Shown here: positions 1-64,000 of the stretch, in pieces
Position numbering within the stretch: the stretch's first letter is position 1
Layout of the letters: every line of letters begins with the position of its first letter
Assembly (NCBI GenBank): GCA_963971425.1
Contig: OZ020515.1
Span: 4,456,678-4,520,677 of the forward strand
Reading direction: 5' to 3'
DNA from: Bryoerythrophyllum caledonicum
Lineage: Eukaryota > Streptophyta > Bryopsida > Pottiales > Pottiaceae
DNA: 64,000 nt
Made by a program: the position numbers and the translations under genes
Notes under the pieces: generated by a model
What the model was told of the DNA's origin: nothing
Seen by the model: the letters and a program-made list of their open reading frames with translations, nothing else
Databases searched by the model: none

Positions 1-544
1 GGATAAATATGAACTTATCTTTTGAGTTTTCCTAGGGCCAATGGGTGTTTTGAGGCCCATGTGATATGCACATGGGCTGATCTTATCCACTTTAGGCGTC
101 TAGAGGATAGGTAGGCATCTTCTCTCTCCCTCTTAGTCGGGTTTTGGGGGAAAAAGGAATTAGTGTGCTTTTGGAGTGAAGTGTGTGTGTGTGTAGAAAG
201 CCGAGAGTTTGATGAGTGATACCTCGGATCGTAAGAAAAAGTTTGCAATAAAATTTTGAGCGTTTCTTTTTCTTTAAGATGCGCTTCCAGAGAGATTGTT
301 TTCGCTTCATTTGGAGTTGTAGACAAGAAGATACAAGGGTGTGAGTGGAGGAGGGCCTGCTGCCACCCAATGAGGAGGAACAGAGATTTGGGCGGCCACC
401 AAAGTTTGTAGTTTTTGTGTTTGTCTTTGAGAATTTCAGGAGTTGTAGAGTTTTTTCCTAGCTTTTCAAAAAATTTATCATTGAAGTTAATTGGAGTAGT
501 ATCAAAAAAGTTATAAAGGTTTGAAATTGTGAAAACCCGAGGCC

Positions 545-850
545 ATCCATTGAGAGGGCAGAGGTTTCAACAAGCCATAACTTTCGGACAGCAGTTTAGA
601 ATAGTTTGAGAATTGAAAGGTGCGTGAATCATTGTCATAGCTCTCCAAAAATTTATTACAATTGAGATTTGGAGTTTTGAAGAAAAAGTTATGAGCGATT
701 GAATATCTAGAGGGGCAAAACTTTGAACTCGTATAACTTTTGGACAGTAGTTTAGAATGACTTGAAACTTAGAGGAGTATTAGTTGTTTGTATTAGCTTT
801 CCAAAGAGCTATTACACTTAGTATTTGGAATTTTGAGTTATCTGTGGCAC
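545..850. repeat. Imperfect ~161-bp tandem duplication
   Basis: The segment around 574-680 (ATAACTTTCGGACAGCAG, then a CTCTCCAAAAATTTATTACA-type stretch) recurs with substitutions about 161 bases later, around 735-840. Two divergent copies are visible. No coding potential is conserved between them. Confidence 0.6.
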
Positions 851-1002
851 TTGTTTGAAGGTTGTAGCCTTGGTGGAAATTTTTCCATTGTGTTTTTGAA
901 CACTTCTTTCGAGTTTTATAGTGTTTTTGAACACTCGAAAACTTGAAGACTTGAAGACAAGAAGACATGAAGACTCGTGTGTTGTGGCTTGTGGCTTGTT
1001 AT

Positions 1003-1075
1003 TCCTAGCCGGATTTGGAGGCTCGTTGTCTTTATTTTGTTATTCCCAGCCGGATTTGGAGGCTAGTTCTTTTCA
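1003..1075. repeat. ~40-bp tandem duplication
   Basis: The phrase AGCCGGATTTGGAGGCT, preceded by TTATTCC, occurs twice about 40 bp apart (near 1006 and 1048). It is a simple local duplication. Confidence 0.6.
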
Positions 1076-1756
1076 ATTCTGCTTCGTAAATTTTGTTGCG
1101 GCGAAGTGGGGTTGATCACCCACACGGTCGTATTTATGTTGTTTCCACCGGTGAGGCGCGATTGCTGGTCACTGTGGATTTGAATTTTAGGAGCCAATCT
1201 TTCGGACGGTTTCAGCTTGTGTTCTGGCCGTCCCATTTTACTCGTCCGAGGCCGTGGGTTCTTATCACCTTACCTTTACCCTTAACCCGTTTCGAGCCAC
1301 CACATAATAGGCCAACGGAGAGCTGTTTGAAGAGTCGAAGAGTCGAAGAGATGAAGATTTGAAGAACAGAAGAATTGAAGACACGATTGGACTCTTTTGC
1401 CATCTATTCCGGTTGCAGCCAGATTCCCTGTGAATTCTCAAAGCACTCCCTTCTCTACACAACAGCAGAAAGGGGTTAGTTGGATAGTCTTTCTTCTCTC
1501 AAGATAATCCGAGCTGTCAGGGTCCTTCTAGACTTACTGCCTTTAGGTCAAATCAGTCGACTCCGTCCTCAACACGAAGGGTTGATGGTATGTAATGCTC
1601 CTATGGATCAACCTATCCGACCAAAGGTTGATGCATCCGGGATCCAGCGTACATCTTCACAATCGATGACATCCTGCCGTCGAGTGGTCACACAAGACAT
1701 ATCAAGACTCCTTCCACACCCGTCACTCCCTCCTTGTCCTCCCCTAACCACTTATA

Positions 1757-1925
1757 ATCTCACCTGTTATTCCCCTCCACCCGGACTAACTCTACTTGAG
1801 GGAACAAGGAAATAATCATAAGGGGTCAGAGTTAGAGTCATGCCCAACTAACAATCTAACCATCTCACCTGTTATTCCCATCCATCCGGACTAACTCCAC
1901 TTGATGGAACAAGGAAACAATGACT
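1757..1925. repeat. ~106-bp direct repeat
   Basis: CACCTGTTATTCCC followed by CATCCGGACTAACT-type sequence and GGAACAAGGAAA appears at about 1760 and again at about 1867 with a few substitutions. A separate inverted pair, TTCGACGGTT (about 1926) and AACCGTCGAA (about 2000), lies just downstream. Confidence 0.6.
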
Positions 1926-4825
1926 TCGACGGTTAGTATGGACTTGAGGAGTGGACTACTTGAGATAGTACTTACAGTCGTATAGAATCCGAGCTCTCCA
2001 ACCGTCGAAGGTTTTCTCAGAGCGTAGGTTTAGAATTAAACTAAAAGCAAGTACACACATTAAGCAGTGAAGAGAGAGGCCACGAGACTCCTCTCTTATA
2101 CAGCGAAGGACTCACACAAGAGTCCAAACTCAAACGATACCTTCTAACTAAAAACGGTGACATTAACTACTCTTGGCGGCGGTGCTGCCACTCTACATGA
2201 CATGCACCGTCAGAGGTCACTTATTATACAAAACCCAAGGCAAAACCAAGTCAAATCCAAAGTCAACCGGGGGCCAAATCCCGAACTGAACAGTGACCTA
2301 CGAACCAAGATCCTGACCTACTTCCGGGCCAGCTCCTCGAGTTTCTTCCGCTCCTCCCTCCTTTTACGCTTCTTGGAACTCCAGCTTGAAGTCGGGGTGG
2401 GCGCTGCTGCTGCAAGTGCCACCAATGGCGCAAACACATCGGTAGAAGGCATGGGTTGGCCAATCGTTGCCCTCAACAAGGTTTCCCTCCAAGGCAAGGA
2501 AGAATCCGGGCCATCCGGGGTGACTGACACGGTAGTCATGCCCGGATGTGGCCCGGATCGTGTCGGAGGGGCCGATACTTGACTCGGGGTGCCCATGATG
2601 ATATCCTAGACGGATATCTGTCCTGGAGTGTACAAGTAAGAGGAACTCTCACTTGCGGTCTGTCCAATGTGAAGCCCGCTATGCAAAGGGGCCACAATCG
2701 GCATAGTACGCGGGAAATCACCGAGTGGCAGCTGGCGAGGATGCACGGGGAGTGGGGGCTCCATCGAAACACCCGGACGTTCCTTCCCACCACTCTGCAT
2801 CAGTGTGGTGACCTCCGAAGGGAATGGTCCTGCCGAGATCCACGAGCTCACGAGTGGAAGGGGCACATCCGGGCTGTCAAAGTCTACCACTTCCTTCTCC
2901 TTCCGTGGGCCGTGATCACCGAGGTGACGCTCCTTCGAGTTGGTCTCCGAACCCGAGTCTTCATCCTTGCCGGAATTGTCAGAGTCTTCCACAAACTTGG
3001 GTAGAATGTGAGTGAGATTGTTCATCAACAATCTCATGTTGGCATAAGCCGCCTCAACCTTCACGGTTTGCTCGATCACAAAGGCAATCACCCGTTTGCT
3101 GGAAATGTGGTCATCTCTCTCTAATCGAGCATCGAACATCTTGGCCTTCAGTACCACATCTGCGGGAAAACGTAATGCTTCCTCTATCTGCTGTAACGCT
3201 GCTGCCGAGGCATTGGCTTGGAGAAGAGCCGCCTTGCAACTTCTCTCTGCCTCCAACGCTTGACTCCTTACCTTTGTCACCTCGAGCGTGAGTCGGTTAA
3301 CTTTCTGCTCCATGAGGCGAAGGTCGCCAGCTCCTCCGACCTTCTCCTTGATCGCCGCGATCAACCCTTCACGTGGAGGGTTACCCACCAAGCTGCTCGC
3401 TTGTCCCAAGGTCCTATCGGAGTCTTCCACAGACACTCGTATGGCCTCCAGTAGCTCATAGGCCGGATAAGCCTTGCCTCCAAGTTGTGCCGGTCTACTG
3501 GCTGCGGCGCGGATGGCTGCGCGAGTGTGGGTGGGGGGGCTCCTCTCGGTCTCTATCTCTGGCGTTTGGGAGGTGGTACAACCTCCTCTCTTGACGGTGA
3601 TGAGCTGCTCCCTCCTTCAAACTCCGGTTCGGGTTCTAATTCTGTCCCTTCGAACTTCTTCATCATCAGCTGGGTTCCAAACGCCATATCCTCCTCCGGA
3701 GTAGTCTCCTTGAAATGGTGATAAAGGTGGATCAGAAACAGGCAAAGGGATGCACGCTTGACATTGTGAATGCTCCTGGTCAACCTAATCACCACATCCT
3801 TCACGATGATGGCCCAATTCACCACTCTTTTGCCAAGGTAGGAGCCATACACGGTGTTAGCGAGAGTAATAGTCACTCGGGTAGGTTTCTCGGGGTGTAA
3901 GATTGGTACGAGGAATGCAAAGACCCTCCTAGCGTGGGGGTCCGCGCAATCTTGTACCACATAACCATTCTTGGCATCCTTGTTACCTGTGAGTGGCCAA
4001 AATGGGCCCCCACTCTTTTTCTTCATTTTTTCGAGTTTTCCTGATAGTATTAACCAAATTTTAGCTAAATTGGTGGTCAATCCACCGATTAGAGTCAAAG
4101 TCCTAGAGTAATAGGCCTAGTGCCATGATGGAACACTAAGTTTCCTATTTTTTTCTCCTCCCTACAAATATACTTGAAAGTGTAGTGGAAGTGGAATGGA
4201 AATGAAGAGGAAGATAAAAAATGGGAAGAGAAGTCCTTGGAGAATGAAAAAAAAATTGAGAAATGGGTAAAAAATATGGGAAAAAATTGGAAGAGTGTCT
4301 CCTAGCAGGTAGAAGTAGTGGTAAAATTTCTAGAATTTTCCGAGTTGAATTGCTATTTTATTCTAGGGTTTGACTAGTGGATCGGCGGTTGACCGATCGG
4401 GAAAAATACTTAATGAACTCCAAAAATGCTAGGAAAATGTAGATAGACTAATTAGGGTGCTGGGAGTCCAGCTGAGTGGTTAGTTTTTGAAGTTATAAGT
4501 AAATTGCAAATCATCAGTAGATAGTATTAGATCTAGTGTAATAGTCTTTAAAAGATCAAAAGAAAAAGAAAAAGGGAAAAAGAAAAGAAAAGAAGGTGGT
4601 TGGATGTGCTTCCCCATGCACATGCCACATGACAACTCTTGCCACCATGGAATTAATTTTAGGGAGGCTTGTCAGGAGCAAAGCGGCGAGTTATTGCTAG
4701 TGATAAACTAAAAACATGCAAAAACGGCTGTAAGTAGCCAATCCTGCACTTCTGTGAGAGGTCATGGGCTGCCTCATTAAAACTAACCCAGTCTTGTCGG
4801 GGAAGAAAACAAGAAAGGTCAAAAG

Positions 4826-4848
4826 AAAAAAAAAAAAAAAAAAAAAAA
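4826..4848. repeat. Poly(A) tract, A23
   Basis: An uninterrupted run of 23 A lies inside the putative intron, directly before the GC-rich repeat region. It could be a retroposed tail, but no upstream coding remnant or target duplication was seen. Confidence 0.8.
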
Positions 4849-5009
4849 GGGGAGAAACCAGCCAGGCTGAGTCGCTCGCGAGAGAGCTGGAGCTCTCTGG
4901 ATTTTCGGGGGCCGTTTTTTTTGTGAGGGGGAGCGAAGCGCTCCTGCAAGAGAGAAGTTCCTGCGAGCAAGCAAGTTGGAGCTCGCTGTTCCGTGTGTAG
5001 GTTTCTTTT

Positions 5010-5695
5010 CTTTTAGGGCTCCTGTGTGTGTGCAAGAGCTGGGGGATCGGGAGCTGGAGCTCTCTGTTTCGGGGTGCTGGGTCTTTTGTGTGAGGTGCGC
5101 GCTGGGCGCGCAAAGGAGAATCGTCTGGAAGATCGGAGGTTGGAGCTCTCCGGGTTTTCGTGGTGCTGTTTTTTTTTCTTTTGGTACGCACGTGTGTGCG
5201 CGAGGGGGAATCGGGTGTGTGTGCCGAGGGCGTGCGAGCGAGGAGCTCCTGTGTGTGTGCAAGAGCTGCAGGATCGGGAGCTGGAGCTCTCGTTTCTTCT
5301 TCTGCTGTTTTTGGTGTGTGTGGGTGCGCCGCAAGGGCGTGCGAGCGAGGAGCTCCTGTGTGTGTGCAAAAGCTGGAGGATCGGGAGCTGGAGCTCTCGT
5401 TTCTTCCTCTGCTATTTTTGGTGTGTGTGGGTGCGCCGCGAGGGCGTGCGAGCGAGGAGCTCCTGTGTGTGTGCAAAAGCTGGAGGATCGGGAGCTGGAG
5501 CTCTCGTTTCTTCCTCTGCTATTTTTGGTGTGTGTGGGTGCGCCGCGAGGGCGTGCGAGCGAGGAGCTCCTGTGTGTGTGCAAAAGCTGGAGGATCGGGA
5601 GCTGGAGCTCTCGTTTCTTCCTCTGCTGTTTTTGGTGTGTGTGGGTGCGCCGCGAGGGCGTGCGAGCGAGAAGCTCCTGTGTCTGAGCTGGAGAC
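5010..5695. repeat. GC-rich 107-bp minisatellite
   Basis: Units containing GTGCGCCGCGAGGGCGTGCG, then GAGGAGCTCCTGTGTGTG, then GGGAGCTGGAGCTCTC recur at about 5323, 5431, 5538 and 5645, a spacing of 107 bp. Partial older units lie upstream from about 5010. Each unit contains the near-palindrome GAGCTGGAGCTC. Because 107 is not a multiple of three, repetition cycles the reading frames, and few stops occur on either strand, which explains the long spurious frames. Confidence 0.85.
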
Positions 5696-6515
5696 CCGGA
5701 GGCTGGGAGCTCGGTGGGGCTCCGGTGGAGAAGTGCCGGGTCTGGAGAAGTACGCGAGCTGGAGGATCGGCGTGTGCGAGAAGAGCTCGCACGGCTCGGA
5801 GACTCTGTTTTGTTTTTTTTTTTATTATTGATCGTGTATGTGTTGCGCGGTCCTCTCCCTGGGTGGATTGATTGTGTGTGTGTGCGTGCGGTGGTGTGAA
5901 TGTGCCGCGAGCTGGGAAGACTCGAGGAGGAGGATCGATCTGGAGGGTGCCGGCGTTTGTAAACGCCTCTGACCACAGGTATTGTGTCGAAGTGTGAGTC
6001 TGGTGTGAATTGCCGGAGGTTGTCACCCGGCTTGTCGCGGAGCTACGGGCGTCTGTGCGAGAGATCAAGAGCCTGCGCGCGTGGTGCGATCCGGAGAGAA
6101 GGTGCTGGAGAGCTGCGAGCAGCAAGGTGTTAAAATTCTGGTGGCCGAATCTCATGCGGAAGCGCTGGTAAACTTTTGCCAGAATTAGGTATTTGGCCAC
6201 AAGTTCCATCAAAACTGAACCGGTCCGCAGCCCATTGACTCTGTTTTGTATGCATAAGTTCGTCTTTGGTTCATAATGATGTGTTGAGATCGTTGGTGCA
6301 TGGAAAATGCTTGTGATGGTGGTTTCTATGTCCTCGGCCTGCTGATTTTGGTTCTAAGTGGTTTGTTCAAGTTGGAAATGAGTTGCTGATCATTGTGAGA
6401 GGAATTTTTTTGGATTCGGAGACCCGAATCAAAAGATAAGTGCTGCTGAAGTTGCTGCCACAAAACAGGATCTGGATCAGGCCTGATCAGCCGACCTAAA
6501 CTCCAAAAATTAAAT

Positions 6516-6612
6516 AAAAAATAAAAAAAATAAAAAAAATAAAATATAAATATAAATATAAATAAAAAAAAAAAAATAATAATAATAATAATAATAATAA
6601 TCATAATAATTA
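6516..6612. repeat. A/T microsatellite (AAAT and AAT units)
   Basis: A run of AAAT/ATAAA-type units is followed by about eight AAT units ending near 6602. Low-complexity sequence. Confidence 0.85.
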
Positions 6613-7253
6613 ATAACCGTAGCAATTAGATAACAAATAATTAAATAATTACCTATACCTAATTAATTTATCCGGAGTTAAGTGTTTAAGTTCCAAGGAA
6701 AGGTTAGTCGAGTCCACTTAATTGGGTTAAAATAATAGTATTATTAAATTCTAAATATATAAATAGATATGCCAAGGATCCAACTCCAGTAAATTAGAAT
6801 ATACAGTTAAGTATAAGGAATGGTTAAGTGGTGTAACAATAGGACCTTGTAGGTTTAAAAATTGATTCTCTTAGGAAGTCTATTTGTGGGCTTACATTAC
6901 CAGACCTCCCCTTGGCATACTCTTCCTTCTTCGTACTTGTCCATCCCGCCCCTTGTCGCGGAAATCCGTACACCTCCTTCCACCTCCCCATGGTCCACCG
7001 ATCCGGACAAGCCCGGATGCTATCTCCATCGGGTTCCGGCAACGGATCTTGCCAAATCTCCTGCACAGTGGATTCCACCCAAAAAATCCAACAAAATTCC
7101 ATGAGGGTGAGACAACCCATACGAAGGAGATCCTCTTTAAGCTCGGTGAGCTCTAGAGCATCCCTGGGAATTATTGGGAAAATATCCTTCTTCCCCGAGG
7201 GTACCAGATTGGAGGCCATTCGACTTGAGGTGAAGACAAGGTGGGCCTGGCTC

Positions 7254-7412
7254 CTCTTCTTTACTTGTACGCTGGCCCAGAGCCTCTCTCCCTCAACTGG
7301 CCCGGAGCCTCTCTTCTTTAGCTAGCCAGGAGCCTCTCTCCCTCAGCTAGCCCGGAGCCACTCTCCTTCAACTAGCCCGGAGCCTCGCTCCCTCAACTAG
7401 CCCGGAGCCTCT
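7254..7412. repeat. ~25-bp minisatellite beside an LTR
   Basis: About six imperfect units of the type AGCCCGGAGCCTCTCTCCCT end exactly at the LTR boundary at 7413. They lie directly upstream of the minus-strand gene start at 7219, so gypsy element 1 inserted into or next to this array. The five bases before the LTR are CCTCT, the expected target duplication; its partner would lie outside the window. Confidence 0.75.
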
Positions 7413-10400
7413 TGTCAGCCAAATAAACCGCCCCTAAAGAATGGCTTATCTTGAATACAAGATCCTAATACGAGGGCCTAGTTCCTTGTGTAACCAATCC
7501 TCAGCCCATTCATACACAACTTATACAAGCATGGTGACACATCTCATGTTCACTTAGGTCCTTGTGGTTGATTAGTGAGGTGGTGACTTAATCCAGCCTT
7601 TTGATTGAACCCACCTTTGAACAAGTGTAACTTTTGTTCTAGGGCTCCGAATGCAACGTTTCCAACTCTTATGGGTTCAATTCAGCATTCCAAACTTGAT
7701 TAGACCCTTAATGATCAGTTTCAGGCTTAGGTGTGACCCTGGAACCAGTTGGCAGCAGACAGGCTTCCCTATTTTCTACAAACTTATAGTCCTAATTATC
7801 TCCTTGACTCTAACTCCGATTCTTATGTTTGTTTTTTTCATTCTTATTAGTTTTTTGTGCTTAACATGAGGGCAGCATTCAATCAACCATGCGACTCAAT
7901 CATGAACTCATAACCAACGACCAGCAGTGCACACTCAACATATAAGTTTATTCAAGATCGTGCACCACATTCCTACGCATATACCACATCCATTCACACA
8001 AGAATCCACTCCTGCCTTACTAAGAATGAACCTCCAGCTGCGTTCCCTTACTAATGGCGTTTTAATCGATTGTTTAGTTGAATATATAGCAAACCCTAAT
8101 TCTACCAAAAAATTGGCAGCGCTTCCACGTGGTTTTTGTATTTAGAAAATTAGGTTTCACGTCATACACAAGGAATTTAAGAGGTCCGAGGGAGAAGAGG
8201 GGCTCCCTGATTTAATTCGGTTCACCCTCCATCCTTCGCCTTCGAGCTACTCACTCCAGCTCTCATGACCTTGCTCCAGCTTGTGTGATCTTCGTCCTCT
8301 TGTTCGTCGTGTGATCTTGCTCCAGCTCGTGTGATCTTCTTCCTCCTGTTCGTCGTGCTTGCTCACTCTAGCTTGTATGATCTTCTTCCTTCTATTCGTC
8401 GTGCTTGCTCACTCCAGCTCGTGTGATTTTTTTCCTCCTGTAGGCCGTACTTGCTCACTCCAGCTCGTGTGATCTTCTTCCTCTTATTCGTCGTGTGATC
8501 TTGTTCCAGCTCGTGTGATCTTCTTCCTCCTGTTTGTCGTGCTTGCTCACTCCAGCTCGTGTGATCTTCTTCCTCTTGTTCGTTGTGTGATCTTGTTCCA
8601 GCTCGTGTGATCTTCTTCTTCCTGTTCGTCGTGCTTGCTCACTCCAGCTCGTGTAATCTTCTTCCTTTTGTTTGTCGTGCTTGCTTACTCCAGCTCGTGT
8701 GATCTTCTTCCTCCTATTCGTCGTGCTTGCTCACTCCAGCTCGTGTGATCTTCTTCCTCCTGTTCGTCGTGCTTGCTCACTCCAACTCGTGTGATCTTCT
8801 TCCTCATGTTCGTCGTGCTTGCTCACTCTAGCTTGTATGATCTTCTTCCTTCTATTCGTCGTGCTTGCTCACTCCAGCTCGTGTGATCTTTTTCCTCCTG
8901 TAGGCCGTACTTGCTCACTCCAGCTCGTGTGATCTTCTTCCTCTTGTTCGTCGTGTGATCTTGTTCCAGCTCGTGTGATCTTCTTCCTCCTATTTGTCGT
9001 GCTTGCTCACTCCAGCTCGTGTGATCTTTTTCCTCCTGTAGGCCGTACTTGCTCACTCCAGCTCGTGTGATCTTCTTCCTCTTGTTCGTCGTGTGATCTT
9101 GTTCCAGCTCGTGTGATCTTCTTCCTCCTGTTCGTCGTGCTTGCTCACTCCAGCTCGTGTAATCTTCTCCCTCTTGTTTGTCGTGCTTGCTTACTCCAGC
9201 TCGTGTGATCTTCTTCCTCCTATTCGTCGTGCTTGCTCACTCCAGCTCGTGTGATCTTTTTCCTCCTGTAGGCCGTACTTGCTCACTCCAGCTCGTGTGA
9301 TCTTCTTCCTCTTGTTCGTCGTGTGATCTTGTTCCAGCTCGTGTGATCTTCTTCCTCCTGTTCGTCGTGCTTGCTCACTCCAGCTCGTGTAATCTTCTTC
9401 CTCTTGTTTGTCGTGCTTGCTTACTCCAGCTCGTGTGATCTTCTTCCTTCTATTCGTCGTGCTTGCTCACTCCAGCTCGTGTGATCTTTTTCCTCCTATA
9501 GGCCGTACTTGCTCACTCCAGCTCGTGTGATCTTCTTCCTCCTGTTCGTTGAACCTAATCTCGTTCACCAGTTCGGGGCCGGGGCTTCCGGCTCTCTCCC
9601 CACACAAATTCAGTCTCTCTCCTGTTCTCTTTCTTCCAACTCCTTGCACACTAACCAAATGAGGCTTCTCTAGGGGGTAACCCCCCAACCTTTGCTCTCC
9701 TTGAGTTCCCAAAGAAGTTCCCTGCCGCCTTTGGCCTTCTTCCATAAATGGCTTCCTTCTTACAAAACCTACTAACCCTATAACTACTAATTTCGTGCCA
9801 CCCTTGCATTTAACAAGAGTGGGTGTCCCACTAACCAAGGAATATCTAAATCTAAACATTAACTCTATGCCACATGGGTGTGCATGATCTCAATAAGTGA
9901 GCTATTAGCTAATTTCCAAGGAGGCTAAATCTAATTTAATCTACCTAAATTGAATCCCCTTTGCTTGGGGTAATTCCTAATTTTACTTAGCGAGTGATGA
10001 GGGGGTTGTCCAAGCCTTTTGGACCTTTCCCACTATTTTTTTTTAAAGGCTTTTAAGCCTCTTCTTTTCTTTTCTTCCCTTCACCATCATTTCTCTTCTT
10101 CTTCCAATTTTTTGGTTTCGTGATTTCTTCATCGTGACCAATTGCGATCCACGACTTGGTAGGAGGTAAATTCTCCTCCATCACTATTAATTTTAATTTT
10201 TTTCTATTGTTTTTTGTCTTTTTTGTCTTTTTTTCATTTTTTCCTTTCTATTTATTGTTTTTGGCTAACTACCTAAATTCCGCGATTGCCAATAAGTGGT
10301 TCCTAGTTAAGGAATTAGCGCATGGAAGGCTATTTAGCTATTTTGATCAAAAGACCACGAGCTAACCAATGGGATAACTCATTTTCACCACTTATTAGCC

Positions 10401-10590
10401 TTAATGGACCCGATGTGAGGTCCATTCATCACCGTGAGCCGTTTTTGCGGCTCACACATGGCGGCCATCTGGGACAACTCGAAGACGCAGAGAACCCACT
10501 CTTGTTCATGGGCACACGGTCAAGTTCCATCTCTTCGTGTTCGAATGGACCGTGGTTGTAACCCCAATTTGGAGGTCAATCGTAAAGGTT
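7413..10590 (-). repeat. 3' LTR of gypsy element 1
   Basis: The left end is set by alignment with the LTRs starting at 45643, 50546 and 60761. The right end cannot be fixed because each comparable copy continues into pol; it lies shortly before the integrase stop at 10600. Blocks shared with the other LTRs include the start, the GGCAGCGCTTCC region near 8116, the CTCCCTGATTTAATTCGG region near 8205, and the CTCACACATGGCGGCCATCT region near 10453. Confidence 0.8.
8240..9550. repeat. Minisatellite in LTR of element 1
   Basis: Dozens of units of the type CTCACTCCAGCTCGTGTGAT plus CTTCTTCCTCCTGTTCGTCGT, about 40-50 bp each with variants and higher-order blocks, fill 1.3 kb. The array sits directly after the conserved LTR block ending TTCACCCTCCATCC. 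The corresponding place in other LTRs holds different arrays. Confidence 0.85.
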
Positions 10591-10599
10591 GTAAGCAAT

Positions 10600-13500
10600 T
10601 CACACCTTGTACTCTTTGCAACGATTGCCCGATGTTCTCATGGGGAAATCCTCGCCGTTAAGGGTTTGAAGTTGGACAGAGTTGTTGGAGAAGACCTCCT
10701 TCACGAGATAGGGTCCCAACCACAAGGCGTTGAACTTCCCTGGAAAATCCAATCTCCTCGCGTCTTGGAGGACGACTAGCATTCCCGGCCTCAATGACCG
10801 GACCTTGTTCCGTTTGTCGAAGGCAACCTTCCTCCTTCGTTGGATGACTTCCATGTTCTGGGCGCTCCACCGGCGCATCTCGTCGAGCTCCTCCAATCGT
10901 TCTAACCGATCGGCTAAGGACGTGGCCATGGACCATCGTTCGGTCACGGCCACTCGCAGAGAGGGGATCTCGAACTCGATGGGTAAAATGGCTTCAATGC
11001 CATACACCAACGAGAAAGGAGTAGCATGGGTGGTCACCTTGAAGGTGGTTCGATAGGCCCATAATGCCGCGGGGAGTTTCGTGTCCCAATCCCTCTTGGA
11101 ATTGGTGACCGTTTTTCTCAAAATATTCACGAGGGTTTGGTTAACTCGCTCGGTGTGCCCATTGGTTTGAGGGTGATAAGGGGTGGTCTTACGATGCTTG
11201 ATCTTGAACCAGGTGGTCATGGCTTCGATCATCTCGTTCAAAAAATGTTTCCCCCTATCACTAATAAGGATTTCGGGACAACCAAACCGGGTAATGATTT
11301 GCTCGAACAAGAACTTGGCCGCATGATTAGCATCATTGGTTTTCACGGCTCGAGCCTCGGCCCACTTGGTGAGATATTCGGTTGCCACCACAATGTGCTT
11401 CATCCCACTAGAAGAGCTCGGGTGCACCTCCCCCACGTAGTCAATACCCCACTTCTCGAATGGGACCAAGGGCAAGGATACGCGTAGCGGCATGCTCATT
11501 CGAAGGTCATTTCGGGCATACCGTTGACAAGCGCCGCATCGCTTGGTGTACTCATGGGCGTCTTGGAATAGTGTAGGCCAATAATAATCCGCGCGAAGGA
11601 CTTTTTGGGCCGTCAAGGTCGTAGAGGAGTGTCCGCCACACGCACTGTCATGGCAGGCTGAGAGGATCGTGGGGATTTCCACGGACGTCACACATCAACG
11701 TTGCAAGCCGTCAACCCCTCGACGGTACAATTTGCCCCCTACTATGGTAAAGTGGCGGCTATGGAGGCGAACCTTCCGACGCTCGTTTTTGGACAATGAA
11801 TCCGGCAGAAGGTGGGTGGTAAGGAATTCGGCCACCAAATTGTACCATGAGGGAATGGAGGATACTTTGAACAAGTCCTCATCTATCAAGGCCTCATCAA
11901 TGGGGACTACACCGGTTTCCTCTGAGAGGCGTGAGAAGTGATCTGCTTGAAGGTACATCCGCCCCGGGCGGTATTCCACCGTGTAGTCAAACTCATCTAA
12001 AAGTAAGACCCACCTCGCTAACCGACCGCTCAAGTCCGCCTTGTTGACAAGGTACTTGATGGCCATGTGATCCACGTAGAACACTACGGGGTTGAGTAAC
12101 AAGTAGTGGCGGAATTTTTTGACCGAAAAAACCATTGCCAAGCACTCACGCTCGGAGGTGGTATAGTTCTTTTCGGCGGGGTTTAATTGCCTACTTGCGA
12201 AGGCAATGGGGTGGTCTTTGCCATTAAGGCCCACCGGTTGGCACAATGTGCTCCCTACAGCCACCGCCGAGGCATCACAAAAGATGTGGAAGGGCAATTC
12301 CCAATTCAGGGGCCTCAAAACCGGGTAGGTGGTTAATTCCCCTTTCAAGACCTCAAAGGCCTCTTGGCAATGGGGAGTCCACTCGAACCTTACGTTCTTT
12401 TGGATAAGTCGAGTAATGGGCATGGACTTTGTGGCAAAGTCATGGATAACCTCCCGATACCATCCTATATGTCCTAGGGTTTTTTGTATCTCCTTGACAT
12501 TTGTGGGGGGTTGTAACTCCACAATAACCTTCACCTTGTTAGGGTCCGGCTCTCTACCTTCCTTGGAGACCACGAATCCTAGTAAGACCCCCTTTTCTAC
12601 AGTGAGGAAGATCTTCTCGGGGTTGAGAGCGATGCCGGTGCGCCTACATCGTTCAAAGTTTTGTCTCACACATGCTAGCTGCTTGTTTTTCGTGGACTGG
12701 GTGCTAAAATCATCAATGAACACCATCATTGATTTGTGCAAGAGGTCTGAGAAGGCATAGGTCATGGCCCTCTGGAATGCGGAGGAGGCATTACAAAGCC
12801 CAAAAGGCATGACCAAATAGATGAATGTGCCCCACGGGATAGTGAAGGCGGTCTTGTGGTAGTCCTCGGGGGCTATGGAGATTTGGTTGTAACCCGAGTA
12901 GCCATCCATAAACGTATAAAGCTCATGAGCACCTACTTCCTCCAAGATGGTGTTGATAAATGGCAAGGGGAACTGATCTTTTTGGGTGTGGTGGTTGAGT
13001 TTCTTATAGTCAATGCACACCCGTAGCTTCCCATTTTTCTTTTTAACCAACACCATGGGGGAGACCCAATCGGATATCTCCACGGGTTTAATGAACCCTG
13101 CCTGGAGTAGCTTCTCCAATTCGGCTTTGACAATGAGCTGCAAGTTAGGATTTAGACGCCGCTCCTTTTGTCTAATGGGAGTAGTGCTTGGGAGAAGGGG
13201 GATGTGATGTTGTGTTACCGCCGGGGGAATGTCCTTGAGGTCCTTGTACGACTATGCAAAGATATCCCGAAACTCGAGCACTAGTGACTTGTACTTTGCC
13301 ATCTCCTCTTTGGTCAATCCAATTCCCACTTTTATCCTACGCTCTTCTTCCTCCTCATGAGATACTACCATCAACTTCCAATCATCGTGATGTACGTGTG
13401 GTTGTTGAGTAGGTCCCTTATACCAGTCATTTGGTACTTGTGGGTACGTTGCCCCTGAACCGCTAGCTAGGATATCGGTGGACGTCCTCCTAAAGTGGAG

Positions 13501-14776
13501 AGATGGGTTGAGAAGGCCCTCATCGATTAATACCTCCAATTCCATCCCTTGGGTACCATCGATATCCACTCCGAACACTGCTGCGGGTTCTAGGTTATCT
13601 AGGAGAGGAACCACGCCTACTTCCATCTTGGGTTTCACTTCAATCAACTCACCATCCATGAAATGCACGGACATCTCCTCATCCGCGCTCGAGGTAGGGT
13701 GTTCTTTCAACCACTCTATAAACTCACCGCTAGGGACCCACTCATAAAGGCCCGGTCCCTTGCTCTTGAATGGCATTACGTGGGCCTTCGAGGGTTGGGC
13801 TCGATCCACCGCCTTGTGGGGCGCAAACCTCATCCTTTTGGGAGGCTCCTTTGATAGAACCTCTTGTGATTCATCCTCCGACGAGCCCATGCAAACGCGG
13901 CATAATCCTAGCCTACTTGGTTGGATATGGACCGTAGTAGGGTTCTCCGGTGGACCATAGGTGATGTTTGGTTTTGGTCCCCCCTATTCTACCGTGGCAT
14001 TGGCAATCCGCAACCAAGGCCTACCTAGTAGCAAGGGGTATGCCTCCTTGTTGGAGTGCATTCGAATGAGTTGGAAGGTGAGGGAATACTCTACCCCCCC
14101 GTGGTAACTTTACAACCACTAATCTGACCTAACGGGGCCTCCGAGCTTTGATTAGCCATATTAATGATGTACGGTGAAGGTTCTGTGATGTCAAGGCCTA
14201 GCTTCTCCATGGTTGAAAGGGGCATGATGTTTAAACCACTACCACCGTCCACTAGTACATTGGGCACTACCTTGTCTACGATTGAGACCTCGATTTGAAC
14301 CGCCTTGACCTCGATGTTGGGGTGTGCACTTTTAACCCGAGCCGCCAATCTAACCCTTGCCTTAGGCCATCGCTTCACTCGGGTGCCCGACCTGAGGACC
14401 TTCCTCATGGGTGGGGATACCTCCAGTAGTTGGGCTACGGTGATGTCCGCCTTGAGACGACTCAAATCCGCCCATAAATCGTAAGGCCCTTCTCCCACGG
14501 GTTCCTCGATACATGGGAACGTTTTCGCCTGGGACTAGGAATCGGTGGACCTTCCCATGGTTCTTGGGAGGTGGACAATGGTGTTCGGGACCTAGGTGTC
14601 CCATGGGAAGACCTTAAGTTGGCCCATTTAGTGCCTTCCACCGCCTCCTTGGTGGTATCGTTTAGGTCAGAGAAGTGAGGTGAATCTTCCTCTGAGGTCT
14701 CACCTTCCTCTGGTATGGGTGGAGGGGGGCTTGAGTACCTAGGCTCCCGTCGGTTAGACCGAGTCTGGACTGCCAA
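10600..14776 (-). pseudogene. pol: Gypsy element 1 pol: protease, RT, RNase H, integrase
   Basis: Reading right to left: a protease-like segment with VDGGSGLNIM and LLGRPWL is near 14330-13990. Reverse transcriptase with VFIDDF in the catalytic YxDD position lies in 13143-11695, followed by an RNase H segment (FCDASAVAVG). Integrase with an H-H-C-C finger and a D, D, E core (GIDYVGEV, ISDRGKHF, a glutamate after HPQTNGHT) lies in 11691-10600. It is broken by TAG at 13252-13254 and 13984-13986, both Trp codons in copy 3, and by TGA at 11695-11697, which is CGA in copy 3. There is a further frame change near 14470. A single polyprotein remains intact in copy 2, so this copy is defective. Confidence 0.9.
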
Positions 14777-14782
14777 TGCGGG

Positions 14783-15098
14783 TCACTCACAAGTTTCCGG
14801 TTCCTTGTTTGTGCTCATTTCGTGGAACACTACATTGAGCTCAGTAAGGGATGGGCTGTGGGTGGACACAATCTCACTTGACATGGTGGCATAGCGCACA
14901 TCTTGTGGGCCTTGGTTTTGGTTGCCACCGGGGTTTTGTCCTTGGTTTTGTTGGCCCCCTTGGCTTTGTCCTTGGTTAATAGGGATGTAACGGGCCTTGG
15001 TATTGATCCCTATTGGAGGGGTCTGATTTTGGCGATTATTGTTGTAGTCATAGTAGAGACTAGGAGGCCTAAGGGTATTATCGGAGGTGGGGTTACGT
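14783..15098 (-). pseudogene. gag: Gypsy element 1 gag, C-terminal part
   Basis: Encodes the Pro/Gln/Asn-rich end of gag (RNPTSDNTLRPPSLYYDYNN and a GQ-rich stretch), matching copy 3 at 57411-57680. It joins the segment at 30667-31263 once the MULE is removed. The reading frame runs across the left MULE end, so the first residues of the local open frame come from the transposon terminus. Confidence 0.85.
15090..15098. repeat. Left 9-bp target duplication GGGTTACGT
   Basis: The same nine bases occur at 30658-30666. The uninterrupted gypsy copy near 57670 has a single GGGTTACGC at this place. Nine bases is the size typical of Mutator-like elements. Confidence 0.93.
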
Positions 15099-15147
15099 GG
15101 GGGAATGCTATTTCGTGAGCGGAGAGCGGAGAGCGGAGAGCGGTGAG
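15099..15147 (+). repeat. Left terminal inverted repeat of MULE
   Basis: It starts GGGGGAATGCTATTTCGTGAGC and continues with GCGGAGA heptamers. Compared with the reverse complement of 30610-30657, about 41 of 49 positions match with one gap. Confidence 0.88.
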
Positions 15148-17086
15148 GAAAAAAAAGAGCAAATAATTCAGTACCATAGGACAACTTTTTGAATTGAAAG
15201 CCTTTATTATTGTGGATTTTTTTAGCAAATCCTATTAAAATGTATAAACATATTTTACTCCTGTTTTATTTAGAGATTAAGGGTGACGTCATTGTGATCA
15301 ACTTTATTGAACTGTGACGTCATCATCACAGCTACAAGGTCATGTATCAATTTCATGAACCATTTATGGTCACCACTACAAGGCTAAATGCCATGAAATA
15401 CAAATTTATAAATAATGAAGTTCATGGTGAGGAGTGAGGGAGTGACGCAATTAAAAAAGAAGAAAATAAAATGGAAGGGACAACCATAAAAGAGGCCCAG
15501 AACTAAAATGGCACATTAAGTAGTAGTGCTATGACTATAACTTTAACCCCTAAGGTACCATGACAATTTCACATCTAAACACTTCAAAATTGTTGGACTT
15601 TAGTGCAATGAATAAAGAAGCAAACATAAACTTTTATTTTTAGTTTTGACCATAGGATCGCAATTAAGCTTTACTATGTAGCATTCTCACAAAACTTCAT
15701 TAACTTTGACATCATGGATTGAAAGTTTATGGTGTTTGAAGTCAAAAATATTGGTTCATATTTTTCCCTCCATTGAGTGGATCAGCAAACATTGACTTCA
15801 CTTGGAATTCAATTTTTGCACTACACAAGGTCTAATTCTTTCACCATTATGTTTATCATGAATTTTGTTCCTTATATCCCAATTTTTAGAGGTAGAAAGT
15901 GAGTGTAGCATATTAAAAAAATTGTGCTAAGAGAAGAGGTTCAAAATTTGCCAATTTGTGTTTTTTTTATTGATAATTTAAATGATCAATAAGAAGGTTT
16001 TCACCACATATTATTGTTGAAAAAATAAAAGGTGAAAAATATGAAGATCTCTAGGTTTTACAGTTTAGGAAAGTTTTCCCACCCTTATGTTGAGTTTGGA
16101 TAGGGTTCCACGTTCTCAATTCTAGGCATTATTTTTTGAGATTTTTTATTGAATGACAACTTTTTAATAGCTTTGCATAGACACAACTTTCGTAAAAATC
16201 CATCTTACGATTCAAAAGATAAATTAATTTTCACTTACATATACAGACAGAGCAATAGTTTGGTCAATTCAACAGAAATTTGAGTTTTTTTCCATATAAT
16301 ATAAATAAAAAATCCTCTCGGAAAGGGAATGGAAATCTTTACATCTATCGTACAGATTTTTGAATTTGGAAAATATATGATATGATATGATATGATATGG
16401 AGAAGGATATGATATATGCAAGACTAAAAGTGCATTCTTGAATCACAACACATAGTTGCCTTGATGATTTCTAAGGACATCTTCAACCCTTCTACTACTT
16501 CTAAAATTTGGTGCGCATGTGCCTAACATGATCCTTTTGAGTTTTAAAAACTAAATTCACGGCCCATAGTGCAAAAAGTTGCCATAGAAGGGGTCGAAGT
16601 TTGTTGAATGTGTTTAGTATAACCACAAAAAAGAGTTTATGTCTCACTTTGAAGGCTAGTATCTTTCAATCCGTGCAGTCAAATGTACCAAAATTTTCAC
16701 CACCCACTTTTATACAACTGTAGTACAAGATCTTCCGGTTGAATTTACAAAAAAACCATTTTGTATCATTTTGTATCATTTTGTGTTGAATGTGCTGAAA
16801 ATGGCAGTTTTGGAGTGTTTTTGAGGGAAAATTGTGCTAGGCATTTCGGGGCTAAAGGATTAGATTAAATCTATAAACCATCATACTGATTTCGAGATTT
16901 TACTTGCCATGTGCCATCATGGGCAACAGTGTACATGACCCACTTGCTTCAAGTCTAAACTTGTGGATGCCAACATGTGTGATCCTATAATCAAGCCGCG
17001 GACTTGGCTGCCCTTGGGATGAGGTGACTAGTATAAGTTTGAGAACGTTTCTTTAAACTCAAGGTAAGGTTCTAACTCTGTACTAT
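15148..17086. other. AT-rich left arm of MULE, no gene seen
   Basis: About 1.9 kb of AT-rich sequence with no supported reading frame. It contains a short GATAT run near 16378-16400 and otherwise no tandem structure or recognised domain. Confidence 0.6.
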
Positions 17087-17750
17087 TTGCCTCATACTGG
17101 CTGGTTGATGCACGTCCGAGCTTCTCGCTCCTGCTGCAAGATTCACAGACTGTCGCACTTTCTTATCGCTCTCGCTCATTGCTCTCGTTCTCCCTTACGG
17201 CTCGCCCTTATCGCCCTCGCTCGTCACTTGCTCTTGCTCATTGCTCTCGCACATTGCTCCAGCTCTCCCTTACGGCCCTCCCTCCACGCCCTCGCTCGAG
17301 CTCTCCTTTACGGCTCTTCCTCCACGCCCTCGCTCGTCACTTGCTCTCGCTCATCGCTCTCTCGCGCATTTTTTCGCTCACCCTTACGGCTCTCCCTTAT
17401 CGCCCTCGCTCGTCAGAGCCTCTTATCCAAAGTGCAAACGAAGCACCAGCGCAGCAACCAACCTCCCCTCGGCCGCTGTCGTCGTTGCTGTCTTCTCCTA
17501 GCATTCGTCGCGCTCGCCATCGTAGACACTCGCCGCATCAGCAGCAAGAGCAGCTTCGTTGTGTGCATTCTCTCCCCATCGCCCTTGCCGCGTCCCTCTC
17601 ACGGAGGCGCCAGAAATTTCACTCCCGGAGCGGTTTGGACAGAGGAAGGAGGTCGAGTATTGCGGCAGGGGGAGCGTTTCTTGTGGCGGCGTCACTTTAG
17701 GTACGTCGCTTTAATTTTGGCATCGCTTTTGATTTCGCTTTTGTTTTGAG
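17087..17750. other. GC-rich, low-complexity captured leader-like segment
   Basis: Base composition shifts sharply from the AT-rich arm. The first half is made of imperfect CTCGCTCGTCACTTGCTCTC-type repeats; the open frames (up to 220 codons) are Ser/Leu/Arg-rich repeat translations. Lying just upstream of the SERK-like exons in the same orientation, it could be the promoter or 5' leader of the captured gene, since Pack-MULEs often take GC-rich 5' ends. That origin is inference. Confidence 0.4.
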
Positions 17751-18124
17751 GAGCGGCGGCGGGTGAGGGAGGGGCTACGGTTTGGTGTTTTTGAAGGTGC
17801 GATCTGGGTGTTTTTGATGATTTGCAGTTTACTCATCCTTGATTCTCAATAGAGGTTCGCCGCGGGAGTTCACTGGGCGCTGATTCCCGAGAGAGGACGA
17901 CCGCCGGAGGAGATGGAAACTTCAGGCGTCCGAAATCTCGGCAGCTAGCATCTCGAGAGACGGCCTGCTAGCATCTCGACAGACGGTCTTCTTCCCGAGG
18001 AACACTCACAGTTGGTAAGCAACTTTTTGTTTTTGTTTTGGCTTTTTCAGGAAAAGCCGATGAGTCTATGAAGGTCAGATTTCTAACACGCCGCTCGGAC
18101 ATTGTGTATTTCTGGGCAGTCGAT

Positions 18125-18430
18125 TGAACAACAACAGTTTGAGCGGTCCCATTCCTGTTTCTCTGACGGTCATTGAGGGACTGCAAGTGCTGTAAGTTCT
18201 GATTTTGAGCTTAAATTGTCTGAGATTTCAATATCCAAGAGCATGGTGTGGACCTTGCAAGCATTTGTTCTTGAATCCTGCATTTGATTAAAATTGTTTG
18301 GGTTTCAGGAGGACCCAGACGTACGTGGTTGCTCTGCCACTGTGGAGTGATCCGTTTGCAAGGATATGTCACAACAACTTATCCGGACAAGTTCCGACCA
18401 ACGGTTCGTTTTCACTGTTTACACCCTTCA
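18125..18430 (+). pseudogene. Captured SERK/BAK1-like LRR receptor kinase fragment
   Basis: Two exon pieces are visible. The first (about 18122-18192) reads RLNNNSLSGPIPVSLT and ends GLQVL at a GTAAGT-type donor. The second (about 18309-18430, after a TTTCAG acceptor) contains HNNLSGQVP then NGSFSLFTPF and ends at a CAG|GTACTT donor. These are hallmark strings of the last leucine-rich repeats of SERK co-receptors, and both exon ends fall where SERK genes have introns. No transmembrane or kinase part is present. Capture at the DNA level with introns retained is what Pack-MULEs do. The second exon has unrelated sequence at its start, so the fragment is decayed and is not expected to make a receptor. 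Confidence 0.8.
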
Positions 18431-18539
18431 GGTACTTCAATGTCCCTTTGACCGCTTCCAAGTTCTTATTAAATGATAGTAGTTATGTTGTGTACGCTGC
18501 TAACTTAAGATGTGCTCCAATGTAGCCTGGAGGGTTGAT

Positions 18540-19735
18540 GGGGTCTGGTTCAAGAGATTTGGCTCTCAAGTGTAAGCGCAAAGTCTAGGCACGGTCAGAC
18601 ATTAATCTACAGAGATGTGGCTTTATGTAGCATGCACTACACATCTTGAAGATGCATCTTTGAATTGAAGATTGTAAAAGTAAATTAAAATGATTTAATA
18701 TGTATTATATTTCAAATTCATTTCAATGTTTATAAAACAATGATACTCTCCTTCCCATTGACTCTTTCTACTCAGATAGAAAGAAATACCCGGTCCCACG
18801 GTGGTTGGTGGGCATTCCCTCGGATTTTTTGCACAATTGGCCACCTAGAAATCTCAACGCGCTGACGGTACCAACGCTGGGCACAGTGGTTAGTCTTCGG
18901 ACGAGGGGTGAAGGTCTGAGATTTCTAGAATGGTCGGTTGTTGCATATTTCCGGAGGTGGAGTTGAGTTGGTTCAAAACCAACACCGGTTTACTGGTGAC
19001 TGCAAAAAAATTATAAAAGAAAATGAAAAAATGCCTCTAAATTGAATAATTAAAAAACAATAGAAAGAAAAAATAAATGAAATTATTTGAAAATAAATAT
19101 ACTGAAAAATAATATAAAATAATTTAAAAACAAATTGAAAGAAAAAAAAAAACATTTTAAAAAACGAAAACAGCTTGATAATGATAAGGGAGGAATGATC
19201 CACGCCAAATTTTCAACTTTTTTTTACTCTAAAAGTGCACATTATGGTAAAATTGTGCCATTTCCGTCAATTTTACCTTATCTCCAACAGTTAATGATAT
19301 TTACCATTCTTATTTACAATTTGTGGGTTGAATGTCTATGTTTACCATTATCAATTTGAGGCTCTCACCATAACAAGAGATAAAGGAACCCATCATGGGT
19401 GACCCCCTGAGCACCATCTATTCATTCTCGGTCGAGGCCCTTTCAAAGATCCACCGAGGGTCCACCTATCATGGGCCTCATAAACTCTAAGCCCTCAAGG
19501 GTTTGCTCCAATCGTTTACCTCTTGTTACTGCAAGGTCACGGTGAGAGATCACCTCTCAATAAATGGAGGTCAAAGAAGCCCGTATTGGATGGACAAATG
19601 ATTGCCCCTTCCAAGCTTCTCGGTCCAAGGCCTGCTCCATATCTTTAGAACAAGAGAGTACTTCAAAAAGGTATATAGAATTTCTTGAATATCATGAACA
19701 CACAAATATATTGGTAGAGAAGGATTCAAAGAAAT
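18540..19735. other. Non-coding interval in MULE
   Basis: No gene is supported. Around 18845-18945 an inverted pair (CTAGAAATCTCA and TGAGATTTCTAG) flanks about 70 bases and could form a stem. 19000-19200 is very A-rich. Around 19420-19560, CTCGGTCGAGG and GGTCACGGTGAGAGATCACC resemble the palindromic repeats found in the right arm near 30290-30390. Confidence 0.5.
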
Positions 19736-22700
19736 CTAAAAATCCACTGTCGAGTCTAAAGAAGACTCCTTTCTGTTGTGTACTGCTTCAAGATCAAGTA
19801 GACTTAAAACAGCTGGATTGTAGCATTGGCGCTTGCTAAGTCTCTTTGGCGGTGGTGACATTGACGATGCGAACATGTTTGCCATTTGTTGTGCATACTC
19901 TGGCATAAATGCATATTCTGATACACTGCAATCTATTGATCTGCTGCGGACAATGAAAAAATATTTGAGCACTAATCTGGGAAAAGATATAAAAGCCGAA
20001 TGCCCATAAGTACAACCATTCTACTTACTCAATTGCGGCACGCTTGCGCTTTCCCTTATCCCTTGGTATGATGTCCTCTAGATCTTCCGCATCAAGTGCA
20101 ACCTGGGGAGGCGGTCCGGGCTGAGGTTCATCCGGTTCGGAGGAAGAGTCGGCATCCCCAGATGTAGTAGGTCGCGTGATCTTCAATGGGGATAGCATGG
20201 ATTCGAACACATCACTATCTGCCTCTAATGCCACAATATTTCTTCCGTATTCTTTGCACACCGTCACCGAATTCCCTGATAACAACTGTTGTTAGAAGCG
20301 TATCACAGAATACACACAACTTGCGTATAAATGCAAAACATACCAACATTTGCTGTCATGTCCACAACAAGGTTATCAGTGTCAATGGATGACAGGATCA
20401 ACGATGTCATAAAGTGACTACCGCGCTCCTTTGGTCCTCGCCACACCTTCCCGTCCGTTGTCTTCTGCCACTCTGGGGTGACAAAATTCCAGATTGTGTC
20501 ACCATCGCCAATGATGAGGCCGTGGTCCTTGAGTGCATTATGAACTCGAAAATGGAAGCTAGATTTTCTGCGTAATGATCCGGCTGTGTCGCGAACAATC
20601 AGGGCAATCTTGAAAAGTCCCGTTAGAGAATTGTCAATGGCCGAATAAGTGTACATGCGATTCACACCATGGAATTCTTTAAAAATCTTGAATCCAAGCT
20701 GTGGAAAATAGCTTGTGAACAGCTCTTTCGTGCTCCCGCCATTGTCGCTATAGATAAGGAACATCGCCCCGTCGTCATGTAGAAACTTGTTGGCAAAGGC
20801 AAACACATTCTTCAACCAAGTCGGGTCAAGGACGTTCCATGCTGGAGTTTTGTCGCATACACCCTTTACAGGTTTGTTGTCTGGGATCTCCGCAATAATC
20901 AGGTCCACTTTTGCCTCTTTATCAACATTCTTCCCTCCCCAAATGCACTTCTTCCCATTGTTACACTCCGCAGCATAATCAGCTATGGTCTGCCAAAGGC
21001 CACGGGAGATAGGAGCATTGATGATCAAGTTAGATATGAGACAAGCATTCCCAGGTGATGGCGCCACGGCCTGACTCGGGGTTGGGTCACGAAGAGAGGC
21101 TCCGGATAGTGTTGAATGTGCTTGCGATATCCCAACACCTGGAGACCGGGCCTGGCGACGGGGTTGAATGCGTCTAACAGGTGCAGAACGTTGAGACATC
21201 AACACGGTGTGCCTGCCCCCATCTCCTCCATCTTCATCGTCATTTGATTCAGCTTGTTGCATCACATCTTCGTTTACACCCAGGATCTCTCGCTCTTCGA
21301 GATTCTGAGTAGATTGGCCCTCCTCTGGAACAATAGAATGGGTCTCTTTGCTTGCTAGCTCGTCTTCATCATCATTGTCATCCTCAGAGGGCAACGGTGA
21401 CAGCCCCAACTCTTCTCTTCTTTTGGCCTCCTTGGCCCTCAGCTTGGATTTCTTGATCGCATCTCGCTTCTCCTTCGCTCGCTTATTCCTTGCTTGTTGC
21501 TTTGACTTCGGACTCAGTGGTTGAGGCTTCTTCTTCTTGGATTCGGCTTCCTTAGTGATTACTTCCACTGCCACATCTGGTCCAGATAGTGGTCCAAGCA
21601 TGTTCTTGTACTCCTGCTCTGTCTCATAGCAGTAGTTCTTGTTACACTCAACATACCACAGACACTCTCTCAGATGCTGAATTGAGAACACTTCCATCTG
21701 ATACGCCGTATACATACACGTATCAGAGGAGGGAGGATATGCAGAATTCATCCACCGTGGAACTCGAAGGATGGCCTTCACGTTAAACAAGACCTGACGA
21801 ATGTAGCGGTATATAAACCGCTTTGCCATATCCTGTCTCCCCGGCACTTCCTCCCACTTTGTCAGCCGGGTAAACTTTGTCTTGCCACCAAACACTGCTG
21901 GGAAGGCATGTGACCAAATCTGACATCTCCATGTCTCAAAGTAAATCTCCCAGGACTCATACTCGACATTGGGAACGATATCGAGCTCCCCCAGTATCTC
22001 ATCGATAGTCATTGCAATCTCCTCTTTCAGCTACACGCAAACACTGTCAGTGCTTCATGATAAATATATAAATCCCTAGAGTTTGATTTGGAGGTGGATG
22101 CTAACCTGAATCCAGAATACGGCTCGATCTAGATACGTCCGTAGTTGCGACTCAGAGCAAGGTTGTGGCCAGTGCTTTTCCTTCTGGTTAAAGCTCGAAC
22201 TATTCCATAGCTTTCGCCATTCAGTCTTGTACTGATTAGGCACATTCGTAGTGGCAATCAACTGAAGTTTATCCAATCCCATATCCACTTTTTTGATTGG
22301 GCGGGTGGACTAGTGTAGTCGAACCTAGCAAAAACCACAGAGAAAGAACATTGGATATCAAATTACGTCAAAACCACGATAAATAAAAACATTCCATTTG
22401 ACTAACTGAATGATGATTCAAACATAGTTACTCAAAATTGAAGAGATGAAACCAACCCATGAGACCCAGGAGGGCCACCAAAAGGCTCTCGGACCGAGAA
22501 CATAAAATAGGGTCGCACTCTTATACGGGAAACTATTCCAGGTAAGAAATGAAATAACCCCTTGGAGATGCCTGCTCAAGGCCTCGGACCGAGACTTGTT
22601 GCATGGCCTTCCGAGATTGAGGAATGCTTAGTTCAAGAGAAAAATTTCAACCATGGAGGGCGTTTTTCATTGTCCACGATCCAGGAGGCTTCTAACCATC

Positions 22701-25698
22701 CTCTATTTTAAGTAAATCGTAACCTTTTGGTACCGAGAGGTTTTAATGTGACTCCCGAATGACCACATGATCTAAATACATCTTGAAAAAACGAACCGCT
22801 GGAGGGCTTGATTTTTGTTCTTGGTCCGAGGACCTTTTCACTGCCCTCCGAGAGGTCCTATATTGGTCCGCACATGATATAATTAAAGGTGAGAAAACGT
22901 AACGCTGGAGGGGGATGTTCACTGTCCTCGGACCGAGAGCCTTTACACCACCCTCCGAGATGTCACACCGCAGACCTCAAATGATATAAATACAAGGTGA
23001 GAAAACGTAACGCCGGAGGGGGATGTTCACTGTCCTCGGACCGAGAGCCTTTACACCACCCTCCGAGATGTTACACCGTAGACCTCAAATGATATAAATA
23101 CAAGGTGAGAAAACGTAACGCCGGAGGGGGATGTTCACTGTCCTCAGACCGAGAGCCTTTACACCACCCTCCAAGATGTCACACCATTGTCTACACAAGA
23201 TATAATTTCTAGGTGTCAATGTGCTTTGCTAAAAGGGCCAGAATTTTGTTCTTGGTTTGAGGATAACCAATGTGGTCCTCTAGGGTGTAATGTCTTGGTC
23301 CTCAACAAAATGCATTGTAACAATGAATCAATGACAAAATCAAATTCAGCTTGTACCTGATCTAGAAAATCCTTCCCCAACCGTGGATCGGCAACTGCGG
23401 AGAGCTTGCTGAGCCGTTTGATCAATTTCGACTTCTTCACAGCCATTGCTTCTTCCACCTTTGACCTTAGCTCTACACCGGTTCCTTTGCCATTCATTCT
23501 AAACTCGATGCGTTCAGTTGACGCTACCTCTTGTAATTCATCCTGTATTTCTGCGTATCAGCCTCTCAATGAAAACTAAATTGTGACAACCTCTTAATAT
23601 CGTTGTGGTAGTTTACTTACATGAAATAGAATCTTCACCAATTGATTTGACGGAATTGGATACCAGGTATCTCTTTTGAGCCTGAGACACTTGCTGTAGA
23701 CCTTCTCCGGTATCAAATCCTTGAAGTACGTTATGTCGCGTTGACCAAAAATACTCACTCTGTCTAACTCATGCATCGTGTTCGTCTTCACATGTGCTTT
23801 CTCTGTAGCCCTGTTTTGAAGTTCAAGCACGATGGTTAGAATTTGGGAAGAGAGAATTCAAAACCACACACTTACAACATACTTATTCACCGCGTCCATT
23901 GCTTTCAGAATCTTTGGAAAGCCGCCTGGCGTGATGTTGAGCATGATGGTCTCGGGCTGGCCATTGCTGCGTGTAAAAAACAAATCGCCACTCCTTTTTT
24001 CATCGATGAACGACTTCCAAGCATCATGACGGTGGTTGCCATCGTAGATGAAGAACATTTTGCCGCTCAAATCACCTAGATCAGGGTCATCCTTCAGCTT
24101 CGCTTCGAACTCCTTGTTCACCGACTTCCAATTTGGCGACCACTGATCCTCTATCTCACTTGACACTTCCATCTTTTCTCCATCCTTCCCTGTTAATGCA
24201 ACATAGAAGACAGATGTGCCTAATCGATATCCATGCTCAAAACTATCCTGCAAGTTGAACTTGTCAGCCAATTGGACACCACGAAGTTCTGGCATTGGCA
24301 CCATGCGACATAGGGGCACGCGCAGTCTTGAAAACTTCTCCTGTGGCTGTTGGCGCATCAGAGTGATGGCGGCAAAGGAGTCCGGGTTGTAGAGCACCCC
24401 ATCCGCTTCTCAATCTCCGCAACATCTATTTCAGCCTCCGTGCCCAAGTTCTCCTCTTCCTCTTCCTCTTCCTCTTCCTCTTCTCTTTCTCGAACCGCCT
24501 TACGTCTCTTCCTCTTCTTTGTCTCTGCTGTGCCGACTACATCTTGTTGCAAACCGAGGGTAACCATGGCCAAAGCAGCTACTGCGGTGCCATTCACACT
24601 GTCGGCTATGGCGTCTCTCACTTTGTCACGCTCAGGGCCATTGGCATCTCCGTCGGTCACCTCTCTCTCGACGTCGATGTTTGCCGCTACTTCCTCCATA
24701 TGAATGTCTTCTGCCATGGCCGCCTCTTGCCTGGGCTCCCATTCACCGTCCTCCTCTCTCTTGTCACCATCAGGTTGCGCCATCGCTGCTATGGCCACCT
24801 CTTGCGGCTTGCTGACCTGCTCTACCATAGCCACCTCTTGGATCAGCCCTCTCACACAGCCCTCACACACTTGCCCTCTCACAAACCTCCCCTCTTCCTA
24901 ATCTCCCCACTCACAGACCTCCTCTCTCCCCTGTCACAGACCTCCCCTCTACCCAATCTCCCCCCTCACAGACCTCTCCTCTCCCCAATCTCCCCTCTCA
25001 CAGACCTCCCCTCTCCCCAATCTCCCCTCTCACTCACCTCCCCTTTTGACCTAAACCCTAAATCTAATATTTCTAAATCCATAGTGGGGACACATTATAT
25101 ATCACCTGGTTATTTTATATGTATCACCCAGATCTAATATGAATGTCCAACTGGTATTGCATGGGTATTACCTACTTCAAATTTTAAAGATGATAGAAAG
25201 TCCATGTCGTATACTAATTATATACAAAACTGACCATAGAGTGCGGTACCACTCTAGATCTAGATCTAGATCTTGGCCAACTAAACATCTATCATTGAAG
25301 TACGGTCCATTACGAGTACCAATTCTCAGGCCTTCTTTGAACAATGACTCAGTGCACACAAGTATTCCACTCGGTGATATTGATGACCGCTTTTCATGAG
25401 TTGGGTAACATACCTGAGTCTCTTCCACGCGGATTAGGTCGATCACCATTGTCGGCTCAATAGTAACATCTGCTACCATTGAAGTGCCTGTCACGTCTAA
25501 GGGAGTGATATCCATTGTTTCTTGCACATCTGCTTCGGCAATGGGGGCTACGCTTCTTACCGTTGTGGTAACCGGTAACTTAGCAAACTCCCCTCCTAGC
25601 CGTCGCTTCGTAGCACCTATGTCCACCGCCCTCATCGCCTTCTCCATCTCCTTCCGCCGTCGTCGTGTAATTGCACCTCCCTCTGCGTGTGTATCCAT
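19736..25698 (-). CDS. ParB-like plus permuted DNA methyltransferase-like protein (MULE cargo)
   Basis: Proposed exons on the minus strand: 25698-25414, about 24882-24398, about 24397-23876, about 23811-23621, 23542-23357, 22309-22106, 22030-20344, 20275-about 20028 and about 19957-19736. Most splice sites are GT-AG; 20344/20275 join in phase. Exon 2 has a basic cluster KKRKRRK and an acidic run. Exon 3 carries the ParB/sulfiredoxin-like core FIYDGNHRHDAWKSF. Exon 7 holds a Lys/Glu-rich linker, then VDLIIAEIPDN in the place of methyltransferase motif IV (D/N/S-PP-Y). The exon 7/8 junction encodes NLVVDMTANVG and GRNIVALEAD, matching the late motif I (DPFxGSGTT...GRxxxGxE) of permuted N6-adenine/N4-cytosine methyltransferases. 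The missing DPPY argues against normal catalysis. Exons 2 and 3 are in different frames near 24397, which suggests a frameshift. Function is inferred from motifs only. Confidence 0.72.
22880..23205. repeat. ~108-bp tandem repeat with CTCGGACCGAG palindrome, intronic
   Basis: Three units start near 22887, 22996 and 23103 (GGTGAGAAAACGTAACGC). Each contains CCTCGGACCGAGAG, or a one-base variant in the third unit. Isolated copies of the palindrome occur upstream at 22488-22500 and 22582-22594. All lie in the intron between the exons starting at 22309 and ending at 23357 of the ParB-methyltransferase gene. Confidence 0.85.
24880..25050. repeat. CT-rich ~30-bp tandem repeat
   Basis: About five units of CTCACAGACCTCCCCTCT plus CCCCAATCTCC fill the gap between the first two exons of the minus-strand gene. 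It is probably intronic; a clear acceptor for exon 2 was not identified within it. Confidence 0.75.
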
Positions 25699-26283
25699 AT
25701 ATGCTGAATGAAAGTTCTGCTCATCGTGCCAATCATTTATACCCTGCTCAAAAAATTAGGGCTATTTGCAATTTCCTTCATGTTCTACCTATGTTCCCTT
25801 CATAATGTCTTGGCACGTACGGGTTAATATCATCTGTCCTTATTAAGGCCGCCAACAATTTCCTATCTTGAAATAGAGATATGTGTTGTACTCTTTGAAG
25901 TCCATTATTTGTTCTTGGATATTATTGAAGGGTTCTATTTCAAACATAGTTGTATTCTTTACAAAACAAACACTTGCGCCGACTTCATTATCCTTCTTAA
26001 AGCAAGACTCGCCAAATGTGACACTGACTCGAGACAGCTGGCTCTCAAATAATGGAAGAGTACAGCTGCCCTAAGTTCACTCGGTGGTTAGCTACAGCTG
26101 TTGCATCTAATCTTGAATTCAATTCAAATTATTTTTTAGAACGTCTACTCTAAGCAGTGACAAACGCCGTCTTCTGGACCAAACCCCTTTTTAAATCCTT
26201 TGACTATTATGTATAATTCTTGCCCCGCTCCATATTTATACACTTTCTTCAGTTTGGTCTACCGTTCTTGTCTTGATTTTCCC
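25699..26283. promoter_or_regulatory. Divergent promoter region of MULE genes
   Basis: This 585-bp gap separates two head-to-head genes. On the minus strand a TATAAAT box lies at about 25741-25735, roughly 40 bases before the ATG at 25698. On the plus strand CATATTTATAC at 26231-26241 precedes the ATG at 26284 by about 45 bases. The arrangement would couple transcription of transposase and cargo. Promoter activity is inferred from position and motif only. Confidence 0.5.
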
Positions 26284-29200
26284 ATGGCTCCCGCTACTCC
26301 ATCTAGCTTGTCTTCGATGGCTATACTTCGTACTACTGGTAGTGGCGATCCCGTTGCCTATCCTTTGAATGAGGAGGGTATTGCCACTGTCACTAGTGCC
26401 GCATTGAGTGTTAGATTTAGTTTTCATCAGGAAAGTATTTGTGTCGAGGAGGAGGTTTATGACGATGATTGCTTGTCTCTGCTGTATACTACACCTAGTC
26501 AGGCAGTTGTGAACAATGATTTTTACAAGGAATGGAAACTTCGCAAGGGTCGATATAGGGTATATGGTCGCGTAGATTTAGATATCACTCCGTCATCCAT
26601 TGACCTTACCCCTCGTCAGTCCACGACATGTAGCATGCAGATACCTCCTCCAGCTCTCCTGAAGGTCAAGATTGAGCCAGGCACCGAATCTGTCACTATT
26701 CTCTCTTCAGATGATGAGGACACTATCCCTAGTACATGCCCCCCAAAGTTAACTGATCTCATGTCGTGTCATCGTCATTCTGTTTCGTCTATTCCGACTA
26801 CTTCCTATCCACCCAATTCTTGTCCTCCAAAAGATCAAAGTATTTCTGGAATTGTCAGTGTTATTGAGAGTCTCAAGCGGTTGTCCACCCGTGTTGGCGG
26901 CAAGAATCCACTGAAGAAACTGAACTTTGATGTCATTCCACACCAACATGTGAGCTGTCTCCCTGCCGATTTCAACAACAACGTGGTCTTCGAACTGCCT
27001 CCTGTTCGACCGTCGGCTTCTTCCACCCAGGCACGTAATATGCATGGGATGGACAAGCGATACGATTGACACGTCTGGACGAAGACGATCACGTCAAACA
27101 TCATGAACGACGATGGCCTCCACTTTCGGACTTCCAAGTGCGTTGGTCATTTGCAATGCGACAACGTTGATTGCGAATACCTCCAACGAGTTAATCGATT
27201 ATCGGACGTGAATGAGAGGGAGTTCAATGGAATGACGTCAGTGTCATTAGAGGTAGGTCAAATAGCCCCTAAGAACACGCTACTCTGCAAGATCTGCGGA
27301 GATCCTCCGGTGTGTGTTGCCACATGTGATGCTATGGTGTACTACGTTAGTGGTAAGCAAAACTGCACCCGTGCTTGTATTCACTTAGGTGTACATAAAC
27401 ATCCTGTTAAGATAGGTGATTACCGTGATGTTAAGGAGAAGATCAGTAGTCTTATTAGTGAGCAGGTAGAGAAAACTCCACAGGCAACCAAGAGTGCCGT
27501 TGTGTTGGAAGCGAGCAAGGAGCTGCTTGGAGATTTCCTGCTTCGGGAAGATGGCGACCCTCGAAAGACCTTGACTGTCGAGGAGCTAGCTCCCTTGTTA
27601 GACAAATGCAAAGACATGGGATCTCCTAGCATCCGAAACAAGGTGGTCACATTCCGGTATCTAAAGAGGTACGGTGTCATGGATGCCATCTTAAAATTGC
27701 GCTCGGTAAGTTCCTGGGCGTTTGTGCAGAATAGCAAGTTCCCAAGTCAAGGTTCAGAGACAGCTGTGGGAGAAGAATCCAAGGTCTTTGTCTTTAAGAT
27801 GTCAGAGGTTGGCTCGGGCTCTGGCGTCGATCTTGTGAAGCGGATGCAACCGGGCAATGACTTGGATAATGCATGGATGATGTTCGACCACGTACAACGC
27901 TTGGCGGAGTGGACAACAATGGGATGTCATGTTTACGACGCAACGTACCGGAGGGTGATGACCATCGCATGCTGCGACTTGATGTCTGAGGATAAAGACG
28001 CACAAATTCTTTTCTGGAATAACTTGAATGACGTCATGCGTCGACACGGTGTGGAGAAGCCGGATTTTAAGGGATTTATGGCGGATGGTGCTCAGGCAAA
28101 CTGGAATGCAGTAAGAGCTGTATACGGAGGTGGCAAAGTCATGACGGACAAGGAGCGAACATGCCTTTTCCACTGGGTACAAAGTATGGTTAAGTACACG
28201 GAGAAGTGGATCGCCGAAGAATTTCAGGAGCAGCATAAGAGACTCTGTAAGCAGTATAGGGAAGCTACGGACATGGAGAATGCCGATAGACTATACGATG
28301 CGCTTCAAGTGTGGTACAGGATATCTGGAGTTGTATTTGAGAAAGGTTTTGAGGCCATGTCTAGTTGGCTTGTATGGTGGCACTTCAGATATCGCCAATG
28401 GGGTGGATTCATGACCAAGGTATGACATATGCTTCTTCATTTCTGTACGTTATACAATGAGTCATTTTCTTCCTTCATCTTTGGTTTCTTACTCATCGTT
28501 GCTTTATTGTAGAACATGTCCGCCGATGAACTAGCCGAGATGCCTTCTTGCAATCTAGCAGAGACAGTGCATAACAAGTGGAAGCAAGCCTCTGGAAACC
28601 GAGGGGTAGACTTATACGTCGCCACCGTAGACGACTATGTACGCGGATCCCTCCAAGTTGTTAACTATCACCAATTTTTAAAAGGCGACGTTGGTGGGAC
28701 GAGTCCTAGCAAGGATGAACTAAAGCTTAGAGTGGCCGAGAGAAAGGCTCAAAGGACGGGTGACCCTAGCGTCTTAAAGGACTCTATGTTGCAAATGCCG
28801 GGGGCGGCGGAATTCTGTACTCGCACAACAAACAAGGCTGGTGAAGAGGTATTTGGCTCACGGAAGCGTAAGCCAAACATGCCTGTCGGTGCTGATGATG
28901 AGTCACACCGACCGGATAAAGTAAACTTCTCTCGACCTCGCCATACTTCCAGACCACTAGGTACTTCTACAAATCCTTTGCCCATTATTGACGAAGGCAA
29001 CGGTGTTGCTGATGACGAGGATGTCGTTGGCGGATATAGCGTTTTTGATGATGATGTGTCTCCCACGCGACCAAGACCTGTAACACCGTTGGCGTCTCCA
29101 GTCTTCAGAGCTAGTTTGCGTCGCGTCACATCGGTGCAAGAAACTCATGTTCAGTTGACAGAGTGGCATATTGCACGTTTGCCGAAGAATTCTGCGAAGG

Positions 29201-30027
29201 CTTGTTGGGCACAACGCTCGATATCAAAGAAGAAATTTGAGGAGAAGATTGTCAAGGGTAGGAAGGCAACTCCGGCACCAACATACACTGGTTTTTATCG
29301 TCACCCAAAGAAAAATGTCTTAGAGACAATGGATTTCTACTTTTGCAACGATGACATTGAACGGTGTGTGAAGGGTACGAGGCGGCTATGGGTAGTTCAA
29401 TACAAAAAGGGCCAGGATAGGCCTCCAATCCCGGATGTATGGCCTGTCATGGTGGGTACTAATCTGACCCGTGGCGAGATTGAGGATCTTGAAGCAGCTG
29501 GATTTCAACTCCCGCAAAAGCAGCAAGTTTCTCCTAGACGCCTATTTACTAACGACAGACCTCCGAGAGACTTGAGTTCTATCCCAGTACCATCGGACGC
29601 GTCTAGAGTTCCGGCAAAGAGGGATGGTAAGGCGGTGAAGCGCACCTCAAAAGTGCGTAACGAGAAACAAAGGAAGTCCATGGGGTCTGTTGATTCCCTC
29701 ATTGCTTCTATCAAAGCTGTGAGGATGCTCCCAGGACCCGGTTTAGGGTGTCACATTTCTCTCCTCTCTTACGGTGCTCAGCCCGAAGCTACTACATACT
29801 CCGTAACAGTGAGTGCATTTCCTCATTGTTCGTGCCCAGCATTCACGAAGACTTGGAAGGCATTCCGTGGGAAGAGCCAATACTCTCATTGTAAACATCT
29901 CTACTACATCCTTCTCACGATTTGTGGATTTCAACCAACTGTTGACTTCATCCATGCTTCTACCCTTAGTTGGAACGAGGTCAAACAAGTTCTTGAACAC
30001 GGCATTCTAACTCATTCTTGGTCTTAG
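26284..30027 (+). CDS. MULE transposase with GCM/FLYWCH-like and SWIM fingers
   Basis: ATG 26284 (CCATGG context) is preferred over the upstream frame start at 26200 because a TATA-like box lies between them. Exon 1 is 26284-28419 and exon 2 is 28513-30027, joined in phase. Order: a N-terminal region with VKIEPG and VTILSSDDED; a FRTSKCVGHLQC segment with further Cys, resembling GCM/FLYWCH zinc-binding domains; the DDE core with VYDATY (first Asp), FMADGAQAN (second Asp) and CLFHW (the C2H signature); LAETVHNKWK with the probable catalytic Glu just after the intron; and a C-terminal SWIM finger (HCSCPAF ... HCKH). An in-frame TGA at 27067-27069 probably arose from CGA and would split this copy's protein, leaving a 27103-30027 product that keeps the core. 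Mutator membership fits the 9-bp target duplication. Confidence 0.82.
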
Positions 30028-30289
30028 TCCAGTTCCTTAGTGTTTATCCTATAGTCAACCTACATAAACCCTTTTTATTTGTTCTAGAGCAAGTGTTCAA
30101 ATTTAATTATGTATAGATTTTCATGGAGGCCTCCCATATATAAATATATTCCTTCTATTAAAAGATGTTCTTTGATTGGTTATACGGTAAAATCTCTAGG
30201 CGCCAAGATGTCTCGATAAATTTTCATGGTACAGAAGGTCACTGTAAAACCTTTCTGGTACCAAAAGGTCACCGAATAACCTCGTGTTA

Positions 30290-30395
30290 CGAAGAGGTCA
30301 CAGTGAAACCTCTCGGTACCGAGAGGTCACGGTGAGACCTCTCGGTACCGAGAGGTCACGGTGAAACCTCTCGGTACCAAAAGGTCACAGTATAA
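30290..30395. repeat. Tandem palindromes CTCTCGGTACCGAGAG
   Basis: Two perfect CTCTCGGTACCGAGAG palindromes, each followed by GTCACGGTGA, plus degenerate flanking units from about 30225, lie 260 bp inside the right MULE end. Related sequence occurs near 19430-19560 and 22729. Candidate subterminal transposase-binding repeats. Confidence 0.8.
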
Positions 30396-30609
30396 TCCAA
30401 TATGTATTTCAAGTTTTTCAAAAAGAGACCACAATTACCGTAATTAGGACCGCGGTATGAGGTTCCAAAATTGCCATAAACATAGTCAGAATAATTAAAT
30501 TCCATTAAATATATATGTTATTCTATAATTATTCTAATAATATTTGAATCTTTATCGAATAAACCAAGAATATTAGAATATTTTTGGCTCTCCATGGCTG
30601 AAATCTCTG

Positions 30610-30657
30610 CTCACCGCTCTCCGCTCTCCGCTCTTAGCTCATGAACAAGCCTCCCTC
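30610..30657 (-). repeat. Right terminal inverted repeat of MULE
   Basis: Its reverse complement begins GAGGGAGGCTTGTTCATGAGC and continues with GCGGAGA heptamers as at the left end. The element stops at 30657 directly before the GGGTTACGT duplication. Confidence 0.88.
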
Positions 30658-30666
30658 GGGTTACGT
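30658..30666. repeat. Right 9-bp target duplication GGGTTACGT
   Basis: Exact copy of 15090-15098. The gypsy gag sequence resumes directly after it with GCACCTTTCAAATGG, which matches 57678 onward. Confidence 0.93.
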
Positions 30667-31263
30667 GCACCTTTCAAATGGTCTTGGGCTTGTTGAGGGT
30701 AGTTCCCTGGTGGAAAGGGCATGGGAATTACCTTGTCCGGTCTACGACATACTTGGGTAGGGTGATTACCCCCGCAGTTACCGCATACCACCCCACTTTC
30801 GACCCAACATTGCCCCGGTGCGTGTCTTTTGCTCACGGGTGATGGATCTCATACCGTGGTCTCGGAGGTCCCCCATAACCTTGGCTTGGAGATGCATAGC
30901 CTTGAGGCACGTAGCTAGTTACCGCCGGTGGTTGGTTCCTATAGGGAGGCACATACGGAGGTTGAGTGGCTTGGTGCTGGGGTGGTGCCACTGGAGTGGT
31001 GCAAAAAGGGCTGGTGTGGCCTGGTTGACCACATTGAGTGCACCATAAGCCCGAAGCATGTCTACCGGACTCTATGGGTGGAAGTGTGGGATTAGGGACT
31101 TGGTTCTTAATCAACAAGGCCATTTGGTCTTGCATGGCCTTGATTTGTTGAGCTAATTGATCCTGGAAGCCCTATTGGCCTTGGAGGATTTCATTCTTCA
31201 TTTCCTCCTTCCATGTGCCCCGCTCTCCATGATAGGTGAGCTCAGGAAGAGCTACTGGTGGCC
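30667..31263 (-). pseudogene. gag: Gypsy element 1 gag, zinc-knuckle part
   Basis: Contains a CCHC zinc knuckle (CTQCGQPGHTSPFC) followed by a Cys-rich stretch (CGNCGGNHPTQVC), matching copy 3 at 57690-58270. An in-frame TAG at 31172-31174 occurs at the same place in copy 3. The match to copy 3 ends exactly at 31263 (CTACTGGTGGCC), where the hAT-type end begins. Confidence 0.88.
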
Positions 31264-31499
31264 CAGGGTTGTCTATTGTGTCGTGACGGGGACAATTTCC
31301 GTCACAATGTCACGATGTCACGACACAATGACGGCATGACATTGTGACGGATCGTGACTTTACTGTGATGGGGCCATTTTGATGGCAGAAAACACAATTT
31401 TCACATTTACCTCTGGAGAGACACGTTGGATGCAGAAAGGAATCTGCATGCCACATGTGCAGACATGTCATCAACTGCGGTAAATTCATGTTGCAATAA

Positions 31500-31765
31500 T
31501 TTTCAGCTTAGGTCGAAGGAGTGTCCGCGCCAATCCGCGCCTGACTCCGTCATCGAAGGCTGTCCGCGGGCAGTCCGCGGGCAGTCTGTGGCCCTTCCGC
31601 GCTCAGTCCGCTCCTAGTCCGCGCTCAGTCCACGGCCAGTCCGAACCACTGTCGCTTGTAGTCCGCGGCAGTCCGTGGCAGTCCGCGGGCTGTCTCGGGC
31701 TGTCCGGGGCTGTCCGCGGCTACGTCCGCTGCTAGTCCGCGCCCCAACCGCGCTTGCTCCATTTG
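31500..31765. repeat. CAGTCCGCG array upstream of hAT promoter
   Basis: About 20 degenerate copies of CAGTCCGCG-type decamers, some as GGCTGTCCG, fill the 250 bases before a TATAAAA box at 31774-31780. The array at 35400-35740 has the same motif in the reverse orientation. Confidence 0.8.
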
Positions 31766-31773
31766 AATTTCAG

Positions 31774-31780
31774 TATAAAA
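31774..31780 (+). promoter_or_regulatory. TATA box of hAT transposase
   Basis: CAGTATAAAATAG lies directly after the GC-rich array and about 150 bases before the likely transposase start at 31927. Confidence 0.5.
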
Positions 31781-31926
31781 TAGTGCCGTTCCAAGGCGAT
31801 GGTGCTTAATCCTGCATAGTGGCTTTTAAGACCTTGGATTCTTTGTACAAGAATGCATTGCTTGAAATCCCATTGCTGAGGAGGGAATTGCTGACACGTA
31901 GTTAGCTTTGAGTTCAGTGCGACTCC

Positions 31927-34900
31927 ATGCCGCGTCAGAATTCTGTATGGGATCTATGGTACGAAGAGATGGGCAATGCTCCTTCAAGAGCAGCATGACA
32001 AGTGAAGTGTCGGTTGTGTTCTCACTCTATGGTTTATAGAGCCGATAGGATGTTGTCGCATATGGGGTACCGTCATCCTAGTAATCTAGGTCGTGACGTC
32101 TAATTGTGTAGGATGGTGCCTCCACATGTGCGTTTGTTGTTTCAAAGTTGTGATGGGATTGTTCCTTATCGTCGTGATGCTGCCAACGATGTACCATGTT
32201 CCCAACAACGTGTTGATGACGAGAATGGGATTGGAGTGGAACACTTATTGACACAATCCGTGGTGGACGACCTGGAGCAGATTCAGAACTCCCAAACAAG
32301 TCGTGGCGTGGAATCCGTACACTTAGATAGGGAACCTCGAGAGCTATGTCAAGCGACCTTGCCTGAGGGCTTCAATATTTCCAAAAGGCAACTCTTGGAC
32401 AAGGCTTGGTCTAGTGCTTTCTATGAAGCAAACATTCCATTCAATATCATTAGGCACCTTGCTTTTGTAAAAGCCGTTCAGGAAACTGCACGCGCACGAA
32501 TGCCCGCCTACCATCCACCGACCTACAATGCCGTACGTACGAAGTTGTTGACAAACAAAAAAATTGATGTACAAACGGCTGTCAATGTAGCCATGGGTAA
32601 TGCTATATCAAAGTATGGCGTTACAATATGTAGTGATGGCTGGGACAACGTTCAGAACCGACCTTTGCTAAAAATTGTTCAGTCATGCACAAAAGGGGAT
32701 GTTTTCATAGGCACCATCGATACATCGGGAAATTATAAAGACCACTTTTATGTTGCTTCTCAAATCCGACCGTTTCTGCGAATGGTTGGACATGCAAATG
32801 TTGTCCAAGTATGCACGGACAATGCTCCAGTCATGGCGGTCGCATGTCGTGACATCATGCAAGAAATTCCACATCTCTATGTTCAAGGATGCGTTGTGCA
32901 TTGCTTGGATCTTTTACTGGAAGATTGGGGCAAAGAAGCGTGGGTACAAAGGATTGTTAAGAAGGCAAGGGTTGTTTGTTTATTCATCAACAACCACCAT
33001 GCCCCACAAGCAATCTTTCGAAGGTTATCACCCGATCTTTCTATTCGTTTGCCCAATGAGACACGGTTTGCAACAAACTATCTCACGATACAACGCCTCC
33101 TCCAAGTTCGCCAGGCATTGGAGCAAATGGTGGTTGATGAGGACTGGCATGCTTTTCTAGCGGTATTGCGGACTCAAAATACAAGGGCACATGCAAAAGG
33201 CCTTTATGCACGACGCGTTATACGTTCGGATGGATTTTGGGATGTTTGTGTGAATTTTGAGTACATGGTGTTGCCGGTGGTACGTGCTCTTCGTGTGTTT
33301 GACGGCAGTGTTCCGCTATGTGTCATGCATGGAAGCTCATGCATGAATTGGGGATCCATGTTCAAGGATTCCGCAATGCCCCGTTCTGCTTGGAACAAGA
33401 TTTGGCAACAAGGGCATTAGATGCCTTTAATGCAAGATGGAGGCTCATGATTACTGACCTTCATTGGGCGGGGGCTATGTTGAATCCTTCTTTGCGTGGA
33501 TGGGTCCCGTTGCACGAGCACGAGCTTGCGAGACCAATCTTGAATGGTGTTCTTCGGAACCTAGTTACGAGGGAGGATGATCTAGGTTTGGTCCTCAATC
33601 AGTACCAAGATTTCATTGAGAACAGAGGGACATTTGCAGATTCCATGCAAGCAAATGTCTTGAATTTACCGCCCCATGAATGGTGGGATGCCATGGGAGG
33701 CGGGGCAAAGCAATTGCAGATTATAGCAAGACGCATCCTTGCTCAAGTATGTTCTGCTTCGGCATGCGAACGCAATTGGAGCATGTACTCTTATGTTCAC
33801 AACAAATCCCGCAATCGCCTACAACATAGTCGGGCGGAGGACCTCGTTTACATTTACACCAATTCTAGGCTCCTTAGGCATCGAAGAGGAACGAGGGTTG
33901 CTCAATGGCTTGAGTTGAATGGCGTGCATTCCAATGATGAAAGCAATGGGGATGATTCTGATGATGCCAATGATGATGGCCATCATGTCGATCATGATGG
34001 ACTTGGTGATTTTGACATGGACGTTGGTACTTTTGATTCGGACAATGAAGATTCAGATGGTGACGGTGGTGAAGGTCACCGTGATGGGGATAACAGTTCG
34101 GATTATGACGGTCTTCACTTTGATGGTGATCGTAGAACTGGAGATATTGGTGTTTTTGAGTTTATCGAAGGTGAAGAACCACAACATGTTCAATTGCCAT
34201 CTAACCTTCGCGGGGATGATGATGGGCCGTCATTTGGACAACTTTGTGCAGGACAAGGACTCTGGCGTGAACAAGAAGGGGGCATTCACGACCAAGCCGT
34301 CCACGCAAACGTTGACTTGCCATCCCAGCCTGAAAGTGATTCGTTATCATTTGGTGGGGAAAGGCAACATATCTCGGATCACAGGGATGAGGAGGCCACT
34401 ACACCGGCGTGTGATACGTCTCTTGTGCCATCAAGGGTGGTTTGCAATGGCAACTCCAATCTGCCATGTACTACGACTTCAAATGTTCAAGGGTTATCCA
34501 CGCCTATTGAAGAGGGTGTAGTGAATGTGTCAACCACAGAGGTTGATGTACCTCCCCAAGTTGGAATACAAAATCGGCGGATCACCCGTAGTCATGTAGT
34601 TGCGGGGAGATTCGGTGGAGCGACCACACGGGGGGTCGGTGCTTCATTGGTAGCACTTCAAAACAATCGTCCAAACATTGGACAAGGACAAAATCGTCGG
34701 CAATCCATTTGGTCGAATACTGTTCATAGTCCAACCGTTCGAAGGCAACCTCTCACTCCAGCAAGTGAGCGAGGTCATTCTATACGCAGGGGTGGAAGGG
34801 TTCTTGTAACAAGTGGAAGAGGGATAGTTTCGTCCTTAGATGTAGACATCAATGCAATTGTTGATGTAGGTACAGCACTTCCACATTGCGGGGAGGCTTC

Positions 34901-35204
34901 TACAAGCACCGCAAGTGCTAGTGGTCGACGAAGGACTACACGAGGGAGGAAGAGACGTCGAAGGAATCAAGGAATACTAATGCCATTTGTCGGTGAAGCT
35001 TACGACCCATCTGACGGAAGACCCAATATGGATGACAATGGAATACGTGACATCGGCGGCTCTCGTCCAACAAGGAGGTTGATTATTGGTCGAGACGATA
35101 ACTTGCAATTGAGAAGTGCTACTCCACAATCCGACGATGAAGAGAGCACAGATGAATCTGATGTGGATCCACGGTGCATAGAAGAAAATGACCCAACAGT
35201 TTGA
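31927..35204 (+). pseudogene. BED/hAT transposase (DUF659 type), disabled
   Basis: Starting at ATG 31927, the frame encodes a BED zinc finger (KCRLC ... HMGYRH) interrupted by TGA 31996-31998 and TAA 32101-32103, both explicable as C-to-T changes of CGA and CAA. The following open stretch carries the DUF659-like core: SDGWDNVQNRPLL, VCTDNAPVM, then VVHCLDLLLED. A frameshift near 33305-33325 moves the frame; the continuation ends the core and contains the hAT dimerisation region (ILAQVCSASACERNWS ... NRLQHSRAEDLVYI). A long Asp-rich region and a basic RRTTRGRKRRRR tail follow. With two stops and one frameshift this copy cannot make full-length transposase. Confidence 0.85.
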
Positions 35205-35399
35205 GTGCGATCTTGAATGTATGACTATTAAATTTCCCATTATGCATACAAGAGGTCTATTGATATTCTTTGTGTATGTTATCCATATGTTTCATAATAC
35301 TCTTACTTTTTAATGTCATTATTATTTGAAGATATTCATCTTGCACAATAAGGTATCCAGTAAATTGAATGCGAAAAACATTTAGGAGTTAGCGGACAT

Positions 35400-35740
35400 G
35401 GAGTGAAGTGCCCGCAGATATTGCATCGGACTGGCGCGGACAGGTCGCGGAATGCCCGCGGACTGCCCGCGAAATGGTGGCGGATTGGACGCGGACTCCC
35501 CGCGGACAGGGAGCGGGCTACCCGCAAACAGGGCGCGGACGAGGCGCGGACAGGGAGCGGACTGCCCGCGGACAGGGCCCGGACTTCCCGCGGACAGGGA
35601 GCGGACTGCCCGCGGACTACCCGCGGACAAAGCGTGGACAGGACGCGGACGAGACGCGGACGAGACGCGGATAGGGCACGGACAGGTCCGACCCTACGGC
35701 CGCGGACAAGCGCGGACATGGGCGGACTAGGGCGGACATG
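35400..35740. repeat. CGCGGACTG array upstream of second promoter
   Basis: More than 25 degenerate copies of CCCGCGGACTG/CGCGGACAGG fill this stretch, in inverse orientation to the array at 31500-31765. It ends directly before a TATAAAA box at 35745-35751. Confidence 0.85.
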
Positions 35741-35744
35741 GGGG

Positions 35745-35751
35745 TATAAAA
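35745..35751 (+). promoter_or_regulatory. TATA box of RING-like gene
   Basis: GGGGTATAAAAGGGG is a strong TATA context placed directly after the array, about 390 bases upstream of the ATG at 36144. Confidence 0.55.
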
Positions 35752-36143
35752 GGGGAGGGAGGAAATGTTTCTTGCACACCTTCCCGCGAATCCTGGACGC
35801 CCTGACGCACTTGCCTCCACGTTGACGGCGGTGTGCGGGGTTTTCAGCGTGGGAAAGTGGTCCTTTTGAGGACGGAGATTACCGAAAAGGGAAATTTTTA
35901 GTCCTCAAAAGCATCAGCACAGGTTCAGAAGCTGTTGAAGTTGTCGGAGGTTTAAAGAAGCCGTGTATTTGATACTTTTTAACAATCTCTCATCAGCACT
36001 ATTTTGAAGTGCTTGCATGGGATTAATTGTAGCACTATTTTGAAGTGCAATTAGTTATAGGCGGCATAATCATATTAAAATAGTTAGCTAGTACTAGAAT
36101 AGCAATTAGAAGTACTTCGTAGTGGTTTAGGGTTGTTTAAAGC

Positions 36144-38313
36144 ATGGCAACCATGCATAGCGGTGGTGGAGGTGGTGGAGGTGGTGGAGACGGTGGAGGG
36201 AGGAGGAATTTAAATCCGCCAGATTTGGGCACGGGTCCCTCAAAAAGAGCCAAGAAGGCTGCAGATTTGGAGCTAGAAATTTACGGAGACCTTAATCTCT
36301 TGGCGTACTTCGGATGGGAAAATCTACCGGAGCCATTGACATGTCAACAGGCGTATGAGCACATTGGTTTTGCTCACCTCGACCGATGGTATACTCCGGA
36401 AGTTCACGAGGATCATTGCCAAACGAAGCAATTGACGTATGCCAACATTACTTCCGTAGAGATAAAATGGAGGTTTTTGGAGATTTTACGAGCCATCTCC
36501 CACGAAACACGTTGGCCAAAGAATACCATTCCTAGAAGAATAGCTGCGATGGTATACGCGGAGTGTGTGTTGCACAAGCGGGTTGATTGGTCGACGCTTA
36601 ATCAAGCTTTGGACCTCCCAGGCAATGTTGGGAAGCATTTAGGCGACGCACTTACATCGAGGTTGCCTATACTATCAATTCCTAGAAATCCCGTGCCGGA
36701 GTGGTTTAGCAAAAAGAGTAGTTTGGTTGATCCACCAGGCCAACAGTTGCCAGCGGATCGAGCGATACCAAAGCCCCGCAATCGAAGGAATAATATTGTG
36801 CCGGTTGGTGAAGCGCCTCGTGATGGTGGGTCCCAACAAGGGCCCCAGAATGTGGCCCTCTTTCAACATCCTTCGGAAGTCGCCCTCGTCCAACAAGATG
36901 TGGATCAACAAATCGTTGACGAGATATGGAATCAATGTAGTCCGAGATTGGGGGATCTTAATATCGGGCATGTGACGGCACAACAACACGATCAGTTACG
37001 CGGGGAGTATGATGCGTACAAGGCTGAAGCTGAAGAACGTGCGAAAGAAGCAGCTCGTAAAACCGAATGCTTGGAAGCGGAGAAGAACGAGATGGTTGCT
37101 AGCATGGCCCAATTGCGGATTGAATTAGAAGAAGCCCGCAATTGTAATACAAAACATGAAGCAAGTATTTCTGCAATGCAAAGCGACATACTCCAACTCC
37201 ATACCGATAGGGAAACCATGATGTTGGGCATGGTGTTGGCGGCATCACGTGCGAGACAATGTGAGGCTGAGATAGCAGAGATTGCTGAAGAGTGGACATC
37301 TAACCACAAGTTGAGAGCCTTCTTACTTACATCTTGGCCGACGTTGGAAAAAATGTATCCAAGTAGATGGGATGACATGGACCCAGAAGTGAATACTGCC
37401 AATGGTAGCATCGACTGGGCGCGCATTCAAGAAGAAGATCACCGTTTTGATATCCATGAGAAGGATAGAGATGGGCAACATAAAATATGGGCAAATGCGG
37501 GGACAATGACCACAGAGGGTCAAACTTGTCCCATTTGTCAATATCCATGGGGCCCGGAAGGGTGTTATACGCTCGGAGGATGTGGACATTCATTCCATCC
37601 ACAATGTCTCATTGAGCATATGATCCAAAGTCGCTCATGCATCATCTATCATTCGCCGTATCATGCCTGTCTATATTTGCAATTTGGCTTGAGAGATTTC
37701 ATGCCGACACATTGGGTGTATCGTCAAGAATACTTTCCAAATTTTGACGTAGGCACTGATGAAGGGAAACCTGTGAAATGGAATTGGAGATTCAACGTAT
37801 CACATGTAGAGCTGGTTGCAGCAAACGAGGCATATGGCACCTTAAAAGATATTGCGGGCGGAGGGGTTGTATCCAACAAACATATTGCGGGCGGCGGAGG
37901 GGTTGTATCCTAACCAACCACCAGATTACGGTCTGAAGATGTTTTTCTACAATGTAATGGGGTGGCATTTTGATCGTGAGACACAGACAATATTGCATGG
38001 CATTGGACCTGCATCACATTACAACTCATCTGGAGAGCTGGCGGTCACGGCTGCGGAATTCAGGCGTATGTATCGCGCGGTGGGAGAAGTCTCAGAACTA
38101 CGCAATGCAACGGTGGACTTGGTTGCGGAAAGAACGTATCATCAACCTCGGCTACATAGTTTGGCCCTTGACTTTATCTTGAACGATGTTTCCCCAGAAG
38201 TCAAGGCTATCCTCGATGGTCTACGGAATAGACAAAGACCGGGAACAGAGGTGCTGCGAGCTTCTTATAGACCTCAAACGCGCCGTAATGATGGTGCCTC
38301 ATCGTCGCGCTAA
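36144..38313 (+). pseudogene. RING-like zinc finger protein, frameshifted
   Basis: ATG 36144 begins a 589-codon frame: a glycine run, a basic patch (SKRAKKAA), an unrecognised conserved-looking region, a coiled coil at residues about 285-400 (EAEERAKEAARKTECLEAEK), and a RING-like finger near residue 462 (CPICQYPW ... GGCGHSFHPQC, then a Cys and two His in place of the last CxxC). The final zinc pair is unusual, so ubiquitin-ligase activity is uncertain. A tandem duplication of about 34 bp at 37850-37912 shifts the frame. The true C-terminus (PPDYGLKMFFYNVMGWHFD onward) continues in another frame to 38313. It lies downstream of, and in the same orientation as, the hAT transposase, so it may be a second hAT protein. 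I do not recognise its family beyond the finger. Confidence 0.6.
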
Positions 38314-39412
38314 GGGTATAGAAGATAAATAGTGCGTACTAATTCAACGTATTTTTTTCTTTAGGCAGATATCAAATAGTTAAGGTTCCTAGAATCGCAA
38401 AATCTATTAAATATTTAGTACAAAAGAGAGATGTAATGTACATGTGTACAAATTCCTTTTTGATTTTGAGAAAACAAATTTAGAAAACTTCCATCTACCG
38501 GAAGCACATTTTCCAATTCTCCCTACATGTTCTTCTAGAAACTTTCTAATTTCTTCTAGAGTAGACCTTTGTAAAAAAAGAATATTGATGTGCAAGTTGC
38601 AAATCAAAATCAGATTTTCTTGTATTATTTATCCGCTTATTCTTTTAAAAAAATCCGGGAAAGTAAGACTTGAAATGGATGTAAAATAATTCCAATAAAG
38701 ATAGTATTTGTTGTTTAGGGCACACAATTCTTAGAATATTTCATCGTTTTTTCGTCATCTTTGTTCGGCTTGGATTCCTCTCCCTATAACTTAGGTTTAA
38801 CGTTTAACATTCAAGTAAGACTTTTCTATGTAACATCGTTATCATCATTGCCAAGGTGTTGTAACGAATTAGATGAGGTAAAGAAAAGGCAACGCATATC
38901 ACAGAAATTGGTAGAAGCAGTGGAGGGCTGGCAAATTACAAATTCAGATATACCATTTTTAAAAAATGAAACCCTACTATTAATTCCCTAGTTTACAATG
39001 TGGGCCATTTTCTCTAATTCCATGACTTCACATGAAATGCTCTTCTTTTGTATAGACAATAAATGATTTTCGATGTTGGAAATGACACACCTGAAAATGT
39101 ATCGTTGCAAATGAAGAACTAACACCATATTCGTTATAATGGGAGATTTCCATGATTTTGAAGATATATGATCTTTAAAGTATCAATATATATAGACAAT
39201 TGTAGGTGCAAAGCATATCAACAATGCACCAAGAATACTATATATCATTACATGGATGGACCAAATTAGCCGAATGTCCCAAAAAATGGTAACGCTAAAA
39301 GAAGCATGTACCATTATTCCAAGCTTTATTTAGAAACTTCATGAAAAAAATCACAAACAACACTCATTCACCCCGAGGCATAACACAATCGTCCTATCAC
39401 TAATCAAATGGT
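38314..39412. other. AT-rich interval, no gene seen
   Basis: AT-rich sequence with only short, low-quality frames. No repeat array, terminus or known motif was recognised. Confidence 0.6.
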
Positions 39413-40288
39413 CTACGGAGTTCCACCATAAGCTTCTATACGCGTCTTCAAAAAAGCCCTCTGACGTTGCCTTGTCCATGTTGCGCCATTCTCTTGCATT
39501 AATGGACTCTCAAGAAGATGCTGCAAACCCCGCCTACGCACCTCGTCACTGTTTGATTTGGGCAGCGAGTGCCGGCGGGTGGAGGAAGGAGAGCATTTGC
39601 CTCTAGCAGCATTTCCTGACAAAGTTCGGGGACGGAGACATTTACCGAATGGTTCCTGCACAATAGGCGCCACACACAATCCAAAGAAATATACTTTAGG
39701 TCGAATGCTGCTACACAACACACATGAAAATTTAATCATTGAGATCCATCCTAGTGCACATTAGGTCGGATGGAGCTAAAATGCAGAAGGAAAGATCCAT
39801 AGAGCACATTTAACCCCAAACAAAAAAACAAGCTCAAATGAACCAAAACTACATTAGTGCAATGTAGCTCAACAACAAACCAAAATTGCCTAGGCCAAAA
39901 CATCGCAATAGTGCAATAAATTGGAGGTCATCATAACACGCACCGCAAGGGAGCGTTGGGAAGTACCATCCCTTAAACCATCGTAGAGAATATGCTTTGC
40001 TGGAGTACAATTATTCGGATTTAAAGGCGGGGACCCAGGAACTAAACGAGGCCACTGCGGCGAAGGCGAGTTGTTCCTATCATGAATTGGCTCCCGTGCA
40101 ATAGGGCTTTCAACAACTCCGTCGTCCACTGCCATGGTCGAATAATCCATGGTTGATTGCGCGGTTGCAGCAGAGTGCAACAAAAGCCCTTTACTCCGAA
40201 GAGAAAGGACGAACTCCTCTGGCCCTAGCAAGGAATCCACGGACGCCCGACAGCCACAGTCCTGTAGAAATTTCAACCACAACGACAC
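39413..40288 (-). other. Possible coding exons of unknown gene
   Basis: Two minus-strand open stretches (about 40265-39890, after a TTTCTACAG acceptor, and 39739-39413) have protein-like composition (for example ESPIAREPIHDRNNSPSPQW and RRRGLQHLLESPLMQENG). They show no recognised domain. They lie downstream of the stop of the ParB-methyltransferase-NIF gene, so they would belong to another transcript or to a decayed gene. Degenerate versions of the intronic TTTAGCTCGAG palindrome occur near 39694 and 39757. Confidence 0.3.
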
Positions 40289-40529
40289 TCACATACCTTA
40301 GAACAATAGATGAAAATTCCAATCATTCAAAATAGCACGACATTCCATCAGCAGTAGATATCCAATTCCCACAACAAACAAAGCGGTGAAACATCTCAAT
40401 TTCATTTATAAAAAAAATATACACAAAAAATGGCCCAACAAAATTTACAACATCGAGCTGTAGTCAATCGATACAGTTTAGCTCTATGCGACCTAAAGTG
40501 TAAAAGGCATCTTAGCGTTCCCAACGGCA

Positions 40530-43500
40530 TTAAAAGCGGAGATTTTGAAACGCTTGGATTGCGTTCCAGATACTCGCAGACTGACCACACGTCTTCTGAT
40601 CATTATAAAACATCTCCCGGCCAGAGGGATGTTTAGCCCGGTACTGCGCTAGACCACCCAGAAACCGATGAAGGTCAGAGAGATATGGCAGCAATTCCTC
40701 CAACAATACAGAGTCGTCCCTCGCGCCAACATGTTTGTGCGACCATGATGGAAGAAGAAGGACGTTCTCTGGCAAATTGAGCATGTGCTTAATCGGGCTG
40801 TCGTCAATGACAAGCGTATTTGCCGGAGTATACTCACGACCCAACCTATTGAAGAGATGGCTCGATAAGGTCTTCAAGAAGATGTCCTTCTGAGTGCCAG
40901 ATTCCTTCATGTAGAATGTTCTGCTACCGACTCTACGCTCGGGAACCCTATCGCAACTCTCCTAACCAAAGACCCTGAGAGCGTACGAAGAACTATGCTG
41001 AAAAAGATAATTACATATCTGACGCGTTGTAGATTCCATCATCGAACTCCAGATCGTGATGGTGGCAATCTTAGACAACTTCGTAAGAAATTCAGCACCA
41101 CCAAGGCGCACTCGAACTAGTTTAGGGCCTACTTCGGCCGGCAGCGAAGCCGAGTGAATGGACAGGATAGAGCCCCTGGATCCTCTGGCCTACCACAATG
41201 GCTCACACGTGCATAGAATCCCATTGAGGTCGAGCACAATGTTCAACCACCTGCCCTCGATATGTGAATGGACTCTAGGTATTTCTTCTAGATTATTGGC
41301 ATCATTTATTGATGCCTCGCCGACCTGGTTCGGAAACGCCAAGAGAACGACCAATATTACTACAGATTCATTAACAACGACGAATCAACAATACGTAGAA
41401 CGAAAGAGATAAATGGGGGGAGGAGTGATGGGGGAATGAGTGGAGTTCGAAAAGAGTTAGAAGAATACCTCGAGAACTTCATCGTCCTGCAGCATTTCGT
41501 CTCGGGCACCCATCGATCCCAACGAACCCTGCATGCTGTCAAGGGGCCCGGAGTGCCCGACATCCATTTGGGGGCACGGTTCTGGGACAAGAAGAGGTGG
41601 CTCAGAATCATGATTGATCTCGTCTACGAGCACGGCTGAAACTTGGACGACCTCTTCTATGACTAGGATTGCAGTTTGGACGACCTCTTCTATGACTGGT
41701 TGAGCAATCGCGTCATCACCGAAACTTAGATCTGGAAAAATTCAACAACTTCACCCTATCAGCGGATGGGCACAGAAGACACGGTTACAAGTCACAGTGG
41801 TTAGATGTCAAGCAGTTTAGCTCGAGTCGAGCTGAAGTGCTCGCCGTGCACTGTAATATTAACAAAATAAATACTGGAGTACAAAATTGGACATTTACAA
41901 AATGTTCTGCCTCTATACACTCGCAACTACGTTAAACTAACCTGACGATGACCTGGGGACATCTGCGATAGATTCGTCCCGATCGGGCGACTTCGGAGGG
42001 GAAGAGGGGCGGGCCGATGCGGAAGGGAGAACAGGAAGCAATTGAGCCCCACTGGAGACAGGGAAGGTACCCAACGGATATGGTAGCTGCAAATCGAGAG
42101 ACGGACTCGCAGACCCGCCGTCCGGTGATGCGGAAGGCTGGGGGATTGGAGCAATAACTACGGGCGATGCTGTGGCGGCAGTAGGCAAATTAGCCGACAT
42201 GAATCTCTGCATCATGAGCATCATCTCGGCATGCCTCTGATCTTGGTCTCTCTTCATTTCATCGTCACGCCTCCGCTGCAGATCCCTGAGCTCCTCGTCG
42301 CGCTCCGCAAGCCGCTGCTCCATCAACCTCATCCGGGTGGCCTCTTCTTCGAGCTTCTTCTCAAGGGAGATCAACCTGCTGTCATCTTGAGCGCTGCTCG
42401 CGATAGCCAACGGAGAGCGCGTGCTCGCGCTAGCAACCTTCCTCTTCTTGGCCGCCGGGCGAGCGGTTGAAGCACCCAAGGTGGGAGCTGAATGAGGCCT
42501 GTCGGAAATCTCCAACGAATCCAACTCCGGGAAGTCGAGTCGGTGTCGCGAGGATGCGATTGTGTCTCCTGCTTCAGATTGAGAGGCACTCTGAAACTGA
42601 GGCGGAGTAGCGTCAATGAAGTCGTCCTGGGACTCATTATCCGGAGTGACGGTGCTCGAGATCGGGCACGCAACCACAACGCTCGGCTCGGCATCTTCCT
42701 CCTCATCGCCGAGGTCAATAATGGCTTTCCCCTTCCCCTTTCCAACGGCATCTCCAAGCTCGGGGAAGATCTCCGAGTTGACGTGATACGCAGATATATC
42801 GAAATCGGCCCGATCCAACGCCAAGGCAACCTCGAAGGCGTCGTCGAGATCCTGCTCATCGGTGTCGTGAGAAATGCAGAATGCTTCCAGGTCCAGCATC
42901 TGCACACGAATGGATTGAACAAGATTCAATTTAGGTCGAGTCGAGCTAAATTCACTACAAACAATTGCTGGAACGAAAACTCAGCTATTATAACTTCAAG
43001 TCATACGAACGAAGTAAATTGCATCCATAAAATCGTACAAGTAAAAGCCGACACTTTAGCTCGAGTCGAGCTAATGTGACACCAAGTGAGCATAGGCAAG
43101 ACCTCTTTGAAACTAAGAGGTCAGAAAGGGAATAAACAGTTTAGCTCGGTTCGAGCTAAACTGCAGGATGCTTACCACACTCGCTGTCAGTAATTTCGTC
43201 CCGCCAAACAGCTGGACAACAGACTCCCCCCTCTTGCAGAACAGCTCCAGGACCTTGATGAAGAACTCCATCCTCAGCTCGTTCAAATTCATGGAGTACG
43301 CCAACTCGTTGTACTTGCTCAGCTTCGTGTACAACACATGCTCAGGAGCCGCGTAGATCTTCTTTACGGCCGGGATCAGCGTAAGCTCCTTCTTGAAGAG
43401 AAAGAGGAGCCGAACCGGGTCTAGAGCGTTGTTGGTCTTCGGCGCGAATCCTCCGAGGCGCTCGATCTCGGAGGGAAGATACTTCGACTGCAGTACATCG

Positions 43501-45590
43501 TATGCATGGCACAACGACGGGCCCACAACAAACGCTGTCACTTGAAGGTGTGATGGCTCGTTGCCGCAAATGAAGAGCCAGGCTGGAAGATCGGTGAGGG
43601 GAGGTTGCCCTTTCGATGCGAACATCGTCATGAACTCGTCGAAGAAGGGCCTCTCCAACGACGACGATGACGTCCCAGAGAACCCAGGGATGTTCCGGAA
43701 GTCGATGATGCCGAGCTTCACATTGCAGCCCAGGTTGCGCCACGAATCCAAAGGCCACGTCCCGAGCGAATTCGTTGCCGCCTTGTAAGAACGGAAGTGC
43801 AGCACTCCCACTGGTGAAATGAACCACGACCGCACATCGATGAAGACTCTGAAGAACTCCTTCGCGTACGGAGAGAGATCTTCACATTTGCAGTTGCGAA
43901 ACTACGTCTGCCTTGAGTTGGCGTAGTACGAATCTGGTGGACCCCAATCCAAGAGGGCATGCTTGGAGGCCTTGCTGACATTGTAGTTCTTCTTGAACGT
44001 CCGCCAGTTTGAACGTCTGTACGCTCCAATGCTGTTGAAGAAGGCCAGCTCCGGCCTGATCAGTTGAAGCTCCATCCGAGCGACCTCCTTCCTCTTCCTC
44101 CGATCCACCCAATCCCGGGCTGTATAGCAATCCTCCAGCGTAGAATTTGGCAGCTTGATGACCACCTTCGGGTTGGGCAATTTCCGAGATGGCCCTGATC
44201 GATTGAGAATGTGCTTGCACATTTTCGCGTGATCGGCTTCGGTCATGTTGCCGAGAAACTTGAAGAACTCGCGCGTCAGACCCCATCCTTCTCAGGAACC
44301 CAAGACTTCGCGTCCTTGAACTTTGCCAAGGGCGTCGAAGTTGAATCGACGTTGATGAGGACGCCATGCGCCGTAGAAGAGATGACATCGGACCAGAGCT
44401 CGAAGGTTTCATCTGTCGCGGTGATGATCTTCACCTCGTTCGTAATTGAAAGCTCCTTCGCCTTCCCGACTTTCTTGAGCGCCGCCTGGCTCTTTGCAAC
44501 GTTGATCATTGCGAAGCGCTCACGAACCGCGTTAAGAAATGGCTGCGCAGAACATAAAAGGGTCGTTTGAGTATACAATAAAGTAGGAATATAAACATGT
44601 CCAGTAGGGTCCAAACACTGCAAGTTACCTCGAGTCGAGCTAACTTGCAATCCATGAGCAGACAATGACAATTTCTTAACTATACATATGACTGTACAGA
44701 TACAGAGCGCATTTGCACTTTAGCTCGAGTCGAGCTAAAGTGCATGACCATGGTTATGATATATACCTCAAATTTCTTGTCATTTGCAATCTCCGCTACC
44801 GTTCTCCGACCTGACTTGTGAGACCCGCGAATGCCTGTGGCGGAGTGCTTCGGCATTGGTCTGCCAGCTTGGATCCACAAAGCACGGAAGCCGAGGATAT
44901 TTGTTGCCCACGTTGGCTTGAATTGGACCAAATGATTCACGCGATTATAATGCGTGGAAATCTTCCTCAGCTTCTCCGGATCTTGCGTCCAGACAATGAA
45001 ACATTGCCATCTTCGGAAGTGCCTTCTCATCACCTCCGGAACATTGCCGTTAATCATCTCCTTTGAGGCAGCAACGCTGTGCTGGCCGTTGATGATGTAG
45101 AAGTCGCAGTCGCTGAGCTCCTCCACAGTCGTCGACATAGTGTCGAGCTTCGGCATGACGCAGAGAGTCTGCTTCTACGTCTTGTCTGGCATTTGGAGGT
45201 AGTAATGCTTCAACTCCTCCATGCCCCGAGGCTCGAACGCACGGATCGTCCATTATGCAACCTCATCACGTCAAGCTCGATCTTCATCTCTCTGTCGCCT
45301 TTGAAAAAACAGCTCTGACACTCCGTCCAGAACTTCTGGTAAATCTGTTGGACGTTGTTGTAGTCGATTGTCTCTCCGTATCCGAGCGCCTTGGGGAGCT
45401 CCGAGAGTGCAGAGGCCATCGAATTGGCTAGCTCCTCCTCCGATACGAGCTTCGACTTCTTTCTTGAAGAGGTCTCCGGCTTCTTGGCAGCTGAGCGCTT
45501 CTTGACGGGGGAAGCGGACACCGTGTTGCGCAGGGTGCTTCGACTTGTTCTCGCACCTGGAGTTCTAACCCGTACCGACGCTTGACTCAT
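40530..45590 (-). pseudogene. ParB-like, methyltransferase-like and FCP1/NIF phosphatase-like fusion gene, disabled
   Basis: Proposed exons: 45590-44767, 44542-43176, 42899-41942, 41731-41468 and 41324-40530, joined by GT-AG introns whose phases agree. Exon 1: basic N-terminus, then a ParB-like core FYIINGQHSVAASKEM. Exon 2: a long middle region, LGIIDFRNIPG in the motif IV position, and ESVVQLFGGTKLL as late motif I. Exon 3 completes that motif (CISHDTDEQD) and adds an Arg/Glu-rich coiled coil. Exon 5: HAD/NIF features VLDLNGILC, then ITIWSS, then NTLVIDDSPIKHML. Breaks: TAG at 45175-45177, 43902-43904, 41190-41192 and 40962-40964, and frameshifts near 45255 and 44278. The methyltransferase and phosphatase catalytic motifs are both atypical. 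Gypsy element 2 lies 53 bp upstream of the ATG and has probably removed its promoter. Confidence 0.65.
41811..44744. repeat. Six dispersed TTTAGCTCGAGTCGAGCTAAA palindromes, all intronic
   Basis: Copies lie at about 41811-41840, 42925-42952, 43051-43080, 43136-43164, 44620-44650 and 44714-44744. The last is perfect: two 15-base arms (TGCACTTTAGCTCGA) around one central G. Each copy keeps the core TCGAG(T)CGAGCT or a near variant, with flanking bases that differ between copies but mostly still pair. Two lie in intron 1, three in intron 2 and one in intron 3 of the fusion gene; none is in an exon. Confidence 0.85.
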
Positions 45591-45642
45591 GTCCTGGCTA
45601 CCGGTCACAGCCCCCGAAACCGTTGAAAGTTCTATCGGGCGT

Positions 45643-47590
45643 TGTGAGCCAAATAAACCGCCCCTAAAGGGTGGCCTATCTTGAACACAAGATCTTAATA
45701 TGGGCCTAGTCCCTTGTGTGATCAATCCTCAGCCCATTCACAACCAACTTATGCAAGCATGGTTACACCTTTCATACGTACTTAGGTTCCTTTTGGTTGA
45801 TTAGTGAGGCGGTGATTTAATCCAGTCCTTTGATTGAGTCTACCTTTGAACAAAGGTAACTTTTGCTCTAGGGCTCCGAATCCAACGTTTTCACCACCTA
45901 TGGGTTCAATTCAGCATTACGAACTTCAGTAGACCCTTAGTGATCAGGTTCAGACTTAGGTGCGACCCTGGAACCAGTCGACAGCAGACAGGCTCCTCTT
46001 TTTATGTTAAGCTTAATTACTCACTATCTTCGTGATTATAACTCCGTTTTTTACGTTTGTTTTTTTGTATTATTATTAGTTTTTCTTGCTTAACAAGATG
46101 GCAGCCCTCAATCAACCATACGACCCAACCATGAACTCATAACCGACGACCAGCAATACATGCTCAACATATGATTATACTCAAGGTCATGCATCACATA
46201 TCCACGCATATACTACTTCCCTCCACATAATTAATCTGCGTCACTCTTGTTAAGTATGACCTCCAGCTGAGTTACTTACTACTGATCCTTAACCGGTTGT
46301 TTAGTTGAATCTATAACAAACCCTAATTTTAGCAAAAAATCGGAAGCGCTTCCGCGTAGTTTTGTTGTATTTCGAAAATTAGGTTTCCCTCATGCACACA
46401 AAACATTGACTACTAGCCGGGGAAGGAAAGGGCTCCCTGATTGAATTCAATTCACCCTCCTTCCTTGCTTCGTGATCGTCCCCTTTGTGTGCTGTCTTGC
46501 TCTTCCTCTTCGTGTGCTATGATTGTCCCCTTCGTGTGCTGTGATCGTCCCCTTCGTGTGCTGTCTTGCTCTTCCTCTTCGTGTACTGTGATCGTCTTGC
46601 TCTTCCTCTTCGTGTGCTGTGATCGTCTTGCTCTTCCTCTTCGTGTGCTGTGATCGTCCCCTTCGTATGCTGTCTTGCTCTTCCTCTTCGTGTGCCTAAT
46701 TCGTCCTCACAGTGGCCAAGGCTTCCGGCTCTCATTCCTCAGTCCTCTCTCTCTACCCCCACACTCTCCCACATTCGAATAATGGTGCACCTCCAGGGGT
46801 AACCCCCCAGCCTAGCTCGCCTTCGTTCCCATGGGTGTTCCCCGCCGCCTTTGGCCCTTCCATTAATGACCCTTTTTTAATAAAAACCCTATTCACCTAT
46901 GACACTAACTCCTTGCCACCCTTGCTTTTAACACAAATGGGCGTCCCACTAACCAAGGAAGTCTAAATTACCTACTTTAATCCCATGCCCCATGTGTGTG
47001 CATGATCTCCAATAAGTGAGCTTCTAATATAATTTCAACGATGCAAAAACTACCTAATTAGCCTAGATTGAATTCCCCTTGTTTTGGGTTACGGCTAATT
47101 TGCCAAATGATGGTGAGGGTTTTCCCCAAGCCTTTGGGTCTCTTAAACTATATTTTTTTTTTCCCTTTTCTTTGAGGCTCTTTAACTTTTTCTTCTCTTT
47201 TTCTCCTTCTCACCATTTTTCCTCCTTTCTATTGTTTTGGTTTTCTCCGTTATTATTATTATATTTTTTTCTTCTATTTTTTTTTTTTTTTCGGTTATCT
47301 TCATAAAACTCCCGGTTACCACAATGTGGCTCCCACTAATGATTTAGTGGTTGGAAGGCCTATTTGGTCAATCCAATCGAAAACCATGAACTAACCAATG
47401 GGATAACCCATTTTGACTACTAGTTAACCTTTATGGACGCGATGCGCGGTCCATTCAACATCGTGGGCCGTTTTTGCGGCTCACACATGGCGGCCATCTG
47501 GGACAACTCTAAGAGGCAGAGAACCCCTCTTGCTCATGGGACACGGTCAAATTCTAACTTTTTTTGTTTGAATGACCCATGGTTGCAACC
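45643..47590 (-). repeat. 3' LTR of gypsy element 2
   Basis: The left end is fixed by homology with the other LTRs; the right end, before the integrase stop at 47628, is approximate. It is shorter than LTR 1 because its internal tandem array is small. Confidence 0.8.
46470..46700. repeat. Minisatellite in LTR of element 2
   Basis: Imperfect units of CTTCGTGTGCTGTGATCGTC plus TTGCTCTTCCTCTT recur about seven times. They occupy the same LTR position as the unrelated arrays at 8240-9550 and 51470-52080. Confidence 0.8.
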
Positions 47591-47627
47591 AAAATTTGGA
47601 GGCCCAATCGTGAAAGTTGCGAACAAA

Positions 47628-50545
47628 TCACACCTTGTACTCCTTGCACCGGTTGCCCGATGTTCTCGTGGGAAAATCCTCATCGTTAAGGGTTTGAAGT
47701 TGAATAGAGTTGTTGGGGAAGATCTCCTTCACGAGATAGGGTCCCAACCACAGGGCGTCGAACTTCCCCGGAAAATCCAATCTCTTTGCGTCTTGAAGGA
47801 GGACTAGCATTCCCGATCTCAATGACGGGACCTTGTTCCGTTTGTCGAAGGCAATCTTCCTCCTTCGTTGAATGGCTTCCATGTTCTGGGCGCTCCACCC
47901 GCGCATCTCGTCGAGCTCCTCCAATCGCGCTAACCGATCGGCTAAGGACGTGGCCATGGACCATCGTTCGGTCACGGCCACTCGCAGAGAGGGGATCTCA
48001 AACTCAATGGATAAAATGGCTTCAATGCCATACACCAACGAGAAGGGAGTAGCATGGGTGGTCACCTTGAAGGTGGTTCGGTAAGCCCATAATGCGGCGG
48101 GGAGTTTCGTGTTCCAATCCCTCTTGGAATCGGTGACCGTTTTCCTCAAAATATTCACGAGGGTTTGGTTAACTCGCTCGGTGTTCCCATTGGTTTGAGG
48201 GTGATAAGGGGTGGTCTTATGATGATTGATCTTGAACCGGGTGGTCATGGCCTCGATCATCTCGTTCAAAAAATGTTTCCCCCTATCACTAATGAGGATT
48301 TTGGGACAACCAAACCGGGTAATGATTTGTTCGAACAAGAACTTGGCCGCATGATTAGCATCATTGGTTTTCACGGCTCGAGCCTCGGCCCACTTGGTGA
48401 GATATTCGGTTGCCACCACAATGTGTTTCATCCCACTAGAAGAGCTCCGGTGTACCTCCCCCACATAATCAATACCCCACTTCTCAAATGGGGCCAAGGG
48501 CAAGGATACGCGTAGCGGCATGCTCATTCGAAGGTCATTTTGGGCATACCGTTGACAGGCGTCGCATCGCTTGGTGTACTCATGGGCGTCTTGGAATAGT
48601 GTGGGCCAATAATAACCCGCGCGAAGGGCCTTTTGGGCCGTCAAGGTCCCAGAGAAGTGCCCGCCACATGCACTGTCATGGCAGGCTGAGAGGATCGTGG
48701 GGATTTCCACGGGCGTCACACATTGACGTAGCAAGCCGTCAACCCCTCGACGGTACAATTTGCCCCCTACTATAGTAAAGTGGCGGCTATTAAGGCGAAC
48801 TTTCCTACGCTCCTTTTTGGACAATGAGTCCGGTAGAAGGTGGGTAGTAAGGAATTCGGCCACCAAATTGTACCATGAAGGAATGGAGGATACTTTGAAC
48901 AAGTCCTCATCTATCAAGGCCTCATCAATGGGGATTACACCAGGTTCCTCGGAGAGGCGCGAGAGATGATCCGCTTGAAGGTGCATCCGCCCCGGGCGGT
49001 ATTCCACCGTGTAGTCAAACTCCTCTAAAAGTAAGACCCACCTTGCTAAACGACCACTCAAGTCCGCCTTGTTGACAAGGTACTTGATGGCCATGTGATC
49101 CACGTAGAACACTACAGGGTTGAGTAACAAGTAGTGGCGGAATTTTTTGACTGAAAAGACCATTGCCAAGCACTCACGTTCGGTGGTGGTATAGTTCTTT
49201 TCAGCGGGGTTTAATTGCCTACTTGCGAAGGCAACGGGGTGGTCCTTGCCATTAAGGCCCACCGATTGGCACAATGTGCTCTCTACAGCCACTGCCGAGG
49301 CGTCACAAAAGATGTGGAAGGGCAATTCCCAATTCGGGGGTCTTAAAACCAGGTAGGTGGTTAATTCCCCCTTCAAGACGTCGAAGGCCTCTTGGCAATG
49401 GGGAGTCCACTCGAATTTTACATTCTTTTGGATAAGTCGAGTAATGGGCATGGACTTCGTGGCATAGTCATGGATAACCTCCCGGTACCACCCTATGTGC
49501 CCTAGGGTTTTCTGTATCTCCTTGACATTGGTGGGGGGTTGTAACTCCACAATAACCTTTTCCTTGTCGGGGTCCGGCTCTCTACCGTCCTTAGAGACCA
49601 CGAATCCTAGCAAGACCCCCTTTTCTACGGCGAGGAAGATCTTCTCGGGGTTGAGAGCGATGCCGGTGCGCCTGCATCGTTCAAAGCTCTGCCTCACACA
49701 TGCCAGGTGCTTGTCCTTTGTGGACTGGGTGCTAAAATCATCAATAAACACCGTCATTGACTTGTGTAAGAGGTCTGAGAAGGCATAGGTCATGGCCCTC
49801 TGAAATGCGGAGGGGGCATTGCAAAGCCCAAAAGGCATGACCAAATAGATGAATGTGCCCCATGGGGTCGTGAAAGCGGTCTTATGGTAGTCCTCGGGGG
49901 CAATGGAGATTTGGTTGTAACCCAAGTAGCCATCCATAAACGTGTAAAGCTCATGACCGCCTACCTCCTCTAAGATGGTGTTGATAAATGGCAAGGGGAA
50001 GTGATCTTTTTGGGTGTGGTGGTTGAGTTTCCTATAGTCAATGCACACCCGTAGCTTCCCATTTTTCTTTTTGACCAATACCATGGGGGAGACCCAATCG
50101 GATATCTCCACAGGTTTAATGAACCCCGCCTGAAGTAGCTTCTCCAATTCAGCTTTGACAATGAGCTGTAGGTTAGGATTCATACGCCGCTCCTTTTGTC
50201 TAATGGGAGTAGTGCCGGGGAGAAGAGGAATGTGATGTTGTGTCACCGCCGGGGAAATGCCCTTGAGGTCCTTGTACGACCATGCAAAGATGTCCCGAAA
50301 CTCGACCACCAATGACCTGTAGTTTACCATCTCCTCCTCGGTCAACCCAATTCCCACTTTTATCCTACGCTTTTCTCCTCCCTCATGAGAGACGACCATC
50401 AACTTCCAATCATCGTGATGTACGTGCGGTTGTTGGGTAGGGCCCTTGTACCAATCATTTGGAACTTGGGGGTACGTTGCTCCCGAACCGCTTGCTAGAA
50501 TACCGGTGGATGTCCTCCTAAAGTGGAGAGATGGGTTGAGAGGGC
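47628..50545 (-). CDS. pol: Gypsy element 2 pol, uninterrupted but 5'-truncated
   Basis: A single frame of about 970 codons covers reverse transcriptase (VFIDDF in the YxDD position), RNase H (FCDASAVAVE; ERECLAMVFSVKKFRHYLL), the H-H-C-C integrase finger (ILSACHDSACGGH ... CDACQRYA), the D, D, E integrase core (GIDYVGEV; ISDRGKHF; Glu after HPQTNGNT) and a C-terminal domain ending CKEYKV. No chromodomain is evident. It is the best preserved pol in the window. Upstream protease and gag are missing because element 3 inserted at 50546; the first residues of the local open frame come from that LTR. Confidence 0.93.
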
Positions 50546-53150
50546 TGTGAGCCAAATAAACCGCCCCTAATGGGTGGCTTATCTTGAATACAAGACCCTA
50601 CATATGGGATGCAGCCCCTTGTGCAAACATACTTTAACCATTCATACAAGCATGATGACCCAAGGCGTGGTCACTTAAGAGGGTTCGTTAATAATTAGTG
50701 ATGTGATGGCTGAATTGAGCCTTAGGTTGAATCCAACCTTTAGACAAGCGTAAATTCCGCCTCAAAGCTTTGTTTCCAATGTTTTAAAGCTCCATTAGGT
50801 TCAATTTTGCCTTGTGAACTTGATTAGCACCTTAACCACCAATTCCAGGCCCAAGTGCGACCCTAACAGCAGCAACCAGCAGACAGGCTCCTCTTTTTAT
50901 GTTAAAAGTTTAATTCTTCATTATCTTCGTGATTATGACTCCGTTTTTTACGTTTGTTTTTTGTATTCTTATTAGTTTTTCTTGCTTAACACGATGGCAG
51001 CCTTCAATTGATCGTTTGACTCGACCCTGGACCTCCCAGCCAGCGACCAGCAGTGCACCTTCAACATATGACTTTATTCAAGATCATGCACCACATTCCT
51101 ATGCATGTATCACATTCATTCACACAAGAATCCACCCCAGCCTTACTAAGAGTGAGCCTCCAGCTCTGTTCACTTACTAATGGCGCTCTAATCGGTTATT
51201 TAGTTGAATATATAGCAAACCCTAATTCTACCGAAAAATTGGCAGCGCTTCCGCGTGGTTTTTGTATTGAGAAAATTAGGGTTCAAGTCATACACATGGA
51301 ATTGAAGAGGTTCGAGGGAGAAAAGAAAAGGGGCTCCCTGATTTAATTCGGTTCACCCTCCATCCTTAGCCTTCGATTTGCTTTGTCAGCTCGTGATCTT
51401 GCTCCTCTTGTTCAGCTCGTGATCTTGCTCCTCTTGTTGGTGCTCTTCACTCTGCAGCTCGTATCTTCGTCATCGCAGCTCCGATCCGCACGTTCTTGAG
51501 CTTGTTGGAAAGCCAACGTTCTAATCTATCTAGTCCTAAAATCTTAGCTCGATTGGACAAGAACTCCGCTACTGACGAGGGAAAACCTAAGGCCATATGA
51601 GATCCGCCACCGATCCTCCAGCTGGTCGTCCTCACTCCGCCGCCCGTAACTTCGTCGTCACAGCTCCGATCCGTACGTTCTTGATCTTGTTAGAGAGCCA
51701 ACGCTCTAATATAACTAGTCCTAAAATCTTAGCTTGATTGGACAAGAACTCCGCTACAGAGGAGGGAAAACCTGAGGCCGTATGAGATCCGCCACCGCTC
51801 CTCCAGCTGGTCGTCCTCGCTCCGCCGCCCGTATCTTTGTTGTCACAGCTCCGATCCGTACGTTCTTGATCTTGTTGTAGAGCCAACGCTCTAATCTATC
51901 TAGTCCTAAAATCTTAACTTGATTGGACAAGAACTCCGCTACTGACGAGGGAAAACCTGAGGCCGTATGAGATCCGCCACCAGTCCTCCAGCTGGTCGTC
52001 CTCGCCCCGACGCCCATATCTTCGTCGTCACAGCTCCGATCCGTACGTTCTTGATCTTGTTGAAAAGCCAACGCTCTAATCTATCTACTTTCTAATTTTT
52101 GTAACGATTGAATTACATTTCAGCCCACAGGAGGGGGAAATCTGGAACCCTACCTCTCTCTCACTTCTACACACCTCTCTCGGTTTACTAGCTCCTACCA
52201 CACACCTCTCTAACTCCTACCTCCCACACTTCGAATGAGCGCCCTCTAAGGGGGTAACCCCAAGGCCCTTGCTCCCTTCTTTGTTCCCAAGGTCGTTCCC
52301 TTCGTCGTTCACAGCCGCCATTTTGGGTGGGCACATTAATGGTCTCACTAAACAACTAGTAACTAAAAGCTAATAAATCACTAGCCACCCTTGCATTTAA
52401 CACAAGTGGGTGTCCCACTAACCAAGGAATATCTAAATCTAAACTTTGACTCCATGCCACATGCGTGTACATGATCTCAATAAGTGAGCTATAAGGCTAA
52501 ATTCAAGGATGCAAAAAAATCTAACTCTACCTAGCTTGAATTTCCCTTGCTTGGGGGAATTCCTAATTTACTTAGTGATTGGTGAGGATTTTTTTTTCCA
52601 CTTCTTTTTGGACCCTTTGACTATTTTTTAAGGGCTTTTAACGCCTCATTCTTTTTTCTTTTCTCCTCACCATCCTCCTTCTTTTTCTCCTAGTTTTTTG
52701 GTTTCGTGATTTCTTCATCGCGACCGAATACGGTCTACAACTCGGTAGGGGGTAAATTCTTCTCCACCACTACTCATTTTAATTCTTTTCTAATTTTCTT
52801 TTGTCTTTTTTCCCTTCTCTCTTTGTTTTTCTTTTCTGGTTTATTCCCCCTTTTTTTTTTCTTCCTTTTTGGCTAACTACATAAATTCCGCGATTGCCCA
52901 TAAATGGCTCCTCTTTTACTGAGGGGAAAGGCCACTTGGCCATTTTAATCAAAAAACCACGAGCTAGTCCATGGGATAACTCATTTTCACCACTCATTAG
53001 CCTTAATGGACCCGAGGTGAGGTCCATTCATCACCGTGAGCCGTTTTTTCGGCTCACACATGGCGGCCATCTGGGACAACTCGAAGAGGCAGAGAACCCA
53101 CTCTTGTTCATGGGCACACGGTCAAGTTCTACTTTTTTTTTGTGTTCGAA
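50546..53150 (-). repeat. 3' LTR of gypsy element 3
   Basis: Starts TGTGAGCCAAATAAACC. Nearly identical to 60761 onward for about 850 bases, then contains about four 185-bp repeat units, then unique sequence up to near the integrase stop at 53205. The exact right end is not determinable here because the corresponding part of the 5' LTR is outside the window. Confidence 0.8.
51440..52085. repeat. 185-bp tandem repeat, about 4 copies (3' LTR)
   Basis: Units starting CAGCTCCGATCCGTACGTTC occur at about 51475, 51660, 51845 and 52031. The same unit is present about 13 times in the other LTR of this element. Confidence 0.9.
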
Positions 53151-53204
53151 TGATCTATGGCAGTACCAAAATGTGGAGGTCCACTTGTGAAGGTCGTGAA
53201 CAAA

Positions 53205-55759
53205 TCACACCTTGTACTCTTTGCATCGGTTGCCCGATGTTCGCGTGGGGAAATCCTCGCCGTTTAGGGTTTGAAGTTGAACGGAGTTGTTGGGGAAGAC
53301 CTCCTTCACGAGATAGGGTCCCAACCACAAAGCATCGAACTTCCCTGGAAAATCCAATCTCCTCGCGTCTTGAAGGAGGACTAGCATTCCCGGTCTCAAT
53401 GACCGGACCTTGTTCCGTTTGTCGAAGGCAATCTTCCTCCTTCGTTGGATGGCTTCCATGTTTTGGGCGCTCCACCGGCGCATCTCGTCGAGCTCCTCCA
53501 ATCGTTCTAACCGATCGGCTAAGGACGTGGCCATGGACCATCGTTCGGTCACGGCCACTCGCAGAGAGGGGATCTCGAACTCGATGGGTAAAATGGCTTC
53601 AATGCCATACACCAATGAGAAGGGAGTAGCATGGGTGGAGTAGCATGGGTGGTCCTCATGAACGTGGTTTGGTAAGCCCATAACGCGGCGGGGAGTTTCG
53701 TGTCCCAATCCCTCTTGGAATCGGTGACCGTTTTCCTCAAGATGTTTACGAGGGTTTGGTTGACCCGTTTGGTGTGCCCATTGGTTTGAGGGTGATAAGG
53801 GGTGGTCTTACGATGATTGATCTTGAATCGGTTGGTCATGGCTTCGATCACCTCGTTCAAAAAATGCTTCCCCCTATCACTAATGAGGATTTTGGGACAT
53901 CCGAACCGGGTAATGATTTGCTCGAACAAGAATTTGGCTGCATAATTAGCATCATTCGTTTTCACGGCTCGAGCCTCGGCCCACTTGGTGAGATACTTGG
54001 TTGCCACCACAATGTGCTTCATCCCACTAGAAGAGCTCGGGTGCACTTCCCCCACGTAATCAATACCCCACTTCTCGAATGGGACCAAGGGCAAGGATAC
54101 TCGTAGTGGCATGCTCATTCGAAGGTCATTTCGGGCATACCGTTGACAAGCGTCGCATCGCTTGGTGTACTCATGGGCGTCTTGGAATAACGTGGGCCAA
54201 TAATAACCCGCGCGAAGGACCTTTTGGGCCGTCAAGGTCCCAGAGAAGTGTCCTCCACACGCACTGTCATGGCAGGCTGAGAGGATCGTGGGAATTTCCT
54301 CGGACGTCACACATCGACGTAGCAAGGCGTCCACCTCCCGACGGTACAGTTTGCCCCCTACTATGGTAAAGTGGCGGCTATGGAGGCGAACCTTCCGACG
54401 CTCGTTTTTGGACAATGAATCCGGCAGAAGGTGGGTGGTGAGGAATTCGGCCACCAGATTGTACCATGAAAGAATGGAGGATACTTTGAACAAGTCCTCA
54501 TCTATCAAGGCCTCATCAATGGGGATTACACCAGGTTCCTCGGAGAGGCGCGAGAGATGATCCGCTTGAAGGTGCATCCGCCCCGGGCGGTATTCCACCG
54601 TGTAGTCAAACTCCTCTAAAAGTAAGACCCACCTCGCTAAACGACCACTCAAGTCCGCCTTGTTGACAAGGTATTTGATGGCCATGTGATCCATGTAGAA
54701 CACTACGGGGTTGAGTAACAAGTAGTGGCGAAACTTCTTGACCGAAAAGACCGAAAAGACCAAGTACTCACGTTCGGTGGTGGTATAGTTCTTTTCGGCG
54801 GGGTTCAATTGCCTACTTGCAAAAGCAATGGGGTGGTCTTTGCCATTAAGGCCCACCGGTTGGCACAATGTGCTTCCCACAGCCACCGCCGAGGCATCAC
54901 AAAAGACGTGGAAGGGCAATTCCCAATTCGAGGGCCTCAAAACCGGGTAGGTGGTTAATTCCCCCTTCAAGACGTCGAAGGCCTCTTGGCAATGGGGAGT
55001 CCACTCGAACCTTACGTTCTTTTGGATAAGCCTAGTGATGGGCATGGCCTTCGTGGCATAGTCATGGATAACCTCCCGGTACCACCCTATGTGTCCTAGG
55101 GTTTTTTGTATCTCCTTGACATTCGTGGGGGGGTGTAACTCCACGATAACCTGCACTTTATCGGGATCCGGCTCTCGACCATCCTTGGATACCACAAACC
55201 CTAGCAAGACTCCCCGTTCTACGGCAAGGAAGATTTTCTCGGGATTGAGGGCAATACCGGTGCGCCTACACCGTTCAAAACTTTGTCTCACGCACGTGAG
55301 GTGGTTGTCCTTCGTGGATTGGGTGCTAAAGTCATCAATGAAGACGGTCATGGATTTATGCAAGAGATCTGAGAAGGCATAAGTCATGGCCCTCTGAATT
55401 GCGGAAGGGGCATTACAAAGCCCAAAAGGCATGACCAAATAGATGAACGTGCCCCATGGGGTAGTGAAGGCGGTCTTGTGATAGTCCTCTAGGGCAATGG
55501 AGATTTGATTGTAGCCCGAGTAGCCATCCATAAACGTATAAAGATCATGACCACCTACCTCCTCCAAGATGGTGTTGATAAATGGCAAGGAGAAGTGGTC
55601 TTTTTGGGTGTGATGGTTGAGTTTTCTATAGTCAATGCACACCCGTAGCTTCCCGTTTTTCTTTTTAACCAACACCATGGGGGATACCCAATCGGATATC
55701 TCTACGGGTTTAATGAACCCCGCTTGGAGGAGCTTCTCCAATTTGGCCTTGACAATGAG
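53205..55759 (-). pseudogene. pol: Gypsy element 3 RT, RNase H and integrase, frameshifted
   Basis: Same domain order as in copy 2. A tandem duplication of 14 bases (GAGTAGCATGGGTG type) at about 53625-53653 shifts the frame late in integrase, after the catalytic core. The integrase C-terminal region continues in another frame to 53205. A short in-frame duplication near 54748 alters the RNase H segment (TEREYLVFSVFSVKKF versus TERECLAMVFSVKKF). Confidence 0.9.
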
Positions 55760-57400
55760 CTATAGGTTAGGATTTATACGCCGCTCCTTTTGTCTAATGG
55801 GAGTAGTGCCTGGGAGAAGGGGGATGTGATGTTGTGTTACCGCCGGGGGAATTCCCTTGAGGTCTTTGTACGACCACGCAAAAATGTCCCCAAACTCGAC
55901 CACTAGTGCTTTGTATTTCACCATCTCCTCCTCGGTCAACCCAACGCCCACCTTAATACTACGGACCTCATCCTGCTCATGAGAAACCACCATCAACTTC
56001 CAATCATCATGATGAACGTGTGGTTGTTGGGTAGGTCCCTTGTACCAATCATTCGGAACTTGGGGGTATGTTGCCCCCGAACCACTAGCTAGGATACCGG
56101 TGGATGTCCTGCGAAAGTGGAGAGATGGGTTGAGAGGGCCTTCGTCTCCCAAAACCTCCAATTCGTCCCCTTGCGTGCCCCCCACATCCATTCCAAACAC
56201 CGCCGAGGGTTCTAGGTCATCGAGGAGGGGAACTAGGCTAAGTTCCAACCCGGTTTCCCTTCCAATGAGCTCACTCTCCATGAAATGCACGGACATGGCT
56301 TCATCCGCGCTCGAGGTAGGATGCTCCCTCAACCAGTCTACAAATTCCCCGGTGGGAACCCACTCATAAAGGCCCGGTCCCATGCTTTTAAATGGCATTA
56401 CGTGGGCCTTCGAGGGTTGGGCTCGATCCACCGCCTTGTGGGGCGCAAACCTCACCCGTTTAGGAGGCTCCTTTGATAGTACCTCTTGTGATTCATCGTC
56501 CGACGAGCCCATGCAACCACGGCATATTTCTAGCCTACTTGGTTGGATATGGACTGTAGTAGAATTCTCCGGTGGACCATAGGTGATGTTTGGTTTTGGC
56601 CCCCCCCATTTTACCGTGGCATTGGCAATCCGCAACCAAGGCCTACCTAGTAGCAAGGGATATGCCTCCTTGTTGGAGTGCATTCGGATGACTTGGAAGG
56701 TGAGGGAATACTCTACCCCCCCCGTGGTCACTTTACAACCACTAATTTGGCCTAACGGGGCCTCCGAGCTTTGATTAGCCATGTTGATGATGTACGGTGA
56801 AGGTTCTGTGATGTCAAGGCCTAGTTTCTCCATGGTTGAGAGGGGCATGATGTTCAACCCACTACCACCGTCTACTAGTACATTAGGTACGATCTTGTCC
56901 ACAATCGAAACCTCGATTTGTACCGCCTTGACCTCGATATTGGGGTGTGTGGATTTAACCCGAGCCGCCAGCCTGACCCTTGCCTTAGGCCTTCGCTTCA
57001 CCGGGGTACCCGACCTAAGGGACTTCCTCATGGGTGGTGACACCTCTAACAGTTGGGCTATGGTGATGTCCGCTTTGAGGCGACTCAAGTCCGCCCATAA
57101 ATCGTAAGGCCCCTCTCCCCCTTGCTTCTCGACACGCGGGAACGTGTTTACCTCGGGACTAGGGATTGGTGGACCTTCCCATGGTTCTTTGGGGGTGGAC
57201 AAGGGTGTTCGAGACCTAGGTATCCCACGGGGGGACTCGAAGTTGGCTCGTTTAGTGCCTTCTACCGCCTCCTTGGTGGTATCGTTTAGGTCAGAGAAGT
57301 GAGGTGAATCCTCTTCTGAGGTCTCACTTTCCTCTGGTATAGGTGGAGGGGGGCTTGAGTACCTAGGCTCCCGTCGGCTAGACCGAGTCTGGACTGCCAA
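55760..57400 (-). CDS. Gypsy element 3 protease region (N-terminal pol)
   Basis: A 546-codon frame begins MAVQTRSSRREPRY, has a Pro/Ser/Glu-rich leader, and then a retropepsin-like segment with VDGGSGLNIM (catalytic Asp in an unusual DGGS context) and LLLGRPWLRIANATVKW. It runs into the start of reverse transcriptase, where TAG at 55760-55762 replaces the Gln codon of copies 1 and 2 (NLQLIVKAE). Apart from this stop it would be continuous with the downstream pol frame. Confidence 0.85.
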   Translation of the reverse strand: MAVQTRSSRREPRYSSPPPPIPEESETSEEDSPHFSDLNDTTKEAVEGTKRANFESPRGIPRSRTPLSTPKEPWEGPPIPSPEVNTFPRVEKQGGEGPYDLWADLSRLKADITIAQLLEVSPPMRKSLRSGTPVKRRPKARVRLAARVKSTHPNIEVKAVQIEVSIVDKIVPNVLVDGGSGLNIMPLSTMEKLGLDITEPSPYIINMANQSSEAPLGQISGCKVTTGGVEYSLTFQVIRMHSNKEAYPLLLGRPWLRIANATVKWGGPKPNITYGPPENSTTVHIQPSRLEICRGCMGSSDDESQEVLSKEPPKRVRFAPHKAVDRAQPSKAHVMPFKSMGPGLYEWVPTGEFVDWLREHPTSSADEAMSVHFMESELIGRETGLELSLVPLLDDLEPSAVFGMDVGGTQGDELEVLGDEGPLNPSLHFRRTSTGILASGSGATYPQVPNDWYKGPTQQPHVHHDDWKLMVVSHEQDEVRSIKVGVGLTEEEMVKYKALVVEFGDIFAWSYKDLKGIPPAVTQHHIPLLPGTTPIRQKERRINPNL

Positions 57401-57410
57401 TGCCGGTAAC

Positions 57411-59261
57411 TCACAAGTTTGTGCTCACCTCGTGGAAAACTACATTGAGCTCAGTGAGGGAGGGGCTGTGGGTGGACACGATCTCACTTGACATGGTGGC
57501 ATAGCGCTTATCATGTGGGCCTTGGTTTTGTTGGCCCCCGTGGTTCTGCCCTTGGTTAATAGGGATGTACCCGGCCTTGGTATTCACCCTCATTGGAGGA
57601 GTCTGATTTTGGCGATGATTGTTGTAGTCGTAATAGAGACTAGGAGGCCTAAGGATATTATCGGAGGTGGGGTTACGCGCACCTCTCAAATGATCTTGGG
57701 CTTGTTGAGGATAGTTCCCTGGTGGAAAGGGCATGGGAATTACCTTGTCCGGTCTACGACATACTTGGGTAGGGTGATTACCCCCGCAGTTACCGCATAC
57801 CACCCCACTTTCGACCCAACATTGCCCTGGTGCGTGTCTCTTGCCACACGGTTGATGGATTTCATACCGTGGTCTCGGAGGTCCCCCATAATTTTGGCTT
57901 GGAGATGCATAGCCTTGAGGCACGTAGCTAGTTACTGTCGGTGGTTGGTTCCTATGGGGAGGCACATACGGAGGTTGAGAAGCTTGGTGCTGGGGTGCTG
58001 CCACCGGAGTGGTATAAAAAGGGCTGGTGTGGCCTGGTTGACCACATTGAGTGCACCATAAGCCCGAAGCATGTCTACCGGATTCTATGGGTGGAGGCGT
58101 GGGGTTAGGGACTTGGTTCTTAATCAACAAGGCCATTTGGTCTTGCATGGCCTTGATTTGTTGAGCTAATTGATCCTGGAAGCCCTATTGGCCTTGAAGG
58201 ATTTCGTTCTTCATTTCCTCCTTCCATGTGCCCCGCTCCTCATGATAGGTGAGCTCAGGAAGGGCTACTGGTGGCCTAACGTTCAAGGGTGGGGCGTAGT
58301 AGTTCCACGTAGGAACTTGTGCGCCTGTGGATCCTTGGTTACGTTCTAAGACTGGTCCCTTATCCTTGGCATGGATGGGTATGAAACTAGGAATATGGTG
58401 ATCCTCCTTCCTCCACATGCGCTCTTGGTCTCGATCCACCTGCTCTATTAGCCTAGCTTGTGCCTTGGCCTCATCTAACGATGCGGGGCGGACCTTCAAA
58501 ATCTCCCTAATGGTTCCCTCATTGTTGAACCCTTGGATAAAGAACTGGGTTAAGGTGTCATTGGTGAGGAGGTTTCCGACGAACCTTGTAACCACCAGGT
58601 CGAATCTCCTAATGTATGTCGTGATATCCTCCCCTGGACCTTGGCGTAGCACGGCTAGGGCTGTGAGGGCATTACTTTGACCTACTTCGGGTCTAAAGTG
58701 CTCCAAAAAGGCCCTCATGAGGCTATCCCAGTCCTGGAAGGTGTTGGGGGGGTGGTTCCTATACCACTCGTAAGCGGCATCCTTTAAGGTACACGAGAAC
58801 CACACTAGGAAATACCCGGTGTTGGTGATGAGACAAGTAGTGAGGAGCTCTAGAAACCGTTCCACATGTGCGGAGGGGTCTTCATCCCTAGTTCCTCTAA
58901 ACGTGGGCAAATTGGGTGGCATAGGCGCCGCCTGTAAGCCTTCGGGTACTACAATTGATAAACCCCTTGGCTGAACCAAGGGGTTGATGGGAGGCCGAAC
59001 CGGGGGTGGCCCTCTAGAGGCCATGGTAGGGGCTGAGGTGTTGCCTCGTGGACTAGTGGTGTTGGTGGTGTTCACTGGATCAAATGCAAGGATAAGGAAA
59101 GATGAGGGAAAAAGAAGGGGAGGAGCTGGGATAGCCTCTAGCTGAACCTCCAAGAATCCTTCCGCCATGTCCTCAGTGAGTTCCCTAGACCTACTCCTTT
59201 CACTCGCCGGTTCCCACGGTGGTGTGAGGGAAGGTTTTTGGGACCTTGTGGCACAGGACAT
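57411..59261 (-). CDS. gag: Gypsy element 3 gag, with internal in-frame UAG
   Basis: The first part (59261-58188) contains the retrotransposon gag capsid domain (LPTFRGTRDEDPSAHVERFL, CTLKDAAYEWYRN, FIQGFNNE). TAG at 58185-58187 is followed in frame by a part (58184-57411) with a zinc knuckle CTQCGQPGH, whose last Cys is Tyr in this copy, then CGNCGGNHPTQVC. The same UAG is in copy 1, so it predates both insertions. Readthrough is possible but unproven. Pol starts 10 bases downstream. Confidence 0.85.
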
Positions 59262-60739
59262 CTACTCTAAAGTCTAAGAGTAAAATCTTGTTGTGTGTTG
59301 ATGATGGTCATGTTCCCCCGAAAGATTTTCTATCCAAGGTTTAAGGGTCGTGGGTGAAACTACACGAAGCACGGCCTAATTCGATCGGTGAGTGGATGTT
59401 TCCAACACTCCTACTCCCGATTCCACCACGAGGATGGACTGACCCAAGACCAAGACCCAATTTTTAGTGGTGGAGTTTTAGCTCGATGAAGCCGCCGAAG
59501 AATCCTATTAAGGACTACCCTCCAAGGGCAAACGACAAAAAGCTAACCGAATTGAGGGATGTCTCCACGAGCATCACCCCGTTGGAAAGCTGTCCCCCAA
59601 CTGGCGCCACACGGTACAGATCCTTACTGTGGGGCTGACCCAGACCTCAATTTGATAAAAGGTGGGGTTCCTCGGTATCTTTGGTATCCCCCCTTCCACC
59701 TTTTACCACCTTGAACTAGGCATTACCCACTAGGAGGAAAACGACTCAATCACGGGACGGCATGCAACAAGGTGTGTATACAATGTTATCACCGTGAAGA
59801 AGACATACCTCGATGCATCTCCAGCCACCCTCTCACCATTAGTTGAAGTCGACCGTGGACCTAATCGCACTCTATCGATGCTAAGGCCAACCAATAAGTC
59901 ACATACGATGTTATACAGGGGGATAACTTACCTTGAAGCAACTCCAGCCAATCCATTTGTTAGCACAAGATTTGTTGCATGCAATTTCGTGGTTGGCCAA
60001 ACCTAGCGGTTCTAAGGCAAGTGTTCCACACGGCTCAAGTGGGAAATCAGGGTTTCGTAGCCCTAGTGCGGTCACCGCATACAAGTTGGTCCTATTTACT
60101 ACTCGTGGTCCTAAAAGAGGGTGTAGTGCACATACCGTACGCAGCGCTCCTTCCAATCAGCACCCCTACGTCTTAGATGCGTCCACGATTCCAACTCCCC
60201 TCCAAGTGGCTCATTCACACATACATAGCGTTAACTTGCAACTTTTGATTCAACCATTCCAGTTACACCAAGTTGTTCTTACCTTGGTGGTTAGTCAAGC
60301 GCGGGGGGAAGGAAGGGGCGCCCTTGTCCCATACCCGGGCACTTGCACCCTTTCCCTTCGACCTAGGTGCTCACTGGAAATCCTTGTGGATTTCCGTGGG
60401 AGGGCCTCAACCTTTCACCCCTAGGCCCCTTGCTCAACTCAAGCCACAAGCCTAGAAGGGGATCCCTCCAACACAAGGTGTTTTGTGGTTGGAGGGTCGG
60501 GAACTCCACATTCCCTTCTAGACCCCCACCTTTAAACACAACTTGGCATCCATTCACTCACCATACTTCCAAACATTCACAAGTCATTCACCATCCAACA
60601 ATAACTTAACCATTCATGAGTAAATTGGGCACTTACCTCAAGTTGCCCTATGTTGCTCCATATGCCATAAGGCTAATTGCGTTTGTACCTTACATCCAAC
60701 GATAGAACAATTAGCACAATCAAACCATGAACACGCCTC
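59262..60739 (-). other. 5' leader of gypsy element 3
   Basis: About 1.5 kb between the 5' LTR and gag. It has only short frames without family features and is expected to hold packaging and dimerisation signals, none of which I can identify by sequence. Confidence 0.7.
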
Positions 60740-60757
60740 CTCCCGGCAGACGCACCA
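60740..60757 (-). promoter_or_regulatory. Primer-binding site of gypsy element 3
   Basis: The plus strand reads CTCCCGGCAGACGCACCA, like the 3' end of a tRNA with CCA, three bases from the LTR start at 60761. The element strand therefore begins TGGTGCGTCTGCCGGGAG, complementary to that tRNA. It is not the initiator-methionine site (TGGTATCAGAGC) common in plant retrotransposons. The donor tRNA should begin GCGTCTG; I cannot name it with certainty. Confidence 0.8.
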
Positions 60758-60760
60758 TAA

Positions 60761-63700
60761 TGTGAGCCAAATAAACCGCCCTTAATGGGTGGCTTATCTT
60801 GAACACAAGACCCTACATATGGGATGCAGCCCCTTGTGCAAACATACTTTAACCATTCATACAAGCATGATGACCCAAGGCGTGGTCACTTAAGAGGGTT
60901 CGTTAATAATTAGTGATGTGATGGCTGAATTGAGCCTTAGGTTGAATCCAACCTTTAGACAAGCGTAAATTCCGCCTCAAAGCTTTGTTTCCAATGTTTT
61001 AAAGCTCCATTTGGTTCAATTTTGCCTTGTGAACTTGATTAGCACCTTAACCACCAATTCCAGGCCCAAGTGCGACCCTAACAGCAGCAACCAGCAGACA
61101 GGCTCCTCTTTTTATGTTAAAAGTTTAATTCTTCATTATCTTCGTGATTATGACTCCGTTTTTTACGTTTGTTTTTTGTATTCTTATTAGTTTTTCTTGC
61201 TTAACACGATGGCAGCCTTCAATTGATCGTTTGACTCGACCCTGGACCTCCCAGCCAGCGACCAGCAGTGCACCTTCAACATATGACTTTATTCAAGATC
61301 ATGCACCACATTCCTATGCATGTATCACATTCATTCACACAAGAATCCACCCCAGCCTTACTAAGAGTGAGCCTCCAGCTCTGTTCACTTACTAATGGCG
61401 CTCTAATCGGTTATTTAGTTGAATATATAGCAAACCCTAATTCTTCCGAAAAATTGGCAGCGCTTCCGCGTGGTTTTTGTATTTAGAAAATTGAAGTTCA
61501 AGTCATACACATGGAATTAAAGAGGTTTGAGGTAGAAAAGAAAAGGGGCTCCCTGATTTAATTCGGTTCACCCTCCATCCTTAGCCTTCGATTTGCTTTG
61601 TCAGCTCGTGATCTTGCTCCTCTTGTTCACCTCGTGATCTTGCTCCTCTTGCTCAGCTCGTGATCTTGCTCCTCTAGTTGGTGCTCTTCACTCCGCAGCT
61701 TGTATCTTCGTCGTCACAGCTCCAATACGTACGTTCTTTATCAGGTTGGAGAGCCAACGCTCTAATCTATCTAGTCCTGAAATCTTAGCTCAATTGGACA
61801 AGAACTCCGCTACTGACGAGGGAAAACCTGAGGCCGTATGAGATCCACCACCGCTCCTCCAGCTGCTTGTCCTCGCTTTGACGCCCGTATCTTCGTCGTC
61901 ACAGCTTCGATCCGTAAGTTCTTGATCTTGTTGACAAGCCAACGCTCTAATCTATTTAGTCCTAAAATCTTAGCTTGATTGGACAAGAACTCCGCTACAG
62001 ACAGGGGGAAACCTGAGGCCGTATGAGATCCGCCACCGCTCCTCCAGCTGGTCGTCCTTGCTTTGACGCCCGTATCTTCGTTGTCACAGCTCCGATCCGT
62101 ACGTTCTTGATCTTGTTGGAGAGCCAACGCTCTAATCTATCTAGTCCTTAAATCTTAGCTCGATTGGACAAGAATTCCGCTACGGACGAAGGAAAACCAG
62201 AGGCCATACAAGATCCGCCACCAATCCTCCAGCTAGTCGTCCTCACTCCGCCGCCCGTATCTTCGTTGTCACAGCTCCGATCCGTACGTTCTTGATGTTG
62301 TTGAAGAGCCAACGCTCTAATCTATCTAGTCCTAAAATCTTAGCTTGATTGGACAAGAACTCCGCTACGGACGAGGGAGAACCTGAGGCCGTATGAGATC
62401 CGCCACCGCTCCTCCAGCAAGTCGTCCTCGCTTCGACGCCCATATCTTCGTCGTCACAGCTTTGATCCGTACGCTCTTGATCTTGTTCAAGAGCCAACGC
62501 TCTAATCTATCTAGTCCTAAAATCTTAGCTTGATTGGAAAAGAACTCCGCAACTGACGAGGGAAAACCTGAGGCCGTATGAGATCCACCACCGCTCCTCC
62601 AGCTGGTTGTCCTCGCTTTGACGCCCGTATCTTCGTCGTCACAGCTCCGATCCGTACGTTCTTGATCTTGTTCAAGAGCCAACGCTCTAATCTATCTAGT
62701 CCGAAAATCTTAGCTTGATTGGAAAAGAACTCCGCAACTGACGAGGCAAAACCTGAGGCCGTATGAGATCCGCCACCGGTCCTCCAGCTGGTCGTCCTCG
62801 CTTTGACGCCCGTATCTTCGTCGTCACAGCTCCGATCCGTACGTTCTTGATCTTGTTCAAGAGCCAACGCTCTAATCTATCTAGTTCTAAAATTTTAGCT
62901 TGATTGGAAAAGAACTCCGCAACTGACAAGGCAAAACCTGAGGCCGTATGAGATCCGCCACCGCTCCTCCAGCTGGTCGTCTTCGCTTTGACGCCTGTAT
63001 CTTCGTCGTCACAGCTTCGATCCGTACGTTTTTGATCTTGTTGGAGAGCCAATGCTCTAATCTATCTAGTCCTAAAATCTTAGCTCAATTGGACAAGAAC
63101 TCCGCTACTGACAAGGCAAAACCTGAGGCCGTATGAGATCCGCCACCGCTCCTCCAGCTGGTCGTCCTCGCTTTGACGCCGGTATCTTCGTTGTCACAGC
63201 TCCTATCCGTACGTTCTTGATCTTGTTGGAGAGCCAACGCTCTAATCTATTTTGTCCTAAAATCTTAGCTCGATTGGAAAAGAACTGCGCAACTGACGAG
63301 GCAAAACCTGAGACCGTATGAGATCCGCCACCGCTCCTCCAGCTGGTCGTCCTCGCTTTGACGCCGGTATCTTCGTTGTCACAGCTTCGATCCGTACATT
63401 CTTGATCTTGTTGAAAAGCCGACGCTCTAATCTACCTAGTCCTAAAATCTTAGCTCGATTCGACAAGAACTGCGCTACTGACAAGGGAGAACCTGAGGCC
63501 GTATGAGATCCGCCACCGCTCCTCCAGCTGGTCGTCCTCGCTTTGACGCCTGTATCTTCGTCGTCACAGCGCCGATCCATACGTTCTTGATCTTGCTGAA
63601 AAGCCAACGCTCTAATATATTCAGTCCTAAAATCTAAGCTTGATTGGACAAGAACTTCGCTACAGAAAAGGGAAAACATGAGGCCATATGAGATCCGCCA

Positions 63701-64000
63701 CCGCTCCTCCAGCTGGTTGTCTTCACTCCGCCGCCTGTATCTTCGTTGTTACAGCTCCGATCTGTACGTTCTTGATCTTGTTGGAGAGCCAACGCTCTAA
63801 TCTATCTAGTCCTAAAATCTTAGCTTGAATCGACAAGAACTGCGCTACAGACGAGGGAGAACCTGAGGCCGTATGAGATCCGCCACCACTCCTCCAACTG
63901 GTCGTCCTCGCTTTGACGCCCGAATCTCCGTTGTCACAGCTCCGATCCGTACGTTCTTGATTTGGTTAGAGAGCCAACGCTCTAATCTATCTAGTCTTAA
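60761..64000 (-). repeat. 5' LTR of gypsy element 3 (incomplete)
   Basis: Starts TGTGAGCCAAATAAACCGCC and continues to the window edge, still inside the 185-bp array. It is therefore longer than 3.2 kb and longer than its partner at 50546. Confidence 0.88.
61690..64000. repeat. 185-bp tandem repeat, about 13 copies (5' LTR)
   Basis: Units with CAGCTCCGATCCGTACGTTC, CTAATCTATCTAGTCCTAAA and GATCCGCCACCGCTCCTCCA recur every 185 bases from about 61717 to the edge, with a few substitutions per unit. Short open frames on both strands repeat with the unit and carry no protein signature. Confidence 0.92.

Follow-up and report, generated by a model that had tools for sequence, protein, structure and literature searches.

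A Mutator-type plant transposon carrying a divergent gene with ParB-like and methyltransferase-like parts

Introduction

The closest described counterpart of the locus reported here is Sola1-1_Ec32, a large DNA transposon of the brown alga Ectocarpus in which a gene combining ParB and methyltransferase domains lies on the strand opposite the transposase and encodes a protein of 1104 aa (PMC12477816). Its authors predict 4mC or 6mA as the product of the methyltransferase, suggest that the element's own DNA is marked, and cite similar proteins in red and green algal transposons (Iyer 2011, Petroll 2025). Comparable fusions occur in phages EJ-1 and Javan25 (L003 and L004), in which ParB is N-terminal, the methyltransferase is C-terminal, and the methyltransferase motifs are permuted (PMC12704722). 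Among plants, Mutator-type VANDAL elements carry accessory genes, and VANC21 is reported to localize to VANDAL21 non-coding regions that are enriched in short-motif tandem repeats (PMC10398659).

In this study, we analyzed a 15.6-kb element in a window of 64,000 nucleotides of plant DNA, the window being the whole stretch examined. Judged by its sequence features, the element is a Mutator-type plant DNA transposon with a transposase and a divergent gene. Like Sola1-1_Ec32, it is a large DNA transposon with an accessory gene opposite the transposase, and a ParB-like part and an N4/N6-type methyltransferase part are combined in one protein. It differs from Sola1-1_Ec32, which has a Sola1 transposase, a brown-algal host, and the shorter 1104-aa protein, in being Mutator-type, in residing in a plant, and in encoding about 1,320 aa, a comparison made by description only. 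The element is probably a plant variant of the published class of ParB-methyltransferase transposon accessory genes. With it, the known range of such genes grows beyond algae and a Sola1 element to include a Mutator-type element of a plant; this suggests that accessory genes of this kind recur in different transposon superfamilies. The first-pass annotation of this DNA knew of no described plant MULE with such cargo; given the published Sola1 arrangement, complete novelty is not supported. Among the titles and abstract openings listed in literature searches, none showed a plant MULE with this cargo, and we do not claim that one is absent from print.

Results

The element (15099..30657; 15,559 bp) is a single insertion into the gag region of a Ty3/gypsy element. 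Identical copies of a 9-bp target-site duplication, GGGTTACGT, stand on its two sides (15090..15098 and 30658..30666); by arithmetic, the chance of a 9-mer being common to two fixed places is about 4e-6. When the flanks are joined without the element, they align at 94% (526/561 columns) with a sister gag on the minus strand of the same window (58079-57520), and this alignment runs through a single copy of the duplication, as in an empty site. The termini are inverted repeats that match in 39 of 46 columns (15102..15147, plus strand; 30610..30655, minus strand). A nested element or an assembly chimera is rejected, because the empty site brackets the entire 15.6 kb and because an internal inverted pair (22719-22752/30355-30388) cuts through intron 4 of the ParB-methyltransferase gene. 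Within the window, neither blastn nor tblastn of four ORFs (E<=1e-3; the positive control worked) returned further copies of the element, and no Rfam family reached its gathering score. The copy is slightly decayed: the transposase contains a single in-frame stop, and the ParB exon shifts frame once.

The transposase is encoded on the plus strand by two coding exons, 26284..28419 (exon end counted by hand) and 28513..30027; a search with its ORF gave 291 homologues at E<=0.01. In a 34-row alignment, two aspartates (27937-27939 and 28084-28086, codons read directly) and a C2H motif (28162-28173, counted by hand) are invariant or nearly so, and the position of the in-frame stop (27067..27069) is open in 33/33 aligned homologues. 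The second exon is 39% identical to that of L001, the sole second exon compared, and the two have in common the glutamate of MPSCNLAETVHN (28561-28563) and a SWIM-type CxC..CxH finger (29827-29898). We take the D-D-C2H-E residues, assigned by pattern, to be catalytic. L001 itself is a 4.1-kb contig deposited in a cyanobacterial assembly; it was the single match of its search, carries a transposase relative, and stops before any partner gene could appear.

Target-site duplications of MULEs span 8-11 bp, and SWIM fingers are listed for many MULE groups (PMC6446971). The 9-bp duplication falls inside this range, and the inverted termini, the DDE/C2H core, and the finger are present as well. The exact duplication, the inverted termini, and the plus-strand transposase with its core and finger, all noticed in the first pass, stand. 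It is very unlikely, in our estimation, that the transposase comes from a non-Mutator superfamily and that the MULE label is wrong. Such a misassignment would fit the lack of any Pfam transposase family among the 34 scanned members (E<=5), in which 14 other families turned up in 1 or 2 members each, as well as in the second-exon ORFs of the window and L001, and the lack of a PDB match to the transposase; it would sit poorly with the 9-bp duplication, the inverted termini, the order of the pattern-assigned D-D-C2H-E residues, and the C-terminal SWIM-type finger. Transposase queries gave no match among viral contigs.

The two genes diverge from a gap of 585 bp (25699..26283) that presumably serves as a shared promoter. 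On the minus strand, a splice model begins at a candidate ATG at 25698 and runs through exon 1 (25414..25698), exon 2 (23883..24834, also supported by homologues), exon 3 (23621..23810), exon 4 (23357..23542), exon 5 (22106..22309), exon 6 (20344..22030), exon 7 (20029..20275), and exon 8 with the stop codon (19736..19943), and all seven modelled introns are GT..AG. The predicted product, about 1,320 residues long, has a ParB-like core and a permuted amino-methyltransferase domain in one chain. Specifically, an acidic N-terminal part and the ParB-like core fall in exon 2, a linker and the first part of the methyltransferase domain in exon 6, at whose 3' end motif I starts, and the remainder of motif I, with GRNIVALEAD, in exon 7. 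Exon 2 changes frame near 24400, a place where the database protein P0122 stays in one frame. Of the nine-exon divergent gene initially proposed, the divergence holds and the count does not, since the model has eight coding exons; an additional non-coding exon is possible.

At E<=1, the ParB exon has 10 homologues, whose E-values span 1e-55 to 3e-19 and which are 32-60% identical in the alignment. PLCRM (PLCRM..PMPELR, 24281-24316, counted by hand) and DGN are found in 11/11 rows and DGNHR in 10/11, and the DGNHRH motif reported earlier (24026-24043, counted by hand) is in this sense borne out. We read PLCRM and DGNHR as putative ParB box I and box II (DGxHR). Profile comparisons yielded less: against ParB, hhalign gave P=0.01 with a probability of 4% over 14 columns only (reversed controls, P 0.4 and 0.66). 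A PHROG ParB-like partition family was matched by 4/11 members (best E 0.05), the window row not being among them, and a PHROG head-protein family was matched by one member with a better E of 0.0094. Similarly, DUF1015 or DndB were weakly matched in 4/10 homologues, with unrelated Pfam families scoring alike, down to E 0.025. Pfam gave no ParB family for the window exon, NCBIfam none for the 11 rows, and a PDB search with the profile no ParB chain; an eL24 match from the latter (E 0.012) was set aside as chance.

In the methyltransferase part, motif IV precedes motif I, the order of the permuted N6/N4 type. Against Pfam N6_N4_Mtase, the cut-out 268-aa domain scored 24.1 bits (E=4e-5) and a longer protein of 1082 aa scored 18.6 bits (E=0.0019), in each case less than the cut-off of 26.7 bits; exon 6 alone reached E=0.33, and P0001 had no Pfam methyltransferase match. 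The permuted motif I claimed in the first pass is upheld by this order, with the domain score under the cut-off. In hhalign, the domain was collinear over 201 columns with the two phage fusions at E=3e-4 and a probability of 39%, as against E=0.67 for reversed controls; phage Javan447 was left out of this comparison, its record having the methylase as two genes. Ten PDB matches to the methyltransferase query, with a glycine transporter first, were set aside as chance.

A single homologue of this part was found at E<=1, and the two sequences are 43% identical. In both, the motif IV position (20876-20890 in exon 6, counted by hand) reads EIPDN rather than [DNS]PP[YFW], and motif I retains one of two glycines. 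The phages EJ-1 and Javan25, in contrast, keep DPPYN and a glycine-rich motif I, and lack the long middle stretch and introns of the plant protein. The acid after motif I is retained, as LEAD/LEED in the plant sequences versus IELD or MELD in phage; we assume that it has a ribose-binding role.

Searches of phages and viral contigs returned no close relative of the plant protein. ParB queries matched neither collection, and methyltransferase exon 6 matched no viral contig. Against phages, the methyltransferase domain gave weak matches only (36 records at E<=10, best E 0.2); among the 20 of 36 listed, two phages have annotated DNA methylases at the matched place, at E 0.4 and 2. Recent transfer from a phage is not supported by these results. 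The gene may have had an old phage source. The earlier proposal of a phage or prokaryotic origin is supported as far as the likeness of the methyltransferase part to phage fusions goes, and not supported for a recent phage source.

Intron 4 contains a 108-bp tandem array with CTCGGACCGAG dyads (22874..23185) and two more such dyads at 22488 and 22583, and a 29-bp tandem array with CTCGGTACCGAG palindromes adjoins the right terminal inverted repeat (30228..30392). Dyads of the form CTCGG(N0-2)CCGAG number 6 inside the element and 0 outside (shuffle mean 0.02), a pattern that was picked after the repeats had been viewed and whose copies, lying partly in tandem arrays, represent fewer than six independent events. 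Perfect palindromes with 9-nt arms in general account for 6 rows within the element, of which two are a TCTAGA run, and for 4 rows beyond it.

Discussion

Our analysis tentatively favors, at somewhat below even chances, the explanation that the plant ParB-methyltransferase protein is an accessory factor, comparable to VANC, that binds DNA in an element-specific way. The ParB-like part would load on the palindromic repeat arrays of the element itself, a binding that is conjectural, and the methyltransferase fold would act as a module for binding DNA or SAM. Similarly to VANC in VANDAL elements, the two parts could jointly hold the non-coding control regions of the element open in the face of host silencing; alternatively, they might assist assembly of the transposition complex. 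The locus resembles VANDAL elements with VANC, as these are described in the text available, in being Mutator-type, in having accessory genes, and in having short-motif tandem repeats in non-coding DNA. It departs from them in that VANC is not described there as a ParB or a methyltransferase (PMC10398659), and anti-silencing is here a conjecture. The best explanation is drawn from one element. Binding of the protein to repeats of its own element, if real, would be a new way for plant transposons to evade silencing. A more specific version, which we regard as unlikely, holds that a phage-type ParB-methyltransferase has turned into a non-catalytic, self-addressed DNA clamp that loads on the CTCGG-CCGAG arrays, with a dead methyltransferase fold that occupies or reads DNA and silencing thus kept off. 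If true, plants would have a second VANC-like anti-silencing system, evolved independently and built from prokaryotic parts.

The protein could instead be an active amino-methyltransferase that marks the element's own DNA with 4mC or 6mA, as the authors of the Ectocarpus study suggest for the Sola1 relative. That role has been suggested for ParB-methyltransferases of algal transposons (PMC12477816), and the plant protein retains the order of the methyltransferase motifs and the acidic residue behind motif I (LEAD/LEED). Still, the Sola1-1_Ec32 enzyme is predicted in that text to make 4mC or 6mA, whereas the plant protein is without the catalytic motif: both known sequences have EIPDN instead of [DNS]PP[YFW], so self-methylation by the plant protein is doubtful, and both have one of the two motif I glycines. 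In bdelloid N4CMT, a change from SPPY to APPA abolished activity (PMC8885841). We consider an active enzyme rather unlikely, and self-marking by methylation is not supported; the first pass had named self-marking as one example of a role. With the motif altered in this way, whether the protein writes methylation or binds DNA can be put directly to the test.

Turning from accessory roles to mere cargo, we judge it similarly improbable that the gene is a passenger, that is, a captured host or foreign gene without a role in transposition. Pack-MULEs capture pieces of host genes and lack a transposase of their own. The present element is like them in holding a captured host gene piece, a receptor-kinase exon, and unlike them in retaining a transposase gene, though one interrupted by a stop. 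Because transposase homologues (291 at E<=0.01) outnumber those of the ParB exon (10) and the methyltransferase (1), both at E<=1, many relatives may lack the gene, as would suit a passenger, in a comparison that is not clean given its differing query words, candidate lengths, and cut-offs. Against this, the gene, about 1,320 codons long, shows a single lesion in the model and has seven canonical introns, the same core is kept in homologues, and a transposon of another superfamily has the same domain pair on the strand facing its transposase (PMC12477816). The receptor-kinase remnant is, by comparison, a short piece in a non-coding stretch. This SERK-type LRR receptor-kinase exon (18120..18191, plus strand), followed by a GTAAGT donor, matches SERK1 at E=1.6e-8 with 24/25 residues in one stretch; 59 PDB sequences match it at E<=0.01, several other LRR proteins among them with lower E-values than SERK1.

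Insertion unit and transposase

Our analysis shows that the whole 15,559 bp at 15099-30657 sits in a Ty3/gypsy gag as a single insertion. The coordinates proposed in the first-pass annotation proved exact: identical copies of a 9-bp target-site duplication, GGGTTACGT, occupy 15090-15098 and 30658-30666, and one half of gag lies on each side. That this is a single insertion follows from an empty-site comparison, in which the joined flanks aligned with another copy of gag within the window (58079-57520, minus strand), being 94% identical to it (526 matches in 561 columns), the 9-mer being present there only once. The terminal inverted repeats, 46 nt long and composed of units of 7-bp GAGCGGA, match in 39 of 46 columns.

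On the plus strand, transposase exons at 26284-28419 and 28513-30027 together comprise ~1,216 codons. The open reading frame at 27070-28422 matched 291 database proteins at E<=0.01, 33 of which were aligned with the window sequence. Across these 34 rows, two aspartates (those in HVYD and FMAD) and the CxxH pair were invariant or nearly so. Furthermore, the E of MPSCNLAETVHN and a C-terminal CxC..CxH finger are common to the second exons of the window and of L001, a contig with a transposase relative (39% identity). The window transposase has a stop codon at 27067-27069, a position that is open in all 33 aligned homologues. Pfam returned no transposase family when the 34 members were scanned at E<=5 (14 families, none matched by more than two members), nor did it return one for the second-exon reading frames of the window and L001. 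The label "Mutator-type" is therefore based on anatomy and not on a profile, specifically the 9-bp duplication, the terminal inverted repeats, the DDE/C2H core, and the SWIM finger. This anatomy agrees with the features of Mutator-like elements given in the available portion of PMC6446971. The transposase relative on L001 (1-4101) was deposited as part of an uncultured Synechococcales genome, where it is probably eukaryotic contamination.

The element has also acquired DNA resembling a host gene, which fits a plant host. At 18120-18191, a receptor-kinase exon piece followed by a GTAAGT donor aligns with SERK1 in a single stretch that covers 24 of 25 residues (E=1.6e-8). The same piece matched 59 PDB sequences at E<=0.01, among them LRR receptor kinases as well as other LRR proteins, for example TMM. 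Because repeat-rich proteins such as GSO1 gave lower E-values than SERK1, "SERK-type" describes the best single-stretch fit and is not proof. A second putative captured piece, with the translation NNLSGQVPTNGSFSLFTPF, lies at ~18371-18430.

A ParB-like and methyltransferase-like gene

The second gene starts 585 bp from the transposase start on the opposite strand, and is predicted from the sequence to have eight coding exons, seven introns (all GT..AG), and ~1,320 codons. Its frame changes near 24400, where P0122, a database homologue of the ParB exon, continues in a single frame. Ten homologues of this exon were found at E<=1 (1e-55 to 3e-19); PLCRM and DGN occur in all 11 aligned rows and DGNHR in 10, P0122 being the odd one out.

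Profiles lend the putative ParB-like identity weak support. With hhalign against 14 phage ParB cores, DGNHRH fell in register with the ParB box at P 0.01, compared with 0.4 and 0.66 when the sequences were reversed as controls, at a probability of just 4% over 14 columns. The PHROG family "ParB-like partition protein" was matched by 4 of the 11 members (best E 0.05), the window row not being among those reported, and one member matched a head-protein family (E 0.0094). No ParB family was returned by Pfam for the window exon, by NCBIfam, or by the PDB profile search. Among the ten homologues, Pfam found DUF1015, which we take to be a relative of ParB, in three and DndB in one, at E-values (0.03-0.26) like those of unrelated families in the same scan (0.025-0.22). 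DndB is described as ParB-like in the accessible part of PMC12704722.

For the methyltransferase half, Pfam N6_N4_Mtase scored under its cut-off of 26.7 bits against both the cut-out 268-aa domain (E=4e-5, 24.1 bits) and the 1082-aa protein (E=0.0019, 18.6 bits), and gave E=0.33 with exon 6 alone. The domain matched four PHROG families named methyltransferase (E 0.0012-0.12) and two otherwise named. When 5.8 billion proteins were searched (1,381 candidates), a single relative emerged at E<=1, P0001, which is 43% identical to exon 6 over 249 aligned columns. Over 201 columns, the two sequences together are collinear with the methyltransferase part of two ParB-methyltransferase fusions from phages. 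This alignment has E=3e-4 and a probability of 39%, whereas reversed controls gave E 0.67 and pairs of unrelated profiles gave 0.2 and 0.38. The plant domain has motif IV before motif I, as in the phage fusions.

Yet, where the phage fusions keep DPPYN (IDLYVTDPPYN), the plant protein and P0001 read EIPDN (VDLIIAEIPDN and VDLIITEIPDN, respectively). Since both diverged sequences have EIPDN, it is not damage of a single copy. Motif I likewise retains just one glycine of its pair (DMTANVG in the window and DVKASTG in P0001). In bdelloid N4CMT, an SPPY-to-APPA change abolished activity, according to the text available from PMC8885841. From these two sequences, we provisionally infer that the domain is non-catalytic or changed. 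In the reading that we favor, the methyltransferase fold would be non-catalytic and the protein would act as a binding factor. That it is an active self-methylase, despite the altered motif, remains an alternative, as does the view that the gene is passenger cargo.

Possible binding sites are suggested by palindromic repeats, CTCGGACCGAG and CTCGGTACCGAG, which are partly tandem and confined within the window to intron 4 (22310-23356) and 30228-30392. The element has six instances of the pattern CTCGG(N0-2)CCGAG, and the remaining 48.4 kb none, against a mean of 0.02 and a maximum of 1 in 300 order-2 Markov copies of the element, a count for a pattern picked after the repeats were seen and raised by array duplication. 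Four lie in intron 4, two of these inside a 108-bp array, and two lie within a 29-bp array adjoining the right inverted repeat. Perfect palindromes in general are also found outside the element. The CTCGG(N0-2)CCGAG repeats are candidate binding sites of the transposase or the ParB-like protein.

Precedents exist for this arrangement. As in the window element, a 21.5-kb Ectocarpus transposon of the Sola1 type carries a ParB plus N4/N6-methyltransferase gene (1104 aa) opposite its transposase, as reported in the accessible part of a Genome Biology 2025 paper (PMC12477816), and fusions of a ParB fold with an N6_N4-methyltransferase are frequent in phages according to the available text of PMC12704722. 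Given these precedents, the element belongs to a class already described, as a Mutator-type representative from a plant whose catalytic motif is altered.

Neighboring sequences

Just to the right of the element, two overlapping plus-strand frames at 32104-35204 match a hAT transposase (DUF659, E=1.5e-32; Dimer_Tnp_hAT, E=4e-11), probably a frame-broken hAT element. A 590-aa open reading frame (36141-37913, plus strand) has a RING-like finger (zf-RING_2, E=1.8e-5; 25.4 bits, under the cut-off of 27.3). Repeats include a minisatellite at 8274-9549 (46-bp unit, ~28 copies) and 185-bp tandem repeats at 51447-52087 (3.5 copies) and at 61702-64000 (12.4 copies), the latter reaching the window end.
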